IMG/VR virus record: IMGVR_UViG_3300028829_003908 | Coordinates: 1-61,356 of that record | Origin: a virus | DNA: 61,356 nucleotides | Strand: one strand, 5' to 3' | In this document: piece after piece, positions 1-61,356 of the stretch | Position numbering within the stretch: position 1 is the stretch's first letter | Layout of the letters: each line of letters starts with the position of its first letter | Translations under genes and position numbers: made by a program | Notes under the pieces: model-generated | Told to the model about the DNA's origin: nothing | Database searches by the model: none | The model's input: the letters and a program-made list of their open reading frames with translations, nothing else

Positions 1-1071
1 TCCCTTTAACAAAGTTTGCAAAGTTTGCTCAATTGGGTAATCACCCTTGATATCATAACCAAGAAAGGTATTATTCCAATCGAGATGCTCTCCCAGCACA
101 AAGGCGGCACTTCCCAACGATGAACCACCATCACCGGGATTTGGGATAATCCATAAATTGGGGAACTGTCTCGCAATCTTGGAATTGGCTACGCAGTTTA
201 ATGCAACCCCACCACCATATACATAATTGTTACAATGTGGAACCAATGTACTTGCGTGTTGAAAGATATCCATAATTCTATTCTCACATATATGTTGTGT
301 TGCGTTTGCTATATCAAACTTCCATTTATCACTTCCATCATCTGGATAACATTTAGGATTCCAATCTTGACATCCTCTGTGTAGATTATGATTCATCTTT
401 AAGCCTGAAGTGTTCGCAAAGAAATACTCTTCCATTTCTTTCACGAGTTCCTCTATAGGTTCTCCCCATCCTGCCATACCCATTAAGATGTACTCATCTT
501 CTTGTGGTTTCAATCCTAATCGTTGTGTCATAGCACTATACCAAAGGCCCAACGAGTTGGGGTATCTATCACTCCATAATTTTGTAAAGGTAGTTCTCTT
601 CTGTGAATCTGTTTCGATATACCATATAGTGGCACACTCCCATTCACCAATCGCATCTATATTTACTGAGATGGCATTATCATAAGGGGATGTGAAGTAC
701 GCAGCACTTGCGTGAGATAAATGATGTGATATCTGATAATCTGGTCTGATACCAAATTGTTTCAAATAATAATTAGGTAGATTTTTCAATTGGAAAAACT
801 CACCATACTGACCTGCATATAATTGACGAGTTTTCTTCAATAGAGAATCCTCGAACCATACGGAAGTATCCCAATCACCATATCGTTTTAAATCATTGAA
901 TAACCTTGAATCTAAATTCTCATCGAACTTGATATCTGAATATCGTTCATTGTGACCTGCGAACTTAATCTCTGTACCATGAATAAGTGATGCTGTTGCA
1001 TCGTGGTTCAACCCGTTTAAACCGAGTATTTTTCGTTCATGAGTAGGGAATGTAACATACTTTGTTTTCAT
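1..1071 (-). CDS. Carbamoyltransferase (NodU/CmcH/TobZ family), C-terminus cut by window edge
   Basis: The enzyme would transfer a carbamoyl group from carbamoyl phosphate, usually to a hydroxyl of a sugar or small molecule. The first 357 residues are visible and the gene runs off the left edge; family members are usually 550-600 residues. Seen: an NHDATASLIHG motif near residue 22, the histidine cluster SHHLSHA at 115-121, GGVALN at 287-292 and a glycine-rich PGDGGSSLGSA segment at 312-322, all family hallmarks. The start is the ATG just downstream of an ATACTTATT motif. Together with the large glycosyltransferase operon, it most likely decorates a glycan; the substrate is unknown. Confidence 0.9.
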   Translation of the reverse strand, partial: MKTKYVTFPTHERKILGLNGLNHDATASLIHGTEIKFAGHNERYSDIKFDENLDSRLFNDLKRYGDWDTSVWFEDSLLKKTRQLYAGQYGEFFQLKNLPNYYLKQFGIRPDYQISHHLSHASAAYFTSPYDNAISVNIDAIGEWECATIWYIETDSQKRTTFTKLWSDRYPNSLGLWYSAMTQRLGLKPQEDEYILMGMAGWGEPIEELVKEMEEYFFANTSGLKMNHNLHRGCQDWNPKCYPDDGSDKWKFDIANATQHICENRIMDIFQHASTLVPHCNNYVYGGGVALNCVANSKIARQFPNLWIIPNPGDGGSSLGSAAFVLGEHLDWNNTFLGYDIKGDYPIEQTLQTLLKG

Positions 1072-1078
1072 AACTAAT

Positions 1079-1087
1079 AATAAGTAT
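1079..1087 (-). promoter_or_regulatory. ATACTTATT motif, candidate promoter element
   Basis: On the minus strand the sequence reads ATACTTATTATTAGTT immediately before the carbamoyltransferase ATG. The same nine bases occur upstream of at least five other genes in the window. Role inferred from position only. Confidence 0.35.
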
Positions 1088-1461
1088 CAATGTAAATCCT
1101 TAAAATACAAAAAAACTTCGTGAGTGAAACGAGCGAACCCTATACCTATCATGTTATACACCATATCGTGTACACTAAATCCATCACTTCTACTAAACTT
1201 GGTACTCTGATATACTTCATAAGAGAATCCAACTGCGGTGGCACTAATCATAGAGTGTAAGGGATTCGGTATAGTATCATGTAATGTGAATAACAAAGTA
1301 TCAGAATACAAAGTATAGAACATAAAGTATAATCCAAATGAAGTAGTGAGGTGTGCGGTTTTATCTAATTGAATATCAAAGTTATCTTGTGCAATAGTTC
1401 CTCTACTTAAAAGAATTGCGGGTAGTAAAAATACTAATACTAACCATACTATACTATTCAT
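1087..1461 (-). CDS. YfiM/DUF2279-like membrane or periplasmic protein
   Basis: A 124-residue protein with an N-terminal signal or membrane segment (about residues 4-24, ending before AQDN). A DKTAHL motif near 33 is followed by a hydrophobic stretch, then EVYQ with SDGFSVHDMVYN near 100-107. The order DK-H, a small-residue helix, a glutamate near the middle and D-x3-N matches YfiM/DUF2279 envelope proteins. Function of that family is unclear. It overlaps the preceding 30-codon gene by four bases (ATGA), so the two are probably translationally coupled. The assignment is by motif order alone. Confidence 0.55.
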   Translation of the reverse strand: MNSIVWLVLVFLLPAILLSRGTIAQDNFDIQLDKTAHLTTSFGLYFMFYTLYSDTLLFTLHDTIPNPLHSMISATAVGFSYEVYQSTKFSRSDGFSVHDMVYNMIGIGFARFTHEVFLYFKDLH

Positions 1462-1550
1462 TTCTCATTTAAGTACTGATACCATACATAACAAGCATAA
1501 CCACTTAACCCTATACTGATTAACATAACAAACACATTACCATCATTCAT
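1458..1550 (-). CDS. Small single-span membrane protein (30 aa)
   Basis: A 30-residue ORF starting MNDGNVFVMLISIG, with one hydrophobic segment and a short charged tail. The start has GGAG about six bases upstream, which overlaps the end of the next small gene. Its stop overlaps the following start as ATGA. Spacing and a good ribosome binding site support it despite its size. No family recognised. Confidence 0.55.
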   Translation of the reverse strand: MNDGNVFVMLISIGLSGYACYVWYQYLNEK

Positions 1551-1552
1551 CT

Positions 1553-1666
1553 TTATCTCCATTTAAAGTAATCATCTAATATCAATATAATACATAGTAT
1601 CAAGAAAGCAAACAATATCTCTACTTGAATCCACATTGTACTTTGTATTATAGAACTCCACATCAT
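1553..1666 (-). CDS. Small membrane protein (about 37 aa)
   Basis: A hydrophobic ORF ending LILDDYFKWR, with one long predicted span. It stops three bases before the next small gene. The start is uncertain: the frame stays open upstream without another ATG and no clear ribosome binding site is visible, so the product could be longer. Kept because of the tight spacing with the downstream small membrane gene. Confidence 0.35.
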   Translation of the reverse strand: MMWSSIIQSTMWIQVEILFAFLILCIILILDDYFKWR

Positions 1667-1790
1667 AATACTAAATATCAAGTGAGTGATAAATAATATC
1701 GCGAAAGATGCATATCCACATGGATAAGAGGTGTTATTAAATCGCTTAGAGGAAAAAAGCCACGCCGATATAAAAGCAACTCTGGCCGTC

Positions 1791-1803
1791 TGACATTATG
1801 TCA
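1791..1803. promoter_or_regulatory. Palindrome TGACATTATGTCA, candidate operator
   Basis: Perfect five-base arms around three bases, followed by TAC. The same TGACA-N3-TGTCATAC pattern recurs at 2905-2920, and a TGTCATAC half site lies at 1868-1875. Shape and recurrence suggest a dimeric repressor site; the protein is unknown. Confidence 0.4.
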
Positions 1804-2024
1804 TACTTGTTTGGATTCACGATGAATTGCCTGGGGTGGCCATCCTACACTATACACTCTGTAGTTTTGTCATACTCGATTACTGGTACTTATGGCACTA
1901 CCTGTATACCTGTAATACCTGTACTCGCTGTTTATTTTATCGCTAGCTTGTATAGTATAGTAGTAGTGTATATAGGGATTAGAATATTATTTGGTTCACG
2001 CAAGAAATCAAGGACACGCACTTC

Positions 2025-2080
2025 AAGTATTACTTTAATGTAGGGTTCAAGTATCACTTTAATTAAAGTATTACTTTAAG
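2025..2080. repeat. Three near-palindromic AAGTAT[T/C]ACTT direct repeats
   Basis: AAGTATTACTT, AAGTATCACTT and AAGTATTACTT begin at 2025, 2049 and 2066, each followed by TAA. Each unit is itself nearly an inverted repeat. They lie just downstream of the predicted start of the transcript from the 2178-2207 promoter. Confidence 0.5.
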
Positions 2081-2085
2081 TGACT

Positions 2086-2113
2086 GCGGGGCGAATTATA
2101 TAATTAGCGGGGC
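2086..2113. repeat. AATTATATAATT palindrome between two GCGGGGC repeats
   Basis: A perfect 12-base palindrome at 2094-2105 is bracketed by GCGGGGC at 2086-2092 and 2107-2113. The G+C-rich blocks stand out in AT-rich sequence. It may be a protein-binding site; function unknown. Confidence 0.4.
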
Positions 2114-2177
2114 AAGATATGGGAATTGAGTAGCGAATCCAACCAATTGCAAGCGATATTAGTGTGCGTACCCATTA

Positions 2178-2207
2178 AATATAAGGCTTTTTCGCCATAT
2201 AAGTCAA
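2178..2207 (-). promoter_or_regulatory. Sigma70-like promoter, 18-bp spacer
   Basis: The minus strand reads TTGACT, 18 bases, TATATT, with a spacer containing GAAAAAGCC. It sits right after the stop of the HTH/HNH-like gene and points towards the small membrane genes and the carbamoyltransferase. One of seven sites with identical architecture. Confidence 0.75.
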
Positions 2208-2216
2208 GTGTTTTCT

Positions 2217-2888
2217 TCAATTTTCTAAAGATTTTTGGAATTCTTCGAATGGAATATACTCTAAATCGGGCTGTTTATCCTCGATGGGTTCAAGTTCTAC
2301 TTCAAGTGCGGGAATAATTTCTGCGGTTTCCTCGCGTTCTACTGATATATCTAAGGGTAATTGTTCCTCGATAACTTGCATTAATGGTACATCCCTATGA
2401 CGATACCAACCTTTAATAGTGGTTTGTAATTGATATACGCAGTTCAAACATAATACTCTCAAGTTCTCTATCTTGGTGTTCAAGTGGTCTTTATCAAAGA
2501 AATCAAGCAGTAGTGGATATGAGGTATCAGTAATGTGTGTGTAATCACACCCGCAATTACTACACTTTTGTTCTAAATATCCCTCTTGAAAGGCCCTTTT
2601 CAGTAGTGTGGTTTCACGAAATGGACTAGGATTCTCGCCTGAAAGTATTTTTTGTAAATCATATGGAGTGATTTTAGTACTATTACGCTTCCTAATACCA
2701 GCACTACTCGGTAATGGGTTCCATAAATCATACATTTTGGCGTATTTCTTAAAAGTTTGGTAACTCATATTAAGATATTCGCTAGCCATTTTCATTGATT
2801 GTGTTGATTTTATGGCCGCAGTTATCTGACGTTTTGTCGGATTCTTCGCTGGACGACCCTTTAATGTGTTTTTTATACCAATAGCCAT
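2217..2888 (-). CDS. HTH plus zinc-ribbon, HNH-like DNA-binding protein
   Basis: About 223 residues from the preferred start MAIGIKN, which has AAGGG upstream; an in-frame ATG at 2924 is the alternative. The N-terminal part contains a helix-turn-helix-like segment (MASEYLNMSYQTFKKYAK). The middle has CSNCG, then LLLDFFDKDH and IENLRVLCLNC, giving the Cys pairs and spacing of an HNH zinc finger. The usual catalytic HH pair reads DF, so it may bind rather than cut DNA. The C-terminus is acidic. A palindromic operator lies just before the start, which hints at autoregulation. Regulator or homing-type nuclease remnant are both possible. Confidence 0.6.
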   Translation of the reverse strand: MAIGIKNTLKGRPAKNPTKRQITAAIKSTQSMKMASEYLNMSYQTFKKYAKMYDLWNPLPSSAGIRKRNSTKITPYDLQKILSGENPSPFRETTLLKRAFQEGYLEQKCSNCGCDYTHITDTSYPLLLDFFDKDHLNTKIENLRVLCLNCVYQLQTTIKGWYRHRDVPLMQVIEEQLPLDISVEREETAEIIPALEVELEPIEDKQPDLEYIPFEEFQKSLEN

Positions 2889-2904
2889 GTTATTTACCCT
2901 TATG

Positions 2905-2917
2905 TGACAAAGTGTCA
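2905..2917. promoter_or_regulatory. Palindrome TGACAAAGTGTCA, candidate operator
   Basis: Five-base arms around three bases, 17 bases before the preferred start of the HTH/HNH-like gene. It shares TGACA-N3-TGTCATAC with the site at 1791-1806. Consistent with a repressor site controlling this gene, possibly bound by its own product. Confidence 0.45.
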
Positions 2918-2922
2918 TACGC

Positions 2923-2980
2923 ATAGATAGAGGCAGTATATTCGTTATTAAATGTTAGGTTTATTAATACATCTATCTAT
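2923..2980. repeat. Inverted repeat ATAGATAGA / TCTATCTAT
   Basis: Perfect nine-base arms at 2923-2931 and 2972-2980, separated by 40 bases, in the leader of the HTH/HNH-like gene. It could fold as an RNA stem or bind a protein. Confidence 0.4.
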
Positions 2981-2983
2981 ATT

Positions 2984-2992
2984 AATAAGTAT
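2984..2992 (-). promoter_or_regulatory. ATACTTATT motif, candidate promoter element
   Basis: The minus strand reads ATACTTATTAATATAG, about 60 bases before the upstream possible start of the HTH/HNH-like gene. Same motif as at 1079, 8255, 30957, 48847 and 53553. Confidence 0.35.
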
Positions 2993-2999
2993 CCCGATA

Positions 3000-3109
3000 T
3001 GGGAAAAGTGGGTTATGGTGGGGGGAATACCCTATGATAAAATCGGTATTGTATCCATCTCAGAATGCAACCCACGAAGTGGTGTATACGATTACATCAT
3101 TTGATATAA
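3000..3109 (-). ncRNA. Possible small structured RNA or structured leader
   Basis: There is no gene in 2925-3221. The minus strand has an outer stem of seven bases (arms 3008-3014 and 3069-3075) and a CCAC-TTC-GTGG hairpin beside it. It starts after a 15-base sequence (3095-3109) identical to one at the predicted 5' end of the large RNA near 54.1 kb. The terminator at 3145-3170 separates it from genes upstream. Evidence is structural only and could be chance in AT-rich DNA. Confidence 0.25.
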
Positions 3110-3144
3110 CATATGGAATACTCTGAATAATAAATAACCATATA

Positions 3145-3170
3145 TAAAAAACCCTATTATCAATATAGGG
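3145..3170 (-). terminator. Rho-independent terminator
   Basis: On the minus strand CCCTAT, a seven-base loop and ATAGGG are followed by six T. It would end the transcript of the small genes between 3222 and 4305. Confidence 0.75.
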
Positions 3171-3221
3171 GGAGTGTCACTTGGGGAACTATGTCGCTTG
3201 GATAAGTTGTCTGTATGCATG

Positions 3222-3311
3222 TTAGTCAAAATCTTTTTTACTAATGGGGTGGTATCGTTGTACTATATAGAGTAAGGCTATTAGAATTATTATTGTTGTG
3301 AGTATTATCAT
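3222..3311 (-). CDS. Small membrane peptide (29 aa), uncertain
   Basis: An ORF beginning MIILTTIIILIALLYIVQ with a hydrophobic N-terminus and a charged tail ending KKDFD. No close ribosome binding site is visible; GGGAG lies about 17 bases upstream. It resembles the other small single-span proteins and sits before the terminator, so it is listed with low confidence. Confidence 0.3.
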   Translation of the reverse strand: MIILTTIIILIALLYIVQRYHPISKKDFD

Positions 3312-3372
3312 TTTACAATATAGTATACTCCCATTACCCAACACCATATAGTGATGAACGCTAAAATATAAA

Positions 3373-3534
3373 TCATTCGAAGTAATCCTTATCTATATCG
3401 TTCCAATCCTTTAATGAAAGTGTGATATTATTAAAGGCGTTCGTTATATAATACCACATACCTATGATTAACATAAATGGTGTTAACCACAACCATAACA
3501 CTATCCACGCGTGTTGTTTTATAAATTCTATCAT
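3373..3534 (-). CDS. Small membrane protein (53 aa)
   Basis: Starts MIEFIKQHAWIVLW and has one or two hydrophobic spans rich in Trp, then a polar acidic tail ending IDKDYFE. AGAGGA lies upstream of the ATG. It follows the basic 29-residue gene by four bases, as part of the same transcript as 3539-4305. No family recognised. Confidence 0.6.
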   Translation of the reverse strand: MIEFIKQHAWIVLWLWLTPFMLIIGMWYYITNAFNNITLSLKDWNDIDKDYFE

Positions 3535-3538
3535 GTGT

Positions 3539-3628
3539 TCACTTCCTCTTACGAAGTTTACGCTGTCTAATTATTGTACGAGCAGTTATCATTCTTGTAT
3601 CTATTCTACTCCCGCAGTATCTATCCAT
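3539..3628 (-). CDS. Small basic peptide (29 aa)
   Basis: A strongly basic ORF ending RQRKLRKRK, overlapping the end of the upstream gene by eight bases, with a purine-rich GGGAGAGA about 14 bases before the ATG. It might bind nucleic acid or be a cryptic coupling peptide; no family recognised. Confidence 0.4.
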   Translation of the reverse strand: MDRYCGSRIDTRMITARTIIRQRKLRKRK

Positions 3629-3926
3629 TATCATCTTGAATCTCTCCCATCATTCCATCATATATTATATTACTTTTAATTCCTTTGGAATTCATTTCAT
3701 CGTATGGTGTATCGGTGATATCATCAATCAAAACTCCATCATCCTTACGACCTGTACTACCACCATTCCACATTTCAACTTCCTCTTGCATGTGTGGTGG
3801 TAAATCTTCTTTCCATATCCAACTTAAATTATTCCATAACTCCACCATGTAACTCACACCTATCTTCACCATTATGATGAGTAAATCAAACAAATTATTA
3901 AAGATTCTATCTAAACGATTATTCAT
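3621..3926 (-). CDS. Hypothetical protein with one membrane segment (101 aa)
   Basis: The N-terminal half has an amphipathic-to-hydrophobic stretch (FNNLFDLLIIMVKIGVSY) that could span or associate with a membrane; the rest is acidic and polar. It overlaps the upstream exported protein by eight bases and the downstream basic peptide by eight. No family recognised. Confidence 0.6.
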   Translation of the reverse strand: MNNRLDRIFNNLFDLLIIMVKIGVSYMVELWNNLSWIWKEDLPPHMQEEVEMWNGGSTGRKDDGVLIDDITDTPYDEMNSKGIKSNIIYDGMMGEIQDDNG

Positions 3927-4305
3927 TTATTTCAACTTCCATTATGGTTTGCTTTGGTAATACACTATAAGGGGATGGCACTTGGATTTTCACGAGTATA
4001 TAAGTAACCCCATTCCATTTAAAATCTTCCTCGTGGAATCCTATCTCGCCTGTCTCTTTCATCACCACTAATCTATTGAGTGCATCTAATAACTCTTCAT
4101 CGGAACGCATCTTCTCACCTAATCCAATAAACTCAATCTCTAACCAACATCCATATCCCTCCGTCATACTTGGAACCAATCTATAAGGAATTATCTCGGT
4201 TATTCGAGTATCGTGTTGTCCGCGAAGTTGCGTACCAAATAACACAACCATCATCACTATGATGTGAACTATAGAGAAAAAATATTTACTTGAAAAGATT
4301 TTCAT
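3919..4305 (-). CDS. Exported hypothetical protein (128 aa)
   Basis: Residues 1-30 look like a signal peptide (basic start, hydrophobic core, then LRGQHD). The remainder is a small soluble domain of alternating strands and helices with no motif I recognise. It begins a short operon of small envelope-type genes behind a 196-base leader. It could be a host-like periplasmic protein. The start is the first ATG after ACAAGTT. Confidence 0.6.
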   Translation of the reverse strand: MKIFSSKYFFSIVHIIVMMVVLFGTQLRGQHDTRITEIIPYRLVPSMTEGYGCWLEIEFIGLGEKMRSDEELLDALNRLVVMKETGEIGFHEEDFKWNGVTYILVKIQVPSPYSVLPKQTIMEVEINE

Positions 4306-4357
4306 AACTTGTCCTTTTACTTAACTAATCTATTTACACGATTTTGATATGTGATTT

Positions 4358-4381
4358 GGGTAATCTCGAAGAGATTATCCC
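4358..4381 (-). promoter_or_regulatory. Strong hairpin in the leader of the 4305 gene
   Basis: GGGATAATCTC and GAGATTACCC pair around a three-base loop, with one bulge. No T run follows on the minus strand, so it is more likely a processing or regulatory hairpin than a terminator. The same 196-base gap also holds two AAAGT[T]ACGACTCG copies and a long AT palindrome near 4425-4445. Confidence 0.45.
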
Positions 4382-4501
4382 ATGAACTTATCGAGTCGTA
4401 ACTTTGTTGAATTATCCCGTCTTCATATATACATATATAACATGAAGAAAAAAAGTCTAAACTTTATTCAACTTTCTCAAAATAAGCGAGTCGTACTTTG
4501 T

Positions 4502-5974
4502 TTACGCATCCTCGTCCTCTTCGATAGGTTCCTCATTTAGAGAAACCTCATCATCATGGTGTACTTTCTTATGACACTCATTATGTAGTATCACAATATT
4601 CTCTACTGAATTTTCTCCACCATACTGATACTCTTCGATGTGATGAGCATCATCTTGTAGGTGAACTGTCTCTCCACATATAGGACACTTACAATCTTGG
4701 TTCAATAGTACTTCGAACCTCTGTTGTTTGTTCACATTCCTATCCACCTGTCTCAACTGAACACCATACTCATCATTGAACTTTGTGAACTCACCATCCA
4801 ACTCACCCAACTTCATATCGAAGTAGTGATTCAATTCATTGGTCACCGCAGTGATAGTTTCTGAATCATCAAATCTTAGAAGGTCAAGGAACTTATATAC
4901 TTTCTTACCAGTACCCTTATCCATAGTTCCCATTTTCGTGGTTACATCATGGAACATCTTGTTTACGAACTCGAAGAACTTCTTGTTATCTGTTATCTTC
5001 ACATTGTATAGTTTGGATAGGTCAATCATGAACCATACGAAGGCACGAACCTTACCCAATCCGAACTCACTCTTACCACACTTATCTGGTATACTCTCTA
5101 TCATCTCACCAACTTGTTTGATGATAGTCTTGAATCCACTTGGAATCTTTTCCCCTACCAATGTTCTCATCTTAGGTAGATTTACCTTATTTGGACCATG
5201 TAGGAAGATATAGAACCACTTGAGTATTTGTTCTGAAGCGGTATATCTCAATGTACCAATACCTCTACTATCCCAATCATACTCGTCATTCATTCCACGA
5301 ACCCAATCGTATGTATCACTTTCTTCAGCCAATAGTATCTCAATCTTGTTTAGACCAGTAGAACCACTATTCAACTTAATGAACAATTGACGAACTTGTG
5401 ATTCAGTACCATCCACAATCACAACAGGTAATTGTAGTTTCTCCATCAAGGTATCCCACAATATATCACCATTAGGTAGTTCATCAACTATCTGTTGGTA
5501 TGTCAATCCACTTAGGTCAACATACTGTCCATTCAATCCTTGAACTATCACACCTGAACCAAGAGAGAACTTGTTACTCAAGAAGTTTTTACAAGTTATC
5601 CATCTCTGTTGTCCATCAATGATTTCAAGTACATTTAGAGTTTCCCTCAACCACAGATATAGTGGATTCTGAAGTGTTCCATCAAGTATCGCACACATGA
5701 TACTCTGTTGACCAGATACATCTTTTACGAACTTTCTTTGAAACCTCTTAGGTACTTTCAAGTGGTTACTGATATTCAGAAATGTGGCACCATCCACTTT
5801 TTCTGATTCACCTATCAAGAAGTTATATAGAGTTACCCCTACTTCACTTACTTTCTTTCGTAGTTTCAATCCGAAACTACCTACATTCAATCTTTCTCGG
5901 ATAGTTAGTCCACCAACATTCAACTCATATTGTTGGTTTGACAACCTACCAAGTGCTGTCTTGTTTTCGTTCAT
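4502..5974 (-). CDS. DUF262 plus HNH endonuclease (GmrSD/Srf-like architecture)
   Basis: A 490-residue protein. DUF262 features are visible: NPLYLW near 103, the DGQQR motif at 120-124 and IKLNSGSTGLNKIEIL further on. This ParB-like fold is linked to nucleotide-dependent switching in GmrSD-type restriction enzymes. The C-terminus (about 428-470) is an HNH nuclease with CPIC, AHHI, a GGENSVENI linker and HNECHKKVHH. An acidic tail follows. Domain order matches defence nucleases that attack modified or foreign DNA. In a phage it could degrade host or competitor DNA or act as a homing-type nuclease. It overlaps the upstream gene by four bases. Confidence 0.85.
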   Translation of the reverse strand: MNENKTALGRLSNQQYELNVGGLTIRERLNVGSFGLKLRKKVSEVGVTLYNFLIGESEKVDGATFLNISNHLKVPKRFQRKFVKDVSGQQSIMCAILDGTLQNPLYLWLRETLNVLEIIDGQQRWITCKNFLSNKFSLGSGVIVQGLNGQYVDLSGLTYQQIVDELPNGDILWDTLMEKLQLPVVIVDGTESQVRQLFIKLNSGSTGLNKIEILLAEESDTYDWVRGMNDEYDWDSRGIGTLRYTASEQILKWFYIFLHGPNKVNLPKMRTLVGEKIPSGFKTIIKQVGEMIESIPDKCGKSEFGLGKVRAFVWFMIDLSKLYNVKITDNKKFFEFVNKMFHDVTTKMGTMDKGTGKKVYKFLDLLRFDDSETITAVTNELNHYFDMKLGELDGEFTKFNDEYGVQLRQVDRNVNKQQRFEVLLNQDCKCPICGETVHLQDDAHHIEEYQYGGENSVENIVILHNECHKKVHHDDEVSLNEEPIEEDEDA

Positions 5975-6474
5975 TTAGAACTCCTTACTTTCTTTTCGTC
6001 TTTCATCTCGATACGAACATTATGTATCCCACGAGATTCACACCTTGCTTTGAATCGTTTGTACATTTGATTCATTGCCTTTCTTTGTTTAACTGATAGT
6101 GTACCATTGAAACGCAATTGTTTCTCTACACTACCTAAAAATTCATTACTTCTAACTACATAACCAGGTTGGTAATCACATCCACTCAATAGAGTTCTGA
6201 TGAGATTAATCTTGTAAGTACCATCTTCGATTCTCTCCAACTTCTCATACTTATCCAACTTGTTCTCACTCTCTTGCCACTTCACATATTGGGCAACAAT
6301 CTTATCCATACTGATTTGCATTTTGGCAGTTATTTTTCTTTTACCAAACGCATTGTACATACTGATAGTGAACTCTCTTGAATTATCTGGTTGATAGTAT
6401 CTATGGTCGTTCAGTATGTGGTTAAGTTGTCGTTTAACCTTATTCAGTTTTTCTGGATAATCTACATAACTCAT
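5971..6474 (-). CDS. Hypothetical protein (167 aa)
   Basis: A basic, mostly helical protein with a Lys/Arg-rich C-terminal third. It is joined to the DUF262-HNH gene by an ATGA overlap, so the two are probably made together and may act together, for example as a partner or inhibitor. No domain recognised. Confidence 0.65.
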   Translation of the reverse strand: MSYVDYPEKLNKVKRQLNHILNDHRYYQPDNSREFTISMYNAFGKRKITAKMQISMDKIVAQYVKWQESENKLDKYEKLERIEDGTYKINLIRTLLSGCDYQPGYVVRSNEFLGSVEKQLRFNGTLSVKQRKAMNQMYKRFKARCESRGIHNVRIEMKDEKKVRSSK

Positions 6475-6476
6475 AT

Positions 6477-6689
6477 CTAATTCTTCCTATTATACAAATC
6501 TAAACCTTTTTCGAAAGCATTTGCCTTCTCTATAACCTCTTCCACTTTTTCTTTCAACACATATAGTGTATTACGAGCACCATCTATGTAACTCCTACTA
6601 TCTGTAGTACTTGAGTACTCAGGTAGAGAATTTACTGAATCATCTAACTCACATTCTATCTCGTTAATCAGTTCTAATATTTCTTTCAT
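6477..6689 (-). CDS. Small helical hypothetical protein (70 aa)
   Basis: An acidic coiled-coil-like protein starting MKEILELINEIECELDD. The ATG at 6689 is preferred over an adjacent GTG because GGAG is seven bases upstream. It overlaps the stop of the previous gene. No family recognised. Confidence 0.6.
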   Translation of the reverse strand: MKEILELINEIECELDDSVNSLPEYSSTTDSRSYIDGARNTLYVLKEKVEEVIEKANAFEKGLDLYNRKN

Positions 6690-6874
6690 CACGCAACTCC
6701 AAAATTATTGGTTATAAAACATGCATCCATCAATGTGATATCTGGTTTGGATTCTACAATCCATTCCTCTACCATATCAATAATTAACAACATCATATCT
6801 GGACTCATATGCTGTGCAGTTATCCACAACGGGTCATTTGTTGGGAATGGATTATCCAACATCGAAAACATCAT
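6689..6874 (-). CDS. Small hypothetical protein (61 aa)
   Basis: Met-rich acidic protein with two likely helices. It overlaps the upstream 65-residue gene by 23 bases; GAGG lies about nine bases before the start. No family recognised. Confidence 0.5.
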   Translation of the reverse strand: MMFSMLDNPFPTNDPLWITAQHMSPDMMLLIIDMVEEWIVESKPDITLMDACFITNNFGVA

Positions 6875-7049
6875 CCATTAAATCCTCGAACTCTTCGACT
6901 GGATTACCGAACATATCATTCAAAGTATCAAACTCTGAATTCTTCAACCCCATATCTTCAAGAGCCTTAACTTTGACTCCATATCCGATATCATTTTTTG
7001 AAACCCTCTTCTTATTGGATTTCTTGACTGTTGTTTTTAGTTTCTTCAT
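6852..7049 (-). CDS. Small hypothetical protein (65 aa)
   Basis: A basic N-terminus (MKKLKTTVKKSNKKR) and an acidic C-terminus. AGGAGTG lies just before the ATG, and one of the 18-bp-spacer promoters is directly upstream, so this is likely the first gene of an early transcript. No family recognised. Confidence 0.65.
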   Translation of the reverse strand: MKKLKTTVKKSNKKRVSKNDIGYGVKVKALEDMGLKNSEFDTLNDMFGNPVEEFEDLMDDVFDVG

Positions 7050-7083
7050 GAAACACTCCTATTCTTATTAAAAATCATATAGT

Positions 7084-7113
7084 AATATAAGGCTTTTTTA
7101 CTATAATTGTCAA
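7084..7113 (-). promoter_or_regulatory. Sigma70-like promoter, 18-bp spacer
   Basis: Minus strand TTGACA, 18 bases including AAAAAAGCC, TATATT. Drives the 65-residue gene starting at 7049 and probably the run down to 4502. Confidence 0.75.
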
Positions 7114-7132
7114 GTACTTTTTTCAAGTATTT

Positions 7133-7357
7133 TTAGCCTCTCTCAACTTTACCCTTATGGGCCCAATTTACTGAGTATGGTCTTTCAGAATACTCAAAGT
7201 TCTTGTTGATAGCTTTTGGTATCTGTGAACATATCTCATTAGCGAACCATTCAGCATCTTTCCACTCGTTTGTGTTGGCTTTTTCACCAAAACCTTGGTC
7301 TGGTACATATATCTCCAAACTTACATTTACAAAAAATCGAGTTGCATCCTTAGCCAT
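7133..7357 (-). CDS. Small hypothetical protein (74 aa)
   Basis: Starts MAKDATRFFVNVSLEIYV and contains a mix of strands and helices. It overlaps the upstream gene by one base. It resembles small conserved phage proteins in size and context; no domain recognised. Confidence 0.6.
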   Translation of the reverse strand: MAKDATRFFVNVSLEIYVPDQGFGEKANTNEWKDAEWFANEICSQIPKAINKNFEYSERPYSVNWAHKGKVERG

Positions 7358-7608
7358 TAGTATTGTCCGTTTCTGTTATAGATTGTTATCACTGCGTTGT
7401 TTCTCACAACCAAGTAGTGTCCAGTTCCAAAGTGAATGTATTGTGGGTCATTAAACCTCATTCTCCTTAGAAGATGTCTGAACTGGTAAGGTTTCATAAC
7501 CTTTTCCATATATCTCTTTAGTAGATTCTTATCAGCGATTTGATAACCACCGAAATATCTCTCGTTGAATCTCTCAACGAAGTGGTCTGTTAATCTTAGT
7601 TCATCCAT
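7357..7608 (-). CDS. Small basic hypothetical protein (83 aa)
   Basis: Contains DHFVERFNERY and a strand-rich C-terminus (YLVVRNNAVITIYN) reminiscent of small RelE- or DUF4258-like folds, but no catalytic signature is clear. AAAGGAAAG precedes the start and a promoter lies just upstream. Likely an early host-interaction protein; this is inference from position. Confidence 0.6.
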   Translation of the reverse strand: MDELRLTDHFVERFNERYFGGYQIADKNLLKRYMEKVMKPYQFRHLLRRMRFNDPQYIHFGTGHYLVVRNNAVITIYNRNGQY

Positions 7609-7648
7609 TTTTTTCTTTCCTTTATTTTCTTTCTTTAACTTATACCTA

Positions 7649-7678
7649 AATATACGGCTTTTTTCCTATATAAGTCAA
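7649..7678 (-). promoter_or_regulatory. Sigma70-like promoter, 18-bp spacer
   Basis: Minus strand TTGACT, 18 bases including GGAAAAAAGCC, TATATT, about 40 bases before the gene starting at 7608. Confidence 0.8.
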
Positions 7679-7688
7679 GTGTTTTTTT

Positions 7689-7850
7689 TTATTTTTTTCT
7701 ATTGAATAAAAAATCTAAAATATCATTAGCAGTTTCGTTCTCTTCAACTATCTCATTGAGATTATCAAATAGATTTAATTGATTCTTGTGATTACCATAA
7801 TCAGTTCTCTCAACTAAATCACCAAACGCGTTTATTACTAAGTTCTTCAT
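7689..7850 (-). CDS. Small hypothetical protein (53 aa)
   Basis: An acidic 53-residue protein starting MKNLVINAFGDLVER. AGGGG lies eight bases before the ATG and a promoter is directly upstream, which supports a real gene. It is flanked by promoters on both sides. No family recognised. Confidence 0.6.
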   Translation of the reverse strand: MKNLVINAFGDLVERTDYGNHKNQLNLFDNLNEIVEENETANDILDFLFNRKK

Positions 7851-7873
7851 GTTATCCCCTTTTATCATACTAT

Positions 7874-7903
7874 AATATAGGGCAAAAAGCCGATACGAGT
7901 CAA
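7874..7903 (-). promoter_or_regulatory. Sigma70-like promoter, 18-bp spacer
   Basis: Minus strand TTGACT, 18 bases including GGCTTTTTGCC, TATATT. It directs transcription of the 53-residue gene at 7850. Confidence 0.8.
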
Positions 7904-7939
7904 GTGTTTTTTTGAATTATTTTGATTTATTTTAGTTAT

Positions 7940-8227
7940 TTAAGATAATTTAAACATATCAACTATATGTTTTATTAATAACCCTACGAAACCTGTTCCG
8001 ATAACTCCACGCCATTTCTTTGTATCTTGCCTGAATTGGGTGTTTTGTTTCGTTTCTGCCCATAAACCCTCATGTGGATTAAATAGATTCTCTTTCACAA
8101 ATTTGATATCTGTGGACACTTCTTGATGTGCCTTATCCATTTCTGTCTTCATATCCTCAATAGATTGCGTAATGTGGTCAATCTTATTGTGGATTAAATC
8201 GAATTCTGTTCTATCTTTTTGGTTCAT
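7940..8227 (-). CDS. XhlA-like protein: coiled coil plus C-terminal membrane span (95 aa)
   Basis: The first two thirds are heptad-like and charged (IHNKIDHITQSIEDMKTEMD). The C-terminus is hydrophobic (VIGTGFVGLLIKHIVDMF). This layout is that of XhlA/hemolysin-type holin-associated proteins. A lysis or membrane-anchoring role is possible, but the neighbours are early-type genes, so the function is open. An ATACTTATT motif lies 28 bases upstream. Confidence 0.5.
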   Translation of the reverse strand: MNQKDRTEFDLIHNKIDHITQSIEDMKTEMDKAHQEVSTDIKFVKENLFNPHEGLWAETKQNTQFRQDTKKWRGVIGTGFVGLLIKHIVDMFKLS

Positions 8228-8254
8228 GTGTAGTTCCTATATTTTCCATACACT

Positions 8255-8263
8255 AATAAGTAT
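8255..8263 (-). promoter_or_regulatory. ATACTTATT motif, candidate promoter element
   Basis: The minus strand reads ATATACAATACTTATTAGTG, 28 bases before the coiled-coil membrane gene. Confidence 0.35.
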
Positions 8264-8291
8264 TGTATATATAAAAACTATGTAAAAAAAT

Positions 8292-8585
8292 CTATGATTT
8301 TTTTGATTGATTTTTCTTAGAAGATGCAGAATATTTCTTCTGAAACTTCTGTCTTCTATTTCTTGGTTGCGGTTTTCTTGGTTTATAATTCTTACTCATT
8401 CTGAATATTTCACCCTTTAATAATTTCCTTTGCAACTCTAAATCATTGATTCTGCCTTCGTTCTCATCTATTATACCTCTAAGTGTATTATCTTTATTGA
8501 TTAAACTTATTGCAAAAGCCATAATTCCAACTGAACTACCTACTATCATTCCACTTAGGAATGCAATCCATACATTATCTATCAT
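8292..8585 (-). CDS. Single-span membrane protein with very basic tail (97 aa)
   Basis: Residues 5-30 form one membrane helix with small residues (GMIVGSSVGIMAF). A short coiled coil follows, then a Lys/Arg/Gln-rich tail. The topology suggests an inner-membrane anchor with a nucleic-acid- or phospholipid-binding cytoplasmic tail. No family recognised. Confidence 0.6.
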   Translation of the reverse strand: MIDNVWIAFLSGMIVGSSVGIMAFAISLINKDNTLRGIIDENEGRINDLELQRKLLKGEIFRMSKNYKPRKPQPRNRRQKFQKKYSASSKKNQSKKS

Positions 8586-8598
8586 TTCTATCTCCTAT

Positions 8599-8703
8599 CT
8601 AAAACTTAAATTTATCATTATAATCATCTTTGTACATATGGTAAAAGCAAATTCCTATTACACCAAGTGTACCAATAGTGATTATTATCTGGTCAATTGT
8701 CAT
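8599..8703 (-). CDS. Small single-span membrane protein (34 aa)
   Basis: Begins MTIDQIIITIGTLGVIG, one hydrophobic helix then a charged tail. Its start overlaps the stop of the previous gene as ATGA, and GAAAGAG lies upstream. No family recognised. Confidence 0.5.
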   Translation of the reverse strand: MTIDQIIITIGTLGVIGICFYHMYKDDYNDKFKF

Positions 8704-8813
8704 TTTATATCTCTTTCAATATCTCTGTATTGTTCAAATATATCTCTATCTAAATTTACACACAATCTGTAGAATGCGTATACAAAAATTATTGTTATTA
8801 TTGTTTCTATCAT
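8700..8813 (-). CDS. Small single-span membrane protein (37 aa)
   Basis: Begins MIETIITIIFVYAFYRLC, then a charged amphipathic tail. ATGA overlaps at both ends tie it to the genes on either side, which is good evidence that this short frame is translated. No family recognised. Confidence 0.5.
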   Translation of the reverse strand: MIETIITIIFVYAFYRLCVNLDRDIFEQYRDIERDIK

Positions 8814-9088
8814 AATCCATCCTTACCATTTAAGGATTCATCCGTTTCAATTTTATCTTCTTCCCACCATTTATATTTCATCTTACCCATTTGCCTATCT
8901 TGTAAGTTATTTTTAAAATTGGTGTTCCATTCATCTTTTGTCATCACTTTCCATAATTTATCAAACTCTCGTGCACCTATTTGTTTTCTACCTATGAAAT
9001 ATGTTCTTGCTCCATTTAAACCAACATCATCACTCATATCTACTTTATCAGCTATCTCATCTAATTTGTTTACTAAGTAGTATTTCAA
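8810..9088 (-). CDS. Hypothetical protein (92 aa)
   Basis: A charged soluble protein starting MKYYLVNKLDEIADKV with a C-terminal KWWEEDK segment. It heads a four-gene coupled cluster with three small membrane proteins, so it may associate with them at the membrane. GGAG lies close to the start. No domain recognised. Confidence 0.6.
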   Translation of the reverse strand: MKYYLVNKLDEIADKVDMSDDVGLNGARTYFIGRKQIGAREFDKLWKVMTKDEWNTNFKNNLQDRQMGKMKYKWWEEDKIETDESLNGKDGL

Positions 9089-9101
9089 CTCTCATCTCCT
9101 T

Positions 9102-9629
9102 TTAATCTAATACGATACTGAACACATGAATCAGTTCCCCTCTTTCATAAGCACCAACATTTAATGTATCACCAATCATTGTTTTGACGGGTGCAATCAT
9201 ATTGTTTACTTCTCCATAGGAATCTGAATAACTTGCCCAATTCGATGTTCTCACTTCTTCTCCATTAAATCCTGTCACATAGGTGGTATCATATGCTACA
9301 TAAACCCACTCATCAGTATATCCACTATGTACGATATACCCAAGTGTATCTCCTAATACCCAATATAAATCACTTTCCCAAGTAACACGAAAATTTTCTA
9401 ATGCCTCACCATTCTCTGTAACCACACCTGATAATCTATGTAATGTCTGATGGTTATTTCTATCCATCTCTAAATGGTAATACCCATTCTCATCCACAGG
9501 TAACCTTGCATCCCATTCATAACTTACAAACGAATCATTTATGGTGTCCTCACACCCTATGAAAAATACACTACCTACGATTAGGATGTTTCTTACTAAT
9601 CTGGCTATTCTCTCTTTGTTTAACATCAT
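9102..9629 (-). CDS. Lipoprotein, unknown function (175 aa)
   Basis: The preferred start MMLNKERIARL gives a signal peptide with a lipobox-like FFIGC near residue 24 (mature CEDTINDSF). An AGAGGAAAAG ribosome binding site lies upstream. The mature part is strand-rich with many Tyr/Trp and looks like a small surface beta domain; there is no named family. A longer frame starting at 9713 is rejected because it would put a basic peptide before the signal sequence. The gene overlaps the end of the 9571-9732 gene by 59 bases. A phage-encoded lipoprotein could act in superinfection exclusion or lysis. Confidence 0.65.
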   Translation of the reverse strand: MMLNKERIARLVRNILIVGSVFFIGCEDTINDSFVSYEWDARLPVDENGYYHLEMDRNNHQTLHRLSGVVTENGEALENFRVTWESDLYWVLGDTLGYIVHSGYTDEWVYVAYDTTYVTGFNGEEVRTSNWASYSDSYGEVNNMIAPVKTMIGDTLNVGAYERGELIHVFSIVLD

Positions 9630-9732
9630 TATAACTTTTCCTCTTCTTTTTAGGTTTAACTTTCTTTTCAACTTTTTCTCTGAATATCTCTTCTTCATAA
9701 GAATCAACATCACTCCAATCTATCTTTGGCAT
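9571..9732 (-). CDS. Small charged protein (53 aa) overlapping the lipoprotein gene
   Basis: Starts MPKIDWSDVDSYEEEIF, then becomes strongly basic (KKVKPKKKRK). It has an ideal AGGAG six bases from the ATG and sits right after an 18-bp-spacer promoter. Its last 59 bases overlap the lipoprotein start in another frame. No family recognised. The promoter's predicted start would leave only a very short leader. Confidence 0.55.
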   Translation of the reverse strand: MPKIDWSDVDSYEEEIFREKVEKKVKPKKKRKSYNDVKQRENSQISKKHPNRR

Positions 9733-9744
9733 CTATAACTCCTA

Positions 9745-9774
9745 AATATAATAAACTTTGTGTATACGAGTCAA
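9745..9774 (-). promoter_or_regulatory. Sigma70-like promoter, 18-bp spacer
   Basis: Minus strand TTGACT, 18 bases, TATATT. Unlike most of the others its spacer lacks AAAAAGCC. It overlaps the end of the 9771-10013 gene and faces the 53-residue gene and lipoprotein. Confidence 0.7.
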
Positions 9775-10013
9775 CGTCTTTTTATTTTTAATTTTTCCAC
9801 TATGGAAAGAAACTCTTCTATACTATAAATAGTTCCTTTTTCATCCAAAATGGTAAACTTTTCTAATGACTCTGGACTATGGGTAATCATATTGGTTAGT
9901 GCAACCATACCTTGACTTGCATACCAAGTACCTAAACTCTCTTCACCCAATATGTTTGTATCAAACATTAGGTTTTCTTTAGGTTCGTTCTTACCTAATA
10001 TGAAATATGTCAT
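9771..10013 (-). CDS. Hypothetical protein (80 aa)
   Basis: A small soluble protein starting MTYFILGKNEPKENLMFD. It is joined to the upstream glycosyltransferase by an ATGA overlap and is the last gene of the long glycan operon. No domain recognised. Confidence 0.6.
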   Translation of the reverse strand: MTYFILGKNEPKENLMFDTNILGEESLGTWYASQGMVALTNMITHSPESLEKFTILDEKGTIYSIEEFLSIVEKLKIKRR

Positions 10014-11350
10014 AATCGTATTAACTCGTCTGTTCTTGTTTCAAGGGATTTAATTTCAATATTGAATATACCTATTTCTGATATACCAATTTCCCCACTG
10101 TCTTGTAGTATCTCGGATAACTTTTGTATCATGTCAAATTGTTCTTGGTCTAATTTTTCCGCATCAAACCTAACCACCACTTTATCTGTTGGATTAAAAT
10201 GGTCTGAATGTATTCTCTTTTTCAAATCAAATGATGTTTTTTCATTCTCTATATACTGATTTGCACCAAAACCCTTGTGTCCCACTATATCACCATATAT
10301 GTTATCACACCATGGCTCTAATAATTCTAATGATTTCAAATTAAGGTTTTCTACTACAAATCCAACACGATACTTTGGTGGTACTACTGGTTTCATCATC
10401 GTATCGTGTTTTACGAAATGTCCCCATTTTCGAATAAATTCTCTTGTGGATTTCTGATTTTGTTTTAACCACTCGTCTGATTCTCTATTCTTCATGAATA
10501 CCTGTCCTGCAGGATTTCTTATTGCACCATCTTTAAATCTACTACCTCTACAAGTCATATGGTATACTAACCCTTTCCATACTTGTACAAACTTATATCC
10601 AGCAAGATGAAACCTATTGAATATATCACTATCCTCTTTGGATTGTGGAGCAAAGATAGGGTCATGTCCACCTATATAATCCCAATCACTTTTCATAATA
10701 GCCCATGGAGCAAATATCCCCTCAGATATATCTCGATTCAACGCAAGTGGGCCATATTTTAACCCATCTTTACCAGTCTGAATATCATCTACTGCATCTA
10801 ATAATTCTTTCTCTTTGAACTCTTCTGGTTCAATACCAAAATCCAATAGTATTTTCTCTGGCCCATCAGGATGTAAAGGTGGTTCGATTCTTGTAAGTGA
10901 TACTACAACACCCTCTTTTAGATATTTATCTATCTCTTTATCTGAATTAGGTGTTAAATACATATCAGCATGAAATATCATAACTCTGTCGAGTGTAGAG
11001 TAATCATTAATCAATGTATCATATAATATGGTATGTCCTAATCTCTCAGGTCCTTTGTTGATATGAAGTTTCAGATTCTTATCTCTTTTCATCTGAACCA
11101 ATACCCATTCAGAAGTTCCATCTGTACTTGCATCATCTGCAATACATATCTCATGGTCTATTGATTGGTTTGTACGAATACTTTCGTATGCCTGTTTCAA
11201 ATACTTTAGATTATTCCTTGATGGAATTATAAAACTAATTGGTTTCATTATATTTGTATTTCCCTTTGTGTGTTTTGGTTCATATGGGCACATGAGACAT
11301 CCATGTCCACAACAATAACCTCTCTCAATTAAAAACTCTTGTGATAACAT
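10010..11350 (-). CDS. GT2 glycosyltransferase with N-terminal DUF5522-like Cys motif
   Basis: Residues 5-25 carry RGYCCGHGCLMCPY, the signature of the small DUF5522 domain, which normally stands alone. From about residue 36 a GT2 (GT-A fold) domain follows, with IPSRNN, ADDASTDGTSEW and a HADMY metal-binding-type motif. It would transfer a sugar from a nucleotide-sugar to an unknown acceptor. The C-terminal 150 residues are not recognised. The start follows the epimerase stop directly. An internal ATG at 11248 could give the GT alone, but its ribosome binding site is weak, so a fusion is preferred. Confidence 0.8.
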   Translation of the reverse strand: MLSQEFLIERGYCCGHGCLMCPYEPKHTKGNTNIMKPISFIIPSRNNLKYLKQAYESIRTNQSIDHEICIADDASTDGTSEWVLVQMKRDKNLKLHINKGPERLGHTILYDTLINDYSTLDRVMIFHADMYLTPNSDKEIDKYLKEGVVVSLTRIEPPLHPDGPEKILLDFGIEPEEFKEKELLDAVDDIQTGKDGLKYGPLALNRDISEGIFAPWAIMKSDWDYIGGHDPIFAPQSKEDSDIFNRFHLAGYKFVQVWKGLVYHMTCRGSRFKDGAIRNPAGQVFMKNRESDEWLKQNQKSTREFIRKWGHFVKHDTMMKPVVPPKYRVGFVVENLNLKSLELLEPWCDNIYGDIVGHKGFGANQYIENEKTSFDLKKRIHSDHFNPTDKVVVRFDAEKLDQEQFDMIQKLSEILQDSGEIGISEIGIFNIEIKSLETRTDELIRL

Positions 11351-12199
11351 TCATCGCACAGATTCTATGTAATCTAATATATCTATCTTGGGCTCCCAAC
11401 CTAATAACTCGTGAGCCAAAGTATCTGTACAAAGTGTTTCTCTCATTTCACCAGGTCGTGCATCGATGTAAGTATATCCTGCATCAAATGATTGAGCAAT
11501 TACATTTATTGAATGATTTTCACCTTTACCCAATTCAAATATTTTACCATTTGATTCATCTATTTGTTCTCCACACTTAATTATACCATCCACTATATCA
11601 TCTACATGAGTAAAATCTCTTCTCTGTTCACCATCACCTGTAATAGTTAACTCTACACCATCTTTGAATTGTTTTTCAAATATACCAATGACAGTACAAT
11701 ATTCTCCCTCTGTTAATTGATGTGGGCCATAAACATTATAGAACCTACATATTGATGATTTCACACCATAGATTTTATTCCACATCTTCACCATTTCTTC
11801 ACCTTGAGATTTTGAGAATGTATATGGATTAGCAAACACATCTCCATGTGATGATGATGAACCTGCATATATGACAGAACATTTTTTTCTATCTGCCCAA
11901 CTCATTATATTCATGGTTCCCAATACATTGGTTTCAAATGTTATTTCTGGTTCTTCAAATGATGGTTGGATTCTTGGTAATGCTGCCATGTGATATATAA
12001 TATCTACATCATCCATAAAGAAATCAAAATCAAGACAATCTCTAATATCTACATTGTGATATGTACAACCCTCTTGTTCATTCTCTTCTTTACCATTACT
12101 ATAGTTATCCAAACTAACTACATTGTGTCCATCTTTTAATAATCTCTTAATTAGGTTCGTTCCGATAAAACCTACTCCACCCGTTACTAATACATTCAT
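11351..12199 (-). CDS. NAD-dependent sugar epimerase/dehydratase (extended SDR)
   Basis: A nucleotide-sugar epimerase of the UDP-glucose 4-epimerase type. Seen: the Rossmann motif TGGVGFIG near residue 6, a GSSSS catalytic serine region, YTFSK as the YxxxK catalytic pair, and RFYNVYGP and RRDFTHVDD typical of the family. The start chosen is the ATG at 12199, which overlaps the preceding stop (ATGA) and leaves the Rossmann fold at the N-terminus; a frame starting at 12229 would add ten unrelated residues. It probably supplies an activated sugar to the neighbouring transferases. Confidence 0.9.
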   Translation of the reverse strand: MNVLVTGGVGFIGTNLIKRLLKDGHNVVSLDNYSNGKEENEQEGCTYHNVDIRDCLDFDFFMDDVDIIYHMAALPRIQPSFEEPEITFETNVLGTMNIMSWADRKKCSVIYAGSSSSHGDVFANPYTFSKSQGEEMVKMWNKIYGVKSSICRFYNVYGPHQLTEGEYCTVIGIFEKQFKDGVELTITGDGEQRRDFTHVDDIVDGIIKCGEQIDESNGKIFELGKGENHSINVIAQSFDAGYTYIDARPGEMRETLCTDTLAHELLGWEPKIDILDYIESVR

Positions 12200-13131
12200 T
12201 TGTTTGTCGCCTTCCAATTTGTTTTCCATGCATTCTCTGTGTAATATTCATTAAATCTTTTTCTGATAGTTTCACTACATAAGTTATAAAACTTCTCAGA
12301 TTCTTGTAGTTTTCTTCCTATTCTTTTTGCCTCATCCAAATCACCAACTTCGACTGTGGTTAATGGATGTAATAATTCTTGTGTATCTAATCCTTTATAT
12401 CCAATACAAGGTATTCCATGAAACCCACAATTCATACTAAATGTTCCTGCTGCGTGTGTTCTCATTAAATGAACACCTATATTATACTCTGATAATTTAT
12501 CTATCCACTCTCTCCAATTCATATAATTTAAATAATTTATATCTTCTATTGAATCTTCTTGTTCTTGTTTCCTACCCATTGATGGTGCAGATATAGGATT
12601 ACCTATCTCTCTTGCCACCATATAGGAATCAAATCCACCATACCAATTACAAAAGTTACCACCCATCATTGTACCATTTACATTATTTTTAAAGTAATCA
12701 CCCTCTGTAGTTCTTGGTTTTAGTCCCTCTGGTATCATCAAACTTCTCATCACTCTTACATCCTTACAACCTAACCCTAAGAAATAGTTTACATCAGATT
12801 CATTATGACAATACATTATATCTGCATCTAATAATGTGTTCACATAATGAAACTGCCATTCAACTTTATAATCTTGGAAAAACCAATGTGGTCCCTCTTG
12901 CATTACTGCAACTTTATCACACATCTTTCTTATCTGTGACAACATTACACTTGGATTTTTCTTTGGTATTATTACGATACCCAAATCAAACTTCTTTTTC
13001 AATGGTAATTTATTCAATGGATAAAATGGAGCATCTAATGCTATTGACCACGCAATTTCTGTACGAGCGTTCTCGAATGTTCTTGGTGGTTTACCCTCTA
13101 TTGATGTCTCTGAAAAGAATGCAACTTTCAT
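12196..13131 (-). CDS. Probable GT-B-like glycosyltransferase (311 aa)
   Basis: Strand-helix alternation (VAFFSETSIEG, FDLGIVIIP, ADIMYCHNESDVNYF) and a C-terminal half with NIGVHLMRTHAAGTFSMN and GIPCIGYKG. These resemble the donor-binding half of GT4-like enzymes. Catalytic residues cannot be named with confidence. Four-base overlaps to the deacetylase and the epimerase place it in the glycan operon. Confidence 0.6.
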   Translation of the reverse strand: MKVAFFSETSIEGKPPRTFENARTEIAWSIALDAPFYPLNKLPLKKKFDLGIVIIPKKNPSVMLSQIRKMCDKVAVMQEGPHWFFQDYKVEWQFHYVNTLLDADIMYCHNESDVNYFLGLGCKDVRVMRSLMIPEGLKPRTTEGDYFKNNVNGTMMGGNFCNWYGGFDSYMVAREIGNPISAPSMGRKQEQEDSIEDINYLNYMNWREWIDKLSEYNIGVHLMRTHAAGTFSMNCGFHGIPCIGYKGLDTQELLHPLTTVEVGDLDEAKRIGRKLQESEKFYNLCSETIRKRFNEYYTENAWKTNWKATNK

Positions 13132-13790
13132 TTTATCTCTGATATTGTTAAAAACTCTAAACTATACTCTGATAATAAGTATTCAATTACTCGTTCAAAA
13201 TGCAAGAAATTTTCTTCATTCCAAACATTATCATTATGTGTTCCGTTGATATGTGATTGAAACATAAATGTATCACCATACAAACTTAAATTATCTGGTT
13301 CATTTATACCATCACAACCCTCGAAGAAATGGCATCCCCAATTCAATCCTTTATTATGTTCTTCATGTCCTGCAACCCAATCAAAATAACTACTGATAGC
13401 ATCTGCTGATTGTTGGTTCACTCCCCAACCTGGTGCTCTAAATCCTTTTGGTGTATATCCACAACTCTTCCATAAATCTTGACTCTCTTGTATTCTCTGA
13501 ACTGCCTCAGTATAATTTAATTCAAAGAACTCCATCTCACCATATCCCTCGTTTTTACACGCATGAAAGTGTCCATGATTACTTAACTCTATCCAATCGT
13601 GTTGTGTCCAAAAATCTACGAACTCTTTTGTGATTGGAAACTTGTTATGATAATTACTTGGTACAAATAAATTAAACTTTACTCCAAAATTATGATGTAG
13701 GTTTTCAAGGTATTGTACTTGAACATCACCCTCAACTCCCCAACCTTTTTCTGGATGTACATCATCTATTGCAACTATTACATTAGTCAT
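13128..13790 (-). CDS. Polysaccharide deacetylase-like (CE4/NodB fold)
   Basis: Shows AIDDVHPEKGWG at the N-terminus (metal-binding Asp region), SNHGHFHA near residue 73 (the H-x3-H type motif) and GFRAPGWG near 115, the usual CE4 order. It would remove acetyl groups from N-acetylated sugars in a glycan. It overlaps neighbours by four bases on both sides. The family's C-terminal LxH motif is less clear. Confidence 0.75.
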   Translation of the reverse strand: MTNVIVAIDDVHPEKGWGVEGDVQVQYLENLHHNFGVKFNLFVPSNYHNKFPITKEFVDFWTQHDWIELSNHGHFHACKNEGYGEMEFFELNYTEAVQRIQESQDLWKSCGYTPKGFRAPGWGVNQQSADAISSYFDWVAGHEEHNKGLNWGCHFFEGCDGINEPDNLSLYGDTFMFQSHINGTHNDNVWNEENFLHFERVIEYLLSEYSLEFLTISEIK

Positions 13791-14251
13791 CCTCTTAATC
13801 CTTTCTCAATCAAATCTTCTCTTTTCTTTCTATCCATCCACTTTTCCCATAGATGCCATTTGAACCAACTTGTAACTTTACCCACTACATTCTGTATTGG
13901 TTTAAATACTTTGGTTAATACATTATCAACCTTTACTTGTGGTGTTTCATCATACTCTTTTAAGAAATCAAAAGTACCTGAAAATTCTGGTAGAATTACA
14001 TCACCTTTTTGGTGTTCAAGTATCTTAATCGTATTACCATCAACATCTTTTGTAACATAATAACTATCTAAAAAATGATGCGAGTGGTATCGGAATGCAT
14101 CATCTTTTTGCTTTTGAATCAATGCAGTTTCTTTTTCTAACGACCTTGATTCCCAACCATTATAATAATCCATCATTGTATTAACCACCATTAATGGTAA
14201 TGCCAATACCAATGTTATATTCTTCCACCACTCTATCATTTTTTTATACAT
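13787..14251 (-). CDS. Hypothetical membrane-anchored protein (154 aa)
   Basis: An N-terminal hydrophobic stretch (NITLVLALPLMVVNTMM) follows a short basic start, then a charged soluble region and a C-terminal basic helix (KWMDRKKREDLIEKG). It could tether glycan enzymes to the inner membrane; no family recognised. Confidence 0.55.
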   Translation of the reverse strand: MYKKMIEWWKNITLVLALPLMVVNTMMDYYNGWESRSLEKETALIQKQKDDAFRYHSHHFLDSYYVTKDVDGNTIKILEHQKGDVILPEFSGTFDFLKEYDETPQVKVDNVLTKVFKPIQNVVGKVTSWFKWHLWEKWMDRKKREDLIEKGLRG

Positions 14252-14641
14252 CTACCAGCCTTCTTCGAATGGATACTCTTTTGTTGATGGTTTACTATCT
14301 TTACTATTGACATAAATCCACTTAACATCAGGTAGTATCTCGTTCCTTATCTGTTTTCTTTGGTTTGCGTATGGACATATAGATGCTATAACTACATTTT
14401 TCCCTTGTACCCATAACACTCTTGCTATCCTCGCTAACCTATCGTTCTGTTTTCTTCTACTTTTTTCATCAAAACCCAAATCATCCCAAACACTTTCTCT
14501 GAAATCATCTGCATCTAATACTATCTTATTAGGTACATCAAACTTTAAAGCTATGTTTGTCTTTCCACTTCCGCTGTTTCCATGAAACCACCACACTTGT
14601 CCTGGTCTATCATCAGGTATTACTCTGTGTATTGCTCCCAT
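14252..14641 (-). CDS. APS kinase-like P-loop kinase (CysC-like), short
   Basis: Walker A GNSGSGKTN, then LDADDFR (compare LDGDNVR in CysC) and NDRLARIARVLWVQGK followed by ASICPYANQRKQIRN. This is the APS kinase order; those enzymes phosphorylate adenylylsulfate to PAPS. The protein is only 129 residues and lacks the usual lid segment with KGLYKKAR, so activity is uncertain. The start at 14641 has AGGGAG eight bases upstream; a frame from 14707 would overlap the upstream gene by 95 bases. A sulfotransferase gene at 31 kb makes PAPS supply plausible. Confidence 0.7.
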   Translation of the reverse strand: MGAIHRVIPDDRPGQVWWFHGNSGSGKTNIALKFDVPNKIVLDADDFRESVWDDLGFDEKSRRKQNDRLARIARVLWVQGKNVVIASICPYANQRKQIRNEILPDVKWIYVNSKDSKPSTKEYPFEEGW

Positions 14642-15677
14642 TTTCAAACTCCCTAAATACATCTTCCCATGAATATGTATATCCTTGTTCTGTTGTGTTG
14701 AATGCATTTTTTTGACTCATCTTATCGGCATTTGGAAACCAATATTGTTGTTTTCTCATTCTCGTCATATCACCATCTGAGAAATCTTGTCCTTGTACAT
14801 ACATTCTCTTGTTTTCTAACTTCCTATTATGTACTAATAGAATGTTCTTAATAATATATTGTGGTAATTGATTTCTAAAGTGTATCAAACAATTATTCAT
14901 GAACGCAGTATCCTCGTGTACAAAAAATACACTCTTTGGAATATTTGCTCCACTCTTAATTACATCTGATGAAATCACTAAACCACACCCATTAAATTTT
15001 AATTGTGTTGTTTGTTGTATATCTAATTCTTCAGTTCTATCATTAATCTCATCCATTTCATCTTGGTTCATATTATATCTCAAACTCCACCAATTCTCTG
15101 TATCCATCTCTATGAATGGTTTATCTGTAAAATCTGGATGTTCTAATATCTTCCAAGTATCATCCCACATCTTACAAGTAGCAAAGAAACTAACATACTT
15201 GTGAACACCATTATTCTGTGATGCCAGATGTAAGTTATCTAATACTTCCCAAGTTTGTGATGGTATTAACGCATCACTTTCTCCCCACATCAATACATCA
15301 ACTTGTTCACAATATTTTTCATTAAACTCTCTTCTATAATCTGCAATAGTATAAATCTCTTCTATCGTATCACCACCATTGGTATCATGTTCTACTAAGT
15401 TTATAGTGTAGTTTTGTGCATCATTATAGCGGTGGTCATAACCAAATACCTCTTTTAGTATTACTCTGAATTTATCTCTTAGTTCACCAACTGATATTTT
15501 GTTTTTATCAACCTTTTCTAAACCTTGATTCAAATTAAAACAAATATCAATAATCACATTGTCTTTATTTTCTACATTATCTAATGATTTTTTTACACTT
15601 ACTAAATAATCTCTAATGATATCTATCTCATAGAATTGTACTAAACATCCTATCGCAAACTTATTAGTTAGTTTCAT
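14613..15677 (-). CDS. Probable GT-A-like glycosyltransferase (354 aa)
   Basis: Begins FAIGCLVQFYEIDIIRDYL, with MWGESDALIP in the metal-binding position and FNGCGLVISSDVI further on, similar to other phage GT-A-like proteins here. The acceptor is unknown. It overlaps both neighbours in a continuous polycistron. Confidence 0.6.
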   Translation of the reverse strand: MKLTNKFAIGCLVQFYEIDIIRDYLVSVKKSLDNVENKDNVIIDICFNLNQGLEKVDKNKISVGELRDKFRVILKEVFGYDHRYNDAQNYTINLVEHDTNGGDTIEEIYTIADYRREFNEKYCEQVDVLMWGESDALIPSQTWEVLDNLHLASQNNGVHKYVSFFATCKMWDDTWKILEHPDFTDKPFIEMDTENWWSLRYNMNQDEMDEINDRTEELDIQQTTQLKFNGCGLVISSDVIKSGANIPKSVFFVHEDTAFMNNCLIHFRNQLPQYIIKNILLVHNRKLENKRMYVQGQDFSDGDMTRMRKQQYWFPNADKMSQKNAFNTTEQGYTYSWEDVFREFENGSNTQSNT

Positions 15678-16428
15678 AGTTATCCTTTACCATATCCCAA
15701 ACCTGTCCCATTAGTTTATTTCGTTGTTGTTTATCAAACCCATTGAAGTGCCATATCCACCCTGCTTCTGTAATCATTGGATTCAATATACCCCTAATGT
15801 GTAATTGTTGTAAATTATATCGTTCATCCAAATACGCAATTGGATGTTCACTATCACGAATCATGTAGTTAATAGGTGTTTGGTCTGAACCTTTCTTCAC
15901 AGTCTTGTGTTGTCTTGTTTTGAACTCAAGTTCATTTTCATAATAGAAATCAGTAACTCCTTTTGCCCATTCTTTGTGTTTTTTATTCAATACGATAAAT
16001 CCACAATTAAAGTATGTAGTCCAATCAAACTTTACATTAGGGAACATATCTTGATATCCATTAATACTATTAATAGTCCACTCTAAGAAGAACTTATCTT
16101 GTACACAACCAAACTCTCCACCTGCTGCATCAAAGAAGTTAGGACAATCCCAATGAATCATCGTATCAATATCAACTAACGCAACATTATCGGCATCTAT
16201 ATCATTTGCTTCTAATACATCCCACACATGCCATCTCTGCCATGTTGGTTTCATTCCAACACCATCGTTGAATACTCCACCACCTGTAGGTCTTAATTCA
16301 TCTTCTAATATTAGTAACTCTACATCATTTTTATCACACCAATATTTCCAAGTTTTAAAACACCATTCTTTGTAATCAAGAAAATCTGGTGCTTTTTCAA
16401 AACATGTCATGAACACTACATTCTTCAT
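15664..16428 (-). CDS. GT8-like glycosyltransferase (254 aa)
   Basis: Contains ALVDIDTMIHWDCPNFF, a DxD metal and nucleotide-sugar motif, followed by YFNCGFIVLNKKH and WHFNG, the pattern of GT8/GT-A small transferases. The start MKNVVFM at 16428 has GAGGAG upstream and overlaps the previous stop as ATGA; a frame from 16446 is less likely. Confidence 0.75.
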   Translation of the reverse strand: MKNVVFMTCFEKAPDFLDYKEWCFKTWKYWCDKNDVELLILEDELRPTGGGVFNDGVGMKPTWQRWHVWDVLEANDIDADNVALVDIDTMIHWDCPNFFDAAGGEFGCVQDKFFLEWTINSINGYQDMFPNVKFDWTTYFNCGFIVLNKKHKEWAKGVTDFYYENELEFKTRQHKTVKKGSDQTPINYMIRDSEHPIAYLDERYNLQQLHIRGILNPMITEAGWIWHFNGFDKQQRNKLMGQVWDMVKDNYETN

Positions 16429-17243
16429 GTTAACTCCTCTGTCCAAGTTCTACTTTTAGTATCATTCCAAAAACTATCCCAATCCTTGATATAGTGATTC
16501 TTTACTTTATCATGTCCGATATGTAACATGATAGGATTCTTAATACCAACTACATTTCCAGCAGGTGGGTCTGCATACATTCCTAATCCACTATCACATA
16601 CACACCAATGAAATGATAGAGTATTTGGTGTAATACCAGTATCTCTCATTCCTCTCCACACTGCAGTTGCACCCCTACCCTGTCTCTTCTGTAGGTGTTC
16701 ACATACTGATGTTAATAACTTCTTTGTTCGTAGGTCGTGTGGATTACATGCCATTGGTGTTAAATTATAAGTTAACCCCCAACCATTACTTTTATCTTCC
16801 TTAATATCGTAATTACTATCATCACCTTTTGTACTATCAAGATTAACCAACAATCTTGGATTTATTGGTAAACAAATACCAAACTTCTTTGCAAGGTAAG
16901 GTAGTGTTCTAACCGCCTTACTCATTGTAACCATATCATTATCCATTGCGATAGCAGTTTCGTATGGTGATTTTAACATACCATAGAACTTGTAGTAATC
17001 TGCAGCGTGATAACCACTTCTATGTCCAGATGATATTTTATCAACAACCTTTACCTCTGTTTCAATATCAAAACCTGAAACATCTATTTCGTAATCTGAA
17101 TATACAGTCAACTTTAGTTCATCAGTACGAAACCATGAACTAAATGAAGTTACTGATGGGTCTAATCTATGTAAATCTCCAAAGTTACCACCACCTCTAT
17201 TAACTCTCCTATCACCAAACTCCGACATTATAATATTAATCAT
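16425..17243 (-). CDS. GT-A-like glycosyltransferase (272 aa)
   Basis: Has AIAMDNDMVTM as the DxD-like motif near residue 97 and a preceding YKFYGML region, as in the other transferases of this operon. The C-terminus contains HIGHDKVKNHY. Its substrate is unknown. Confidence 0.6.
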   Translation of the reverse strand: MINIIMSEFGDRRVNRGGGNFGDLHRLDPSVTSFSSWFRTDELKLTVYSDYEIDVSGFDIETEVKVVDKISSGHRSGYHAADYYKFYGMLKSPYETAIAMDNDMVTMSKAVRTLPYLAKKFGICLPINPRLLVNLDSTKGDDSNYDIKEDKSNGWGLTYNLTPMACNPHDLRTKKLLTSVCEHLQKRQGRGATAVWRGMRDTGITPNTLSFHWCVCDSGLGMYADPPAGNVVGIKNPIMLHIGHDKVKNHYIKDWDSFWNDTKSRTWTEELT

Positions 17244-18559
17244 AGTAAATTCCTATCTGCTTGAAAACCTGTTTTCTTTCCATCCTCAAATGGAAAATCA
17301 TTCTTAGATAAATAGTGTTGAAGTGGTGCCTTATACGATTTATTTTTTAATTCTGGTGTTAACCATAAAAACTCTTGTACTAATTGCTTATCTAAAAATG
17401 GATATCTTGTTTCAATACCAAACGAACCAGCAACATATTCTTCTTTATTTAAATATTGTACTTGAGTTCCATCATAAAAACTATGCCATGGAAAGAATCC
17501 ATCTAAATCTGTAGGGAATTTACCACCAAAAGAACTATGGTCATAAATTTTATTACCATTGAAGCCATAATCAGATATAATCTCATCTGCACCTTGACCA
17601 GAAAAATATATTTTCTCACCATTATAATTTGCTCTATCACATATTACACTCAATCCAACTGATGCTTTATCACCCTTGATATTATAGTTCTTAAATCTAT
17701 CAGTATATGTGAACTCTTCACAATCAGTTATTAATCTCGCTTGAAACTCATCATACTCATTTTGTGTAAGTTCAATAATATCACCACTTACAATCATTTT
17801 ATGTCTGTTATTAATAACATCCTTGTTCTCTGTAGATAAAATAGTATATGCAGTAAAATCAACATCTTGTTTAGTCAACTCACAAGTTATCGCACCACTA
17901 TCATATCCAGCACTCAACCCTAAAAATATACCTTGTTCTGTATTTAGAGTTCTTTTTCGTATTGAATTTTCAAATGCAGTAACCCAATCATCGTAAGTAT
18001 CTTTGTGTTGATTTAAATCCCATCTCGTTAGTGTAATACTTCTAATTCTTGTAAAGGTATCCAGGTTATATTCTATCGCTTGATTACCACACATTTTTTC
18101 TACTTCAGTAAATCCACACGCGTTTAATGAACTTTCGTATGATGCAATACCAAAGTTTGAATTCTCAAAGGTAAACCATAATGGTTTTGTAGCAAAGGTA
18201 TCATTGATTAAATTAATTCTTCTTCTTTTAAAATCAATAACCACGATAGCAAATTCACCATCTAATTTTTTTGCAAACTCTAATCCATATTCTTTGTATA
18301 ATGGTATGATACAATCTGCATCACTTTTGTAATCACCAAACTCATTGTAATTATAAATCTCACCATTCATCACACAAACTATATCATCATCAGTAAGTGG
18401 TTGATGGTTTACATCACCTGTAATATGTAGTAAGTTATGTAAGAACTGAACACCATCAATTTGTTGTTGTGTTGTAGAATCTGGTCCTCGTTTTTGTGAA
18501 TAGAAATTAGTATCTTTATAGATATTCGTATCCTTATCAGTAATGGTAAAACTACACAT
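17240..18559 (-). CDS. Asparagine synthase (glutamine-hydrolysing) family
   Basis: An AsnB-type two-domain enzyme. The glutaminase half has the nucleophile Cys2, RGPD at 24-27 and NGEIYN at 65-70. The synthetase half has a PP-loop LSAGYDSG at 215-222, where the second Gly of SGGxDS is replaced, and SGQGADE at 320-326. At 439 residues it is shorter than bacterial AsnB (about 550). Among glycosyltransferases it may amidate a sugar acid or amino-acid decoration rather than make free asparagine. Four- and eight-base overlaps to the neighbours. Confidence 0.85.
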   Translation of the reverse strand: MCSFTITDKDTNIYKDTNFYSQKRGPDSTTQQQIDGVQFLHNLLHITGDVNHQPLTDDDIVCVMNGEIYNYNEFGDYKSDADCIIPLYKEYGLEFAKKLDGEFAIVVIDFKRRRINLINDTFATKPLWFTFENSNFGIASYESSLNACGFTEVEKMCGNQAIEYNLDTFTRIRSITLTRWDLNQHKDTYDDWVTAFENSIRKRTLNTEQGIFLGLSAGYDSGAITCELTKQDVDFTAYTILSTENKDVINNRHKMIVSGDIIELTQNEYDEFQARLITDCEEFTYTDRFKNYNIKGDKASVGLSVICDRANYNGEKIYFSGQGADEIISDYGFNGNKIYDHSSFGGKFPTDLDGFFPWHSFYDGTQVQYLNKEEYVAGSFGIETRYPFLDKQLVQEFLWLTPELKNKSYKAPLQHYLSKNDFPFEDGKKTGFQADRNLL

Positions 18560-19271
18560 CTACCCAACCCCCTACTAATTCTTCAAATCCTCTTTTATAA
18601 ACTCTATTGTGAAAATCTTCTTGTGGTGATGATGCAATTCTACTACTTTTGTAATGTACAATATGTGAACCCCAAAACTTTGATTCTTCAAGAGTGCCAT
18701 ATGCAGCAAGTAATCTCTCTTGTTCTATTCCGATTACATATTTATCGTTATTTAATACTAAATGATTTAATGATGGTGATTCTTTTGGTACTCCATCCCA
18801 CTTATTCATAGTTTTAATCCAATCATCAATAAACTCAACTCCTTTTTGTAAATTGTTTACTGCAAACCATGATGCAATATGTGGTGGATTCTTTTCTCTA
18901 TGTACAACTTGTACATCACAATCCAATTTTAAATGTTGATGAAAATCACTTATAAAATATGAATCCAAATCAATCATCACTACGGGTGATTCCGAAACTG
19001 AACACACACTTCTAAGTAGTATTGTTTTTTGTGAAACACTTTCTAACCAATCTTTATCATGTAATCTATTATTTTTTGTAACCTTACCTGAATCGAGTAT
19101 TTTAACTTTTTTAAATTGTTTTAGATATTCTCTATCTCTTTCATCAATACCAGTATCACCCACCCAAATTGTATCAATCTCATCAAGAGTTAAATTCTGA
19201 TGTAGTGAATTAAAAAATATTCTACCAAAATTACTATAACCTGAATTCATTATTGTGAATATACTATACAT
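18552..19271 (-). CDS. GT-A-like glycosyltransferase (239 aa)
   Basis: MIDLDSYFISDF near residue 100 supplies the DxD motif and YSNFGRIFFNSL opens the fold. The order of motifs (DxD, ASWFAVNN, HIVHYKSS) matches the GT8-like neighbours. Acceptor unknown. Confidence 0.65.
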   Translation of the reverse strand: MYSIFTIMNSGYSNFGRIFFNSLHQNLTLDEIDTIWVGDTGIDERDREYLKQFKKVKILDSGKVTKNNRLHDKDWLESVSQKTILLRSVCSVSESPVVMIDLDSYFISDFHQHLKLDCDVQVVHREKNPPHIASWFAVNNLQKGVEFIDDWIKTMNKWDGVPKESPSLNHLVLNNDKYVIGIEQERLLAAYGTLEESKFWGSHIVHYKSSRIASSPQEDFHNRVYKRGFEELVGGWVDV

Positions 19272-19896
19272 TTATATTAAACACCCTTTTACCATCGTGT
19301 TTTCTTGACATCCAATCTCTGCCAATATCTCTGAAGTTTGGTTTCACCACATGATTATCAACACTAATGGATGCATTAACTTTATCATGAAATAATGCAG
19401 TTCTCTCAGGATTATCATTGTAGTATTGGTATCCTGTCCTTTTCATATTTGGTTGCATTATATTCTTCAGTACATCCCAACTAAATAAACCTGGATTAAA
19501 ACTCATCTCTTTATTTCTTGATACTAATTGTAGGTATTTATAATCACCAACTATATCGATTAATTTATCACTGCCATTGTATTCCCAATCATCTTCTAAC
19601 CAAAGAACACCATACTTACTTTCATGGTTAGTACACTCTTCTATTAGTTTTTTACCTGCATTGAAGAAATCTATATTCTTTCCACCCTCTTCTGATAATA
19701 TAAACTCATAACTTGAATCTTGTGGAAGTATTACCGATAACTCATCAACTGCATTTTGAACTCCACCCCAAACATTATTGATATGTATTAACCAATGAAA
19801 ATCAACACCATCTAAAAATTCTAAATACTTTGGAAATATATGTTTGTGTAGTTCTGGTCTATCAACTGCGGTGGTACAAATTATAACATCATGCAT
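19264..19896 (-). CDS. GT-A-like glycosyltransferase (210 aa)
   Basis: Begins VIICTTAVDRPELHKH, typical of GT2-like folds, with YGVLWLEDDWEY as an acidic metal-binding motif near residue 98. Shorter than most GT2 enzymes. It overlaps its neighbours by eight bases on both sides. Confidence 0.6.
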   Translation of the reverse strand: MHDVIICTTAVDRPELHKHIFPKYLEFLDGVDFHWLIHINNVWGGVQNAVDELSVILPQDSSYEFILSEEGGKNIDFFNAGKKLIEECTNHESKYGVLWLEDDWEYNGSDKLIDIVGDYKYLQLVSRNKEMSFNPGLFSWDVLKNIMQPNMKRTGYQYYNDNPERTALFHDKVNASISVDNHVVKPNFRDIGRDWMSRKHDGKRVFNINV

Positions 19897-20446
19897 GATA
19901 AAATATCATCCCCTCGTAATCTCTTAATGTTCTACCTCTTCTTAGTGATGTACCTGGTTTCATTCCTATTGGTATTGCGTTCCAATAATCTGATTGTGAT
20001 AGTATATCATCTACACATTCTTTTACTGCAGGATGATTCTCTGGCAATCCGTAATCATCAAACACTATATATTGTGGTTCTAAATCACACGCATTATTAT
20101 AATCTTGTTTAACACCTTGATAATCATGTCTACAATCTATGAACACCACATCAAAATTAGGGAAGTTCCAATTCCATTGATAAACATCTTTCTGTAGAAA
20201 CTCAATGTTCTCTCTATCTTTACAAACATTCTTTGCAAACTCTATGTTATCGTTATCAATCTCCATCGTAGTAACCCAATCAAATATATGACTTAAAACT
20301 AATGTGGAATAACCTCTATTAGTACCAACCTCAAGACATGATTTTAGATTTTTACCTTTGAAGAACTCAATTAAATCTTGTTTGAATTTGTGAGATGTTG
20401 TATTTTTATCTTCATCTTTGTTTGGTAATGTTTTTACATCTATCAT
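19889..20446 (-). CDS. SAM-dependent methyltransferase, class I (185 aa)
   Basis: The SAM-binding loop SCLEVGTNRGYSTL is near residue 36, followed by TTMEIDNDNIEFAK, NIEFLQKD and DVVFIDCRHDY, the usual order of the Methyltransf_24-type fold. In this operon it most likely O-methylates a sugar; a protein or small-molecule target is also possible. Confidence 0.8.
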   Translation of the reverse strand: MIDVKTLPNKDEDKNTTSHKFKQDLIEFFKGKNLKSCLEVGTNRGYSTLVLSHIFDWVTTMEIDNDNIEFAKNVCKDRENIEFLQKDVYQWNWNFPNFDVVFIDCRHDYQGVKQDYNNACDLEPQYIVFDDYGLPENHPAVKECVDDILSQSDYWNAIPIGMKPGTSLRRGRTLRDYEGMIFYHA

Positions 20447-21174
20447 AACAACTCATACTTTTTAAATATATCCATCAGTTCATCATCAATCAAACCTGCA
20501 TCTTTAAATAAACTTATTCTTTCTTCATCTGGTTTGAATGCTCCAACTCGGACTGGTTTACTATAAACTCTATCCATCCTATCTTGGAAACCTGTACACC
20601 CAACATTATATGTATAATCTATCTCACTAACATTATCTGGATAAACTTGATATACACATAGATTGAAAAGGTTTTCATCACCGAATGTGTGAATCTTTTC
20701 ATGGTTCTTATTTTCTTCCATCATCCTAACAATGTATTTAAAGATTGGTAATGCCTCTCTCTTTACAAATAGAGAACCTGTGTTCCATTGTGGTGTAGGA
20801 TTATCAAAAATATATTTACAACCACCAATAACACCTGGAAAGTATGGGAATCCATCGAACTCACTTAATTGCCAATCATCAAAATCATGAAACCAAAAAT
20901 CATCATCAATCAAATTAGATTCTAATAGTTCTAACATACCAAACATCTTATTGAAATACTTGTTATAAGTACATAGTGTTTTAGTTCTGATGATGGTTAC
21001 ATCTCTGTACTCGAAGTCTAAATTAGTTACAATACAAATATCTTTTGGTTCCCACCCTAATCTAATACTATTATCTATTTGTGCTTTGAAGTATTTGAAT
21101 AGTTCTTCAGTTTTCCATTGATGACCATAAGTTTTCTCATCAATAAAATCTTGGAATATCATTACATTTTTCAT
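20443..21174 (-). CDS. GT-A-like glycosyltransferase (243 aa)
   Basis: DDDFWFHDFDDWQL near residue 90 gives the acidic motif and GSLFVKREALPIF follows, as in small phage transferases. HTFGDENLF is near the catalytic-base position. Substrate unknown. Confidence 0.6.
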   Translation of the reverse strand: MKNVMIFQDFIDEKTYGHQWKTEELFKYFKAQIDNSIRLGWEPKDICIVTNLDFEYRDVTIIRTKTLCTYNKYFNKMFGMLELLESNLIDDDFWFHDFDDWQLSEFDGFPYFPGVIGGCKYIFDNPTPQWNTGSLFVKREALPIFKYIVRMMEENKNHEKIHTFGDENLFNLCVYQVYPDNVSEIDYTYNVGCTGFQDRMDRVYSKPVRVGAFKPDEERISLFKDAGLIDDELMDIFKKYELL

Positions 21175-21803
21175 GATAGTATCTCACTATATAAATTGTT
21201 CTGCGTTTCTTGTTTTTGAATTGTTTTTGGATGATACAAACTTAACTCCTCATGTGGTGGTAAGTGTGCATATGTTTTACAACCTTGTATCTGTTCATGT
21301 ACTTTTCTCTGCCATTTAATATCTGGTGAGTTTTTGAATATTCTACTTTGGTAATCAGGATAATTAATCCAACCTTGTTCTGTTTGTCTCCAACCCCATG
21401 CTTTTAAATGTTCTTGTGTAATACCATCGACAGTATTTACTCTTGGAACCCAAATCAAATCTACTTGATTTATTTTTAAAATATCTTTTACTTGTTGTAG
21501 TAATATTTTGTTTGGATATTCATCTGCATCAATGTGGAAGATATAATCACCCTCACATTTTTCGATTACAAAATTCTTGTGTTTTGCAAAATCACCATTG
21601 AGTTCATGTGTGTGCCAGTAGATACCTTTCCAATCTAAGGTTTCGTTCATCCACTTAGATATAACTCCCTCTACTTTTTTATCATCACCATCTTGAACAA
21701 TAATGATTTCATCTTCGGTATCAGTTTCGTTAACTAATAACTCTAATAACTGATTTAACTCTTCGTGTTCTTTGTGGACAGTAATACCATAACTAATCTT
21801 CAT
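21171..21803 (-). CDS. GT2 glycosyltransferase (210 aa)
   Basis: Opens ISYGITVHKEHEELNQLL, with IIIVQDGDD, YIFHIDADEYPN (DxD) near residue 95 and KWQRKVHEQI, the classic motifs of lipopolysaccharide-core-type GT2 enzymes. The second of two adjacent ATGs is preferred because AGAGGG is then five bases away. Confidence 0.8.
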   Translation of the reverse strand: MKISYGITVHKEHEELNQLLELLVNETDTEDEIIIVQDGDDKKVEGVISKWMNETLDWKGIYWHTHELNGDFAKHKNFVIEKCEGDYIFHIDADEYPNKILLQQVKDILKINQVDLIWVPRVNTVDGITQEHLKAWGWRQTEQGWINYPDYQSRIFKNSPDIKWQRKVHEQIQGCKTYAHLPPHEELSLYHPKTIQKQETQNNLYSEILS

Positions 21804-22299
21804 CATTGCCCTCTAATTGGTTCTGAAACTTTTTATTCATCTCTCTACCAAACTCATCCAATGTATCTTTTGGAATCTTTGAGTATGCAACCTCAAGGTA
21901 AACTCTTCGTTTTAAACACATTCTTCTACTGAATGTACGATAGTTATTGTACTTACTAACTAAGTTCTTTAGTTTTCTGTATAATCTTGTAGTATCTGCA
22001 GGTGTCATTCTATCTTTTAAATCACCAGCAATTGCACCCTCTTCTATTTCTAATCCACCTATCTTTCCAAATAAATTCTCAAGTTTTGTTGAAGTTATTG
22101 GTGGTGTGATTGCAGTATCTAATTGTAACCCAACTACAAAACTCTTAACTCTTTTTGTAGATTTCTTTCTGTATCTTAGATTAGGATTTAGAACTAATAT
22201 AGTTCTTTTAACTGCTCGTTTAGAATCCTTTCCTTTATATAAGAAAGTTACAATCTGACCTGGTTCAACTTGATGCCATGCGGTATTTCTTAGTGCCAT
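21793..22299 (-). CDS. Conserved phage-type hypothetical protein (168 aa)
   Basis: Starts MALRNTAWHQVEPGQIVTFLYKG and is basic, with a strand-rich N-terminal half and a helical C-terminal half rich in Arg/Lys. The N-terminal region looks like a small barrel. It resembles proteins I associate with marine T4-like phages, but no function is known to me. It overlaps the upstream zinc-ribbon gene by one base. Confidence 0.6.
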   Translation of the reverse strand: MALRNTAWHQVEPGQIVTFLYKGKDSKRAVKRTILVLNPNLRYRKKSTKRVKSFVVGLQLDTAITPPITSTKLENLFGKIGGLEIEEGAIAGDLKDRMTPADTTRLYRKLKNLVSKYNNYRTFSRRMCLKRRVYLEVAYSKIPKDTLDEFGREMNKKFQNQLEGNDED

Positions 22300-22760
22300 T
22301 AATCAATATCCTTAATGATTCCCATATCTTTACACGCATCTAAAAACTCGTATTGACCATACTCTTTTGATTTCTCAACATCTAACATTTGGTCATGACC
22401 TTCATATTTATCATCTTTCTTTTCTAAATCCGTTAACTTACGAACCTCTGCAAATTTATATACCCAATTATTTTGTGTTCCCTCTGGATAAATAACCCCA
22501 AACTTACCCATGTTTAATACTGATGGAAACCACATTATCTCTCTTTCTTCATCTAAAAGTGCGATATCATTCATTAATTGAGTTGCACCCAATTGTGCTT
22601 TCTTTAATTCTTGTGAACCCCATTTGTATGCTGAATTACTTGTGAACCCACAATTAAAACACATATAGGAACTAAATGTTTTACCATCTTGTTCTTGTGT
22701 ATCTTCAAAACACCTTTCACCATTGAAACAATTAGGACAAGTTATCTTTTTCTCTGCCAT
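22299..22760 (-). CDS. Zinc-ribbon protein (153 aa)
   Basis: CPNC at residues 8-11 and CFNC near 34-37 make one zinc ribbon. The rest is a charged domain with MWFPSVLNMGKFGVIYPEG. Zinc ribbons of this type often bind nucleic acid or transcription machinery; no specific family is recognised. It lies between glycan genes in the same transcript. Confidence 0.7.
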   Translation of the reverse strand: MAEKKITCPNCFNGERCFEDTQEQDGKTFSSYMCFNCGFTSNSAYKWGSQELKKAQLGATQLMNDIALLDEEREIMWFPSVLNMGKFGVIYPEGTQNNWVYKFAEVRKLTDLEKKDDKYEGHDQMLDVEKSKEYGQYEFLDACKDMGIIKDID

Positions 22761-22761
22761 G

Positions 22762-24081
22762 TTATACCTTTTTCAATTTTGGTAATTTAATACCATCTGT
22801 TTTTTTATCTTCAACTTTATTCAACTTTGGTAGTTTAAGTTCTACTGATTTTGGTACATCCTTTAGTAAGTTATCAACCTCTGTGATTAACTTATCTTGC
22901 ATCTTCTGTAAACTAAACTTGGTAGAAGTAACTACCTTTAATTGTTTAGCCTTTACCATGTATTTAGTATAGTTCTTATATACATCTTTCATCACTTGTG
23001 ATGCAACATTATAATTGACTGTGAACCACTTATTATCAGGTGATTCAAAGAAAATATCTTTATTGAATGCACCTTGTGGTACTTGTACTAAACTACCTGG
23101 AAGTAGAGTTGCATAGTTCTTATCTAAGAAATCTACCTGTCCACTCCAATCTGGTGCAATTACAGGTTTACCACTTTGACAAGCCTCTAATAATGGTCTA
23201 CCAAATCCCTCACCATGTGTGAATGTAATATGTGCTTTTACTTTAGGATGATTATATAATTCATTCATCTGAGAATCTGTAAAATCACCATGTATAAGAT
23301 AAATATTTGGCAACACACCATTTACACTATCTTTAAGATGTTTTATTTTTGAAAGTATATCTTCTCTATCAAGAATACTAAAATCTGCACCACTTGTTTT
23401 TAGAATTAAGTTTGGTGGATTCTTTTGATTCTTAAATGATTCTAAGAATACTTTAATCAACATACCAATATCTTTTCTATCTTTACCAAGTGTACCACTT
23501 AACCAATGTCCTACAAATAAGAAGTTCCAATCACTATCAATACCATCAAATACTTCTTTTACTTCATCTGAAAAGGTTCTTGTTTCGTTGTAGGTATCTG
23601 TATCAATACCCTCAAATAATACTGAACCTGGTTTATCGAACTTTACAATTCTTTTTGTTTTACCATCTTCAAATTCAGCAGCATCAAAACAATGTTTAGT
23701 GAACTCTGATGTGAATATCGTGGTATCCATTTTGTTAGCACCATCTATCCATGATGGCATTGGTATTGTTGTTTCTATACCTGCAGTGATACCCATGTTC
23801 TTTTTACCAATCGGTTGAAACTCATTCGGTATTACAATGTGAATATGTAAATCAGGTTGTTGTGGTAATTGTGGTGATGTTAATAATCTTTCTTCTATCG
23901 CATCATGTTGTGAATTACCCTTTTCTAATGCAGTCATAGGTGTTCCACCCCATCTACAATTGTTAATCATAACATCATATTTATCTGAGTTAATTAACGC
24001 AGTACAAATATCTCGTGAGTGATTACCATAACCACTTCTTGTTTTGACTGGTGCTGTTACTAATACTAATGGTTTGTTCAT
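22762..24081 (-). CDS. GT4-like glycosyltransferase with C-terminal KLPKL repeats
   Basis: A GT-B enzyme: the N-terminal half has TRSGYGNHSRDI, the C-terminal half has FLFVGHWL, IYLIHGDFTD and FTHGEGFGRPLLEACQSGKPVIAPDWSG, the E-x7-E donor-binding motif. The last 35 residues contain two copies of KLPKL (LKLPKLNKV and IKLPKLKKV). The next gene begins with the same motif. The tail may mediate pairing of the two enzymes. Confidence 0.8.
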   Translation of the reverse strand: MNKPLVLVTAPVKTRSGYGNHSRDICTALINSDKYDVMINNCRWGGTPMTALEKGNSQHDAIEERLLTSPQLPQQPDLHIHIVIPNEFQPIGKKNMGITAGIETTIPMPSWIDGANKMDTTIFTSEFTKHCFDAAEFEDGKTKRIVKFDKPGSVLFEGIDTDTYNETRTFSDEVKEVFDGIDSDWNFLFVGHWLSGTLGKDRKDIGMLIKVFLESFKNQKNPPNLILKTSGADFSILDREDILSKIKHLKDSVNGVLPNIYLIHGDFTDSQMNELYNHPKVKAHITFTHGEGFGRPLLEACQSGKPVIAPDWSGQVDFLDKNYATLLPGSLVQVPQGAFNKDIFFESPDNKWFTVNYNVASQVMKDVYKNYTKYMVKAKQLKVVTSTKFSLQKMQDKLITEVDNLLKDVPKSVELKLPKLNKVEDKKTDGIKLPKLKKV

Positions 24082-24088
24082 TTATCCC

Positions 24089-25531
24089 TCACACTTTATA
24101 AACATTAATCTTTTGTTTTGGAGTCCACTTATCAAATGCAGTTTCCATATGGTCTATGAATAAACCACACATTGCTCTTGCACTCATATTTGCATCATCA
24201 CTTGTTACAAATTCGTGTCCTTTAAATCCACACTCTTTTCTGGCTTCTCTTCCCATTTCATACCACTCTTTTATTCTATCTGCGGCATCTTCCCAATCAC
24301 ATCTATCATCGAAAATGTATGGTGTTGGTACTGAACCCATTAGAGAACGAGTCTTAGGCCATACTGGTTTTACCCACTCACCCCAAGTTAATTCTTCGTT
24401 GTGTTCCCACTCCTTGTGATTATGTAAAGATTTAATATCTTTGTAATCATCTATTGTTAACAACTTATCATTAACTCTGAATCCACATTGGTCTTGTAAT
24501 CCACCTGTAACATTTACTATGATTGGTGTTCCAGCCATTAATGATTCACAAGTACCTAATCCAAATCCCTCATTAGAAGCGATGTTCATTGTAACATCTG
24601 CAATATTATATAGGTAATTCATTTCTTTAGGTTCAAGTTTATTAGCACTGAAATGTACTCTACATTCTGGCATTAAATCCTCAATCAAATGTGGTAAATC
24701 TGTACCATGTTGGTCGATTGGTTGTGTATGCATAACATATGCAACCCTATCTTGTTGTTCTTTTGGTAACTGATTATGGAATGATTGGAATGCCAACATA
24801 CAATCTCCAATCATCTTTCGTTTGATGTTTCTGTTAACATACAACAAAATAAAATCTGTTGGTTTATTACCAACTATTTGCTGTTTAAACTTATTCATCT
24901 CTGCCAATTGAGTCTCATCCTTAATTGGATAAAATTCTTTTTCATTAATACCATGTGGTACATAAGTACAATCCCAATCTGTTCTTGGTTTCTTCTTTGC
25001 AACCGCATTTACCATTGCATGAGTTTGTTTTGATATATTCATAATCAAATCACAACTCTCATAAAAGAACTCATTGTATTGTGGTGCGGGATAATCATCC
25101 CATATATTATAATAGAAGATAGGAATCTCTTGTCTTAACTCGTGTTCCATATGATATAACCAACCCCAAAATCTTGGGTCTGTATAGTGTAGGATTGCAT
25201 CTGGCTTTTCAATCTCCATAATCTGTTTCAGAATATCTTGATTACCATAACCACTTACTGGATAAACTTTTAGATACCCATCCTCTACACCATAATCATT
25301 CCTTACTGCTTCACACATATCGATGGTTTTACCCTCATCAGGATGTTTTACTGCTCCACCAATCTGAACCCAATCATATTTATCAATGGTTCCCATAACA
25401 ATCTCTCTCGACATTACACCGACACCACTTGACATTCTTAGGTCGTCTGATAGTAAAAGAATCTTTTTCTTCTTCTTTACTTCTTTAACTTTTTCTACTG
25501 ATTTTAACTTTGGTAACTTTAACTTTGTCAT
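24089..25531 (-). CDS. GT4-like glycosyltransferase with N-terminal KLPKLK motif
   Basis: A GT-B enzyme: ILLLSDDLRMSSGVGVMS opens the fold and ASNEGFGLGTCESLMAGTPIIVNVTGG is the donor-site E-x7-E motif. It begins LKLPKLKSVEKVKEVKKKKK, a basic tail that repeats the motif ending the neighbouring transferase. It is the first transferase of the run down to 10010. RBS region is weak in AT-rich sequence. Confidence 0.8.
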   Translation of the reverse strand: MTKLKLPKLKSVEKVKEVKKKKKILLLSDDLRMSSGVGVMSREIVMGTIDKYDWVQIGGAVKHPDEGKTIDMCEAVRNDYGVEDGYLKVYPVSGYGNQDILKQIMEIEKPDAILHYTDPRFWGWLYHMEHELRQEIPIFYYNIWDDYPAPQYNEFFYESCDLIMNISKQTHAMVNAVAKKKPRTDWDCTYVPHGINEKEFYPIKDETQLAEMNKFKQQIVGNKPTDFILLYVNRNIKRKMIGDCMLAFQSFHNQLPKEQQDRVAYVMHTQPIDQHGTDLPHLIEDLMPECRVHFSANKLEPKEMNYLYNIADVTMNIASNEGFGLGTCESLMAGTPIIVNVTGGLQDQCGFRVNDKLLTIDDYKDIKSLHNHKEWEHNEELTWGEWVKPVWPKTRSLMGSVPTPYIFDDRCDWEDAADRIKEWYEMGREARKECGFKGHEFVTSDDANMSARAMCGLFIDHMETAFDKWTPKQKINVYKV

Positions 25532-25552
25532 TTATAACCCTTAATATTATAA

Positions 25553-25747
25553 TTAAAATTTACTTCCACTTTGATGTAAGTTTTCATGTTTTAGTATGTC
25601 TTTGCAAAACTCCTCATCGTGAACAAACTTATCGAGTGTTCTATTAACAAGTTTCTGTAATGAAAACTCATCATCAATCGTTTTGTTTTTAAACTTTTTG
25701 TATAACTCGGTTATAACCTTTACCGAAGTCAATTTAACTTCATTCAT
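25553..25747 (-). CDS. Small ribbon-helix-helix-like protein (64 aa)
   Basis: VKLTSVKVITELYKKFK followed by SLQKLVNRTLDKFVHDEEF fits the strand-helix-helix pattern of CopG/Arc-type regulators. It sits at the head of the glycan operon behind an AT-rich leader with TATATATGTATATATA, so it may regulate that operon. The fold is inferred from pattern only. Confidence 0.5.
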   Translation of the reverse strand: MNEVKLTSVKVITELYKKFKNKTIDDEFSLQKLVNRTLDKFVHDEEFCKDILKHENLHQSGSKF

Positions 25748-25793
25748 ATTTTATACCTCTTGTTGTATATATGTATATATAATAAATATAACT

Positions 25794-26198
25794 TTAATCA
25801 ATAATAATCGATTTTTTATTTATTTTTTCTGCATGTTTTAATGCAGATAATGTTCCGTTTGTAACCAACCCATCTGTACAAAATGCAACTACTTTATCAC
25901 TATATTCTACCAAATCTTTGTTTCTTCTGTGATAATGTCCTACATTATATGGTTTACCAAATCTATATGATTCTTGAACACAATGAATATTATGTACTTC
26001 ATGGTATGCTGGAAACTCTGAATAATTCACATCAAAATCAAGAGCAAATTTCTTTGCATATTTATCTGCTCCCTCTTTCGCTCCACCACTTACTACCTCT
26101 AATTTTTCTCCAACTTGGTCTTTTAATTTAAAGATAAACTCTCGTATCTTTCTCTTGTTGGTATAACACCTACTACCTATGATTGCTATCTTCGCCAT
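25794..26198 (-). CDS. SLOG/DUF2493-family nucleotide-binding protein (134 aa)
   Basis: IAIIGSRCY at the N-terminus, VVSGGAKEGADKYAKKFA near 35-52 and HYHRRNKDLVEYSDKVVAF further on match the DUF2493 branch of the SLOG (DprA/LOG-like) superfamily. Members bind or process nucleotides or nucleotide-linked signals; some act in defence or counter-defence. The start at 26198 is chosen because AGAGGA lies upstream and a longer frame overlaps the previous gene. Confidence 0.75.
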   Translation of the reverse strand: MAKIAIIGSRCYTNKRKIREFIFKLKDQVGEKLEVVSGGAKEGADKYAKKFALDFDVNYSEFPAYHEVHNIHCVQESYRFGKPYNVGHYHRRNKDLVEYSDKVVAFCTDGLVTNGTLSALKHAEKINKKSIIID

Positions 26199-26607
26199 CA
26201 TTCCTCTTTTGTTTTTTCTGTGGTGTTTGAGATTCAGTAACAAAATCATATGTGTTTTTGAACTCTGTTAAACCCTTTTCTATTGATTTAGGTAAACCAT
26301 ATTCCCAACGAAATCTATAATATTGTGCTGGATTCTCGTTTAATTTTTTGTGTGGCATAAAATCATACCATATAAAATCTCTTTGTAAATCAGTAAACAT
26401 AGGTTGAATGTGAGTTTTAAAATTTTGATGTTTAAACTCACCCCATGTGTCTACGAAATCTTTAATTTGTTTTTGTGTCAAATCATTCTTCTCATACCAA
26501 AAAAATACTCTATGACAATGAGTATGATTTAATATATCTGACATATTTTTATAATCTCCATACTCTAATGCATCTGGTAGGTAGAATCTTATTGTTGGTG
26601 TAATCAT
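26173..26607 (-). CDS. Hypothetical protein (144 aa)
   Basis: Has an N-terminal strand-rich part (TIRFYLPDALEYGDY, HRVFFWYEKNDL), several Trp/Phe-rich segments and a basic, polar C-terminal tail. It is coupled by ATGA to the Cas4/RecB-like nuclease upstream and so may be its partner. No domain recognised. Confidence 0.6.
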   Translation of the reverse strand: MITPTIRFYLPDALEYGDYKNMSDILNHTHCHRVFFWYEKNDLTQKQIKDFVDTWGEFKHQNFKTHIQPMFTDLQRDFIWYDFMPHKKLNENPAQYYRFRWEYGLPKSIEKGLTEFKNTYDFVTESQTPQKKQKRNDGEDSNHR

Positions 26608-27470
26608 GCCTGTTTCCTATCACATAAATCTGGTTTACTTTTGAACTCACAATACTTACAATTTTTTGTTGATACATTCTTGAAGTAATCTTTTTCAATC
26701 AATGTACCATTATCATCAAAACAATCTGTTATAAACTCTTGTAATCTACTTGTAACTTTATTCAAACTTGGTTTTCCACTCGCTGGTGAAAACACTTGTA
26801 TTCGTTTCTGAGGATACATTGTATTTTCATACAATTTTCTCTTCAATATTAAATATTCAACATCTATTTTATCCTCTGGAATATCTCTCTGTTTTGAAAA
26901 GAATTTTTTGTACAATAACAACTGATTAGTTTTATTCTTATCAGCTTTCATATACTTATTCCAACCCATTGTAGATGTTTTGATATCGATAATCCTAACT
27001 CTACCAGTCTTTTTATTGTGTATCACCACATCCATAAACCCAACAAACCTCATTTCTCTCGGTAAGTTAAAATCTATATCCAACTCAATACCTAATAACT
27101 CATGGTCTTTTTTAGGGAAGTAACCTCTCTTCCTCTTCAAGAACTCATTAATAATATTAAGACCATCATTGAAGAACTCTTTCATTTCTTCGAGTGATAC
27201 ATCGACAGGTTCACTTGAGTTTTCTTTAGTTCGTTTGTAATTCTCTTCCATTCTGTATTGTAGAATATCACCCAATGGTAATGAATCTGCAATTGCAACA
27301 GTCTTTTCATAGTATGCAACTAAGTAAGCCTGAAGAGTTTCGTGTAGTGCAGAACCAAAGATAGTATAAATATTACCTTGAAATGTACCAAGTTTTTCAA
27401 GATAATTTAACTTCCACATCTGTGGACACTTGTCCCATTGTGAGAACTGACTATAACTTATTTTGCCCAT
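26604..27470 (-). CDS. PD-(D/E)XK nuclease, Cas4/RecB-like (288 aa)
   Basis: SYSQFSQWDKCP at the N-terminus, FGSALHE near 38, GFMDVV near 143, RIIDIKTS near 158 (D-x-K active site) and QLLLYKKFF give the RecB/Cas4 nuclease pattern. The C-terminal NCKYCEFKSKPDLC supplies cysteines, as in iron-sulfur Cas4-type nucleases, with one cysteine near the start (KCPQ). It likely degrades or processes DNA ends in recombination or host DNA breakdown. Confidence 0.85.
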   Translation of the reverse strand: MGKISYSQFSQWDKCPQMWKLNYLEKLGTFQGNIYTIFGSALHETLQAYLVAYYEKTVAIADSLPLGDILQYRMEENYKRTKENSSEPVDVSLEEMKEFFNDGLNIINEFLKRKRGYFPKKDHELLGIELDIDFNLPREMRFVGFMDVVIHNKKTGRVRIIDIKTSTMGWNKYMKADKNKTNQLLLYKKFFSKQRDIPEDKIDVEYLILKRKLYENTMYPQKRIQVFSPASGKPSLNKVTSRLQEFITDCFDDNGTLIEKDYFKNVSTKNCKYCEFKSKPDLCDRKQA

Positions 27471-27832
27471 TTACCACTCGCTACTACTTGTGCCATAACT
27501 CCATAGTTTGATATATCTGAATAACTATCTACCAAACCCTCATTCTCTAAAGAACCATCATCACCCCTCATAATAAGAGTTTTGATTCTTTCTACTTTAT
27601 CATTAATCCTAAACCAAATGCCCATCAAAGATAATCTCTTATCTTCATCATTAATTAATGCAGTACCAACTGCAATATTTTGTGGACCATAATCGTGCTG
27701 TTTTCTTAAGAACAATTCATATTGTTCCTTTTGAATCCTTTTAAATTCAGATGTCATCTTAGGATATTTGTTTTCCATATAACTAATAACATCAGCTTTA
27801 GATTTAGGTTTATCTTTTATAACCTTTACCAT
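27458..27832 (-). CDS. DUF1599 / Nmad1 nucleotide-modification-associated protein
   Basis: ELFLRKQHDYGPQNIAVG, LMGIWFRINDKVERIKTL and NEGLVDSYSDISNYGVMAQ match the DUF1599 (Nmad1) family, which is linked by context to hypermodified bases in phage DNA. The start at 27832 has GGAG six bases upstream; an earlier TTG at 27844 would overlap that site. It follows an 18-bp-spacer promoter directly. Confidence 0.75.
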   Translation of the reverse strand: MVKVIKDKPKSKADVISYMENKYPKMTSEFKRIQKEQYELFLRKQHDYGPQNIAVGTALINDEDKRLSLMGIWFRINDKVERIKTLIMRGDDGSLENEGLVDSYSDISNYGVMAQVVASGKWAK

Positions 27833-27857
27833 ATTTTTCTCCAATTTAATACCCCTT

Positions 27858-27887
27858 AATATAAGGCTTTTTCTGTATACTTGTCAA
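27858..27887 (-). promoter_or_regulatory. Sigma70-like promoter, 18-bp spacer
   Basis: Minus strand TTGACA, 18 bases including GAAAAAGCC, TATATT. It lies between the ClpP stop and the DUF1599 gene, and may drive the nuclease, SLOG and glycan genes below it. Confidence 0.8.
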
Positions 27888-27895
27888 GTATTATT

Positions 27896-28456
27896 TTAAA
27901 TAATTTTATCGATGATACCATTATCTAAACATTGTTTTGCGTTCAAATAAGTATCATTTCTCTGAGTGAGTTCCCAAAACCTTGCATCTTTATTTGTAAC
28001 TTCTTCCATCAATTTATTGATTTCTTTTTGTAGTTCTTTCAAATGGTCAACACCTTTCATAACATCACCAACCTTACCAGTCTCTATCGCTGAACCCTCA
28101 TGAACCATGACTGTAGAGTTTTTACTCATAGTCCTTGTACCAGTACCACTTGCTAACAATACTGATGCTGCACTCATACAAGTTCCAACACAATGTGTGT
28201 TAACCTTTACATCTAAACTTCTGATGTAATCAACTAAACCTAACATCGCATAAACATCACCACCATAAGATGCAATCTTTAAATTAATATCAGTACCTGG
28301 ATTTACTCTCACTAAGTAATCACATTTAACCATCGTTGAATATAGTGAATCTATATCAAATTCGTAGTTCATGTAAGTAGTGTTTGTTTTTGAATTAACA
28401 CCCCATTCCATCTCTTTCATGTAAAATGCTTCTTCATTTCTATAATTCTTACTCAT
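27896..28456 (-). CDS. ClpP-family serine protease (186 aa)
   Basis: SYGGDVYAMLGLVDYIRS near 63-80 is the ClpP substrate-side motif. The triad reads Ser95 (CMSAAS), His119 (MVHEG) and Asp168 (QRND), with spacings almost the same as E. coli ClpP (97, 122, 171). No Clp ATPase is visible in the window, so it may use a host chaperone, act alone, or serve as a head-maturation-type protease. No structural genes adjoin it here. Confidence 0.85.
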   Translation of the reverse strand: MSKNYRNEEAFYMKEMEWGVNSKTNTTYMNYEFDIDSLYSTMVKCDYLVRVNPGTDINLKIASYGGDVYAMLGLVDYIRSLDVKVNTHCVGTCMSAASVLLASGTGTRTMSKNSTVMVHEGSAIETGKVGDVMKGVDHLKELQKEINKLMEEVTNKDARFWELTQRNDTYLNAKQCLDNGIIDKII

Positions 28457-28473
28457 TTTTTACTCCACTTCGT

Positions 28474-29730
28474 TTATAGGTTTTTCTTTATGTCATCAAT
28501 AACTTTATTGATGTTTTGTTTTTTGTAAATCTTATTTATCTCACCTTGATATTGGTGAATAAACTTATTTCTAAAATATAAATATGATTCTCCTGACTCT
28601 TTTAATATTTTATCTAAGTCTTGTTCTGAAAAAAACTTTGGTCTCCAACCACTATAGAATTTTTTTTCGTAAAAATACTTTTCAATGTTGTTTCTCATCG
28701 TCCAATAATCAAGAGAGTAGGCTTCTAATTCAGACTTATTAATATAAGCTTGAGCACTATCATAATACCATTGTGATATACTACCATCGGGTACTCTTGG
28801 TTTTTCTAATCTATGTACATGAGTATAATTTGTCATATCATTATATTTGAAAACACAATTATTTACTACGGCCTTTATGATTATAGACTGCTCTTCTTGT
28901 GGTTGAATTCCAATTCCACCTAAATCATTATATGTTGATGCTCTAAATGTTTTGGGCCATACTGAAGTTCCATCATCCTCTCTATACAATAAATTATCAT
29001 CTAAGGTTTTTTTGGTTTCTTTTTTTACTCCCCAATTTATATCAAAATTTTTAAAGTACCACTTTCCCAATAACTCATTCATAACATCCAATTTATTTAG
29101 ATAAGGTTTCAATACTGAAATATTAATTATATTATCAGAACTGGTAAACTTATAATTATCACAATTCGTTACCAATATATCTAATGTATCCTCTTCTATC
29201 GGATTCAATTGATGTGGGTTTTTATAGTTTGATGGATTCTCAAATGTTTTTATTACTTCCTCAACATAATGATTTTCAAAAATATTATCTGCTCCAAGAA
29301 ATGCAACTATTCCATCATTAAAATCCTCATAATTACTCCATCTATGTAATGCAACATCTATTCCAAATTTTGCTGCTAAGGCTGCACCTTGTATTTCTTT
29401 GGGAAACTTTACATTTATTAAATGTATATTATCATATTTGTATTTATCTAATTTCTCTTTAACTACCATTTCAGTATTATCTAATTCTTCTTCTACTGAA
29501 CAATTATTTATAATTAATACTTCAAATTCATGAGGTGAAGCAGTTTGATTAATAAGTGATTCTACACATTCACCTATAAAATTCTCTTCTTTATACGCAA
29601 TTATAACTAATTGATATTTTACAAAATCATATCTTTCTTGAGTTCCGAAAGGTGTAGATAGAGCATTATTAACTGAATTTTTATATTTTTCCTTATACTC
29701 TGGTGGAATTTCTTTTAAATAGTCGTACAT
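28474..29730 (-). CDS. GT2 glycosyltransferase (418 aa)
   Basis: QLVIIAYKEENFIGECVESL and FEVLIINNCSVEEE open a GT2 domain; GIVAFLGADNIFENHYVEE gives the acidic motif near residue 150. The C-terminal 200 residues (many Trp/Tyr) are not recognised. It overlaps the QueC-like gene by 16 bases and stands apart from the main glycan operon. Confidence 0.7.
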   Translation of the reverse strand: MYDYLKEIPPEYKEKYKNSVNNALSTPFGTQERYDFVKYQLVIIAYKEENFIGECVESLINQTASPHEFEVLIINNCSVEEELDNTEMVVKEKLDKYKYDNIHLINVKFPKEIQGAALAAKFGIDVALHRWSNYEDFNDGIVAFLGADNIFENHYVEEVIKTFENPSNYKNPHQLNPIEEDTLDILVTNCDNYKFTSSDNIINISVLKPYLNKLDVMNELLGKWYFKNFDINWGVKKETKKTLDDNLLYREDDGTSVWPKTFRASTYNDLGGIGIQPQEEQSIIIKAVVNNCVFKYNDMTNYTHVHRLEKPRVPDGSISQWYYDSAQAYINKSELEAYSLDYWTMRNNIEKYFYEKKFYSGWRPKFFSEQDLDKILKESGESYLYFRNKFIHQYQGEINKIYKKQNINKVIDDIKKNL

Positions 29731-30506
29731 AATATATCCTTGTAATTATCAACTCTATTCAGTTCCTTAATATCTAATGTACAATCATCACAAACATCTC
29801 CGTTTTTCTTTGGAAACCTACAAGACCAAGTATGTTTCAAGATATCTATGAAATTAGAAGATTGTGCCATGTTGACCATCTCTTCTCTATAAGTTTCTAC
29901 TAATGGTAATACCCAATTCTTATACAACCATAATTCTTTTATCGAATCACTATGTACCTTAAACTTTTTATTTAAATGCTTTCGTACCAATCGTGTTGAT
30001 AAACAATAATCTTCTCCATCCTTATCTGCTTCCCACGCAACAGATATATCTTCATCTAAATCTAAAGAGAATTGTATCATATACAAACTTTGGTCTGGTC
30101 TATCAGGTCTTGAATTATACTCATCACAAATAACTTTTGAATCATTTAGAACTTCAGAATCAATTTCAAATTCTTTAACCAAATTCACTTTAGGAAACAA
30201 CTCTTTGGTGTATGGGAATTTATCGATAATCATTTCTCTTAATTTATTCATTACTTCTACTTCTACTAATCTACTATATCTACCATAACTTTTTCTACCA
30301 TATGGGTCATTATCAACAGCATTCAATTCATTATCAATCATACAATTATGAAAATTACTTGAATCAAATCTATTATAGTTATGCTGGTAACCATCACATG
30401 GGAAATTCAAATAGTATGTTTCAATTGGTTTCTTTTCTATAATTAACCTTTTACAAACTAAGAATGTAGAATCAAATCCACCAGTCCAATAGATATTCTC
30501 CACCAA
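29715..30506 (-). CDS. QueC-like PP-loop ATPase (263 aa)
   Basis: The PP-loop reads WTGGFDST near residues 7-14. HTWSCRFPKKNGDVCDDC near the C-terminus is the Cys motif of QueC, which makes the deazaguanine precursor preQ0. The middle is longer than in QueC and diverged. Other deazaguanine genes (QueD, QueE, FolE, DpdA) are not evident, although a radical SAM protein lies at 37 kb. It may make a modified base or act on another carboxylate. Confidence 0.6.
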   Translation of the reverse strand: MVENIYWTGGFDSTFLVCKRLIIEKKPIETYYLNFPCDGYQHNYNRFDSSNFHNCMIDNELNAVDNDPYGRKSYGRYSRLVEVEVMNKLREMIIDKFPYTKELFPKVNLVKEFEIDSEVLNDSKVICDEYNSRPDRPDQSLYMIQFSLDLDEDISVAWEADKDGEDYCLSTRLVRKHLNKKFKVHSDSIKELWLYKNWVLPLVETYREEMVNMAQSSNFIDILKHTWSCRFPKKNGDVCDDCTLDIKELNRVDNYKDILCTTI

Positions 30507-30938
30507 TTACTTACTCCATATCTTTTTCAATTGTTTATCATCTACACCATATTTCATAATGATGGTGGTAACTTGTTCTTTAGTCAAAATATCTAAGTGC
30601 TGTTCTACTTCTCGTGTACTACATTCAAAGTAATCTACTAAATGTTCCATTGCCCACTTCTCTACTTTAGATTTCTTTTTTGATTTCACATACCTTAAGA
30701 ATGTTCTACCCTTTGGTAGTACATCGGTGTAAAACTGATACACATTCTTAGGAGCCAACTCCCAATACTTTTGTATTTCATTTACTACAACCAACCACTC
30801 TGATTTCATACTAAGAAAGCGATGAACCATGTAGTTACTCCAAGTTTTTTTATCACCCTCATCAAGTGATTCCCAATACATTGGATTTTGTACATTAGTA
30901 ATTTGTTTTATATGGTCGAATAACGATTTTGTTTTCAT
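30507..30938 (-). CDS. 62: Clamp-loader small subunit, T4 gp62-like (143 aa)
   Basis: The pattern YMVHRFLSM, VVVNEIQKYW, YQFYTDVLPKGRTFLRYVK, then a C-terminal STREVEQHLDIL segment, follows the order seen in gp62 of T4-like cyanophages. With gp44 (38043-38969) it would form the loader that opens the gp45 clamp. It lies 7 kb from gp44, unlike the adjacent 44-62 pair of T4. An ATACTTATT motif is 19 bases upstream. No catalytic residues are expected. Confidence 0.75.
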   Translation of the reverse strand: MKTKSLFDHIKQITNVQNPMYWESLDEGDKKTWSNYMVHRFLSMKSEWLVVVNEIQKYWELAPKNVYQFYTDVLPKGRTFLRYVKSKKKSKVEKWAMEHLVDYFECSTREVEQHLDILTKEQVTTIIMKYGVDDKQLKKIWSK

Positions 30939-30956
30939 AATAACCTTTTAGATATA

Positions 30957-30965
30957 AATAAGTAT
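30957..30965 (-). promoter_or_regulatory. ATACTTATT motif, candidate promoter element
   Basis: The minus strand reads ATACTTATTTATATC, 19 bases before the gp62-like start, in the only gap of this neighbourhood. Confidence 0.4.
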
Positions 30966-30970
30966 AAAAC

Positions 30971-31612
30971 TTATAAGTGAAAATGACAAAAATCTTTATT
31001 CTGTTCGTAAAAAGTTTTTAGTTCTTGCCAGTTCTCAATATTTTTATAATTCTTTTGTGTATTTAATTTCACACCTGAAAAGAATCCAAATAAATCTTCA
31101 TAAAATAATACCCTTGAACTCTTGTGAGTTTTTAAATAATCAATAACCTTGATTGATGCTTCTTTAATACCTTGTATATCTTTTTTTATATCTTCAACCT
31201 CAATCTTTTCAATTTTTAACTTGTTGTATTCATCTTTTTCTTTTTGTGAAAATGTTTCAACTCCAAAATCTATTGGTCTCCACTTATCCGTTCTTTTTGC
31301 TAAGTTCAATGAAATTGCCTGTTCAAATACATTTCTTCTTGATAAGAAAAAAACAATATCATGAGAATCTATCAAATCTAAATGTATTTTTTTCTGTGGA
31401 TAAACACCATACTTGATTCCAAGAGTATTTTTATCTTTGTATATTCTATCTAAAAATTCTGTAATGCCTAAACTACTAACTAATCTATTGAGATTGTCAT
31501 CAAATCCAAACTCCCATACAAATTTCTTTGATGAAACTTCTTGTAGTGTTTTACAAAACTCTGTTGTTCCACTACGACTACAACCTAATACTAATACTTT
31601 ATTTAAATGCAT
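30971..31612 (-). CDS. Sulfotransferase-family protein (213 aa)
   Basis: LGCSRSGTTEF at residues 9-19 is the 5'-phosphosulfate-binding loop, and FFLSRRNVFEQAISLNLAKR near 90-110 matches the 3'-phosphate region (Arg and Ser). These bind PAPS and transfer sulfate to an acceptor such as a carbohydrate or Tyr. It overlaps the first 2OG oxygenase gene by 14 bases, so its target may be the same protein or glycan. The APS-kinase-like gene at 14 kb could supply the donor. Confidence 0.75.
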   Translation of the reverse strand: MHLNKVLVLGCSRSGTTEFCKTLQEVSSKKFVWEFGFDDNLNRLVSSLGITEFLDRIYKDKNTLGIKYGVYPQKKIHLDLIDSHDIVFFLSRRNVFEQAISLNLAKRTDKWRPIDFGVETFSQKEKDEYNKLKIEKIEVEDIKKDIQGIKEASIKVIDYLKTHKSSRVLFYEDLFGFFSGVKLNTQKNYKNIENWQELKTFYEQNKDFCHFHL

Positions 31613-32168
31613 TTCCCAACATCCAAGTTATTAATGAGTAACGAGTTCCTTTAGTGATTGGTGTTACTCTATGTGATAAGAACGCAGGAAATATTGTGAT
31701 ACTCCCTCTCTCTCTTGGTGCAGTATAATTTTTCCCACCTGAATCTTCGGTGATTCCAAATTCTAAATCTCCACCCTCGTATGTTGTTTCATCTGATAAC
31801 TGAACAATGGCAGTTAGTTTTCTTTTAGAAGTTTTCTTGGAACCACAATCAGTATGCCATTCATATTTACCACCAACATCATACTTTAAAAGTTTTACAT
31901 CTTCCATTTTCTGTATATCAAAATTCCAAATTGATAAGTTTGATAATTCAAAAATCATTTTTAGTTTATTTCTTAATTTATCATCTTTGAATATAACTTC
32001 TTTATTGTTACGAACCTTTTTATTTAAAATATTTTCATCATACTTTCCTGCAAGTTCTGAATCATTTGGATTTACTTCATCCAAATATTTTATCAAGTTA
32101 TCACATTGTGAATTAGATAAAAAATTCTCTTTATGTACTACAAATTTAAAATTATCATTTTGTATCAT
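31599..32168 (-). CDS. 2OG-Fe(II) oxygenase, prolyl-4-hydroxylase-like (1 of 4)
   Basis: The iron triad is H105-x-D107 (YEWHTD) and H166 (FLSHRV), with R176 for 2-oxoglutarate (KGTRYS). YEGGDLEF and SITIFPAFLSH match the phage P4H family. The start at 32168 overlaps the upstream stop (ATGA). It would hydroxylate a protein side chain, or less likely a base or sugar. All four copies keep the triad. Confidence 0.85.
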   Translation of the reverse strand: MIQNDNFKFVVHKENFLSNSQCDNLIKYLDEVNPNDSELAGKYDENILNKKVRNNKEVIFKDDKLRNKLKMIFELSNLSIWNFDIQKMEDVKLLKYDVGGKYEWHTDCGSKKTSKRKLTAIVQLSDETTYEGGDLEFGITEDSGGKNYTAPRERGSITIFPAFLSHRVTPITKGTRYSLITWMLGNAFK

Positions 32169-32776
32169 ACGAAAGTATCTCCTACTGCCCAACAAACACA
32201 AGAATATCTCTCACCCTTTGTAACTGGTTTAACCTCGTGTCCTGCAAATGCGGGATGTATAATTAATTTCCCCACTTCTGGTTCTATGATTGTTCCGTCA
32301 AACATTCTGAACTCACCACCCTCATAATCTTGTTGGTCGTTTAAAAATACAATACAAGTTAATTTTACTGAACTAAACTTTTGTATTGAGTGAAAATCCG
32401 CATGTGGATTATACCAATCACCTACATCATATCTGTGTGCCTGTACTCTATTTTCAAATATTCCACTTAAATTATATTTGAATGTTGTTATGTTTGCAAT
32501 TTGTATTGCACTCCAAAACTTATCAAGATACTTTTGCTCTTCTGTTCTACTAATGTTTAACATACAAACATTACTATCCTCTGTTGTATCCCAAGTCAAT
32601 GATGAACTATCTTCTCGGTTTTCAGTATAATGTCCTTTCTTTCTTGTTGAGGTCTTATCTATATGTTTTATCATATATTCACATTCATCCTTTGAAAAGA
32701 AATTAGGTCTTGTAATAAACCATCTAAAATCTTGGTTTATCTTCAACTCTTCCATGTTTATATTTTTATATTTCAT
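32165..32776 (-). CDS. 2OG-Fe(II) oxygenase, prolyl-4-hydroxylase-like (2 of 4)
   Basis: H125-x-D127 (YNPHADFH), H180 (FAGHEV) and R190 (KGERYS) complete the active site; YEGGEFRMF and KLIIHPAFAGH are family motifs. The N-terminal half differs strongly from the other copies, suggesting different substrates. It is joined by four-base overlaps on both sides. Confidence 0.85.
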   Translation of the reverse strand: MKYKNINMEELKINQDFRWFITRPNFFSKDECEYMIKHIDKTSTRKKGHYTENREDSSSLTWDTTEDSNVCMLNISRTEEQKYLDKFWSAIQIANITTFKYNLSGIFENRVQAHRYDVGDWYNPHADFHSIQKFSSVKLTCIVFLNDQQDYEGGEFRMFDGTIIEPEVGKLIIHPAFAGHEVKPVTKGERYSCVCWAVGDTFV

Positions 32777-33306
32777 TTAAAAGTATTGCCCCCTATGAAA
32801 GTTATTAATGTGTATCTATCCTTTTCACTAAATTGTAAAACTTTATGTGCTGCAAATGATGGAAATATAACTAACCTACCTTTTTTAGCATCTATTTTAT
32901 CGTTCCAAATTTGTAATCCACCATCCTCAAAATCATCATTTAAAAATATTAAACAAGATAATTTAGTACAACTATTAACAACACTTCCATCTCCTGCTGC
33001 AAAGTCTGTATGATAATTATCATCTGCTGTAAATGTATCTACTGAATATAACTTCCCACAAGAACCTTGAATACCTGATATATCAAATTTATATACCAAT
33101 GTGTTAGATAGTTTTACTACTTTCCATAGTCTATCTAATAATTTTTCATTTTCTATATCAACATTTTTACAATCATGCATATCACCCGAAACAAAATTAT
33201 CTTTTTTTACATTACTATCTATAAACTTAATTTCATCATCACACTCTTGAGATGATAAAAAGTTATCTCTAACTAAAAACCACTCAAAGTTTTTATTTGC
33301 AATCAC
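32773..33306 (-). CDS. 2OG-Fe(II) oxygenase, prolyl-4-hydroxylase-like (3 of 4)
   Basis: H99-x-D101 (NYHTDF), H154 (FAAHKV) and R164 (KDRYTL) are all present. It is the shortest copy (177 residues) and the most diverged, with VLQFSEKD replacing the VTPVTKG segment. The start is a GTG overlapping the preceding stop. Confidence 0.8.
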   Translation of the reverse strand: MIANKNFEWFLVRDNFLSSQECDDEIKFIDSNVKKDNFVSGDMHDCKNVDIENEKLLDRLWKVVKLSNTLVYKFDISGIQGSCGKLYSVDTFTADDNYHTDFAAGDGSVVNSCTKLSCLIFLNDDFEDGGLQIWNDKIDAKKGRLVIFPSFAAHKVLQFSEKDRYTLITFIGGNTFK

Positions 33307-33929
33307 CTAAAATGGTCTCCTACAAATAATTCTTGAATTACATGTCGTTTACCTTTAGTGACTGGTGTTACATTGTGTGATAAGAATGTTGGAAAGATTG
33401 TTAGTGAGCCTTTTTTCTTCTCCATAGTGTACCATTCTTTTGTATTTTTATCTTGGATACCGAATTGAACATCTCCACCCTCATATTCACTCGGGTCTGT
33501 TAATTGAATTATTCCTACTAACTTTCTTACTGAACAATAACCTGCATTAAAATCTGTATGCCAACCATAGAAACCACCATCTTGGTATTCTATTAGTTTT
33601 AACTCATCATGATAACCTCTGATATCAAATTTGAAAATATCTTTATTTACCATTTGAATAATCGTGTACATTTTCTTCTGTATCCAACCCCAATCATTGG
33701 CAGTTTTATCAGGTCTCATATCATTTAATGGTTGGTCTGTTAAATACCATTCTTTTGTTTGTCTGATTTCTGGTATGATTACACTACCCTTTTCATCACC
33801 AACACAACCTACAACTTGTTCTTCTGTATCTGTAACTTGTTTAATTATTTCATCACACTTTTCATGTGATAAGAAATTTGGTATTTGAATTGAATACTTG
33901 AAATTATTATTATGTTTATATTTTCCCAT
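33303..33929 (-). CDS. 2OG-Fe(II) oxygenase, prolyl-4-hydroxylase-like (4 of 4)
   Basis: H124-x-D126 (YGWHTDF), H185 (FLSHNV) and R195 (KGKRHV) form the active site; YEGGDVQFG and SLTIFPTFLSH match copy 1 closely, suggesting a recent duplication pair. It is first in the block, 22 bases after the three-Hint protein gene. Confidence 0.85.
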   Translation of the reverse strand: MGKYKHNNNFKYSIQIPNFLSHEKCDEIIKQVTDTEEQVVGCVGDEKGSVIIPEIRQTKEWYLTDQPLNDMRPDKTANDWGWIQKKMYTIIQMVNKDIFKFDIRGYHDELKLIEYQDGGFYGWHTDFNAGYCSVRKLVGIIQLTDPSEYEGGDVQFGIQDKNTKEWYTMEKKKGSLTIFPTFLSHNVTPVTKGKRHVIQELFVGDHFR

Positions 33930-33951
33930 CCTACAACCTTTTTAGTTTCTA

Positions 33952-36216
33952 TTAAGGTGAATTGTGAGTTACAATATCATGAGCAATAATAGTTCCATAA
34001 TCTTGTTCTAACAAGTTATATGTTATATATTCTCCCTCAATTTTATTGATTTCTACAATTTCTACCCATCCATCTATATCTCTAACATAATCACCAACTT
34101 TTATAATACCACCACCATCTTGTAAAAACATTGGATTGTTCTCAGCAATTGTAGACCAACCTTTATCTCTCAATAAAAATGGATGGTTATCAGTTGCTTT
34201 AATTGTTTGTCCACTTTCAACTTTGATTCCATAACAATTATCATGTAGTTTCTTTCTTATCATATTTACTTTACCCTCTTTAAACTCTTCAGTTTCTTCA
34301 TCGTATTGTAAAATACTTTCACCTAATTCTATCTCATCAATTCTTTTATAAACACCATCTCCCATATTAATAACTTGGTCTTCCATTAAACAAAATTTGT
34401 TATGAACTAATACATCATTTGCAAAATAGTTATGGTTTGTTGTTATTTCTAATGAATAAGTTTGGACTGGATTTATATCTTCAACAATATTAGTAATTTC
34501 TCTTTCCACTAATTTACCATCACGAAGTTCTAAACACTTATCACCAATTTCTAATTGATTTGATTCTATATCATATCGTTTTTTAGTCCACTCTGGTTTA
34601 TATGAACTCCAACCTTTTCCAACTACCCAATATGGATGGTCAAATGTATTCTTTGTCTTCTTATCACCAAAACTAATCTCTATAATATCTGCGTGTGTTG
34701 GTGTATCAATCGTGGTAACTTTACCTGTCTGAACTTCTTCATCTTTGAAATTATAATTCATAACTTCATCACCGATTTCAATTCTTTCAATAACTTTTGT
34801 AGTTCCATCACCCATAGTGATTGGTGTTCCTGCTACAAAACACTTTGGTGGAATATTGTGAACCAATATATTTGATTGGAAGTAAGTATCAATATCCTCT
34901 ACATCAAGTGCATACCAAAGTGTATCACCATCATGTTCTGTCTTTGATGTAACTTCTGTTTCATTACCACTTGTGTCTAAAAGATAATCTCCAGTTCTAA
35001 TAGCATCTGTTGTTATCCATTCCCAAGTATCTCCTTGTTTTACAAAATATCTAATATCACTACTAGCCTGTTGTAAATTATAAGGTGCTTTAATACTACC
35101 ATTGATTAAATAATATCCATAATTTTCGGTGTTCATTACATCTACAACAATAGAACCTTGTGTTGTAGAACCACTTAAATCTGTTGTGGTGTAAGATAAA
35201 TAATCTTTTGATTCATCTGGCATTCCATATGGTTGATAACTTAAAACAACATCCCCAACTTCAACATCTTGAACCTGTTTTGTTGAACCATCATACATTT
35301 TAATTAAACTACCACTCGCAGATGTTTTTGCTTTTTGCCCTATATAATCCCAACTATCTGTTGCTGTAGGTTTTAGTTTAACATTTCTACCAGAATCTCT
35401 ATCACCAAACACAATAACCTTTTCTGGTGTCATCATAAACTCTATTTTACCCACACCCAAATGTGATTGTCCATCTCTGTAACTTCCACTATGAACAATA
35501 TATTCTTCTATCAAAGAACCACTATCAACTCCATTTTGATAACTTGAACTTGTTGAATTGTATGTGTAAAAACCAATTTTATTAGTTTGAACACTCGAAT
35601 CTTGAGTTGCAGTTTTAACTACAAAATCTGGATAATTATTATTTGGTGTATAATTATCCTTATCAAATGATGGTATCAAAGAAGAACTAAATGGTGAATT
35701 ACCCAAAAATGTTCTAAATGTATTTTTATCAAATGAACCACTAACTATACTTTTTAAATTATCATCACTATACCAAGGCGTTTGCATCCATAAATGAAAC
35801 TTATCTAAGTGGTCTTCGTCTCCTCTTTGTAAAAAGTATGTTCTTGTTAGACTATCACCATATTCAAAATTAGTCGTTATATCATGTCGTGCAAAACTAG
35901 CACTAATTAATGGTTGTTGAAGTGTTGATGGATTTTTTTTACCATTGTGATTAACTCCATAAACATAAGTAGTCGTGTATCCTTTATCATTTACATAATC
36001 TGATATTACATCGAAGTAACTACCTGTCTGTATTGCTGCACTACCAACAATTCCAATATTGGTATTCATTTCTATAAATTTTACTTCGTTGGAACCACTT
36101 TCTATAAGGTAGTCTATACCACCAAGAATTCCAGCATTTGATAATGAAGGCCAATTACCTGCACTACCTGTAATATGATTAATAAATTCTGTTGTTCTTG
36201 TTATCTGTGTTGACAT
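33952..36216 (-). CDS. Protein with three tandem Hint (intein-like) modules (754 aa)
   Basis: Residues 1-295 are an unrecognised Ser/Thr/Tyr-rich domain; KFIEMNTNIG near 46 and PDFVVK near 196 weakly recall ATP-grasp motifs. Three Hint modules follow: about 301-454 (Ser start, ends ILVHN), 459-606 (starts CFVAGTPI, TFDHPYW as block B, ends VLVHN) and 609-752 (starts CLMEDQ, TDNHPF as block B, ends VTHN). Only Ser-Pro follows the last Asn. Residues after each HN are Ile, Lys and Ser, as in bacterial intein-like domains that cleave rather than splice. Module 1 lacks the block B His. It adjoins four oxygenases, a GNAT and a radical SAM gene. Confidence 0.8.
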   Translation of the reverse strand: MSTQITRTTEFINHITGSAGNWPSLSNAGILGGIDYLIESGSNEVKFIEMNTNIGIVGSAAIQTGSYFDVISDYVNDKGYTTTYVYGVNHNGKKNPSTLQQPLISASFARHDITTNFEYGDSLTRTYFLQRGDEDHLDKFHLWMQTPWYSDDNLKSIVSGSFDKNTFRTFLGNSPFSSSLIPSFDKDNYTPNNNYPDFVVKTATQDSSVQTNKIGFYTYNSTSSSYQNGVDSGSLIEEYIVHSGSYRDGQSHLGVGKIEFMMTPEKVIVFGDRDSGRNVKLKPTATDSWDYIGQKAKTSASGSLIKMYDGSTKQVQDVEVGDVVLSYQPYGMPDESKDYLSYTTTDLSGSTTQGSIVVDVMNTENYGYYLINGSIKAPYNLQQASSDIRYFVKQGDTWEWITTDAIRTGDYLLDTSGNETEVTSKTEHDGDTLWYALDVEDIDTYFQSNILVHNIPPKCFVAGTPITMGDGTTKVIERIEIGDEVMNYNFKDEEVQTGKVTTIDTPTHADIIEISFGDKKTKNTFDHPYWVVGKGWSSYKPEWTKKRYDIESNQLEIGDKCLELRDGKLVEREITNIVEDINPVQTYSLEITTNHNYFANDVLVHNKFCLMEDQVINMGDGVYKRIDEIELGESILQYDEETEEFKEGKVNMIRKKLHDNCYGIKVESGQTIKATDNHPFLLRDKGWSTIAENNPMFLQDGGGIIKVGDYVRDIDGWVEIVEINKIEGEYITYNLLEQDYGTIIAHDIVTHNSP

Positions 36217-36257
36217 ATTGTTTTCCTAATTTCTATAAAACTTTTCATATATAAATA

Positions 36258-36698
36258 TCAAATACCATCAATTTCGGTGAAAATATAATCTTTTTTGACT
36301 GATAATGCTGGTGTGTTCCACCAATCTAATTTAATTGAAGCAGTATTTAATCCTCGTTTTTTGATTTCATTACACCTTAACCAAACCAAATCTTTTCCTA
36401 ACCCTTTGCCTCTGTGTTCTGAAAACACATAACGATTACATAAATAAGGATATTTTTTATCCCAATCTATAAAACACCAACCACCCTCAAGTAAATAAAA
36501 TGTGAAATTGTTTTGCAATCTATCTTTCAAATCAGACATATCCCACTCTTTCCAAGGTCTTCCAAATGAATCTTGAAAGTTATTTAATTCCTTTTCAATA
36601 GTTTCTAATTGATAAGGATTAAATTTAAACTCATCAAACTCTAAATAATTATGAGTTTCTCGTGGTTCATAATCAGTTAAATCTATTTTGTAATACAC
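36258..36698 (-). CDS. GNAT-like acetyltransferase (146 aa)
   Basis: RYVFSEHRGKGLGKDLVWLRCNEIKKRGL is the acetyl-CoA-binding motif (R/Q-x2-G-x-G/A), followed by a strand and TPALSVKKDYIF, the GNAT C-terminal end. The preferred start is a GTG at 36698 that overlaps the zinc-ribbon stop by one to three bases with GAG upstream; an ATG at 36746 would overlap that gene by 49 bases. The substrate could be a protein, peptide or sugar amine. Confidence 0.65.
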   Translation of the reverse strand: MYYKIDLTDYEPRETHNYLEFDEFKFNPYQLETIEKELNNFQDSFGRPWKEWDMSDLKDRLQNNFTFYLLEGGWCFIDWDKKYPYLCNRYVFSEHRGKGLGKDLVWLRCNEIKKRGLNTASIKLDWWNTPALSVKKDYIFTEIDGI

Positions 36699-36934
36699 TA
36701 TTGCTCTGCAATTTGATTCATCATGTTCTTTGGTATTGAACCACAATTACCACATGCAAATACTTGTATTGGTACGATTGCTTCTTTACCTGTTGGTGAT
36801 ACTAATGGTGATATTCTTTTCAGAAAGAATGATTGTATGAAAGATGCGTTTCCACACTCTTCACAAACTATTGTTTCTGTATCACTAATATCCACAGGTT
36901 GTGGTGGTTCTTGATATTTTCTATCTTTACTCAT
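36698..36934 (-). CDS. Small double-CxxC zinc-binding protein (78 aa)
   Basis: CEECGN near residue 24 and FACGNCG near 60 form one zinc ribbon. Similar small zinc-ribbon proteins occur in T4-like marine phages, where the role is not known to me. It is coupled by ATGA to the radical SAM gene. Confidence 0.65.
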   Translation of the reverse strand: MSKDRKYQEPPQPVDISDTETIVCEECGNASFIQSFFLKRISPLVSPTGKEAIVPIQVFACGNCGSIPKNMMNQIAEQ

Positions 36935-38046
36935 GTTAACTCCTCTATATCTAAATTATCTGTAATAAGTACATTCTTATCTAACTTTAACATTTTTTTA
37001 TATTCTTCTAAAAACAAATTATAATTAGGATGTGTTCTCTTAAATATCTGTCTTTGTTCAACTATTTCCTTTGAACTCACACCCCAATCAGTAAATTGTC
37101 CAAACTCTACTTCAACTATGGCATCTGAACCATAACTTAAATCATCAATTAATTTTACAAAACCACTCATCTCTTTATAATTTAAATCTTGACAAACAAA
37201 TGATGTTCTAATAAATTTTAAATTAGGAATATCTTCAAATATAAACTTTAAGTTTTTCTGAAGTGTTTCCCACTTACCACCTTTTCTTACTATTTCGTAA
37301 GTTTCTTTTGTACATGCATCAATACTAATATGACAAGTTAATCTTGGAATATCGTGTAAGTTTTTAAGTTTATTCCAATGTGTTCTTGACCAACTATTAG
37401 CATTTGTATGTAAATGTAAATTAACTAAATTTGGAAAATCTTTAGTGTTAATCATTTTCAATAAATCTCTAAATACATCTGCTCCAAATGCATCACCTGA
37501 GTTAGTTATATAAACCTCGTGAGTATCACATATAGGTTCTCCCATAATTAACTCTTGTATCTTATAAGTTTGTTCTCTATCTTTACCCTCTGTTTTAAAG
37601 AAATCTTTTCTACAAGATGGACAAGCTAAATTACAACTTCTATCGTGAGCAAATGTAACACTTTCAGGCCCATAAGGTAAATCAATAGTTTTGTTTTCTA
37701 TTATATTTTGATACTTTTTCTTTCCATTAGGATTTATTTCTTTTGCATCCCATAACTTTTCAAATGTTGATTCATCATATATTGGAAAGTATGCTGAATA
37801 ATCCTCTTCACCTTTATTCCACTTTTGAATGTAAGGACATAAGTTTTCATCACACATAGAGAAATCACCTTTGTGCATACTTCTTCTTAATCTTTTTGCG
37901 TAATTACTATTCCAAATATCATCCCATTTATCTGTTAAGATATTACCAGCTGGTTTTTCTATCCAACTCGTACAACACTGCCAAACATCTCCGTTATCTC
38001 TTATTTCGGCATATCGAAATGGTGATACACAAAATCCTTTTCTCAC
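36931..38046 (-). CDS. Radical SAM enzyme with N-terminal Cys cluster (371 aa)
   Basis: CNLACPSC near residue 138 is the CxxxCxxC iron-sulfur motif, followed by EVYITNSGDAFG and HISIDACTKETYE, typical of the SAM barrel. The N-terminus carries CVSPF, WQCCTSW and CDENLCPY, a SPASM-like extra cysteine set placed before the core. Such enzymes often modify peptides. Within this cassette it may act on the Hint protein or its product; a role in making a modified nucleotide is also possible. Confidence 0.8.
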   Translation of the reverse strand: MRKGFCVSPFRYAEIRDNGDVWQCCTSWIEKPAGNILTDKWDDIWNSNYAKRLRRSMHKGDFSMCDENLCPYIQKWNKGEEDYSAYFPIYDESTFEKLWDAKEINPNGKKKYQNIIENKTIDLPYGPESVTFAHDRSCNLACPSCRKDFFKTEGKDREQTYKIQELIMGEPICDTHEVYITNSGDAFGADVFRDLLKMINTKDFPNLVNLHLHTNANSWSRTHWNKLKNLHDIPRLTCHISIDACTKETYEIVRKGGKWETLQKNLKFIFEDIPNLKFIRTSFVCQDLNYKEMSGFVKLIDDLSYGSDAIVEVEFGQFTDWGVSSKEIVEQRQIFKRTHPNYNLFLEEYKKMLKLDKNVLITDNLDIEELT

Positions 38047-38969
38047 TTTACCTTGCCAATAATTTCAATAAACATTGCCATAATGTTAATTTCTTTATCT
38101 ACCACTACTGCATCACTTTGTTGATACTGAGCCAAAACTAAAATACACTCAGCCACATGACCTCTACCCCAATCATCGACTGTATCAAATAACAATCTGA
38201 ATAAATCAGAGAAATCTGTTACCTTTGAATCTGCTAATAGTTGTCTTATATTTTTAAAACAATTCTTCTTATCTTGTGTTTTCAAGATTTCTAATACTTG
38301 GTTCTTGTAATCATTCTGAATACTCATACCCTCATCAATAACCAACTCACCATTCACTACTTGTCTTTGTGCGGCATTAATCACTCTTCTTAAATCAGGA
38401 AAACCACCATTAACTATGGTTACAATATCTTCAATATCTGATTTAACTCCCTCTTTTGTTAGGATGGTATTTAAATGAACTGCAACTTCTTTTCTATCTG
38501 GTGGAATGATTTGAAATGATTGACATCTACTTTGAATTGGGTCAATGATTCTCTCAACATAATTACAAGTTAAGATAAACCTACAATTCTTACTAAATGT
38601 TTCCATTAGATTTCTTAGTGCTGCCTGAGCATTTGGTGTAATGTAATCACACTCATCCAAGATAATAACTTTCATCTCTTTGAATCCAAGTGTTGATGCA
38701 AAGTTCTTTACTTTATCACGAACCACATCCACACTATTCTCATCAGATGCGTTGATGTAAAGATAATCACACTCTATATTATTAACAAGTAATTTAGCGA
38801 GAGTGGTTTTACCTGTACCAGCACGTCCGTATAGTAAAAGGTGTGGTAAATCTCCACTCTCGATGTAGACCTTGACTTTACTTCTTAGGTGTTGGTTACC
38901 TATGTAGCTGTCAAGTTTCGACGGCCGATATTTTTCTACCCATAATGTGTTTTTAATTTCTTCCATGTT
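38043..38969 (-). CDS. 44: Clamp-loader large subunit, T4 gp44-like AAA+ ATPase
   Basis: WVEKYRPSKLDSYIGN opens the RFC-like fold; the Walker A is GRAGTGKTTLA, Walker B is ILDECDYI, and SRCQSF is the SRC motif with the arginine finger. It loads the gp45 clamp with gp62. The start at 38969 has AAAGGA upstream; an upstream ATG at 39002 overlaps the methyltransferase gene. The methyltransferase gene lies between it and gp45. Confidence 0.92.
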   Translation of the reverse strand, partial: NMEEIKNTLWVEKYRPSKLDSYIGNQHLRSKVKVYIESGDLPHLLLYGRAGTGKTTLAKLLVNNIECDYLYINASDENSVDVVRDKVKNFASTLGFKEMKVIILDECDYITPNAQAALRNLMETFSKNCRFILTCNYVERIIDPIQSRCQSFQIIPPDRKEVAVHLNTILTKEGVKSDIEDIVTIVNGGFPDLRRVINAAQRQVVNGELVIDEGMSIQNDYKNQVLEILKTQDKKNCFKNIRQLLADSKVTDFSDLFRLLFDTVDDWGRGHVAECILVLAQYQQSDAVVVDKEINIMAMFIEIIGKVK

Positions 38970-38980
38970 ATTCCTTTTTG

Positions 38981-40195
38981 TTAATACTTTTTCCATACCC
39001 ATATTGGTTCACAAAATGTTTTATCTTTCGTCTGTTCTGCCAGTTCCTTTGTTTCGTCTTTGTATCTATCTTCTGATGCTGTTCCTGCCCCACCACTATT
39101 AGGTCGTTTAGCCATCTCCATTCCAATACAACCTTGATACTCTGAATCACTTAGTGTACTTAAGAAATCATTCATAGGATTACATATCTCTAACCACTTC
39201 TTACTACCACCACTACTTGCGTAAACATCACTTATGTTCACTAATAAATATCCACCTCTCTTGATAGAAGGCCATATTTTTTTTAGTGTATGTTGTAAAA
39301 AGTTTTTATTCCACTCATCAATAGTTTTATATCTAACCCAACTTTGTGTATCATCATAACTATATCTCTCAACATTAAAATAAGGTGGTGATGTAAAGAC
39401 CGTATCATACGAATTCTTTTTGTATTCAAAATCCTCTGCAGGATGTTCTACAAACATACTCTTCTTAGGAACTTCAAACATAGTTCTGTGTTTATCGTAG
39501 AACTCTGATTGTTCATGATAGATGGGATGATTTTCTTTTCGTGGGTCTATACCCATGTAAAACTCACCTGTTTCACTTGCATAGAATCCAGCCAATCTAT
39601 CTCCCCAACCTGCTGAGAAATCCAATATACTTTTACTTCCTAACTTATCATACAATACCTTGGCAACATTTGGTTTAAATTGAGAACAAATATATTTTCT
39701 CAAACTCAACATAATTCTCAAGTTACCTGCATCTATCTTTGATAACTTAAGTGAGTATGCAGAACCCATCAAACTCGTCATATACTTTTCGGTTTCCCAA
39801 GTTCTCTTTGGACCTGGTGCAATTGTACCATCAACACTCCATCGATTTACTTGTTGAAAGAAATTACTTGCTTTGTTACCAGTATTGATTCGTTTAAAGT
39901 ATTGTTGTTTACCCTCGAATGTTAAATCGTATTTAAAATCAGTACCCTCACGAGCGAACCATTCTCCCTCAACGAGTATTTCGTTGTGTCTCATACCCTT
40001 TAGTTTCTTGAGAGCATCAAATGCATCATCCTCAGAAATACTGGCATAAGGAATGGGATATTCCATCGCAACTTTTGCCAAAGATTCTTTTACATCGTCT
40101 TTATCAAAAGTATTCTTGATGTGTTCCCATTCCTCTTCACCAATAAAAAGATATGGTTCCATATTCTTGAACTTGTTAAAGTACTCTAAGTACAT
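38981..40195 (-). CDS. DNA methyltransferase (TSPPYF type, N4/N6-adenine or cytosine)
   Basis: LDFSAGWGDRLAGF near residue 190 is motif I (SAM binding) and VFTSPPYFNVERYS near 270 is motif IV, the catalytic SPPY motif of amino-methyltransferases. YLLVNISDVY follows. The N-terminal 150 residues may recognise DNA. It lies between the clamp and clamp-loader genes, joined to gp45 by a one-base overlap. It could modify phage DNA as it is copied; the target base and site are unknown. Confidence 0.8.
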   Translation of the reverse strand: MYLEYFNKFKNMEPYLFIGEEEWEHIKNTFDKDDVKESLAKVAMEYPIPYASISEDDAFDALKKLKGMRHNEILVEGEWFAREGTDFKYDLTFEGKQQYFKRINTGNKASNFFQQVNRWSVDGTIAPGPKRTWETEKYMTSLMGSAYSLKLSKIDAGNLRIMLSLRKYICSQFKPNVAKVLYDKLGSKSILDFSAGWGDRLAGFYASETGEFYMGIDPRKENHPIYHEQSEFYDKHRTMFEVPKKSMFVEHPAEDFEYKKNSYDTVFTSPPYFNVERYSYDDTQSWVRYKTIDEWNKNFLQHTLKKIWPSIKRGGYLLVNISDVYASSGGSKKWLEICNPMNDFLSTLSDSEYQGCIGMEMAKRPNSGGAGTASEDRYKDETKELAEQTKDKTFCEPIWVWKKY

Positions 40196-40923
40196 TAGTT
40201 AACTTGTTGTGTTGCTACTAAGTAGTACTCCGAATAGTAATCATCAATATTAAAACTAATCGTTGCAATACCTTGTGAACTAACTTTAAGAACTGCCTTC
40301 TGACATTCTTTATTAGCGTTTAGAATATTAGCAAACATTGTTGCATTAAATGATACAACATCTAACTTACCAGTCAAATCACCTTTGACAGGAATTGTAA
40401 CTCTGTTTGTTGCCTGATTACTAAAACCAATGATAACTTCTATCTTACCATCTGAATTAGCAATAGTGAATGTATCTGTATCAGGTAACGCACTTTTACC
40501 ACCAATGAATGTATTAATGAAATAGGAATCTACTTCGATTTCTAAATCCCACTCACTTGGTAGATTTTTTAAGTCTGGTGGTGTAGGGATAACTGATAAA
40601 TCACTCAACATATACTTTGATTTAGTACCATGAGTATCTGCCATCTCAACACTTACAAACTTATCACCCATCTGTTGATATTGGAAGTCGACATCTTCCC
40701 CCAATATATTTAGAAGAGCAACTAATTGTGATGTATTATATACACCAACATCACTTGGACCAATATCCTTAATTTTATCAAGTTTTACTGAACCCACCAA
40801 TGATTTATCACCTGAGATAAACCTCGTAGATAGTGCCGTTCCATCGGAAGACCACTTCACAGATTTAATCTCTCCACCGAGAGTGTATTTATTGATAAAC
40901 CTTAGTAACGCATTTTTGTTCAT
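40195..40923 (-). CDS. 45: Sliding clamp, T4 gp45-like (242 aa)
   Basis: Processivity clamp for the polymerase. Length and the FINKYTLGGEIKSVKW, GPSDVGVYNTSQLVALL and DYYSEYYLV segments match gp45-type PCNA-like clamps. In T4, gp45 also activates late transcription. The ATG at 40923 is preferred because GGAG is eight bases upstream. An AT-rich promoter with TTGAGA lies before it. Confidence 0.9.
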   Translation of the reverse strand: MNKNALLRFINKYTLGGEIKSVKWSSDGTALSTRFISGDKSLVGSVKLDKIKDIGPSDVGVYNTSQLVALLNILGEDVDFQYQQMGDKFVSVEMADTHGTKSKYMLSDLSVIPTPPDLKNLPSEWDLEIEVDSYFINTFIGGKSALPDTDTFTIANSDGKIEVIIGFSNQATNRVTIPVKGDLTGKLDVVSFNATMFANILNANKECQKAVLKVSSQGIATISFNIDDYYSEYYLVATQQVN

Positions 40924-40961
40924 AACCATTTCTCCATTTGTTAATTGTTATTTAATCTCTC

Positions 40962-40990
40962 TATATATACATATATACAAGAATTCTCAA
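40962..40990 (-). promoter_or_regulatory. Candidate sigma70-like promoter for gp45
   Basis: Minus strand TTGAGA, 17 bases, TATATA, inside GAATTCTTGTATATATG. It shares TTTTGAGAATT with the promoter of the large RNA at 54.1 kb. Confidence 0.45.
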
Positions 40991-40992
40991 AA

Positions 40993-43497
40993 TCAAAAAA
41001 ATCTTTCAATACTTTGTTCTTTGTCTACTACATCTTCCCACTTCATAGCTTTATAAAACATACCGAGTTTCTTACTCATCGCTTGTTCAAACATTCTATT
41101 GTGGTCAATGTGATTTTTAATAAAATCTAATATTTGTGGTGGGTCTTCCCAACCTTTATATCCTATGGTGTCAAATCCAAATGTATTCTCTTTTAAATAC
41201 ACCCATTTAATCTTACTACCATTACCAATCTTCTCATATTTTCTACCCTCGAACCAATGTTGTAATAATGAATTGTAATTGATTGCGGATTTCACATGGA
41301 CAGGTGCACCCTTTTTAAATTTACTGAAAGATGAATCCTCATCCGTTACTTCATACTTACCAATACCCTTTACACCGATTGGATTTGCCATTACATCATA
41401 ATGTAACATATGCATATTTCTTTTGAACTTACTAATTCGTTCATCGATTTGTTCTTTAGGAACATTTGCCAAGATATCTTCCAATACATCTGATAACAAT
41501 GATTTCATAGCAATTGCAAAGTTACTTCTGACTGTATCTAAACCCTTAACATGAACCTTATCACACTTTCTACCTGCATCATTTATAATTCTTAATCCAT
41601 ATCGTTTCTTCGTAATGAATAATGCAGTTTTTGCAACCACCTCTTGTTTAATATCAAACACATGGTTATCTATATTTAAGAATTGTTTTGCAAAGTAATT
41701 ATAACTCTCATTTAAGAAATCTTGTACCTCACCACAAACTTCCATAATTCTCTGAGTCATCATGGTTTCACTTAACTTTTGATTTGGAAACCTATTCTCT
41801 ATCAATGGAACCGCAGAGGCAAAAATACTATCAGTATCTATATAAATCACATAGTCTTCTGTATTACCCAACTCTTTGTTATAAAAGTGGTTTGTAATCT
41901 TCTTACTGAACTTAATTAAGGCTTGACCTGTAGATGTGGTTGCCTCTGCGTTATCCAAATCATAAAATCTAAATACTGGTAATCCTAACACACCATACAA
42001 TGAGTTTAACAAAATTTTCTGTAGGTATTGTCTCCTATCAAAATATTGAGATTTCTTTTTATCACCTTGTTCGTGGAATTTATTAACAAGTTTCCTCATC
42101 TCAACTCTTTCTTCGAACCATTTGGTTAGAAGTGCAGGAATCAATCCTTGTTTATCTGTACGATACATAATACCATTAGATGATATACTTAACCCTGTCT
42201 CTTCTAAATAGGATTTTAATTGTTTATTATCGACTGTGTCAATTGTTTTACCATGTCCATTCTTTAAAGTGTAATTCTTTATAGTATCACCCTTTACGAA
42301 CTCAACTGAATCCCAACCCTCTACTTTACCAACCTTTGTTTCTGGTGATATATTTAAAGAACGAATAACACTTGGATACATACTTGTGATATCTAAATCA
42401 TATACCCAATCGTGTCTACCTGCTTGTGGTTTCTGTACATATGCACCTTCAAACTTATCATCCTCACCTCTCTTATAAACATTCTTTGGTTTGTTTGGTG
42501 CAACAATACCCATCTTCTTTAGGTAAACCAAGATAGCACCCTCAAGATATCTTGAACTCATCATAACATCTTCATAAGGTACATGACCAAGATGTGCTAT
42601 ACCTCTTGCAATACCAATAAAATCTAACTTTTTATCTAACTCGATTAGGATTCGTACATCTCGAATGTTATATTTAATAAACTTATCTAAATCTTTTTCA
42701 TACAAATCATTAAGTGTTCCTTGATACTCAATCTTTTTCATACCAACTTCTACTTCACCGATATAATCTAATCTATAACTTGATTGTTGGATTGGCGAGA
42801 ACTTACGATATAATGTGAGATAATCTAAACAACTGATACCAGCAATATTATGTTTCTTTTTGTATTCATTATAATATACATCACGAATAGGTGATAACAT
42901 ATTTGCAACTTCTCTACCTAATACATTTACACTACGATTATATAGATAAGGGATATCAAAGAACTCTGAATTCCAACCACTTAATATATCAGGTGATATC
43001 TCTGCATACTTCTGATAAAACTTTGTTAATAGGTCGTGTTCACTTGTAAATAACTCAACTATCTCATCATCCTTTTCATAATTCTGCATAGTTTTCTGTT
43101 CATCTAAAGTATAACAATAATACTTTTCTATCATCTCATCATAGAACGCAATAGAAGTTATCTTCTCGTTTGCTTTTGTTACATCTGGAAAACCATCTAC
43201 AACTTCTACCTCGATATCAAAGAAGAAAGTTTTACATCCCTCACTTGCATCATCTGAATCTGTATATTGGTCTACTAAAAATCTTGTGGTGATAGGAACA
43301 TCACTCTCGAATAAATTGGGGTCATCATCATCCCACTTGTATACTTTCTTTACTTTATCACCATCTAAGGTGTGGTGGTAACCTGCTGCATTCTTTACAT
43401 ATGCATATTTCTTATAAGGTACAATGAGATGTCCGCGTTTGTCATCCCATACATGAATTTTGTTTCGTCTTTTCTCGTAATATATGTTCTTATACAC
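40993..43497 (-). CDS. 43: DNA polymerase, family B (T4 gp43-like)
   Basis: The replicative polymerase with proofreading exonuclease. Exo I is FFFDIEVEV at 91-99 (D94, E96), Exo II is SGWNSEFFD near 173, Exo III is YNIRDV at 276-281. Polymerase motif A is DLDITSMYPSVI at 367-378, motif B is K494 to NSLYG 498-502, motif C is YIDTDS at 552-557. All catalytic residues are intact. The C-terminal MKWEDVVDKEQSIERFF ends in a clamp-binding-like hydrophobic tail. At 834 residues it is a little shorter than T4 gp43. Confidence 0.95.
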   Translation of the reverse strand: MYKNIYYEKRRNKIHVWDDKRGHLIVPYKKYAYVKNAAGYHHTLDGDKVKKVYKWDDDDPNLFESDVPITTRFLVDQYTDSDDASEGCKTFFFDIEVEVVDGFPDVTKANEKITSIAFYDEMIEKYYCYTLDEQKTMQNYEKDDEIVELFTSEHDLLTKFYQKYAEISPDILSGWNSEFFDIPYLYNRSVNVLGREVANMLSPIRDVYYNEYKKKHNIAGISCLDYLTLYRKFSPIQQSSYRLDYIGEVEVGMKKIEYQGTLNDLYEKDLDKFIKYNIRDVRILIELDKKLDFIGIARGIAHLGHVPYEDVMMSSRYLEGAILVYLKKMGIVAPNKPKNVYKRGEDDKFEGAYVQKPQAGRHDWVYDLDITSMYPSVIRSLNISPETKVGKVEGWDSVEFVKGDTIKNYTLKNGHGKTIDTVDNKQLKSYLEETGLSISSNGIMYRTDKQGLIPALLTKWFEERVEMRKLVNKFHEQGDKKKSQYFDRRQYLQKILLNSLYGVLGLPVFRFYDLDNAEATTSTGQALIKFSKKITNHFYNKELGNTEDYVIYIDTDSIFASAVPLIENRFPNQKLSETMMTQRIMEVCGEVQDFLNESYNYFAKQFLNIDNHVFDIKQEVVAKTALFITKKRYGLRIINDAGRKCDKVHVKGLDTVRSNFAIAMKSLLSDVLEDILANVPKEQIDERISKFKRNMHMLHYDVMANPIGVKGIGKYEVTDEDSSFSKFKKGAPVHVKSAINYNSLLQHWFEGRKYEKIGNGSKIKWVYLKENTFGFDTIGYKGWEDPPQILDFIKNHIDHNRMFEQAMSKKLGMFYKAMKWEDVVDKEQSIERFF

Positions 43498-43500
43498 TAA

Positions 43501-43836
43501 TTATCCTATAGTTTGTTCCAACTCACCCCACATTAAAATACTGCAATAAAGTATTTCATCGTTAGGGTTCCAATCTCTACCACTTGGTGTATCTACATCA
43601 TCGAAGTTATCTTCCCAATATATTTCACCTGTCTCGTGGTTATAAATCTGTTCTATTTGTAGTTCTCCATGATACTCTTTCCATACAACCGCAAATTCTT
43701 CACAATTATCACTTGAATCATAATCATCACAAAATTCTGTCATTAACTGATTGAATGGAATCTCACGAGTGTTAACACTTAAGTCTTCTACACCCATTAT
43801 ATGATTACTATTGTAAATTGTCTCATTTAAGTTCAT
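43501..43836 (-). CDS. Hypothetical acidic protein (111 aa)
   Basis: A strongly acidic small protein starting MNLNETIYNSNHIMG. The ATG at 43836 is chosen because AAAGGA lies upstream and the promoter at 43863-43892 overlaps the longer frame that starts at 43881. It sits three bases before the polymerase gene. The acidity recalls DNA-mimic proteins, but that is only a thought. Confidence 0.6.
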   Translation of the reverse strand: MNLNETIYNSNHIMGVEDLSVNTREIPFNQLMTEFCDDYDSSDNCEEFAVVWKEYHGELQIEQIYNHETGEIYWEDNFDDVDTPSGRDWNPNDEILYCSILMWGELEQTIG

Positions 43837-43862
43837 AATATATCCTTTGTTTTTCATATGTG

Positions 43863-43892
43863 AATATAGTGAAAAAAGCATATATGTGTCAA
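43863..43892 (-). promoter_or_regulatory. Sigma70-like promoter, 18-bp spacer
   Basis: Minus strand TTGACA, 18 bases including GCTTTTTTC, TATATT. It is positioned to drive the acidic protein, the polymerase and the replisome genes below. Confidence 0.8.
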
Positions 43893-43920
43893 GTATTATT
43901 TATAACTTTTTTAATATAAA

Positions 43921-43942
43921 TGGGGGGAAATAAATCCCCCCA
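43921..43942 (-). terminator. Hairpin after the TonB receptor gene
   Basis: Minus strand TGGGGGG, an eight-base loop and CCCCCCA form a perfect seven-pair stem 11 bases after the receptor stop. An AT-rich stretch follows, with no clean T run, so termination is likely but not certain. Confidence 0.6.
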
Positions 43943-43952
43943 AATTACATTA

Positions 43953-46709
43953 TTAGAAATTAACAGTCAATCCAATGTTTGCATATCGTGGTGTTCCTAA
44001 GAATACCTCTGCGTTATGTGGTAAGTGAAGTTTATCACCATACCCATTGTATTGACTATTGTCAACTGCATCTTGTACAAATACATCATCAAGTGCGTTG
44101 AAGATATGACCTGTAAGAGTCAAATCTAAACCAGCAACACTTGGAAGATTGTATGATGCATGTAAATCAAGTTTAGAATAACCTGGGGCTTCCCAAACTT
44201 GTGTTCTGTCGGCATCACCCTCAATCTCACGAGAATCAGGTGACCAATCAGCAAAGTTTCTGTCATATGTTTTGTACAATGCCTGTAATCTCAAACCTTT
44301 AATTGGTTTAAGAGTAACACCTAAAATATAAGATGTTTGTGGCATATCACCAACCCATAATCCATCAAGTGCATAAGAGTAATCTGTAGTCTGAACACCA
44401 ATTACTTGGTTATCATCATTAAACTCTTGTTCTTGGTAAGTACCATCGGCATCACCAACGAACTTCCAACTACCATAAGATGCGATGAAATCAAGTTCAA
44501 CCATATCGTGTGGTTTTACTTTAGTTTCAATCTCAATACCTTTATGGTTTTGGTCAACACCTGTTAAGAAGATAATATCAGTATCACCTGATGAACCTTG
44601 ACCTGTTGAAACAGATTTAGTAAGGTTTCTATCTTTCCAATCGGTGTTATAAGCACTAACTTTAACTCCGAACCTTTCAGTTCCATAGTTCACTCCAAAC
44701 TCACTAGCAATGAATTTTTCATTTGCTGGGTCTGTTGAGACTGTACCATCGTAGTAGATAACATTGTCTAATATTGGTGCTTTTTCAACTAAACCTGCGT
44801 TTAGGAATACTCCAAGATTATCGTTAATGTTATATAATCCACCACCTTTTAACTGATAGGTCGTGATTGCATCTGCTTTAACAAGATTATCAATGGTGTT
44901 CCCATCTTCATCTACATTAACAGCAAAGTGGTCTTCATAAGAGTATGTAATACTTGATAATCCACCCATACCATATAGGTTTAATTTTTCAGTATTATAA
45001 TTACCTTGTAAAAATCCACCAATCCAATCGACTGTGGTTTCATTATGATAGGCAATGATATCACCTAAACCAACAACTTTCCCATCAGGTGCATTATCAT
45101 CAGCGAAATCTACATAGTAGTCTCCACCTAATAAATCACGAACCTCACGAGCGTGTTCGATACCTGCTGTTCTCCAGTCTAATCCAACTTGTAATTCAAG
45201 TTCATCATTAACAATGTAGTTTAATTTTGAAATCAAACCATATGTATCTTGACGATTAATTGAGTTACGAAGAATACCTGTTGAACGAGCATCTGTTTCA
45301 GAATAATCAGCATCGAAGTTTGTTCTGTTTTGTTCTATCTCTGCGTTCCAATCCCACATCCAAGGCGAAGATGCATACCATCTTTCTCCCTCAACTGCAG
45401 GTGTTCTTGAAACACTACCATATGTACCAGTACCACCACCAGAACCACCACTCCAATAAAGAACTGAACTCAAACGAGTCTTGTCATTTATTGTTAAGAA
45501 GTGATTTAGATTCACTAATGGTTTATGAAAGAAGTTTTCTCTCTCATTTATAAAACCTTTATTGAATCTATCGGTTGTTTTTGCTCCATACATATACCAA
45601 TATTGTTGACCAGTGTATGATTCATCTACTGGTGCCCAATTTTGATTGTAGAACCTACCTGCTTCAGTTTCGAATTTGTTACCATCTGCAAATGCATCAG
45701 TATCATATCCATCAACATCACCTGCAAGCTCTTGTGAGTATGTTGCTATGTTTTGTTTGTATAAGTTCTGACCGTGTCGTTGTGGTGCACCTATTGCGTA
45801 CAACTCAACTCTTTGGTCTTCACTTACGGCGTAAGAACCACCGAAATAATAGGCCCATGCATCTGTCCATGTCCCATCGATAATTCCATCACCAGTTTTA
45901 CGAACAATTGTTCCACTTAAAGCTAACTTATCTCCGATGAGACCAGTGTGATAGGTAGCGGTAGTCTTTAGAAAACCCCCATCTCCAGCTTCTTGTTTGA
46001 ACTTTCCACCTTTTTCCATCGCGGTTGGGTCTGTAATAATGTTCATTGTTCCACCAATGGATGGAGTCGCAAGATTAACTGCACTTAGTCCTCTTTGAAC
46101 CTGAATAGATGATGTAGCATCACCAACTCCGTCCCAATTAGACCAGTACACCCAACCATTCTCCATGTCATTCTGTGGTACACCATTTATCATTACTGCA
46201 ACATTTCGTTGATTAAAACCTCGAATGTTGATACGAGCATCACCCGCACCACCACCTTGTTGGGTTGCATATACACTTGGTGTTGTGTTAAGAATCATTG
46301 GAATGTCTTGTGAACCAAGACGAACATCCATTTCAGCTTTACTAACATTAGTGTAAGCAACAGGTGTTGTTTCAGATGCACGAGATGCTAACACCTCTAC
46401 ATCTGATAATCCCAAGAAATCAATTTCTAATATGAAATTAACACTTGAAACTATATCCTCAACAACTACTGATTTCGTTATTGAAGAGTAACCTATGAAA
46501 GAAGCAGTTACATCGTATGTACCTGATAGAACATCAATTTTGAAAGCACCAGAATTATCTGATACTCCACCTACATCTGTTCCTACAACTACAATATTAG
46601 CTCCCTCAAGTGGTTGTGAGTCAACATCAGTAACAACTCCGACAATAGATTGTGCATACAATCCTGCCATCATAAATACTGATGCGATAAGATTACGATA
46701 ATTATTCAT
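43953..46709 (-). CDS. TonB-dependent outer-membrane receptor (918 aa)
   Basis: A complete receptor. The signal peptide ends near AGLYAQ (residues 1-20). A CarboxypepD_reg-like domain follows (about 24-100, with GVVTDVDSQPLEGANIVV and FIGYSS). A TonB-box-like SDVEVLASRA near 104 leads into the plug (INIRGFNQRNVAVMINGVPQND, QVQRGLS) and a long barrel with aromatic-rich strands, ending in a C-terminal Phe (ANIGLTVNF), the barrel-assembly signal. No frameshift is seen. It lies between the polymerase and ribonucleotide reductase genes. The start at 46709 has AAGGAG six bases upstream. Such receptors import siderophores, vitamin B12 or glycans; the ligand is unknown. Confidence 0.92.
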   Translation of the reverse strand: MNNYRNLIASVFMMAGLYAQSIVGVVTDVDSQPLEGANIVVVGTDVGGVSDNSGAFKIDVLSGTYDVTASFIGYSSITKSVVVEDIVSSVNFILEIDFLGLSDVEVLASRASETTPVAYTNVSKAEMDVRLGSQDIPMILNTTPSVYATQQGGGAGDARINIRGFNQRNVAVMINGVPQNDMENGWVYWSNWDGVGDATSSIQVQRGLSAVNLATPSIGGTMNIITDPTAMEKGGKFKQEAGDGGFLKTTATYHTGLIGDKLALSGTIVRKTGDGIIDGTWTDAWAYYFGGSYAVSEDQRVELYAIGAPQRHGQNLYKQNIATYSQELAGDVDGYDTDAFADGNKFETEAGRFYNQNWAPVDESYTGQQYWYMYGAKTTDRFNKGFINERENFFHKPLVNLNHFLTINDKTRLSSVLYWSGGSGGGTGTYGSVSRTPAVEGERWYASSPWMWDWNAEIEQNRTNFDADYSETDARSTGILRNSINRQDTYGLISKLNYIVNDELELQVGLDWRTAGIEHAREVRDLLGGDYYVDFADDNAPDGKVVGLGDIIAYHNETTVDWIGGFLQGNYNTEKLNLYGMGGLSSITYSYEDHFAVNVDEDGNTIDNLVKADAITTYQLKGGGLYNINDNLGVFLNAGLVEKAPILDNVIYYDGTVSTDPANEKFIASEFGVNYGTERFGVKVSAYNTDWKDRNLTKSVSTGQGSSGDTDIIFLTGVDQNHKGIEIETKVKPHDMVELDFIASYGSWKFVGDADGTYQEQEFNDDNQVIGVQTTDYSYALDGLWVGDMPQTSYILGVTLKPIKGLRLQALYKTYDRNFADWSPDSREIEGDADRTQVWEAPGYSKLDLHASYNLPSVAGLDLTLTGHIFNALDDVFVQDAVDNSQYNGYGDKLHLPHNAEVFLGTPRYANIGLTVNF

Positions 46710-46739
46710 AATCATCTCCTTGTTTGTTTACTTGTGAAT

Positions 46740-46763
46740 GACACATTTTTATACTGGTGTGTC
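46740..46763. promoter_or_regulatory. GACACA-N12-TGTGTC inverted repeat before the receptor
   Basis: Six-base arms at 46740-46745 and 46758-46763 around TTTTTATACTGG, 31 bases before the receptor start. It overlaps an ACTGG/CCAGT hairpin further upstream. It could be an operator or leader stem for the receptor. Confidence 0.4.
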
Positions 46764-46790
46764 GCCTGCCAGTAGTATGTGAAACTTTTC

Positions 46791-48809
46791 TTAGTTCGCA
46801 TAATCTTGGTCGTCATTATCACCTGTCGTAGGTGTGATTTCTACATCACAAAAATCACCATCACAAAACTTCTCTACATTTGCTTCTTCAGCTTTGATTA
46901 CTCCGAAGTTTAGTTTACCTAACTTCTTAACATCTTTATTATATGTTTTTTCATCAATCGCTTCATAAGGCATTTGTCGATATGCTCCGTAATCGTGTCT
47001 TGGTAAAAGAGAAATACCCTTTAGGTGATATTGATAATAGTTTAATACTTGTGGTATCATATCAGCTTCTGTTTCTGGATTAAAGGTGACAGTACAACTC
47101 ACTTGGTTATCAGCCCAATGTCTTTGCATAAATGCTGCCAAACTGAATTGTTCCCATATGGATAGTTCTCCGACTGTCCTTATACCCTCTCCTACATCGA
47201 CAGGAACTTCAACTACTAATGTTGAATCCTCTGAACCAAATGCTGGTTCGATTTTATAACCTGCTTTTTTCAATGGTTCAACTAAATCAGAATTAATTGA
47301 TATTCTAATTCTTCTTGTATAGAATCTTGATTCAGGATAATGTAATCCAGGTGTTGAACCTGCTAACAAAGAAACTGTCCCACTTGGTTTTACACTTGTG
47401 GTTTTAATTGATTTTGGAATAGCAAACCAATCTGAATAGATATCATCCCATTCTTGTATAGTATCATATCCCTCTTCTAACCAATTTTTCAACTCATTTA
47501 ATCCACGATTGGTAATGAATTGAGCAATACCACTTACTGAACAACCAATTCGTCTGTTTCTCAACATAACTCTATTGGTATCTGACCAGTGTGTTCTACC
47601 TAATGTAACAGTCTTTGCATACAAATAAGCATACTTTAATGTTCTTTGATAATCCTCTAATGAATCGTGATTTGCTGGAAATGTTTCCACTAAACAACAT
47701 AACTCATAGGATTCAAGTGATTGTTCCAAACAAGGATTACCACCCATAACTCTATGGTCTTTGTTATCTCCACCATTCTTCATACGAGAATACTTTCTCA
47801 TATTTTCTAACCACGCAAAACCTGGTTCTCCATTATCTGCTATTCTCTTTGAGGCTTCTGTATAATCCATACCTAACTCAGCGAATATACTATTATTAGA
47901 TGTCCAACCAAATTGTTCTCTGTGTGGATTTACTTTGTAATTTTTTAAATCTAAATACTCTTCATTGTGTGGGTCTCCGAATACAATCTCTGCAGTTCTT
48001 CTTACATTACCTGCCACAACACATTTACCGATTAAATTCATAATATCTACGATTGTGGTGATTGTGATTGGATTACCTGTGTTACCCTCTAATACTTGTC
48101 TAACACTTTCGTGAACTTCTTCTAATGGGTCTGGGCCTGAACTAACTCCACCAAAACCTTTGATTGGAACTCCTGCAGGTCTGATTAAACTATAATCAAA
48201 ATGAACTGGTGCTTGTCCATGAAAGTAACTCTCTAATAATAATCTTAAAGATTCTACCCAACCCTCACGAGTATCTGGTATTTGAAAAGTTTGTTCATCT
48301 CGTTTGATATCAACACCTTTAACAACTATTTCCCCCGCTCCTTTAGTATCAAAACCTACTCCAACACCTAACATACTTGCATCCATTAGGAAACAAAATG
48401 GTTTGGAATAATCTTCTTTAATTGTTTTTGTTGATACGAACGCACAATTGTTTAGTGCAGCATATAATCCTTTTTCTTCTGTGATTGCTGTTCCCATTGC
48501 CCATAAACCACGACCTGGTGGTAAGAACTTCATGTTGAAGATTCTTTCATACATATCTTGTGCAGATTTCTGTGCTTGCCAAGGATTCCAACCTAACTGA
48601 TGTGATTCAATGTGATTCATTTGCATTGAATATGTTCCCTCTACAACCCTTTGGACAGTTTCCCACCATCTTTCATTCTTTCCATCTTCTTTAATTCTGG
48701 AATAGGTTCTCATGTAAACCAACTCTCCCAATCCATTAAAACCAAATGGTGGTTTTTTTCTTTTGAATTTATTTATAAAATTCTCTGATAATTTAAACTT
48801 ATGTCCCAC
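46791..48809 (-). CDS. nrdJ: Adenosylcobalamin-dependent ribonucleoside-triphosphate reductase (class II)
   Basis: Makes deoxynucleotides using coenzyme B12. Motifs match the monomeric RTPR type: N-terminal NNCAF (C122), the active-site NPCLEQSLES with N358, C360 and E362, and C371 eleven residues later, the same spacing as C408 and C419 of the Lactobacillus enzyme. PSGTVSLLAGSTPGLHYP is near the substrate site. A C-x4-C pair (FCDGDFCD) near the end could relay electrons. NPCLEQ replaces the usual NPCGE. It starts at a GTG with GGAG seven bases upstream. Its B12 dependence is notable next to an outer-membrane receptor gene. Confidence 0.92.
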   Translation of the reverse strand: MGHKFKLSENFINKFKRKKPPFGFNGLGELVYMRTYSRIKEDGKNERWWETVQRVVEGTYSMQMNHIESHQLGWNPWQAQKSAQDMYERIFNMKFLPPGRGLWAMGTAITEEKGLYAALNNCAFVSTKTIKEDYSKPFCFLMDASMLGVGVGFDTKGAGEIVVKGVDIKRDEQTFQIPDTREGWVESLRLLLESYFHGQAPVHFDYSLIRPAGVPIKGFGGVSSGPDPLEEVHESVRQVLEGNTGNPITITTIVDIMNLIGKCVVAGNVRRTAEIVFGDPHNEEYLDLKNYKVNPHREQFGWTSNNSIFAELGMDYTEASKRIADNGEPGFAWLENMRKYSRMKNGGDNKDHRVMGGNPCLEQSLESYELCCLVETFPANHDSLEDYQRTLKYAYLYAKTVTLGRTHWSDTNRVMLRNRRIGCSVSGIAQFITNRGLNELKNWLEEGYDTIQEWDDIYSDWFAIPKSIKTTSVKPSGTVSLLAGSTPGLHYPESRFYTRRIRISINSDLVEPLKKAGYKIEPAFGSEDSTLVVEVPVDVGEGIRTVGELSIWEQFSLAAFMQRHWADNQVSCTVTFNPETEADMIPQVLNYYQYHLKGISLLPRHDYGAYRQMPYEAIDEKTYNKDVKKLGKLNFGVIKAEEANVEKFCDGDFCDVEITPTTGDNDDQDYAN

Positions 48810-48846
48810 TCTTGTCTCCTTAATTTAAAACTTGTTTTCTCCGATA

Positions 48847-48855
48847 AATAAGTAT
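48847..48855 (-). promoter_or_regulatory. ATACTTATT motif, candidate promoter element
   Basis: Minus strand TATATAATACTTATTTATCG, 38 bases before the ribonucleotide reductase start. Confidence 0.4.
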
Positions 48856-48892
48856 TATATATACAGCAGATAATACAAAGTTTTTTAATTTT

Positions 48893-48927
48893 TTCGAAGT
48901 TTTAAAAAGATTTTCTTCGAAGTTTTA
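48893..48927. repeat. Two TTCGAAGTTTTA direct repeats
   Basis: The 12-mer occurs at 48893-48904 and 48916-48927, straddling the helicase stop. It may be part of a leader structure or a chance duplication. Confidence 0.4.
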
Positions 48928-50286
48928 TTCAAACCCTTCGCCATCAAAATCTTTCTTCTTCTGTGCCAATGTTTTACGAATATATTCATCAGCATTATTC
49001 ATTTTTCCTTGTACTTCTTTACCACCTTGTGTGTTTGTTTCATAGATTTGTATAAAACCTGTATTAGTGTTGATAGTAGCAGGGAATGTAATACCATCTG
49101 GCCCAAATCTATTCTTAATAACATGGAATCTACCTGTGTTAGCAATCTTATCTTCTACTTTTCTACTCATACTCATAACAAAATCTGCTGTCATAACCTT
49201 TGAATAATCTTCTGATACTTTATCTGCTCCAATCACATCTTCTTCTAATGCTGAACGATTAGCTTGAGATGCTGTCCATAATGGTATATCAAACTCACCT
49301 GCCATACCTCGTAGTTCTTCATACACATGACCTATTTGATGTCTTTTTTCATTGAAGTGTTGTGTAGATTTCATAATATCTGCATAATCCACAATAATCA
49401 TATCTGGTTTTATACCTCTCATCTCACATTGTTGTATATGTGCTGCAAGAGTATTAACACTTGCACTTTTTGTTGGATAATATTTGATGATTAACTCACC
49501 CTTTAACTTTGAAATCTTTTGTTGTACTTCTTCTTTATAGTATTGTAAGTTACCTGTTGGTTGTCCACTTACTATTGTATCATATCTTAACCCTACATAC
49601 TGAGCATTTAACTCTAATGTATAATGAAGTACCGTCTTTCCTTGTGCAACTGCATGAGCACCCAATGCTTGAAGAGTCCAAGATTTACCAATACCAGCAG
49701 GAGCAACAATCACACCCAACTCACCACCTGCCAATCCACCATCCATCAAATCATTTACACTATCCCATTGTGTAGGTAAACATACTCTTGTTTGTTTGGA
49801 TAATCTCTCCTCTAAACCTGTGATGTATTCGTGTCCGATATCAGTTTCTACACCCGCCTTCATAGCTTCATCTATAATGGTTTTTATTTCATCATACTTC
49901 TGTACTTCTAATAATTCAACTGATTCCATAATTGCATTCTTTACAACTTGGTTCTTACAAAACTCAAGAGATTTCTCTTTTACAAAAGCTAAATCTGGTG
50001 ATTCACGATGTTGCCATGCACTTCTTAATCCATCTACTATGGATGTTTTTAACACATCATTATCTACCTCATCAACAATAACTTTTAATGCTTCCATTGT
50101 TGGTGTGGTTTTGTATTTTTTGAAATAATCCTTGATGGATTTGATTATGAATTTGTTACTATCTGAATCGAAGTAACTTATCTCTAAGATATCTAAAATT
50201 GTTTTTGTATACTTTACATCTGTGATTAAAGATGTAAGCATCTTACTTTGAAAATTTGTTCCGTATTGTGTTAAAGATTCACTCAT
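48925..50286 (-). CDS. 41: Replicative DNA helicase, DnaB/T4 gp41-like (453 aa)
   Basis: RecA-like core with Walker A APAGIGKSW near residue 190, Walker B MIIVDYADIM and the helicase-type SQANRSAL segment. The N-terminal 150 residues are helical, as in gp41. It unwinds DNA at the fork with a primase that is not seen in this window. The start is followed by a run of Ser/Gln, and an ATACTTAAT-like motif is 12 bases upstream. Confidence 0.9.
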   Translation of the reverse strand: MSESLTQYGTNFQSKMLTSLITDVKYTKTILDILEISYFDSDSNKFIIKSIKDYFKKYKTTPTMEALKVIVDEVDNDVLKTSIVDGLRSAWQHRESPDLAFVKEKSLEFCKNQVVKNAIMESVELLEVQKYDEIKTIIDEAMKAGVETDIGHEYITGLEERLSKQTRVCLPTQWDSVNDLMDGGLAGGELGVIVAPAGIGKSWTLQALGAHAVAQGKTVLHYTLELNAQYVGLRYDTIVSGQPTGNLQYYKEEVQQKISKLKGELIIKYYPTKSASVNTLAAHIQQCEMRGIKPDMIIVDYADIMKSTQHFNEKRHQIGHVYEELRGMAGEFDIPLWTASQANRSALEEDVIGADKVSEDYSKVMTADFVMSMSRKVEDKIANTGRFHVIKNRFGPDGITFPATINTNTGFIQIYETNTQGGKEVQGKMNNADEYIRKTLAQKKKDFDGEGFE

Positions 50287-50298
50287 TATAACCTATTA

Positions 50299-50487
50299 TT
50301 AAGTATCAAGATTGCCATACAAATCTTGTATTTTTTTATCATAAAATTCCGTTCTTTTCATATCACGATATCTCTGTCGTGCTTTTGCTTTTATCCTATC
50401 AGCATTTCGTTTGTAATGTTCCATCTGCCACTTTCTTTGTGCATCTCGTTTCTCTTTTGCTGTAAAATATTTCTTCTTCCTACCCAT
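50299..50487 (-). CDS. Small basic protein (62 aa)
   Basis: A Lys/Arg-rich helical protein (MGRKKKYFTAKEKRDAQRKW) overlapping the exonuclease gene end by eight bases. It could bind nucleic acid in the replication cluster. No family recognised. Confidence 0.6.
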   Translation of the reverse strand: MGRKKKYFTAKEKRDAQRKWQMEHYKRNADRIKAKARQRYRDMKRTEFYDKKIQDLYGNLDT

Positions 50488-51535
50488 GTGTCTTCTCTGC
50501 CATATGATTTAATCTATTAAATGTTGAGTGTAACCAACTATCAAGATTAGGTAATGCAGTATACATTTTATCCTCTAAGAACATCTTCTGAAACTTGTGC
50601 TTAACCATTCGTTGAATTGGATTCTCTACTAGCGTTTGAATAGTTCGTTTACTATGACCAGATATGTTTAAATCATCTAAATCCATTAGTTTCTTATTTA
50701 AAAGTAATTGGTCTTCTGAGTTTACTATCTGTTCACATAGTTTGAATTGTTTTCTTTTAGGTTCTGCACTTTTTAATAAATCATCAATGGAATGTTTGTG
50801 TGGGGAAGCAAGCCAAGGAAACATTTTTAATAATGTTTTTATTCCTGCACCCTTGATTCCAGGTATTCCATCTGATTTATCACCATCCATTGTTCTGAAT
50901 AGTAAAAAGTTTGTTGCATTGATACCATATTCATTTAGTATTCTTTCTTCATCGTACATCTTTTTCTTCGTTGGTGACCATACCTTGATTCGTTCATCTA
51001 CCAACTGAAGAAAATCTTTATCGGTTGACATGATTGTACAATTATCTTTGAAACAATGTTTTGATGCATACCCAATAACATCATCTGCTTCTATATTAGG
51101 AACATTTGTTATTGTTAATGGTAAACATTCAAGATATTCAATCACTCGATTTAATTGTTGAATCATCATCTTATGTTCTTGTTCACGAGTCAAAGAAACA
51201 TCTGTAAATCTATTTAACCTTAGAGACATTTTTCTTCCTGCCTTATATTCAGGAAATATCTTTCTACGGCGATTAGACCCACCTTTACCATCAAATACTA
51301 TGATAGTTCGTGTAGGTCTAACCATATTTATAGTGAAAGCCAAAGACCTTAAAAAACCTACTATTCCACCAATGTGAATTCCATCCTCATTAGTAGTAGG
51401 TATTGCGGTGAACACTCTAATAAAAGTGTTCAAACCATCTATAAGTAAAACCGAGTCGTTTGGTTCACCACTATCTACTTTACCGCCAGATTTCTTAATC
51501 TCTTCAAATATTGATAAGTGTCTCTTATTAATCAC
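50480..51535 (-). CDS. rnh: 5'-3' exonuclease, T4 RNase H-like (351 aa)
   Basis: Flap/RNA-primer removal. VLLIDGLNTFIRVF near 29 holds the first metal-binding Asp, IVFDGKGGSNRRRKIFPEYKAGR follows, then NIEADDVIGYA, STDKDFLQL and GDKSDGIPGIKGAGIKT, the helix-hairpin-helix of FEN-type nucleases. All acidic residues are in place. It overlaps the recombinase gene by eight bases. Confidence 0.9.
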   Translation of the reverse strand: MINKRHLSIFEEIKKSGGKVDSGEPNDSVLLIDGLNTFIRVFTAIPTTNEDGIHIGGIVGFLRSLAFTINMVRPTRTIIVFDGKGGSNRRRKIFPEYKAGRKMSLRLNRFTDVSLTREQEHKMMIQQLNRVIEYLECLPLTITNVPNIEADDVIGYASKHCFKDNCTIMSTDKDFLQLVDERIKVWSPTKKKMYDEERILNEYGINATNFLLFRTMDGDKSDGIPGIKGAGIKTLLKMFPWLASPHKHSIDDLLKSAEPKRKQFKLCEQIVNSEDQLLLNKKLMDLDDLNISGHSKRTIQTLVENPIQRMVKHKFQKMFLEDKMYTALPNLDSWLHSTFNRLNHMAEKTHG

Positions 51536-52628
51536 CTATAACCTCATCTGTGAACTCTACATCATCAATACCAAGTTTATCTTTGTATTGTAATATAACC
51601 TTATCACAAATGATACCATAGACATAGTCTTTCAACTCATCATTACTGGCAATCAACTCTTCCCAATCCTTTGATAAAAACTTATGGTCTTTACCATTTT
51701 GGTCTGTAAGAGTGTACCATGCACCACCTGATTTAACTAACTTGTGTTCTTTCAACACAGTCAACCATGCACCATAATTATCTATACCTCTATCGAAGTA
51801 CATATCATAATCGGTATGTCTTAAAGGTGGGCCTAATCTATTCTTGACAATCTGTGCTCTACACTTCATACCAAGAACATTCTTTGCCGTGTCTTTGATT
51901 TGTCCCATGTTCTTCAATCTGATTCTTGTTGAAGCATGGAATGGTAATGCTTTTCCACCACTTGTTGTCCAAGGGTCTCCAAACATAACACCTAATTTTT
52001 GTCTTAACTGATTTGTGAATACGAGAGCTATTTTCTGTCTACCAATCATCTGAGTAATCTTTCTCATTGCCTTACTAATAATGATTGCCTTAGCAGTTGC
52101 CCAACCATCTTTCTCAAAATCAGATTCCATTTCTACTTTCGTAGATGCGGCTGCAAGTGAATCAACCATAATAGTTACTAACCTATCTTTGTCTGATTCT
52201 CTAACTTTTGTTACTATTTCATCAATAGCTTCAAAGATATCCTCTACAGTCTCTAAGTGTAGATATAACATTTTGTTCATATCAACACCAATTACTTCCA
52301 AGAACTCTTGGGAAACAGATGTTTCAGTATCAATATAAACTGCCACACCACCTTTCTTCTGAGTCTCTGCAAGAATATGAGCACCAAGTAGTGATTTACC
52401 ACTTGATTCTAATCCATTGATTTCTGTAATTCTACCAACTGCAATACCACCATCTGGTCTATTTGATATAGCCAAATCCAACATGGAACTACCTGTTGAG
52501 ATAAAATCTTTTATATCTGTTGGTGTTGAATCACTTCCATCTAAGAAGTATGCTACCTTAGTATCTTTGAATTTTTTATTTAAACTATCGGCCAATGTTG
52601 AGGCCAATACATCATTTACTGATGCCAT
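51528..52628 (-). CDS. uvsX: RecA/UvsX-type recombinase (366 aa)
   Basis: Strand-exchange ATPase. Walker A is GLESSGKS at 72-79; YIDTETSVS follows. VFTNQLRQKLGVMFGDPWTTSGG is the RecA-type motif before loop 2. The C-terminus is acidic. The start has AAGGAG seven bases upstream, within a leader that can form a nine-pair stem. Confidence 0.92.
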   Translation of the reverse strand: MASVNDVLASTLADSLNKKFKDTKVAYFLDGSDSTPTDIKDFISTGSSMLDLAISNRPDGGIAVGRITEINGLESSGKSLLGAHILAETQKKGGVAVYIDTETSVSQEFLEVIGVDMNKMLYLHLETVEDIFEAIDEIVTKVRESDKDRLVTIMVDSLAAASTKVEMESDFEKDGWATAKAIIISKAMRKITQMIGRQKIALVFTNQLRQKLGVMFGDPWTTSGGKALPFHASTRIRLKNMGQIKDTAKNVLGMKCRAQIVKNRLGPPLRHTDYDMYFDRGIDNYGAWLTVLKEHKLVKSGGAWYTLTDQNGKDHKFLSKDWEELIASNDELKDYVYGIICDKVILQYKDKLGIDDVEFTDEVIGD

Positions 52629-52646
52629 CCTAATCTCCTTAAGTTA

Positions 52647-52712
52647 ATAGTGTGTAGTTAGGGAATACAATAACACCCATCTCTACTTTTGTTGTATGTT
52701 GCCACACACTAT
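52647..52712 (-). promoter_or_regulatory. Stem-loop leader of the recombinase gene
   Basis: Perfect arms ATAGTGTGT (52647-52655) and ACACACTAT (52704-52712) enclose 48 bases in the 100-base gap between gp32 and the recombinase. The minus-strand transcript would carry a closed stem ending about 18 bases before the start codon. It could control translation or be a processing site. Confidence 0.5.
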
Positions 52713-52731
52713 ATATTATTATCTATTCAAT

Positions 52732-53487
52732 TTACGATTTGAACAATTCGTCAAAAGCATCACCTGTATTACTTACTTTGGCAGATGAAAGTTCTGAAGT
52801 AGAAACTTCTTTTTCTTTAGTTTCTGTTTCAGTAGAATCCTCATTTGGATTCAACCATTCATTCAGCACGTCTGTAAGGTCATCATATGCTAACTCTTGA
52901 TAGATTTCCTTGATGTCTTGTTGGGTTTTAACCAATTCAAGTACATCTGGTTCATCAGAAATCGATGTTTGATTAGGTTTGACACGAATGTTAGTTTTTG
53001 GAAAACTCGCACCACTTTCTTCAGCTGTGATAAATTCCACAACAACATCACGACCATTTACTGGGTCGGTGATATCACCATAATCAGGGTCTGCGATTAT
53101 AGAAAGAAGTTCTTGATAAACTGTCTTTCCAAATCCCCAAAATTTCACTCCTTGTTTCTCTTCTCCTCTAACTACTACTGGTGCAAAAGTTCTCATCTTT
53201 GCTTCAAGTTTCCTTGATAGCTGATAATCTTCTTTACTACCACTTCCTTTTAGTTTCTGAGCAAACTCCTCAATTGGGTCTGGTCTACCGAAAGAAATTG
53301 GTGAAAGATATGAACGATTGTTCAGATTGTAGTGGAAAAATAATTCAATGAAAGGATTATCTTTATTGAATGCATAAGGAACGATTCTTATTTGAGTTTT
53401 ACCTGGTTGTGGTTTCCAAAGACTGGAAGTACGATTGTTTGTGGTTTGTAACTGATTGAGTCGTTTTTTAATTGCGTTTAAGTCCAT
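52732..53487 (-). CDS. 32: Single-stranded DNA-binding protein, T4 gp32-like (251 aa)
   Basis: RIVPYAFNKDNPFIELFFHYNL and VKFWGFGKTVYQELL match the gp32 OB fold, and the C-terminus is acidic and Ser-rich before DAFDELFKS, like the gp32 protein-interaction tail. The zinc-finger Cys residues of T4 gp32 are missing: the matching segment reads SPISFGRPDPIEEF. The ATACTTATT motif lies 66 bases upstream. Confidence 0.85.
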   Translation of the reverse strand: MDLNAIKKRLNQLQTTNNRTSSLWKPQPGKTQIRIVPYAFNKDNPFIELFFHYNLNNRSYLSPISFGRPDPIEEFAQKLKGSGSKEDYQLSRKLEAKMRTFAPVVVRGEEKQGVKFWGFGKTVYQELLSIIADPDYGDITDPVNGRDVVVEFITAEESGASFPKTNIRVKPNQTSISDEPDVLELVKTQQDIKEIYQELAYDDLTDVLNEWLNPNEDSTETETKEKEVSTSELSSAKVSNTGDAFDELFKS

Positions 53488-53552
53488 TACTTAATCTCCT
53501 ATTTGTTTATGTTTATTTTGTATTTATTAGTGGTATCATTTATCGATACAAT

Positions 53553-53561
53553 AATAAGTAT
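53553..53561 (-). promoter_or_regulatory. ATACTTATT motif, candidate promoter element
   Basis: Minus strand GTTATACTTATTATTGTATC, between the terminator of the structured RNA and the gp32 start. Confidence 0.4.
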
Positions 53562-53600
53562 AACCTTGATTGCTAAAAATGTAATCTTTTTTCATTATTT

Positions 53601-53674
53601 GTAAAAAAAAAATGGCCAGCTAGTTTTTTAAGTTTATTTATAAGTGGAAACTAAAAATCATGTGGCCATTTTTT
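53601..53674 (-). terminator. Large terminator hairpin with 12-bp stem
   Basis: Minus strand AAAAAATGGCCA (53663-53674) pairs with TGGCCATTTTTT (53607-53618), which continues into a run of ten T. An inner AGTTT/AAACT pair closes the loop further. It ends the structured RNA upstream and isolates gp32. On the plus strand it would also work weakly. Confidence 0.75.
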
Positions 53675-54119
53675 ATATTATCTAAATTTGGAAATCTTGG
53701 GGATGTGAGATTAACGATTACTCACAACTTGAAGCTCTGATTTTTTCTACCTTATACTTAACATCTTTCAGTTATGAAAGTGATTCTCAAGATGGTTAAT
53801 CTCATCGAATCGAGTACAACCTCTATGCCAATACCTTAACTCTCAGAGTTTAGTTTGTTCAGTCATAAAGTGGGATTTCAGTATTACCCTTACCCACAAT
53901 AAGGTCAACAGAATCGTTTCTGTTTTTTTCTTCAAGTACTTCTGATTATTGATGTCTCAACTACCGAAATGATTTACACCTAAGTAGGTTCACCACGAAC
54001 TAATCATAGATTGCCTTATGAGCTTCCGAAGTATACTCATTTTTCAGCCAATCCCATACAGAGCTAATTACTCTCTGTACTTTCCGATTTCTCAATTTTC
54101 AAAAAACTCTATATCATCA
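53601..54119 (-). ncRNA. Candidate large structured non-coding RNA (about 0.5 kb)
   Basis: No credible gene exists between gp32 and the exported-protein cluster. On the minus strand many stems can form: TACAGAG/CTCTGTA (54057-54079), nested GATTG/CAATC with ATGAG/CTCAT (54009-54053), GTTC/GAAC (53988-54000), TTGA/TCAA (53949-53960), AACAGAA/TTCTGTT with a four-base loop (53907-53924), CCTTA/TAAGG (53888-53904), AACTC/GAGTT (53838-53850), CTTTCA/TGAAAG (53765-53780) and TGTGAG/CTCACA (53704-53726). A 12-base long-range pairing (53702-53715 with 53795-53806) competes with or caps some. A promoter and a terminator bound it. It does not resemble tmRNA or RNase P to my eye; GOLLD/ROOL-type or a new class are open. 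Confidence 0.6.
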
Positions 54120-54125
54120 TTTGAT

Positions 54126-54155
54126 ATAATAATATATATATATATAAATTCTCAA
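54126..54155 (-). promoter_or_regulatory. Promoter of the structured RNA
   Basis: Minus strand TTGAGA, 18 AT-rich bases, TATTAT. Start would fall near 54119, just before the first hairpin. The TTTTGAGAATT block is shared with the gp45 promoter. Confidence 0.55.
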
Positions 54156-54168
54156 AATACATTTTATT

Positions 54169-54417
54169 TTAATTTTTTTTCATTTTTTTTGATTTCATTG
54201 ATTTTCTGTAGTATAGATACTTGAATATCTCATACTTTGCCTCAGAACCACGAACTCCTGCAACTGCTGTGATTTGTTCTACTTCAGCATATACATCTGT
54301 AACTTCTTGGATTTCTTCCCACTCATAGTTTTCCCACAAACTATCTAAGTTCAGTTCAACATCTAAGGAATCTTGTGAATATAATATTGTTAATAAACTA
54401 AGGTATATCAATCTCAA
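54169..54417 (-). CDS. Small exported protein (82 aa)
   Basis: The preferred start is a TTG at 54417 with AGGGGA seven bases upstream, giving a signal peptide (RLIYLSLLTILYSQ) and a mature acidic part. A frame starting at 54450 would overlap the previous gene by 53 bases. The C-terminus is very basic (KSMKSKKMKKN). The segment EVEQITAVAGVRGSEAK is of unknown function. It is last in the pilin-like cluster. Confidence 0.5.
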   Translation of the reverse strand: MRLIYLSLLTILYSQDSLDVELNLDSLWENYEWEEIQEVTDVYAEVEQITAVAGVRGSEAKYEIFKYLYYRKSMKSKKMKKN

Positions 54418-54820
54418 TGGATATTCCCCTATGGTCAAAATCTGTACCAACCACTATACCATATTCACCAGCACCAATTCTATCTGTCCACTCTGTACGA
54501 TATAGTTTCCATACATAAGTTTCTATTCGTTCTCTACCATCACCATATGGACTCAATGATATCGGTTGTTTATGTACTATTTTACCATACTTATCAAACA
54601 TATATAATTTAGTTTTTGTTCTATCTACCAAATATCTAACCTTAACAACATCACCACCTCTATCAGTATCTAACCACGCCTGTAGTGGAAAATCATAGAA
54701 TGTTTTCATTGTAGGTTTGTCATCGATATAAGTAATATCAGGTTGAAATAAAACAAACCCCACCACAATCATAATAGCTGCAGTGAGGCCTAATTCTATC
54801 GTGTTTACTGATTTACTCAT
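54398..54820 (-). CDS. Membrane-anchored protein with FlgD-like Ig fold, possible minor pilin
   Basis: The N-terminus SVNTIELGLTAAIMIVVGFVLF is a membrane helix with Glu at the +5 position if cut after Ser4, as in prepilins, though the usual Gly is missing. The rest (KLYMFDKYGKIVHK, GAGEYGIVVGTD) resembles the FlgD/secretion-associated Ig-like pattern. It overlaps the prepilin gene by eight bases. Confidence 0.5.
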   Translation of the reverse strand: MSKSVNTIELGLTAAIMIVVGFVLFQPDITYIDDKPTMKTFYDFPLQAWLDTDRGGDVVKVRYLVDRTKTKLYMFDKYGKIVHKQPISLSPYGDGRERIETYVWKLYRTEWTDRIGAGEYGIVVGTDFDHRGISIEIDIP

Positions 54821-55253
54821 TGGTGTATAGAGTAGGTAGTTCAGCTAATTCAAATGTTAATGAATCATATGTGTAGTAATAGATTTCATCATTTCTTCTT
54901 TGATGAAATATTGCTGGTTCACCAACTGCATCTACACTAAACTGCCACTCATTATCTTCATCGGGTATCCCCTCGAACAATGTAACTGATAGATTACGAC
55001 TTCTTCCAATTACTGTCAATGGATTATAAGGCCATGCTTCAAGTCCGAACGCAGTCAATCTTTCAGATGATTCTTGTTCACACCCCGCCCACACCATATC
55101 GACAAATGTTTTTTCTGCTGTTTCTTCTGCATTATCAACTGTCTCTTGATATCTCGGTAATGCCACTGCTGCTAAGATTCCTAATATGATTGTAACCATT
55201 ACTAATTCAATCAATGTGAATCCTTTACTTGTGTTTTTGATTATGTTCTTCAT
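54813..55253 (-). CDS. Type IV prepilin-like protein (146 aa)
   Basis: KGFTLIELVMVTIILGILAAVALPRY is a textbook class III signal: cleavage after Gly11, N-methyl Phe12, Glu at +5 and a long hydrophobic helix. The globular part has Trp- and Tyr-rich strands and one Cys. It could assemble into a pilus or a type II secretion pseudopilus using the host prepilin peptidase. No peptidase or assembly ATPase is in the window. Confidence 0.88.
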   Translation of the reverse strand: MKNIIKNTSKGFTLIELVMVTIILGILAAVALPRYQETVDNAEETAEKTFVDMVWAGCEQESSERLTAFGLEAWPYNPLTVIGRSRNLSVTLFEGIPDEDNEWQFSVDAVGEPAIFHQRRNDEIYYYTYDSLTFELAELPTLYTNE

Positions 55254-55285
55254 TCTATTATCCTTTCAAGATATTATGTTACGAT

Positions 55286-55933
55286 TTAAGGTACTAAAGT
55301 TTTGTGTAGTTTAGATGGATTTTCAGTATCTATTACTACGATTACTGGTGCTTGTGCAGATGTACCACTTCCACTACCAGGTATTACTAAATAAGCATAT
55401 GAACCATCCTGAAATGGTGATTGCATACCTTTGTTACCAAAGTCATTCTTGAAATCAAGAGCACCAATTTCTGAATTACCATCGAATCCAACTGATGTTT
55501 CTAAACTCATCCAATCACCTTGAAGTGCATCATCATCATCACTTGTTGGTGAGAATACATATACGAACTCACCTAACTCTGAATCATAAGATACTTTACT
55601 ATCAAGGATAGTTTCAACATAAGCCTCAAGAGTTTCATCAGTAGAAGTTCCCTCAGATAAACCGATACCACCTACAGCGACATCATATTTTTCTTGGCCT
55701 GGGAATCTACCTTTACCCTCTTCAGATAATGTTTGGTTATAATAATTGTTTGCTACAGTCAAGATTTTATCTATGTTTGCCATAGTTTTCTTTTCTTTAG
55801 CACCTGCTCCAACCTGTCCAAATTTTGGTGCAGCTGTTGTTGCGAGAGTTGCCATCATTGCTGTAGTTACTGCGAATTCAGCAAGAGAGTTTCCTCTCCT
55901 ACTCTTTAATTTTTTAATAAGGCCTGTGAACAT
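55286..55933 (-). CDS. Prepilin-like protein with G|NSLAEF signal (215 aa)
   Basis: RRGNSLAEFAVTTAMMATLATTAAPKFGQVG has Gly14 before Asn, Glu at +5 and a hydrophobic helix, a less usual prepilin signal. An acidic globular domain follows (SPTSDDDDALQGDW, SYAYLVIPGSGSG). An AGGAG lies upstream. It is the first gene of the cluster after the terminator at 56082. Confidence 0.7.
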   Translation of the reverse strand: MFTGLIKKLKSRRGNSLAEFAVTTAMMATLATTAAPKFGQVGAGAKEKKTMANIDKILTVANNYYNQTLSEEGKGRFPGQEKYDVAVGGIGLSEGTSTDETLEAYVETILDSKVSYDSELGEFVYVFSPTSDDDDALQGDWMSLETSVGFDGNSEIGALDFKNDFGNKGMQSPFQDGSYAYLVIPGSGSGTSAQAPVIVVIDTENPSKLHKTLVP

Positions 55934-56081
55934 CTTCGTTCTCCTTTAGTTTAGTTTAAGATTTCATCCTTATGATTCCATCCTCTACAGCTTATAGTAC
56001 AATAAGTGTACCAAAGTGGCCCTTTTTTGGAAATTATTTTAATTTTTTTTTATGTGTTGATATTGTTAGATTTATATTGGC
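55934..56081. promoter_or_regulatory. Leader of the prepilin-like cluster
   Basis: The minus strand contains GGTACACTTATTGTACTATAAG, with a TACTAT -10-like sequence and GTAC arms, about 60 bases before the start. No strong -35 is seen. No gene in this gap. Confidence 0.35.
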
Positions 56082-56108
56082 ATAAAAAAACCACTCGAAT
56101 GAGTGGTT
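56082..56108 (-). terminator. Rho-independent terminator
   Basis: Minus strand AACCACTC, loop ATTC, GAGTGGTT, then seven T: an eight-pair perfect stem. It separates the 56153 gene from the prepilin-like cluster, so the cluster is its own transcript. Confidence 0.9.
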
Positions 56109-56152
56109 TCTTAGTGTTAAATTTTGTTACAATTGATATGTAACAGGTGTAA

Positions 56153-56560
56153 CTATTTGTTCCATTCCGTTACATTGATGATTTGAAAGATTTTTGTGGG
56201 TACTACATTCAATCCAGTCTCGTTTGTTAGTAGTAATGTGTTCTGATACTCTGCCCAATCTACATTGAATCGTTTATCTAACACTCCACCATTCTTACTT
56301 CTGATAACTTCATTCAATGCATTGATTGTATATAGTGTATTACTTTGTTTCTTTCTGTGTAATGATATAGTGTTCTCTATATTCTCTTCGAAGTTATCTA
56401 TAAACTCTACATTGTATGTGCAAATCAACTGAGTTAAATCTTGTTGATTTTGAAATACATAAATCTTTTCATATAGAATATCATTGCATGATACAATAAC
56501 ATCTATAGTTTCGTTAAACCTTGCTTGTCGTGTGAATGTACATAGTAATTGTGTTTTCAT
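56153..56560 (-). CDS. Conserved phage-type hypothetical protein (135 aa)
   Basis: Starts MKTQLLCTFTRQARFNETID and contains HRKKQSNTLYTINALNEVIR and LDKRFNVDWAEYQNTLLL. The pattern recalls a conserved small protein of marine T4-like phages with unknown role. It is one base away from the preceding gene and ends before a terminator. Confidence 0.65.
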   Translation of the reverse strand: MKTQLLCTFTRQARFNETIDVIVSCNDILYEKIYVFQNQQDLTQLICTYNVEFIDNFEENIENTISLHRKKQSNTLYTINALNEVIRSKNGGVLDKRFNVDWAEYQNTLLLTNETGLNVVPTKIFQIINVTEWNK

Positions 56561-56561
56561 A

Positions 56562-58160
56562 TTATTGTACCTTTAAATGTGCCGATGACCAATCTGATTG
56601 TGATTTACCATACTTCAACAATCCTATTGCCACATCTGCTTGTTTCCCTCTATTCATTGAACCAAGATATGATAATAATGCAATTGTTTGGAAACGAGAG
56701 TTCAGTACTGCTTTTGCTTTATTCTCAGCAAGGTTTAGTTTGTTTAACATATCAAGAAAGTTATCTGGTGATTTAAATGCATTTGAATAATCAGATGATT
56801 TAGCACCTCTTGCAAACACCACTTTACTTTTAATCTTGTTCCAAAGTTTTGATACCTCTTTGTATTTCTTCAAACCATTCTTACTGAATGAAAACTCTTT
56901 TGACTTCTTATCATAATCAAGAATATCTTCTCCACCCAATTTCTTAATCTTACCACTTAATCTTTGTCCACTAACTAAATCAAGTACAGGTAGTGCAACT
57001 TTTCCTTGTACCGCATCTGCACCCTTTGTAGTTGCCTCACCTCTGATTGGTTCTTTAGCACTTCCTTGAAAGATTCTGAATTGTAAACCCAATCCATCTA
57101 ATCCCTTACCACTAAACTCAAGGTATGCAGTAATTTTAAATAAACCACCAATCTTTAATCCGAGATTCTTCAACTCGTATTCTTTCTTTTTACCATCATT
57201 TACAACACTAACATTACCAGAACCTTTCTTCAATGATATACCTATGATACCATTACCTTTCTTAATACTATCTAATAAATAGTTATTTAGTTCTGCTAAA
57301 CTTTTGAAAGTTGGAACACTATTTGTGTAGTATAACCACACATCTGCTGGATTCCATTTATCTAAATCAAGATTATCTTGATACTCATCTTTATATAATT
57401 GTTTTGCAAGTTTATTAATATCTAACTTACTATCATCTTTTAAATATTTTTTTGGTGATGAACCTACTTGTCCTGCTAACTTCTTTGTTTGTGCAAGTGT
57501 AGATTTATACCAATCATCATTATTCTCAAGGAATGAAACCAACCCTAACGCATCATTTTCACTAATAGATGAACCATCGTAAACCTCACCATATACACTT
57601 GGGTCTAACATCATTGATAAAAATTCTTCTTTGTTGTTTGTATTTGCACCAGCATGAATTGCACTCAATGATAGTAGAAATGCTAACTCTTGGTCTTTAG
57701 TTTGAGCAGTTCCTCTACCTGAAACCTTTCCTGCTAATGTAATATCATAATCATTACCCTCGAAAGAAAAGAGAAACATATTAAACTTAGAACTTTTGTT
57801 TTGGCCTGTTAATGGTTTTACCATCTTTACTTCAGAACCGAACTCACCTTGTAATAAATTAGTAAATTGTTGGTCTGATAAATCCCCATCATTTCCAATT
57901 CGTTTTGGATTAGTAGGTGTGGATAAATCAGAAGATAATCCTCCAATTCTTGATTGCATCTTTTTCTGAGCTATTTTTGGTCCAATCTTTTCTTCATTGG
58001 TAAGATTATGTATAACCCTAACTCTTTCATCTATTGGCCAATCATGTTCTTTTAATACATCAAATAATTTGATTAAGTGTTGTTCGTTGGTTAAATCAGG
58101 TGTACCATCCTTAACTCTATAACTCAACTCGTTCAAGATTTTATCAAAATCTTTTATCAT
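56562..58160 (-). CDS. Conserved phage protein with WNPADVW motif (532 aa)
   Basis: A large soluble protein with DKWNPADVWLYY near residue 260, a motif seen in conserved phage proteins that may carry nuclease-like folds. Opening residues include DGTPDLTNEQHLIKLFDVL. No catalytic site is certain. The start at 58160 overlaps the ParB-like gene stop (ATGA) and has AAGGAA upstream. Confidence 0.65.
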   Translation of the reverse strand: MIKDFDKILNELSYRVKDGTPDLTNEQHLIKLFDVLKEHDWPIDERVRVIHNLTNEEKIGPKIAQKKMQSRIGGLSSDLSTPTNPKRIGNDGDLSDQQFTNLLQGEFGSEVKMVKPLTGQNKSSKFNMFLFSFEGNDYDITLAGKVSGRGTAQTKDQELAFLLSLSAIHAGANTNNKEEFLSMMLDPSVYGEVYDGSSISENDALGLVSFLENNDDWYKSTLAQTKKLAGQVGSSPKKYLKDDSKLDINKLAKQLYKDEYQDNLDLDKWNPADVWLYYTNSVPTFKSLAELNNYLLDSIKKGNGIIGISLKKGSGNVSVVNDGKKKEYELKNLGLKIGGLFKITAYLEFSGKGLDGLGLQFRIFQGSAKEPIRGEATTKGADAVQGKVALPVLDLVSGQRLSGKIKKLGGEDILDYDKKSKEFSFSKNGLKKYKEVSKLWNKIKSKVVFARGAKSSDYSNAFKSPDNFLDMLNKLNLAENKAKAVLNSRFQTIALLSYLGSMNRGKQADVAIGLLKYGKSQSDWSSAHLKVQ

Positions 58161-58642
58161 TGTATTTCCTTTTTCCAATCAATAATTTTTATTGGTAAAT
58201 TTAATCCCATGGCAACACCTAACATTAATCTCGTGTTTCCCCCTAATAAATATAATCGTTTTGATTTATCGCGAACTACAATAGGAGCGGGAAATTTTGT
58301 TTTTTTGTTTAAACCATCGATAATTGCTTTATAATTTTTATAATATCCTTTTGCAAGTTCTACTGCTCGTTTCATTCTATCCTCTGGTGGTAGTTCTAAT
58401 ATATCACCAACATCTGAATTTTCCAAACTTTTTAATTCTTCTTCACTTGGATATTCATGTAATGCCATTTTAATATCTGCATATCCATCATCTTTATCTT
58501 TCCACATTTTTGGAAGTTTATTTTTTGTATAATCATTTTTAAGATATTCATCAACTTCATAATCCAATTCCTTTTGGCTATAAGGCCTCATGTGTGGATA
58601 CTTTTTTAATGATTCATATAACAATTGTTTTAAACTATACAC
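58157..58642 (-). CDS. ParB/sulfiredoxin-like domain protein (161 aa)
   Basis: PAPIVVRDKSKRLYLLGGNTRLMLGVAMGLNLPIKII matches the ParB-like GGNxR loop and helix, a fold that binds nucleotides and in some proteins cleaves DNA. The N-terminal helical half is Lys- and Tyr-rich. It is joined by short overlaps to both neighbours. Confidence 0.75.
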   Translation of the reverse strand: MYSLKQLLYESLKKYPHMRPYSQKELDYEVDEYLKNDYTKNKLPKMWKDKDDGYADIKMALHEYPSEEELKSLENSDVGDILELPPEDRMKRAVELAKGYYKNYKAIIDGLNKKTKFPAPIVVRDKSKRLYLLGGNTRLMLGVAMGLNLPIKIIDWKKEIQ

Positions 58643-59912
58643 TAAGTTTCTCCGTTATTTCTTTCATGTCTTGATAATTATCCCCCATGAAAACTCTTGT
58701 TGGATATTTACCTTTCCACTCTAAAATATTTTTTACTTCTTTCAAATACTTCAATCCATCTTTTTTGTAATCAAAATCAAATAAGAATGCATCATAATTA
58801 TAGAGAACCATCTTACTCTTGAAATCTTTCATATCATGTAGTAATACATCTAAGGTATGAATATTCTGTTCTGTCTCCATCAACTGAATCATATAGTTAA
58901 ATAACTTATTAGGATTCATATCAGGTAGGTTTTCTCTATGTATTTCTCTACTATAAATATCAGAAACTATCTTTTTATCTCTTTTCCAAGTACTCCACAA
59001 GCGGTGTATAAACTCGTCTACCATACCAAAAAACGGGTTTTGTTTCATTTCGGTAGGTATACCTCCATATAAATACTTGAATGTTAATTGTTTTCCCTCA
59101 TCATAACTTAACCCATATGAATCTGCAAGGTGTTGGTGTACATTACCTTTTGGAAATTTATAACCTATTTTATCACCAATTAATCGTGGATGATACGCAT
59201 CATAATCAAACTCCACCAATACACCATTATCATGTCTACTTATGAATTGTTTTCTACTACCATCTTTTTTGTTTAGTGCTGCAAAGTTCATACCACCAAA
59301 TCTATTACTTGGTCTACCTGTACTTGTAAATGGATTATATTCTGAATAAACTAAACCATCTGTAGTTTGGATTCCATTATCTTCTACCTTAGATAAAACT
59401 TCCAATATTTCTTGGTCATAGTAATCGTGGTCTTCTAAGTAGTTCATTAAATCTAATGACTGTTTTGAAAAATACTCACCATGTTTCACCAAAGGGATTA
59501 CATCATTAACATTTTCTTTCTCGTAGTGTAATCTGTAATTATGGTGGTGAGCATTTGTTAGGTGTTTATCGAAATCATATGGTTGATTAGTCTTCATATA
59601 ATGACACCAATTTAAATCTACCAACCCAAATATATGGTCACAATCAATCATTGAATTATGCATAAATGATTTCATATCACCTACACATACTTTACTATCA
59701 TCTACATCAATGGTTTGTATTGTTCCAAACTTCTCATTGTGATTGACAGGTACGATATACTCTTCTTGCATTGTTCTGATATAAAAACAAGACACACGAT
59801 TCTGTTTAGGATGTTTATGTACATCCGAAAACATTTGTAGATACACGAAGTGTTGAGTCTTCATCCTTTTTTGTAGATGAGACCACTTCTCTTTAGAATT
59901 TACTATAACCAT
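58635..59912 (-). CDS. Small family-A DNA polymerase-like protein (425 aa)
   Basis: PolA-type motifs in order: TSTGRPSNRF at 196-205, motif A FDYDAYHPRLIG at 235-246 (D236), motif B KQLTFKYLYGG at 274-284, NYMIQ near 339-343 and motif C YDAFLF at 373-378 in place of HDELVF, keeping the catalytic Asp. It lacks a recognisable exonuclease and is much smaller than the Klenow fragment. It would be a second polymerase beside gp43, perhaps for repair or a special DNA form. It overlaps RimK's stop as TAATG. Confidence 0.75.
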   Translation of the reverse strand: MVIVNSKEKWSHLQKRMKTQHFVYLQMFSDVHKHPKQNRVSCFYIRTMQEEYIVPVNHNEKFGTIQTIDVDDSKVCVGDMKSFMHNSMIDCDHIFGLVDLNWCHYMKTNQPYDFDKHLTNAHHHNYRLHYEKENVNDVIPLVKHGEYFSKQSLDLMNYLEDHDYYDQEILEVLSKVEDNGIQTTDGLVYSEYNPFTSTGRPSNRFGGMNFAALNKKDGSRKQFISRHDNGVLVEFDYDAYHPRLIGDKIGYKFPKGNVHQHLADSYGLSYDEGKQLTFKYLYGGIPTEMKQNPFFGMVDEFIHRLWSTWKRDKKIVSDIYSREIHRENLPDMNPNKLFNYMIQLMETEQNIHTLDVLLHDMKDFKSKMVLYNYDAFLFDFDYKKDGLKYLKEVKNILEWKGKYPTRVFMGDNYQDMKEITEKLSV

Positions 59913-60796
59913 TAATTTAATTTATTTTTTACATAAGTAACTATCTGTTCGGCAACTCTTATTTCAGTATATTCTTCCATTCCTCTAAAACCAGGTGAAG
60001 AGTTAACCTCACATATTTTATATCCATCGTTATCATATAATAAATCTACACCACCTATATCTAATCCTAATAGTTTTGTAGATTCTAATGCAAGATACTC
60101 CATTTGTTCATCAAGTTCTACTGGTTTTGCTCCACCACCTCGTGTAACATTAGCTCTGAAATCACCATCAGTTGATTCTCTTTTCATTGCTCCAACAACT
60201 TTACCACCTACTACGATAATTCGTAAATCTTTTCCATGTGAGTCTTTCACAAACTCTTGTAAGATGATGTTGAACCTATCATTAAATTGTTCCATCATCT
60301 CTACTAATTGTTCAAAGTTCCTTTTGTTCTCTGCAAGATAAACACCTTTACCATGTGTACCACTCAAGGATTTAACCACGATAGGAAAACCAATATTCCT
60401 TTGTACATAACCTGAATCAATTGGATTCTTAACCAACATTGTTTTTGGATGTGGAATATTATTCTGTGATAATATTTGCATTGTGTAAAGTTTATCCTTT
60501 ACATTATCAATTGCATCACTACCATTAATAAACAATACACCCATTCTTTCTAAATGTCTGAATACTGCTTTCTGATAATATGTGGTTGCACTTCCAACTC
60601 GTGGTATAACAAAATCAGGTATTGAAGTGTGTTCATTATCTACTAATACAGATTTTCTATTATCTTTACTGATAAATATATCTACATTATTAGGATGTAC
60701 ATAAAAACATTCTATACCCTCTTTATCAAAACATTCTACTAATCGTCTTGTTTCATACGATGGTTCATTTTGTGTAGTGAATATCCAACCTTTCAT
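59912..60796 (-). CDS. RimK-like ATP-grasp ligase (294 aa)
   Basis: FPIVVKSLSGTHGKGV, IILQEFVKDSHGKDLRIIVVGGKVVG and KICEVNSSPGF are the ATP-grasp signatures of the RimK/glutathione-synthetase group. RimK adds glutamate to ribosomal protein S6; phage members may modify ribosomes or another protein tail. The start is TAATG-coupled to ThyX. Confidence 0.85.
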   Translation of the reverse strand: MKGWIFTTQNEPSYETRRLVECFDKEGIECFYVHPNNVDIFISKDNRKSVLVDNEHTSIPDFVIPRVGSATTYYQKAVFRHLERMGVLFINGSDAIDNVKDKLYTMQILSQNNIPHPKTMLVKNPIDSGYVQRNIGFPIVVKSLSGTHGKGVYLAENKRNFEQLVEMMEQFNDRFNIILQEFVKDSHGKDLRIIVVGGKVVGAMKRESTDGDFRANVTRGGGAKPVELDEQMEYLALESTKLLGLDIGGVDLLYDNDGYKICEVNSSPGFRGMEEYTEIRVAEQIVTYVKNKLN

Positions 60797-61356
60797 TAGT
60801 CTAAATAAATCTCACTCCATAATTTAGTAGTTTCTGGAAACTTCTCTAACATAATCTCTTTTAATGCTTTCGCATATTCTTGTATCTCTACTTGTGATGT
60901 AGGTTCATCTCTTAACTCAATGAAATTCATTGCACTTTGAAATGATGCAGTCCACCAAACTTTTGTATAGACTGTAAGTGGTAAGATACTTCTGGCTTGT
61001 TCTTTAGCCATACCATTCTTTAACATTTCTTTATAAGCAGAAATAGAGTTTTGTTGAGAGATAGTCCACAATTGTTTCATCTCTTTTTGATTATCAACTA
61101 ACCCATCACTTGCCTGTTTGTTATCATCACTTTGTTTTCTGAACTCTGTTGGTTCATAAAATTCATCATAAGGAACATACCTACCACTAATCTCATTCCA
61201 CGCGTGGTCTTTAGTAGGATGATTTGATGTTGTTTCAATACCAACGACATGTTTATACCATTGTCTCATCACGAACTCAGGTGCTTTGATAATGAACATA
61301 CCATGTTGATGTCTGAATGGTGAAAAATGTTTGTGTTTAATTAAGAACTTAGATAA
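60796..61356 (-). CDS. thyX: Flavin-dependent thymidylate synthase, N-terminus outside window
   Basis: Makes dTMP using FAD and methylene-folate. The frame stays open to the window edge; upstream residues (KHKHFSPFRHQHG) are the N-terminal ThyX motif, so an internal Met at 61299 is not the start. NEISGRYV stands for the ThyX signature, then ARSILPLTVYTKVWWT and FIELRDEPTSQVEIQEYA. It would complement the ribonucleotide reductase in nucleotide supply. Confidence 0.9.
   Translation of the reverse strand, partial: LSKFLIKHKHFSPFRHQHGMFIIKAPEFVMRQWYKHVVGIETTSNHPTKDHAWNEISGRYVPYDEFYEPTEFRKQSDDNKQASDGLVDNQKEMKQLWTISQQNSISAYKEMLKNGMAKEQARSILPLTVYTKVWWTASFQSAMNFIELRDEPTSQVEIQEYAKALKEIMLEKFPETTKLWSEIYLD

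Follow-up and report, generated by a model that had tools for sequence, protein, structure and literature searches.

How is a phage protein to be read in which three Hint modules follow one another end to end, and what might such an array do to the domain in front of it? The question is raised by a gene at 33952..36216 (-) of the window, i.e., the whole stretch of 61,356 nucleotides analyzed here (IMG/VR virus record IMGVR_UViG_3300028829_003908, positions 1 to 61,356), the source of which is an uncultured T4-like phage. The gene encodes 754 aa from an ATG start common to its relatives, and its extent is matched by full-length orthologues. From the N-terminus, and throughout on the minus strand, the product comprises a domain with a predicted ATP-grasp-like fold (aa 1-294, 35335..36216), the catalytically degenerate Hint module 1 (M1, aa 298-454, 34855..35325), the linker I455-P-P-K458 (34843..34854), the BIL-like module 2 (M2, type X, aa 459-606, 34399..34842; C459, T524-H527, H595, H605-N606), the linker K607-F608 (34393..34398) and the intein-like module 3 (M3, type Y, aa 609-752, 33961..34392; C609, T675-H678, H751-N752), behind which a tail of two residues, S753-P754 (33955..33960), precedes the stop codon. 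The three HN pairs (453-454, 605-606, and 751-752) are followed by I455, K607 and S753. On the whole protein, Pfam placed PT-HINT (E 3e-15), Intein_splicing (4.5e-13) and Hint (1.1e-10) in three stretches each, and every module also matched when searched alone, in agreement with the sequence-only reading, which had proposed three successive Hint modules, each closed by a His-Asn pair (N454, N606 and N752) and followed by Ile, Lys and Ser, with IPPK, KF and SP as linkers; the profile searches returned Hint-type families, TIGR01445/TIGR01443 and solved BILs. The three modules are not a chance pattern, because orthologues retain all of them and purifying selection acts on each (dN/dS 0.13-0.26).

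The surroundings of the gene were compared in 23 loci, with flanks counted where present: the Hint gene is preceded by a gp44-like clamp loader gene, a small gene and usually a GNAT gene, and followed by 2OG-Fe(II) oxygenase genes and a gp62-like clamp loader gene. In the window, the upstream neighbor is a GNAT acetyltransferase-like gene (36258..36746, -), which is conserved next to the Hint gene, while four consecutive 2OG-Fe(II) oxygenase genes, the number of which varies in relatives, lie downstream (31599..33929, -), and a SPASM/radical SAM protein (36931-38046) is encoded upstream of the Hint gene, flanked by the clamp loader gene and the small gene. Genes for UvsX, a gp32-like protein, a DnaB-like helicase and a T4-type DNA polymerase are also found in the window, with the closest polymerase among cultured phages sharing 43% identity. 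Additional genes in relatives encode a radical SAM protein or an alcohol dehydrogenase; in two relatives (L067, 9541-11589; L025, 4266-6500) a radical SAM gene of 680-745 aa lies between the oxygenases and the gp62-like gene, and the L067 copy has a weak B12-binding match.

The domain in front of the array was modeled together with M1 (AlphaFold, residues 1-458, 48 orthologues; mean pLDDT 82.9, pTM 0.83). Foldseek matched the N-terminal part of the model to YgiC (7uka, E 1.8e-7), yeast glutathione synthetase (GSS, 1m0w, 1.9e-6), more weakly to other eukaryotic glutathione synthetases, and to trypanothione synthetase (1e-3), all of them ATP-grasp enzymes of one circularly permuted group, with TM about 0.3. 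D35, E49, N51, K164, and E237 are invariant in 85 relatives and K201 is kept in 81 (R in 4), and in an alignment made by eye these residues succeed one another as the YgiC motifs (D, ExN, VVK, E) do. In PHROG, 4/29 members weakly matched an S6 glutaminyl transferase, itself an ATP-grasp enzyme, at E 0.004 at best. Pfam returned no significant match for the domain, and none to its ATP-grasp families, profile comparison with YgiC/YjfC/Gss gave a hhalign probability of 0.1, and Smith-Waterman z-scores were -0.7 to 2.6; as sequence comparison lends no support, the domain is assigned at the level of the predicted fold, as ATP-grasp-like with a putative activity. The VIA-align list was filled by Hint chains. 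No homologue of the domain was found in 50,697 phage records or in genome_contigs.

By the features that define the Hint superfamily, namely the fold and the block A/B/F/G motifs, M1 belongs to it through its modeled fold, and M2 and M3 through profiles, a full-length AlphaFold run with 12 sequences having reached a pLDDT of 36. In VIA-align, residues 295-458 superpose on Tetrahymena BIL2 (6y75) with Z 18.5 and 1.8 A over 137 residues, on the C. thermocellum BIL 2lwy with Z 16.9 and on Hedgehog with Z 15.7, and M1 alone reaches 27.7 bits against PT-HINT, exactly the Pfam cut-off. M1 had been thought to begin with Ser, to lack the block B His and perhaps to be inactive or regulated. The superposition instead places Thr298 on Cys1 of inteins and on Cys258 of Hedgehog, and in 85 relatives this position is occupied by T (43), S (37) or I (5); the other two points stood, since block B has no TxxH, Asp443 takes the position of the block F His, and as it has neither a conserved nucleophile at its start nor the block B His, M1 is probably inactive at its N side, i.e., a dead Hint. 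Its HN is invariant (85/85), and the residue after it is Ile or Leu in 84/84. The closest relatives of M1 outside the family are the C-terminal ends of proteins of Phage NCTB (35% identity) and fHe-Yen9-02 (26%), which retain Cys1 and the block B His, so that M1 has probably lost both. In Phage NCTB, the M1-like Hint (L177, 4989-5462), with intact Cys1 and TQQH, forms the end of a protein of 1304 aa encoded in a cluster of tail-fibre genes, and a second intein-domain gene is located nearby.

M2 and M3 present a different picture at the level of motifs. M2 alone matches PT-HINT (31.4 bits), its end matches TIGR01443 intein_Cterm of NCBIfam (15.7 bits, cut-off 15.6), and it matches solved BIL domains with E about 2e-12, BIL2 being the best. 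M3 alone matches Intein_splicing (37.6 bits, cut-off 35.8) and TIGR01445 intein_Nterm (33.5 bits, cut-off 24.5), and its match to inteins in a sequence search is weak (E 0.002). Across relatives, none of the type X, Y, Z and W modules examined lacks Cys1, and HN ends every module of types X, Y and W; block B reads TxxH in types Y and W and in the majority of types X and Z. The +1 residue is Lys after X (40/40) and W (3/3), Ser or Thr after Y (23/23) and Glu after Z and Z' (63/63), these being counts of related sequences rather than of independent events. Type-A BILs, which end in HN and have no +1 nucleophile, mainly cleave (PMC4031507; PMC7664689), and M2, which like all type X modules has Cys1, a C-terminal His-Asn and no Cys, Ser or Thr at +1, is by its motifs most likely a BIL of this kind. 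By the same token, M3 would be a class 1 mini-intein, with Cys1, TxxH, HN and Ser or Thr at +1 in 23/23 type Y modules, except that its C-side flank is just two residues; an intein interrupts a functional host protein and has an extein on either side, whereas M3 is followed by SP and, in four-Hint relatives, by another Hint. Since every relative has Ser or Thr at this place, M3 may also splice. The setting of a polymorphic toxin PT-HINT is not found, as two residues and no toxin domain follow M3, nor is that of a BUBL protein, as the linkers are IPPK and KF and the Pfam scan of the protein contains no ubiquitin-like domain. M2 also matches the Pfam domain AXH of ataxin-1/HBP1 (E 1.6e-23 in the whole protein, 1.9e-18 alone) and ataxin-1 structures (E 1e-8), and further type X and Z' modules match AXH as well, which suggests a common ancestor of the animal AXH domain and Hint domains; a literature search for such an ancestry found no paper.

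Scans of viral contigs yielded 84 distinct complete orthologues, which at the same T4-like locus hold one, two, three or four Hints of five module types. M1 stands alone in 11, M1-Z is the most frequent form (30), followed by M1-X-Z (17), M1-X-Y-Z (11) and the M1-X-Y arrangement of the window (9), while M1-X-Y-Z' (3), M1-W-Z (2) and a single M1-W, the last module of which is apparently frameshifted, are rarer. Median identities are 19-41% between types and at least 43% within a type, hence the array does not stem from recent duplication. Linkers between modules measure 2-10 residues. Type Z is the last module in 60/84 and leaves 4-8 residues to the stop; it keeps Cys1 and the block B His, and SD replaces its HN, so that of the features of a Hog domain it has these two and the missing C-terminal Asn, while a sterol-recognition region is absent. 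The 11 one-Hint orthologues stop 4-5 residues after the HN of M1 (LPPK, IPPK, IPKR, LPKR, IPKM, IPGKE), almost at the point where Cys1 of M2 would begin; their next gene is 1-25 nt away, and no Hint remnant was found within 700 nt downstream. On well-supported branches, a tree of residues up to the HN of M1 calls for four or more switches between the one-Hint state and other architectures, with the one-Hint L080, L124 and L147 inside the M1-Z clade, and thus one-Hint forms have arisen several times. It follows from their existence that the protein can do without everything past about residue 458. Median dN/dS is 0.25 for the N-terminal domain, 0.26 for M1, 0.145 for X and 0.134 for Y, as well as 0.24 for Z in the M1-Z set, i.e., the strongest purifying selection in the gene acts on X and Y. 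Two single contigs stand out: L015 (1927-4182) has the same DNA sequence as L041 (M1-X-Y-Z) as far as about codon 500 and from about codon 600 shares 97-100% identity with L012 (M1-X-Y), a switch inside module X that suggests module exchange by recombination, in one metagenome contig that could itself be a chimera; in L095 (904-3060), the final Hint module runs out into an unrelated tail, as though the reading frame had shifted, which may reflect decay or an assembly error.

From the anatomy, the folds of the N-terminal domain and M1, the conservation of catalytic residues, selection, orthology and the variable number of modules, we infer the following cleavage steps, their order and the enzymatic role of the product. 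M1 would be an old Hint in which the N-side chemistry was lost and which has become a lasting component of the enzyme unit. M2 would act as a type-A BIL, with an acyl shift at K458-C459 resolved by hydrolysis or aminolysis, and with Asn cyclisation at N606, and M3 would cut at F608-C609 and N752-S753, or splice SP to the part that precedes it. The array, with M2 and M3 as its catalytic modules, would in this way remove itself and leave residues 1-458 (domain, M1 and IPPK), which is the form that one-Hint relatives encode directly; these relatives would then predict a mature product ending at PPK. We hold this course to be probable, if by a modest measure, and removal of the array to be the most economical reading, since Cys1 and HN are conserved, X and Y have the lowest dN/dS and one-Hint orthologues stop at HN-[IL]P(P)K/R. 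Three observations speak against it, however: M3 lies two residues before the stop, so its C-side reaction would release almost no product; the HN of M1 is invariant (85/85) in an otherwise degenerate module, which self-removal explains poorly; and the ATP-grasp match has a low TM (about 0.3), without sequence support. As one to four Hints occur at the same place in related phages, the array has the look of an exchangeable self-cleaving tail.

The invariant Lys behind type X allows another outcome. After cyclisation of N606, the alpha- or epsilon-amine of the +1 Lys could attack the thioester at K458, so that M2 is excised while a peptide or isopeptide bond connects the sequences on either side of it. 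A like reaction is reported for Tetrahymena BIL2, in which splicing proceeds via an isopeptide bond with a lysine in the domain downstream (PMC8616854). The case for ligation as a serious rival comes from this chemistry, from the retention of Lys in 40/40 X modules, although these diverge to 43% identity, and in 3/3 W modules, and from BIL2, which among solved structures is the closest to M2 in sequence; yet the BIL2 lysine is located in a downstream ubiquitin-like domain, whereas here it is merely the next residue and may be kept for other reasons, and we consider ligation unlikely. Somewhat less credible to us is a broader view, in which the array is a chain of Hints with each reaction set by the following residue: M1 would be dead, M2 a BIL that uses Lys to form a peptide or isopeptide bond, M3 a mini-intein that uses Ser/Thr, and the end module of relatives Hog-like. 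Recombination would then swap the chain and thereby alter the partner of the enzyme's C-terminus or the manner in which the two are linked. Conjugation as in Hedgehog, where an outside nucleophile (an amine or small molecule) would attack the Cys1 thioester and the enzyme would become attached through its C-terminal residue, is doubtful indeed: type Z, with Cys1, a block B His and SD for HN, has retained that half of the chemistry which is Hog-like, and YgiC-type enzymes ligate amines to peptides, going by the RefSeq name of ygiC, but behind Z come 4-8 residues and no region resembling a sterol-recognition region, the window protein has no type Z module, and some inteins use a C-terminal Asp (PMC7664689), so that type Z need not be Hog-like at all.

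That the modules are inert, serving as structural or recombination cassettes without catalysis, would suit their very labile number and type and the recombinant-like L015 with its switch inside X, but it sits badly with conserved catalytic residues and with the lowest dN/dS of the gene in X and Y, and is improbable in our estimation. By far the least credible is a cut by M1 at its N side that would free a 295-residue domain, an outcome the sequence-only reading had envisaged. Thr or Ser occupies position 1 in 80/85, yet Ile does so in 5/85, position 1 of M1 holds no conserved nucleophile, the block B and block F His are absent, and 11 one-Hint orthologues keep domain and M1 fused, from which it follows that the released unit would be 1-454 or 1-458. 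Thus, the part of that reading that gave way is the 295-residue release, while three Hints, a degenerate M1 with a clear Hint fold in the model of 1-458 (Z 18.5 to BIL2), and BIL-type cleavage as a likelier course for M2 than ordinary splicing, there being no +1 nucleophile, were upheld, the last of these at the level of motifs.

Hint domains are normally single or separated by other domains, and several inteins in one protein as well as BILs in polyubiquitin genes are already known. Among 50,697 phage records no head-to-tail Hint array was found, and literature searches for tandem Hint modules and for ATP-grasp and Hint in one protein found no paper. Two matches were set aside: a tandem-like one in a 484-kb phage (L255, 2317-6477, LR756508.1) is a portal-like protein, apparently with three inteins, in which ordinary inteins are separated by host sequence, and a multi-place match in a Ruminococcus phage lies in a 266-aa ORF, too short for an array.

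Compared with known systems, each part of the protein has a counterpart from which it also departs. The predicted N-terminal fold resembles that of YgiC, glutathionylspermidine synthetase and eukaryotic glutathione synthetase, with D35 and E49-x-N51 placed by eye as the Mg-binding D and ExN, but support at the sequence level, a glycine-rich loop and an Arg beside D35 are missing, and those enzymes carry no Hint. M1 resembles the C-terminal Hints of the NCTB 1304-aa protein and of a virion protein of Yersinia phage fHe-Yen9-02, which likewise end in HN and a short tail, whereas the latter keep Cys1 and the block B His, are single and lie in tail genes. M3 shares Cys1, TxNH, HN and a +1 Ser/Thr with class 1 mini-inteins, yet its C-extein is only SP, and it is C-terminal rather than at a conserved site of a host enzyme. 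Like type-A BILs, e.g., the C. thermocellum BIL (2lwy), M2 combines the Hint fold, to which profiles assign it, with Cys1, TxxH, HN and no Cys, Ser or Thr at +1; unlike these BILs, which reside in variable bacterial proteins, it stands among different end-to-end modules in a phage enzyme and has a fixed +1 Lys. BIL2 of Tetrahymena BUBL1 (6y75, 6tmm) is the best sequence match of M2 and the best fold match of M1, and BUBL genes likewise place BILs among other processed domains, but there the BILs are separated by ubiquitin-like domains, while the present protein has none and the family has linkers of 2-10 residues. In contrast to all of these, one orthologous locus here holds one to four end-to-end Hints with a different conserved chemistry in each, a natural series for how inteins, BILs and Hog domains interconvert and for what Hint arrays do.

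Follow-up and report, generated by a model that had tools for sequence, protein, structure and literature searches.

Intact, conserved genes for a TonB-dependent receptor (TBDR) of SAR406 (Marinimicrobia) ancestry, kept under purifying selection and equipped with a dedicated, covarying RNA element, are carried by a group of marine T4-like phages. We describe the gene here in a window of 61,356 nucleotides, positions 1 to 61,356 of IMG/VR virus record IMGVR_UViG_3300028829_003908. It probably encodes a phage-owned importer, derived from a SAR406 receptor gene that was acquired essentially once and has since been kept as standard cargo together with a putatively regulatory pseudoknot. An initial annotation of this DNA had recognized the receptor and considered it unusual for a phage; there is strong evidence that it is genuinely phage cargo, and it is not rare. 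The receptor observation is thus right and more general than first seen; what is chiefly new is the RNA pseudoknot dedicated to the gene. In the open-access literature searched we found no report of the leader RNA, or of T4-like, SAR406-related phages with the receptor as standard cargo.

The receptor frame is an uninterrupted minus-strand ORF (43953..46715), in which the position of the Shine-Dalgarno sequence favors the second ATG (46709) as the start; this was also the original choice and is likely correct (Table 1). The full-length architecture first proposed, from predicted signal peptide through carboxypeptidase-like domain, plug and barrel to a C-terminal Phe, is borne out by the ORF, Pfam and an AlphaFold model. 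CarboxypepD_reg and Plug both score well over their Pfam cut-offs (Plug, 54.9 bits), the LSxxEVLASR segment before the plug is conserved, with E105, A108, S109 and R110 invariant across virus and host in the alignment, and the C-terminal Phe is almost invariant among relatives. Built on an 88-row alignment, the model (pLDDT 77.7, pTM 0.75) is a TBDR barrel of 22 strands enclosing a plug, with low confidence in the signal, in the region of the TonB box and in places within the plug. Structural comparison, for which BtuB-like and SusC-like receptors had originally been suggested, returned the TBDR fold, with FecA and BtuB tied at Z 26.4 and FecA, BtuB, FhuA and PqqU spread over about one Z unit. 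The fold is therefore secure, while structure does not separate substrate classes; a ligand assignment on structural grounds was rejected, these four being too close in Z, and iron cannot be told apart from other ligands as the substrate.

Table 1. Features at the receptor locus (window coordinates).
Feature	Position	Strand	Basis
Gp43-like DNA polymerase (Pol B), downstream neighbor of receptor	40993..43497	-	Profile/sequence matches
126-aa ORF between receptor and gp43, function not assigned	43501..43881	-	
Sigma-70-like promoter TTGACA-18-TATATT for downstream genes	43863..43892	-	Consensus match only
Terminator-like hairpin 3' of receptor	43921..43942	-	Conserved in relatives
TonB-dependent receptor CDS, 918 aa plus stop	43953..46709	-	ORF, Pfam, AlphaFold model, PDB alignment
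22-strand beta-barrel, aa 233-918, last residue Phe	43956..46013	-	AlphaFold model and PDB alignment
Plug domain, aa 113-221	46047..46373	-	Pfam PF07715
TonB-box-like segment LSDVEVLASR, aa 101-110	46380..46409	-	TonB box by analogy
CarboxypepD_reg-like N-terminal extension, aa 21-104	46398..46649	-	Pfam PF13715/PF13620
Predicted signal peptide, aa 1-20, MNNYRNLIASVFMMAGLYAQ	46650..46709	-	n-region, hydrophobic core and ..YAQ read by eye in the sequence
Shine-Dalgarno AAGGAG of receptor gene	46716..46721	-	
H-type RNA pseudoknot, 34 nt	46740..46773	-	Covariation and distribution
Adenosylcobalamin-dependent (class II) ribonucleotide reductase, upstream neighbor of receptor	46791..48809	-	TIGR02505, 355 bits (cut-off 340)

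The receptor had been placed between gp43 and a B12-dependent ribonucleotide reductase (RNR). Both flanks are right, but a 126-aa ORF intervenes before gp43; it occurs only in near-identical contigs and in L036 and is absent from most relatives. Beyond the RNR lie genes for a gp41-like helicase, an exonuclease, UvsX and gp32, and the flanking genes also include a gp45-like clamp and a clamp loader. Across 78 viral loci with a readable upstream RNR, the receptor starts 58-116 nt past that gene. The hairpin noted downstream proved to be a conserved terminator-like element: 52 of the 59 distinct relatives have it, whereas shuffling predicts 0.65, and in the window it is followed by the sigma-70-like promoter match. 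This order indicates that the receptor most likely ends the RNR unit and that gp43 belongs to the next, the usual transcription unit running from RNR through pseudoknot and receptor to terminator. An upstream TTTCACATAC was considered as a phage promoter and rejected as not above chance. The window also contains a manA RNA motif directly upstream of the gp32-like gene (53700-53898, minus strand; Rfam RF01745, 58.8 bits, cut-off 55.2), an N6/N4-methyltransferase-like gene beside the clamp gene (38981-40195) that is present in many, not all, relatives, glycosyltransferase-like genes with a Nol-like carbamoyltransferase (22762-25531 and 1-1071), and an S6-modification (RimK-like) gene (59912-60796).

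The same region recurs at 100% identity in three other IMG/VR assemblies from other samples (L015/L273, L023/L194/L271 and L195/L272). Identical junctions in independent assemblies dispose of an assembly chimera, and the abundance of T4-like genes on a virus record disposes of a bacterial chromosome, the two objections foreseen at the outset. The search of related phages that had been recommended found relatives of the receptor on at least 332 IMG/VR contigs, the best 80 of which are 72-100% identical to it, and in a scan based on gp43 the receptor was present in 65 of 65 loci with readable upstream DNA. Two contigs binned as Flavobacteriales (L082) and Euryarchaeota (L125) have phage synteny and are therefore read as misbinned members of this phage group. 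Some T4-like relatives are without the receptor, including eight loci with an RNR at 87-89% identity (L203, L205, L206, L229, L232, L239, L254 and L259), and no plug domain was found elsewhere in receptor-less phage records of 91 and 51 kb. On four fragments (L076, L078, L473 and L476) the receptor adjoins neither RNR nor gp43, and no RNR was found in these records; adjacency to the RNR is thus usual, not obligatory. In L076, L473 and L476 the gene before the receptor encodes a small membrane protein and is itself preceded, in L076 and L476, by an hsp20-like gene. L076 additionally encodes, by our reading of its sequence, QueE-, QueC- and GTP-cyclohydrolase-like genes of the 7-deazaguanine pathway followed by a DpdA/Tgt-like frame (11396-14526), which suggests modified DNA.

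Genomic relatives of the receptor are nearly all from SAR406/Neomarinimicrobiota, at about 55-69% identity over the full length. In the phylogeny against candidate hosts that the initial annotation had called for, the viral receptors come together with strong support in a single group which, once distant SAR406 paralogs are added, nests among the SAR406 orthologs, and viral monophyly is not rejected by the AU test (p-AU 0.60). Only one host-binned receptor gene, L083, falls inside the viral clade; with an aminotransferase and a tandem receptor as its neighbors, it looks like a genuine host gene. These tandem receptor genes, at 986-4265 of a SAR406 contig (L360), include the host sequence nearest the viral clade. 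A single, old host-to-phage transfer from SAR406 is the likeliest interpretation of these trees, and from the ancestry of the receptor we infer that SAR406 would also be the present host. Close T4-like relatives in SAR406 genomes were considered as proof of the host and rejected, because gp43 relatives in SAR406 bins share only about 31-40% identity; one distant gp43-like polymerase lies on a 335-kb contig binned as SAR406 (L361, G174:C57:118000-135000) that is possibly a large phage. The host orthologs are stand-alone genes, and the attempt to read a ligand from their context was abandoned, the neighbors being only housekeeping genes.

In close viral pairs, the receptor has a dN/dS of about 0.17 and the RNR one of 0.10, while gp43, helicase and UvsX are at 0.07, so that the receptor stands at about twice the value of the replication genes; every full-length viral copy has an intact frame. 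These comparisons indicate that the receptor is under long-term purifying selection, and a host-derived, intact gene so constrained in many phages has the genetic hallmarks of a candidate phage auxiliary metabolic gene. Its distances correlate with those of the backbone genes at 0.50-0.58, against 0.94-0.95 among the backbone genes themselves, and L036 joins a window-like backbone to a receptor from another group; recombination accordingly carries receptor alleles from phage to phage. Within the protein, the plug has the lowest evolutionary rate, F328L is the only site fixed differently between the viral and host sets, and a few short host insertions are missing from the viral copies. Relative to strands, viral extracellular loops evolve more slowly than those of the host (39 of 5000 permutations as low, with sites not independent and loops assigned from the model). 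Because the plug, the TonB-box region and host-conserved residues have been kept, import fits best among the roles first suggested, though its cobalamin and glycan versions are unsupported; the protein is most likely a working importer with the ligand of the host ortholog.

The inverted repeat originally noted upstream of the receptor is real, but belongs to an H-type pseudoknot, of which it makes up one stem. In the window, stem 1 (ACTGG/CCAGT) and stem 2 (GACACA/TGTGTC) cross, with an A-rich loop 3, and the pattern recurs in nearly every relative: stem 1 has five pairs and its loop five bases, a six-base segment pairs with a TGTGTC-like stretch farther along, and a seven-base loop is rich in A. 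Among 58 distinct sequences 96.4% of cells are paired, and two-sided changes occur at 6 of the 11 pairs, three per helix; the covariation is 0.235, compared with 0.108 +/- 0.009 in shuffled alignments, and slid structures do not exceed 0.066. The minimum free energy of the leader computed without pseudoknots is unremarkable (z -0.31), so support for the pseudoknot rests on covariation. Between it and the receptor lie roughly 30 nt, A-rich and largely unstructured, that hold the ribosome-binding site.

Of 82 viral receptor loci, 80 contained one copy of the pseudoknot in a regular-expression scan, and host loci contained none, the sole 'host' match (L081) being the window itself; with a covariance model, 24 host loci and receptor-less phages yielded no credible copy, at 10-12 bits (chance level) against 52-57 for true copies. 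When IMG/VR was scanned for the pattern, each readable pseudoknot among the matches listed was followed by this receptor (at least 105 by alignment), and at seven further sites, where too little DNA is left, the same leader and start codon begin. Moreover, the pseudoknot remains with the receptor where receptor and RNR separate (L257, L489, L076, L078, L473 and L476). An Rfam search with the leader gave no match. PhotoRC-II and DUF805 RNAs were rejected as kin, the similarity being at chance level: PhotoRC-II (RF01717) and preQ1-I riboswitches resemble the leader as short leaders with a hairpin and an A-rich stretch, but the former scores 15 bits, below its gathering cut-off of 39, and the latter gives no match at E up to 10. 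We tentatively propose, at a little under even chances, a new class of phage regulatory RNA, either metabolite riboswitch or protein operator, that serves one gene and through which the virus would sense the state of the cell and tune outer-membrane import. The pseudoknot could instead stabilize the mRNA.

What the receptor might import has been approached through its neighbor. Cobalamin, the first guess, would make it the supplier of the adjoining adenosylcobalamin-dependent RNR, and the class II nature of the phage enzyme, its close spacing upstream in 78 loci and a match to BtuB no worse than that to FecA all accord with this. The cobalamin riboswitches of SAR406 nonetheless point elsewhere. 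Exactly one cobalamin riboswitch is present in 19 of 20 SAR406 genomes, which encode 8-30 plug-domain proteins each, and directly downstream of it lies a different, BtuB-like TBDR in 15 and a DUF5074 gene, which we take to be BtuG-like, in 4. These riboswitch-linked TBDRs show a similarity of at most about 24% to the phage receptor, on the plug side. The host ortholog is located apart from the riboswitch, five such loci contain no cobalamin riboswitch, an Rfam scan found none near the phage gene, and the link to a riboswitch or to other B12 uptake genes that would mark a BtuB is lacking. The RNR, for its part, persists in phages without the receptor, just as the receptor persists away from any RNR on the four fragments; SAR406 genomes have a different, class II-type RNR of their own, none reaching the cut-off of the phage enzyme's family. 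We consequently regard a cobalamin importer as quite unlikely. The glycan reading fared no better, since the receptor reaches 52 bits with the SusC subfamily model (TIGR04056), whose cut-off is 368, and no SusD-like gene was seen adjoining it among ORFs and Pfam matches; the hemoglobin-receptor subfamily was also rejected, with a score under its cut-off.

Another suggestion of the initial annotation was superinfection exclusion, in which the phage copy would dilute or replace a host receptor that other phages use. TBDRs, FhuA among them, are common phage receptors and are blocked by phages with Cor or Llp (PMC11436027; structure 8a60), and both the exchange of receptor alleles between backbones and the missing host insertions would suit such a role. 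Known exclusion factors, however, are small blocking proteins, a decoy would need no conserved plug and TonB-box region, and the viral loops are, if anything, relatively conserved. Conserved plug and slow loops together favor a functioning importer and lend little to a decoy with altered loops, so exclusion seems unlikely. Very unlikely, in our estimation, is low-benefit cargo that hitchhikes with the RNR or with recombination hotspots: the receptor is indeed exchanged and some relatives do without it, but such cargo would not be expected to have stayed under purifying selection for long, to keep its frames intact or to have a covarying leader of its own.

The importer reading can be put as a sequence of events, which we infer as follows. 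A T4-like lineage would have taken up a stand-alone SAR406 receptor gene, essentially once, and retained it as standard cargo that mostly closes the RNR transcription unit. During infection, the receptor would be expressed, exported and folded into the host outer membrane, where host TonB would power it to bring in the scarce ligand of the host ortholog, sustaining supply while host synthesis is shut off. The phage-specific pseudoknot upstream of the A-rich ribosome-binding region, with its presumed binder, would set when or how much receptor is translated. Phage auxiliary genes act mostly inside the cell, and this widespread group seems instead to control uptake at the outer membrane, which suggests that viruses with the receptor manage what the infected cell imports. 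If this is true, these viruses bear on how SAR406, an ocean phylum both abundant and uncultured, takes up nutrients, the receptor becomes a host marker for these T4-like phages, and the candidate RNA switch, dedicated to the receptor and absent from Rfam, is a small RNA whose partner is directly testable in vitro. Knowing which ligand the phage receptor takes would likewise tell what the host ortholog imports.

Several known systems provide context. The stand-alone SAR406 orthologs (for example L084, L085 and L083) resemble the phage receptor in domain order and conserved residues but differ in their housekeeping surroundings, and none of those tested yielded the pseudoknot leader. BtuB/BtuG cobalamin systems have the TBDR fold in common with it, whereas the riboswitch-linked BtuB-like gene of SAR406 belongs to another family. 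A putative SusC-like receptor, read as serving carbohydrate uptake, has been reported from a marine megaphage (PMC9723777); Mar_Mega_1 and LR745206 likewise offer a marine-phage TBDR as a proposed auxiliary metabolic gene, but in one to two genomes as opposed to a conserved family, and the LR745206 match shares about 26% identity with our receptor across a quarter of the protein. A parallel for the leader is the translational operator of T4 gene 32, in which gp32 first attaches to a pseudoknot and then extends over the ribosome-binding site (PMC535899). There, too, a pseudoknot of about 30 nt is followed by a less structured ribosome-binding stretch; the sequences are unrelated and the gene is another, so the likeness is one of layout, and by this analogy the receptor pseudoknot most likely sets the timing or amount of translation.

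Follow-up and report, generated by a model that had tools for sequence, protein, structure and literature searches.

The closest described relative of the RNA reported here is manA RNA (RF01745), which Weinberg et al. (2010; PMC2864571) proposed as a cis-regulatory candidate with a single domain. The accessible text of the manA literature treats it throughout as a single cis-regulatory candidate and mentions neither a double form nor a terminator, nor does it take a location between tRNAs to indicate a free RNA; supplements may hold an earlier remark on these points. No ligand is reported in the literature searched, in its accessible parts, and since 2010 manA has remained an orphan among riboswitch candidates. 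GOLLD and ROOL are large pseudoknotted phage RNAs whose function is likewise unassigned (PMC12286853), and canonical manA resembles them in that it too can occur within tRNA arrays. Two domain copies in a row are found in tandem riboswitches, such as the glycine riboswitch and the tandem glnA RNAs (PMC2864571). Finally, a structured RNA upstream of gp32 is present in phage T4, where gp32 binds a small pseudoknot in its own leader, inside the gp32 mRNA and 67 nt before the start codon, in autogenous control (PMC3014915).

The locus studied here lies in IMGVR_UViG_3300028829_003908, a 61-kb fragment of an uncultivated virus, a marine phage with T4-type replication genes; the whole fragment of 61,356 nt was analysed and is called the window. 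Beside the DNA-replication gene gp32 we find a structured RNA whose best explanation, with a probability of roughly two in three, is a free-standing non-coding RNA gene of ~520 nt that has a double manA structure and acts in trans.

A non-coding region upstream of gp32

The ~550 nt located 5' of gp32 (53601-54155) contain no credible ORF, and the longest open stretch in 82 homologues does not exceed that of shuffled sequences, in line with the gene-free gap described in an earlier reading of the sequence alone. On the minus strand the region folds with -127.5 kcal/mol (z -3.7), better than 100 of 100 shuffles, while the plus strand of the same gap gives z -2.7. Most of the minus-strand hairpins proposed in that sequence-only reading are backed by the covariation described below. 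The features of the locus, all on the minus strand, are as follows.

54126..54155, minus: promoter-like region of the RNA gene, TTGAGA - 18 nt - TATTAT (consensus scan)
54110..54136, minus: likely 5'-terminal hairpin of the transcript (folding in homologues), the inner part at ~54126-54110 being conserved
53868..54079, minus: domain 1, manA-like, below the Rfam cut-off (manA covariance model)
53700..53898, minus: domain 2, manA RNA (RF01745), full model (Rfam search)
53870..53897, minus: hairpin common to both domains (overlap of the model matches; helix 99.2% paired)
54051..54055 (GGGAU) with 53704-53700 (AUCCC), minus: closing helix of the entire molecule (50 homologues, 100% paired)
53899..53904 (CCUUAU) with 53755-53750 (AUAAGG), minus: bridge helix enclosing domain 2, 96.0% paired
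53914..53917 (ACGA) with 53717-53714 (UCGU), minus: loop-loop pseudoknot between the domains, 98.5% paired
53843..53848 (CUCUGA) with 53740-53735 (UCAGAG), minus: second pseudoknot, 100% paired
53705..53725, minus: terminal hairpin of the double domain, 100% paired (pair 53723-53707, E 5e-4)
53603..53674, minus: intrinsic terminator with a long apical part that carries the nearly invariant AUUUUUAGUUUCCAC (homologues, covariation)
53540..53600, minus: separate gp32 promoter-like region, TTACATTTT .. TATACTTATTATTGTATC (relatives)
52732..53487, minus: gp32, single-stranded DNA-binding protein (PF08804, 50.3 bits; PHROG 1192), a neighbour outside the RNA

Two prepilin-like genes also adjoin the RNA gene (54813-55253 and 55286-55933, minus strand; PF07963 N-terminal methylation motif, PHROG pilin), and similar genes are carried by the relative L207.

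Homologues and covariation

A gp32 query yielded 80 loci, about 40 of which have a homologous gap that is 70-99% identical. In the remaining loci just ~98 nt separates the upstream ORF from gp32, and these sister phages, which lack the whole RNA element, keep a gp32 promoter-like element. Two DNA patterns extended the set, so that a core match was present at 164 loci; 148 of them were full length and 82 distinct. Nearly all full-length double copies lie directly upstream of gp32, a proportion to be read in the light of one pattern scan, the source of many of them, having been seeded from gp32 neighbours. A blastn search with the gap in 50,697 phage records returned no real homologue, so that all copies of the double form known here come from metagenomic viruses; as an exact pattern, the double-form motif occurred in 0 of 84,980 cellular species.

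Covariation was assessed with a test that follows the principle of R-scape (G-test statistic, average-product correction). Its null alignments were generated by placing the inferred substitutions anew on a FastTree tree of the 82 sequences (mean identity 74%). Against this phylogeny-aware null, 14 pairs reached E<0.05, all 14 of them canonical and present as such in 96-100% of the sequences; relaxing the threshold to E<5 gave 45 pairs, 36 of them canonical. The comparison of homologues that had been proposed as a check thus came out in favour of a structured RNA.

We also evaluated the named structure of 89 pairs, counted on a MAFFT alignment of 50 sequences. Here 95.8% of the cells were paired, compared with 79.2% in shuffles and 36-44% in slid controls, and the observed pairing was reached by 0 of 500 shuffles. 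Changes on both sides of a pair were seen in 827 cells as opposed to 243 in shuffles, and the covariation score was 0.529, against 0.204 for shuffles and about 0.09 for slid controls. It should be underlined that the slid controls are somewhat flattering, because the structure was derived from the same sequences; the phylogeny-aware test is free of this weakness. A weak point of the structure is the helix 53922-53919/53912-53909, whose pairing is poor in many sequences.

These results bear directly on the notion of a decayed gene or an AT-rich spacer that folds by chance, the first of which the sequence-only reading had named as an example of a better explanation that would refute its own. It would agree with a region devoid of ORFs, but the covariation, the conserved core in 82 homologues and the shuffles that never attained the observed pairing refute it, and we regard it as having practically no chance of being right.

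Two manA-like domains

The Rfam search matched domain 2 to manA over model positions 1-192 with 58.8 bits (E 1.9e-12), above the gathering score of 55.2. Domain 1 matched model positions 1-184 with 32.9 bits (E 3.8e-7), below the gathering score. Whole-record searches of three relatives (G002, G009 and G014) gave two overlapping manA matches in each (for example 736-950 and 920-1119 in G014), and there the upstream domain covers the full model with 39-40 bits, still below the gathering score. Judged by these matches, domain 1 is to be regarded as a diverged homologue of manA. In the window the two matches overlap by ~31 nt, and the hairpin 53897-53870 serves domain 1 as its last hairpin and domain 2 as its first. 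The conserved secondary structure and the pseudoknot that define manA are present and the equivalent helices covary; the closing GGGAU/AUCCC helix is fully paired, yet spans both domains. The GACUGAA..UAAGG element, the GUGGUG-type hairpin and the terminal hairpin of manA as published (PMC2864571) are likewise found here, also in a marine phage. We consider the manA identity and the fold of this RNA almost certain.

The proposal of a large structured RNA gene adjoining gp32 was thus right in substance, passing both the Rfam search and the covariation test. The sequence-only reading could not match it to a family; the family is manA, and the unmatched 5' half is the second manA-like domain. GOLLD and ROOL, which had been mentioned as RNAs of this general nature, differ from it in sequence and structure, and their Rfam models gave no match in the window either at the gathering score or at E<=5. 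No match to wcaG, tRNA or tmRNA was obtained in the window.

Architecture of the double RNA

From the sequence comparisons, the RNA is predicted to be one interlocked molecule of ~520 nt in which the second manA-like domain is nested in the first. In the closing helix both sides change in 2 of 5 pairs. The bridge helix has both-side changes in 5 of 6 pairs, pair 53903-53751 giving E 1.07. All four pairs of the ACGA/UCGU pseudoknot change on both sides (pair 53917-53714, E 0.09); ACGA sits in a loop of domain 1 and its partner UCGU in the terminal hairpin loop. The CUCUGA of the second pseudoknot is in a hairpin loop of domain 2 (pair 53845-53738, E 0.001). An outermost helix is suggested by complementarity, since the predicted energy is -9.6 kcal/mol with its own partner, -8.1 with the partner from another phage and -4.5 with shuffled sequence.

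These closing and bridge helices and the two pseudoknots are the genuine long-range pairings. The likeliest candidate for the 12-base long-range pairing envisaged earlier, 53804-53795/53715-53706 (10 bp), is not conserved (73.4% paired compared with 72.8% in shuffles) and competes with two covarying helices.

Analogous to the kissing pair of the double form, CUGUA in a hairpin loop of the canonical manA consensus is complementary to UACAG in the terminal loop. As the alignment of canonical manA made here gave just 4 significant pairs, this loop-loop contact rests on complementarity and not on covariation. Whereas canonical manA has one domain (PMC2864571), the RNA in the window has two with a common hairpin, and the double form appears to split the kissing partners between them, domain 1 supplying the kissing hairpin and domain 2 its partner. 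Tandem riboswitches differ in another way, as the domains here interlock through the common hairpin and the inter-domain pairings.

Transcription signals and neighbouring genes

The hexamers TTGAGA-18-TATTAT, which had been taken as a promoter, are present, and the A/T-rich block around them, AYATTTTGNGATTTT..TATATATAT, is conserved in relatives. The consensus match itself is at chance level, however, as the scan found 15 sites with 15.1 expected. No genome-wide copies of the promoter motif were found in the window. The 5' hairpin has a mean energy of -5.1 kcal/mol in the 82 homologues compared with -2.0 in shuffles, and its sequences vary among phages.

The 12-pair terminator with a long T run, also noted earlier, lies at 53674-53603. 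A terminator hairpin with the apical AGUUUCCAC is present in 64 of the 81 homologues having enough sequence, and 63 of these 64 run into at least five T. The arms are wholly different among phages yet complementary, indicating compensatory replacement, and the arm pair 53665-53616 covaries (E 0.036). Since the terminator arms covary with each other only, no conserved antiterminator is seen in the homologues. Read-through is to be expected in some copies: in L164 no T run follows the hairpin, which directly precedes Hsp20, and L159, L219, L233 and L240 have no terminator ahead of the next gene. The apical part of the terminator (53653-53620, minus strand) is nearly invariant, AUUUUUAGUUUCCAC ... 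ACUUAAAAA, and is retained even in L164, which suggests that the apex may have a role beyond termination.

The gp32 promoter-like element is found in relatives having the RNA, and a related form precedes gp32 in RNA-less phages. Among the features of an independent gene, the terminator is conserved and covarying, and the candidate promoter draws its support from conservation of the upstream block only. The RNA probably forms a transcription unit of its own, and we infer that it is transcribed as a separate RNA.

Genes other than gp32 follow the double form in some relatives: Hsp20 (L164), a methyltransferase (L207) and hypothetical genes (L159). The 137-kb phage contig G024 (L288/L400) carries a diverged tandem manA whose two matches, at 34.9 and 31.4 bits, fall short of the gathering score. 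Its neighbours are an IMP-dehydrogenase-like gene on one side and a gene convergent to it on the other, and a terminator-like hairpin also lies in the intervening sequence; this copy cannot be a leader, because the flanking genes are convergent. In L197, L206 and L237 the double form is followed by more non-coding sequence. A second hairpin-rich non-coding stretch, ~100-360 nt past the double core, is common to L206 and L237 and partly shared by L197; it contains ..CAUCAGGAGUCC.CGAGAGGACAUACUGAGUAAGUCGC.. GGCAGGAGAAAACCAGAAA and has no Rfam match.

Function of the double form

According to the preferred explanation, the RNA would be made from its own upstream promoter, alongside the replication genes, and would end at its own intrinsic terminator, gp32 then being transcribed from a separate promoter. 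The two domains would share a hairpin, with GGGAU/AUCCC closing both, the bridge enclosing domain 2 and the domain 1 loop kissing the terminal loop. So folded, the RNA would act in trans during infection by binding a protein, a ribosome component or a ligand, and would not be a leader that switches gp32. Its manA identity, second domain, fold and conserved terminator, and its lack of coding content and of a conserved antiterminator, were all obtained by computation; trans action of the double form seems to us somewhat more probable than its opposite.

The alternative of a gp32 leader, in which the manA domains sense a ligand or gp32 and control terminator passage or gp32 translation, accords with the position directly upstream of gp32 in most phages, with the 20 of 99 canonical manA loci that precede gp32, and with the filing of manA as cis-regulatory by Rfam and by Weinberg et al. 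(PMC2864571). The first two of these leave room for some functional link of the RNA to gp32. The T4 leader offers a precedent, but it is small and within the gp32 mRNA (PMC3014915), whereas the RNA here has ~500 nt and terminates before the gp32 promoter-like element. This strong terminator followed by a promoter-like element, arms that covary with each other only, the convergent genes in G024 and the other downstream genes in some relatives make a leader unlikely. Somewhat less likely still is a stable RNA processed from longer phage transcripts, with no promoter of its own, as manA may be in tRNA arrays. Such processing would suit the two isolates in which manA fills the space between two tRNAs to within 0-2 nt and the third in which it abuts one tRNA, but the window has no tRNA, and both the upstream promoter-like block and the 5' hairpin are conserved here. 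An antisense role, in which the RNA would be an sRNA pairing with mRNAs of the phage or the host through its nearly invariant terminator loop (AUUUUUAGUUUCCAC), seems to us very improbable: the loop sequence is indeed kept while the surrounding arms change, but complementary sites are not in excess (4 found including itself, 4.0 expected, in the window only), and the manA domains would be left unexplained.

Compared with manA as published, which stands shortly before a start codon (PMC2864571), the double form has its own promoter-like region and terminator. It also differs from tandem riboswitches in ending in a terminator with no conserved antiterminator, followed by a separate promoter-like element. 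With this arrangement, and with the convergent genes flanking the L400 copy, the double form seems not to fit the filing of manA as 'cis-regulatory', although a few copies lack the terminator.

Canonical manA in other phages

In 18 phage isolate genomes searched, manA was found in six, with one copy each and at varying loci: between regA and purL in P-SSM2, after gp23 in P-HM1 and S-SSM5, abutting tRNA-Gly in S-SSM7, and between two tRNAs in ACG-2014f and S-CREM1. The S-CREM1 record annotates manA beside the tRNAs without comment. Treating wcaG, manA and the abiF hairpin of S-CREM1 as one big RNA was rejected, as tRNAs intervene. In many phages canonical manA may nonetheless be a leader, because most of 120 canonical IMG/VR loci shortly precede an ORF; in addition to the gp32 cases, 9 of 99 loci precede talC.

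More broadly, manA may be a phage gene for a non-coding RNA and not, or not mainly, a class of riboswitch. Such a gene would be single-copy, would have moved between loci and would be cut from tRNA arrays in some cyanophages; in the present phage group it would have become an interlocked RNA of two domains, with its own promoter and terminator, that acts in trans during infection. For this wider proposal we see the odds as even. Should manA prove to be a free RNA of phages, work on its function would better be directed at RNA partners, processing and infection phenotypes than at ligands and leaders. The covarying inter-domain contacts of the nested double form define a fold for which a construct can be made in one piece, and the presence or absence of the RNA among otherwise close phages provides natural comparisons.

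The canonical manA motif occurred in three marine cellular records only (L408, L409 and L410; the double-form scan covered 84,980 species), one of which is a 189-kb contig of a Prochlorococcus single-cell genome and perhaps phage DNA. The wcaG RNA, the other orphan cyanophage motif, forms a tandem pair in Prochlorococcus phage Syn1 (GU071105), at 167073-167166 and 167176-167284 with 45.1 and 40.9 bits, respectively.
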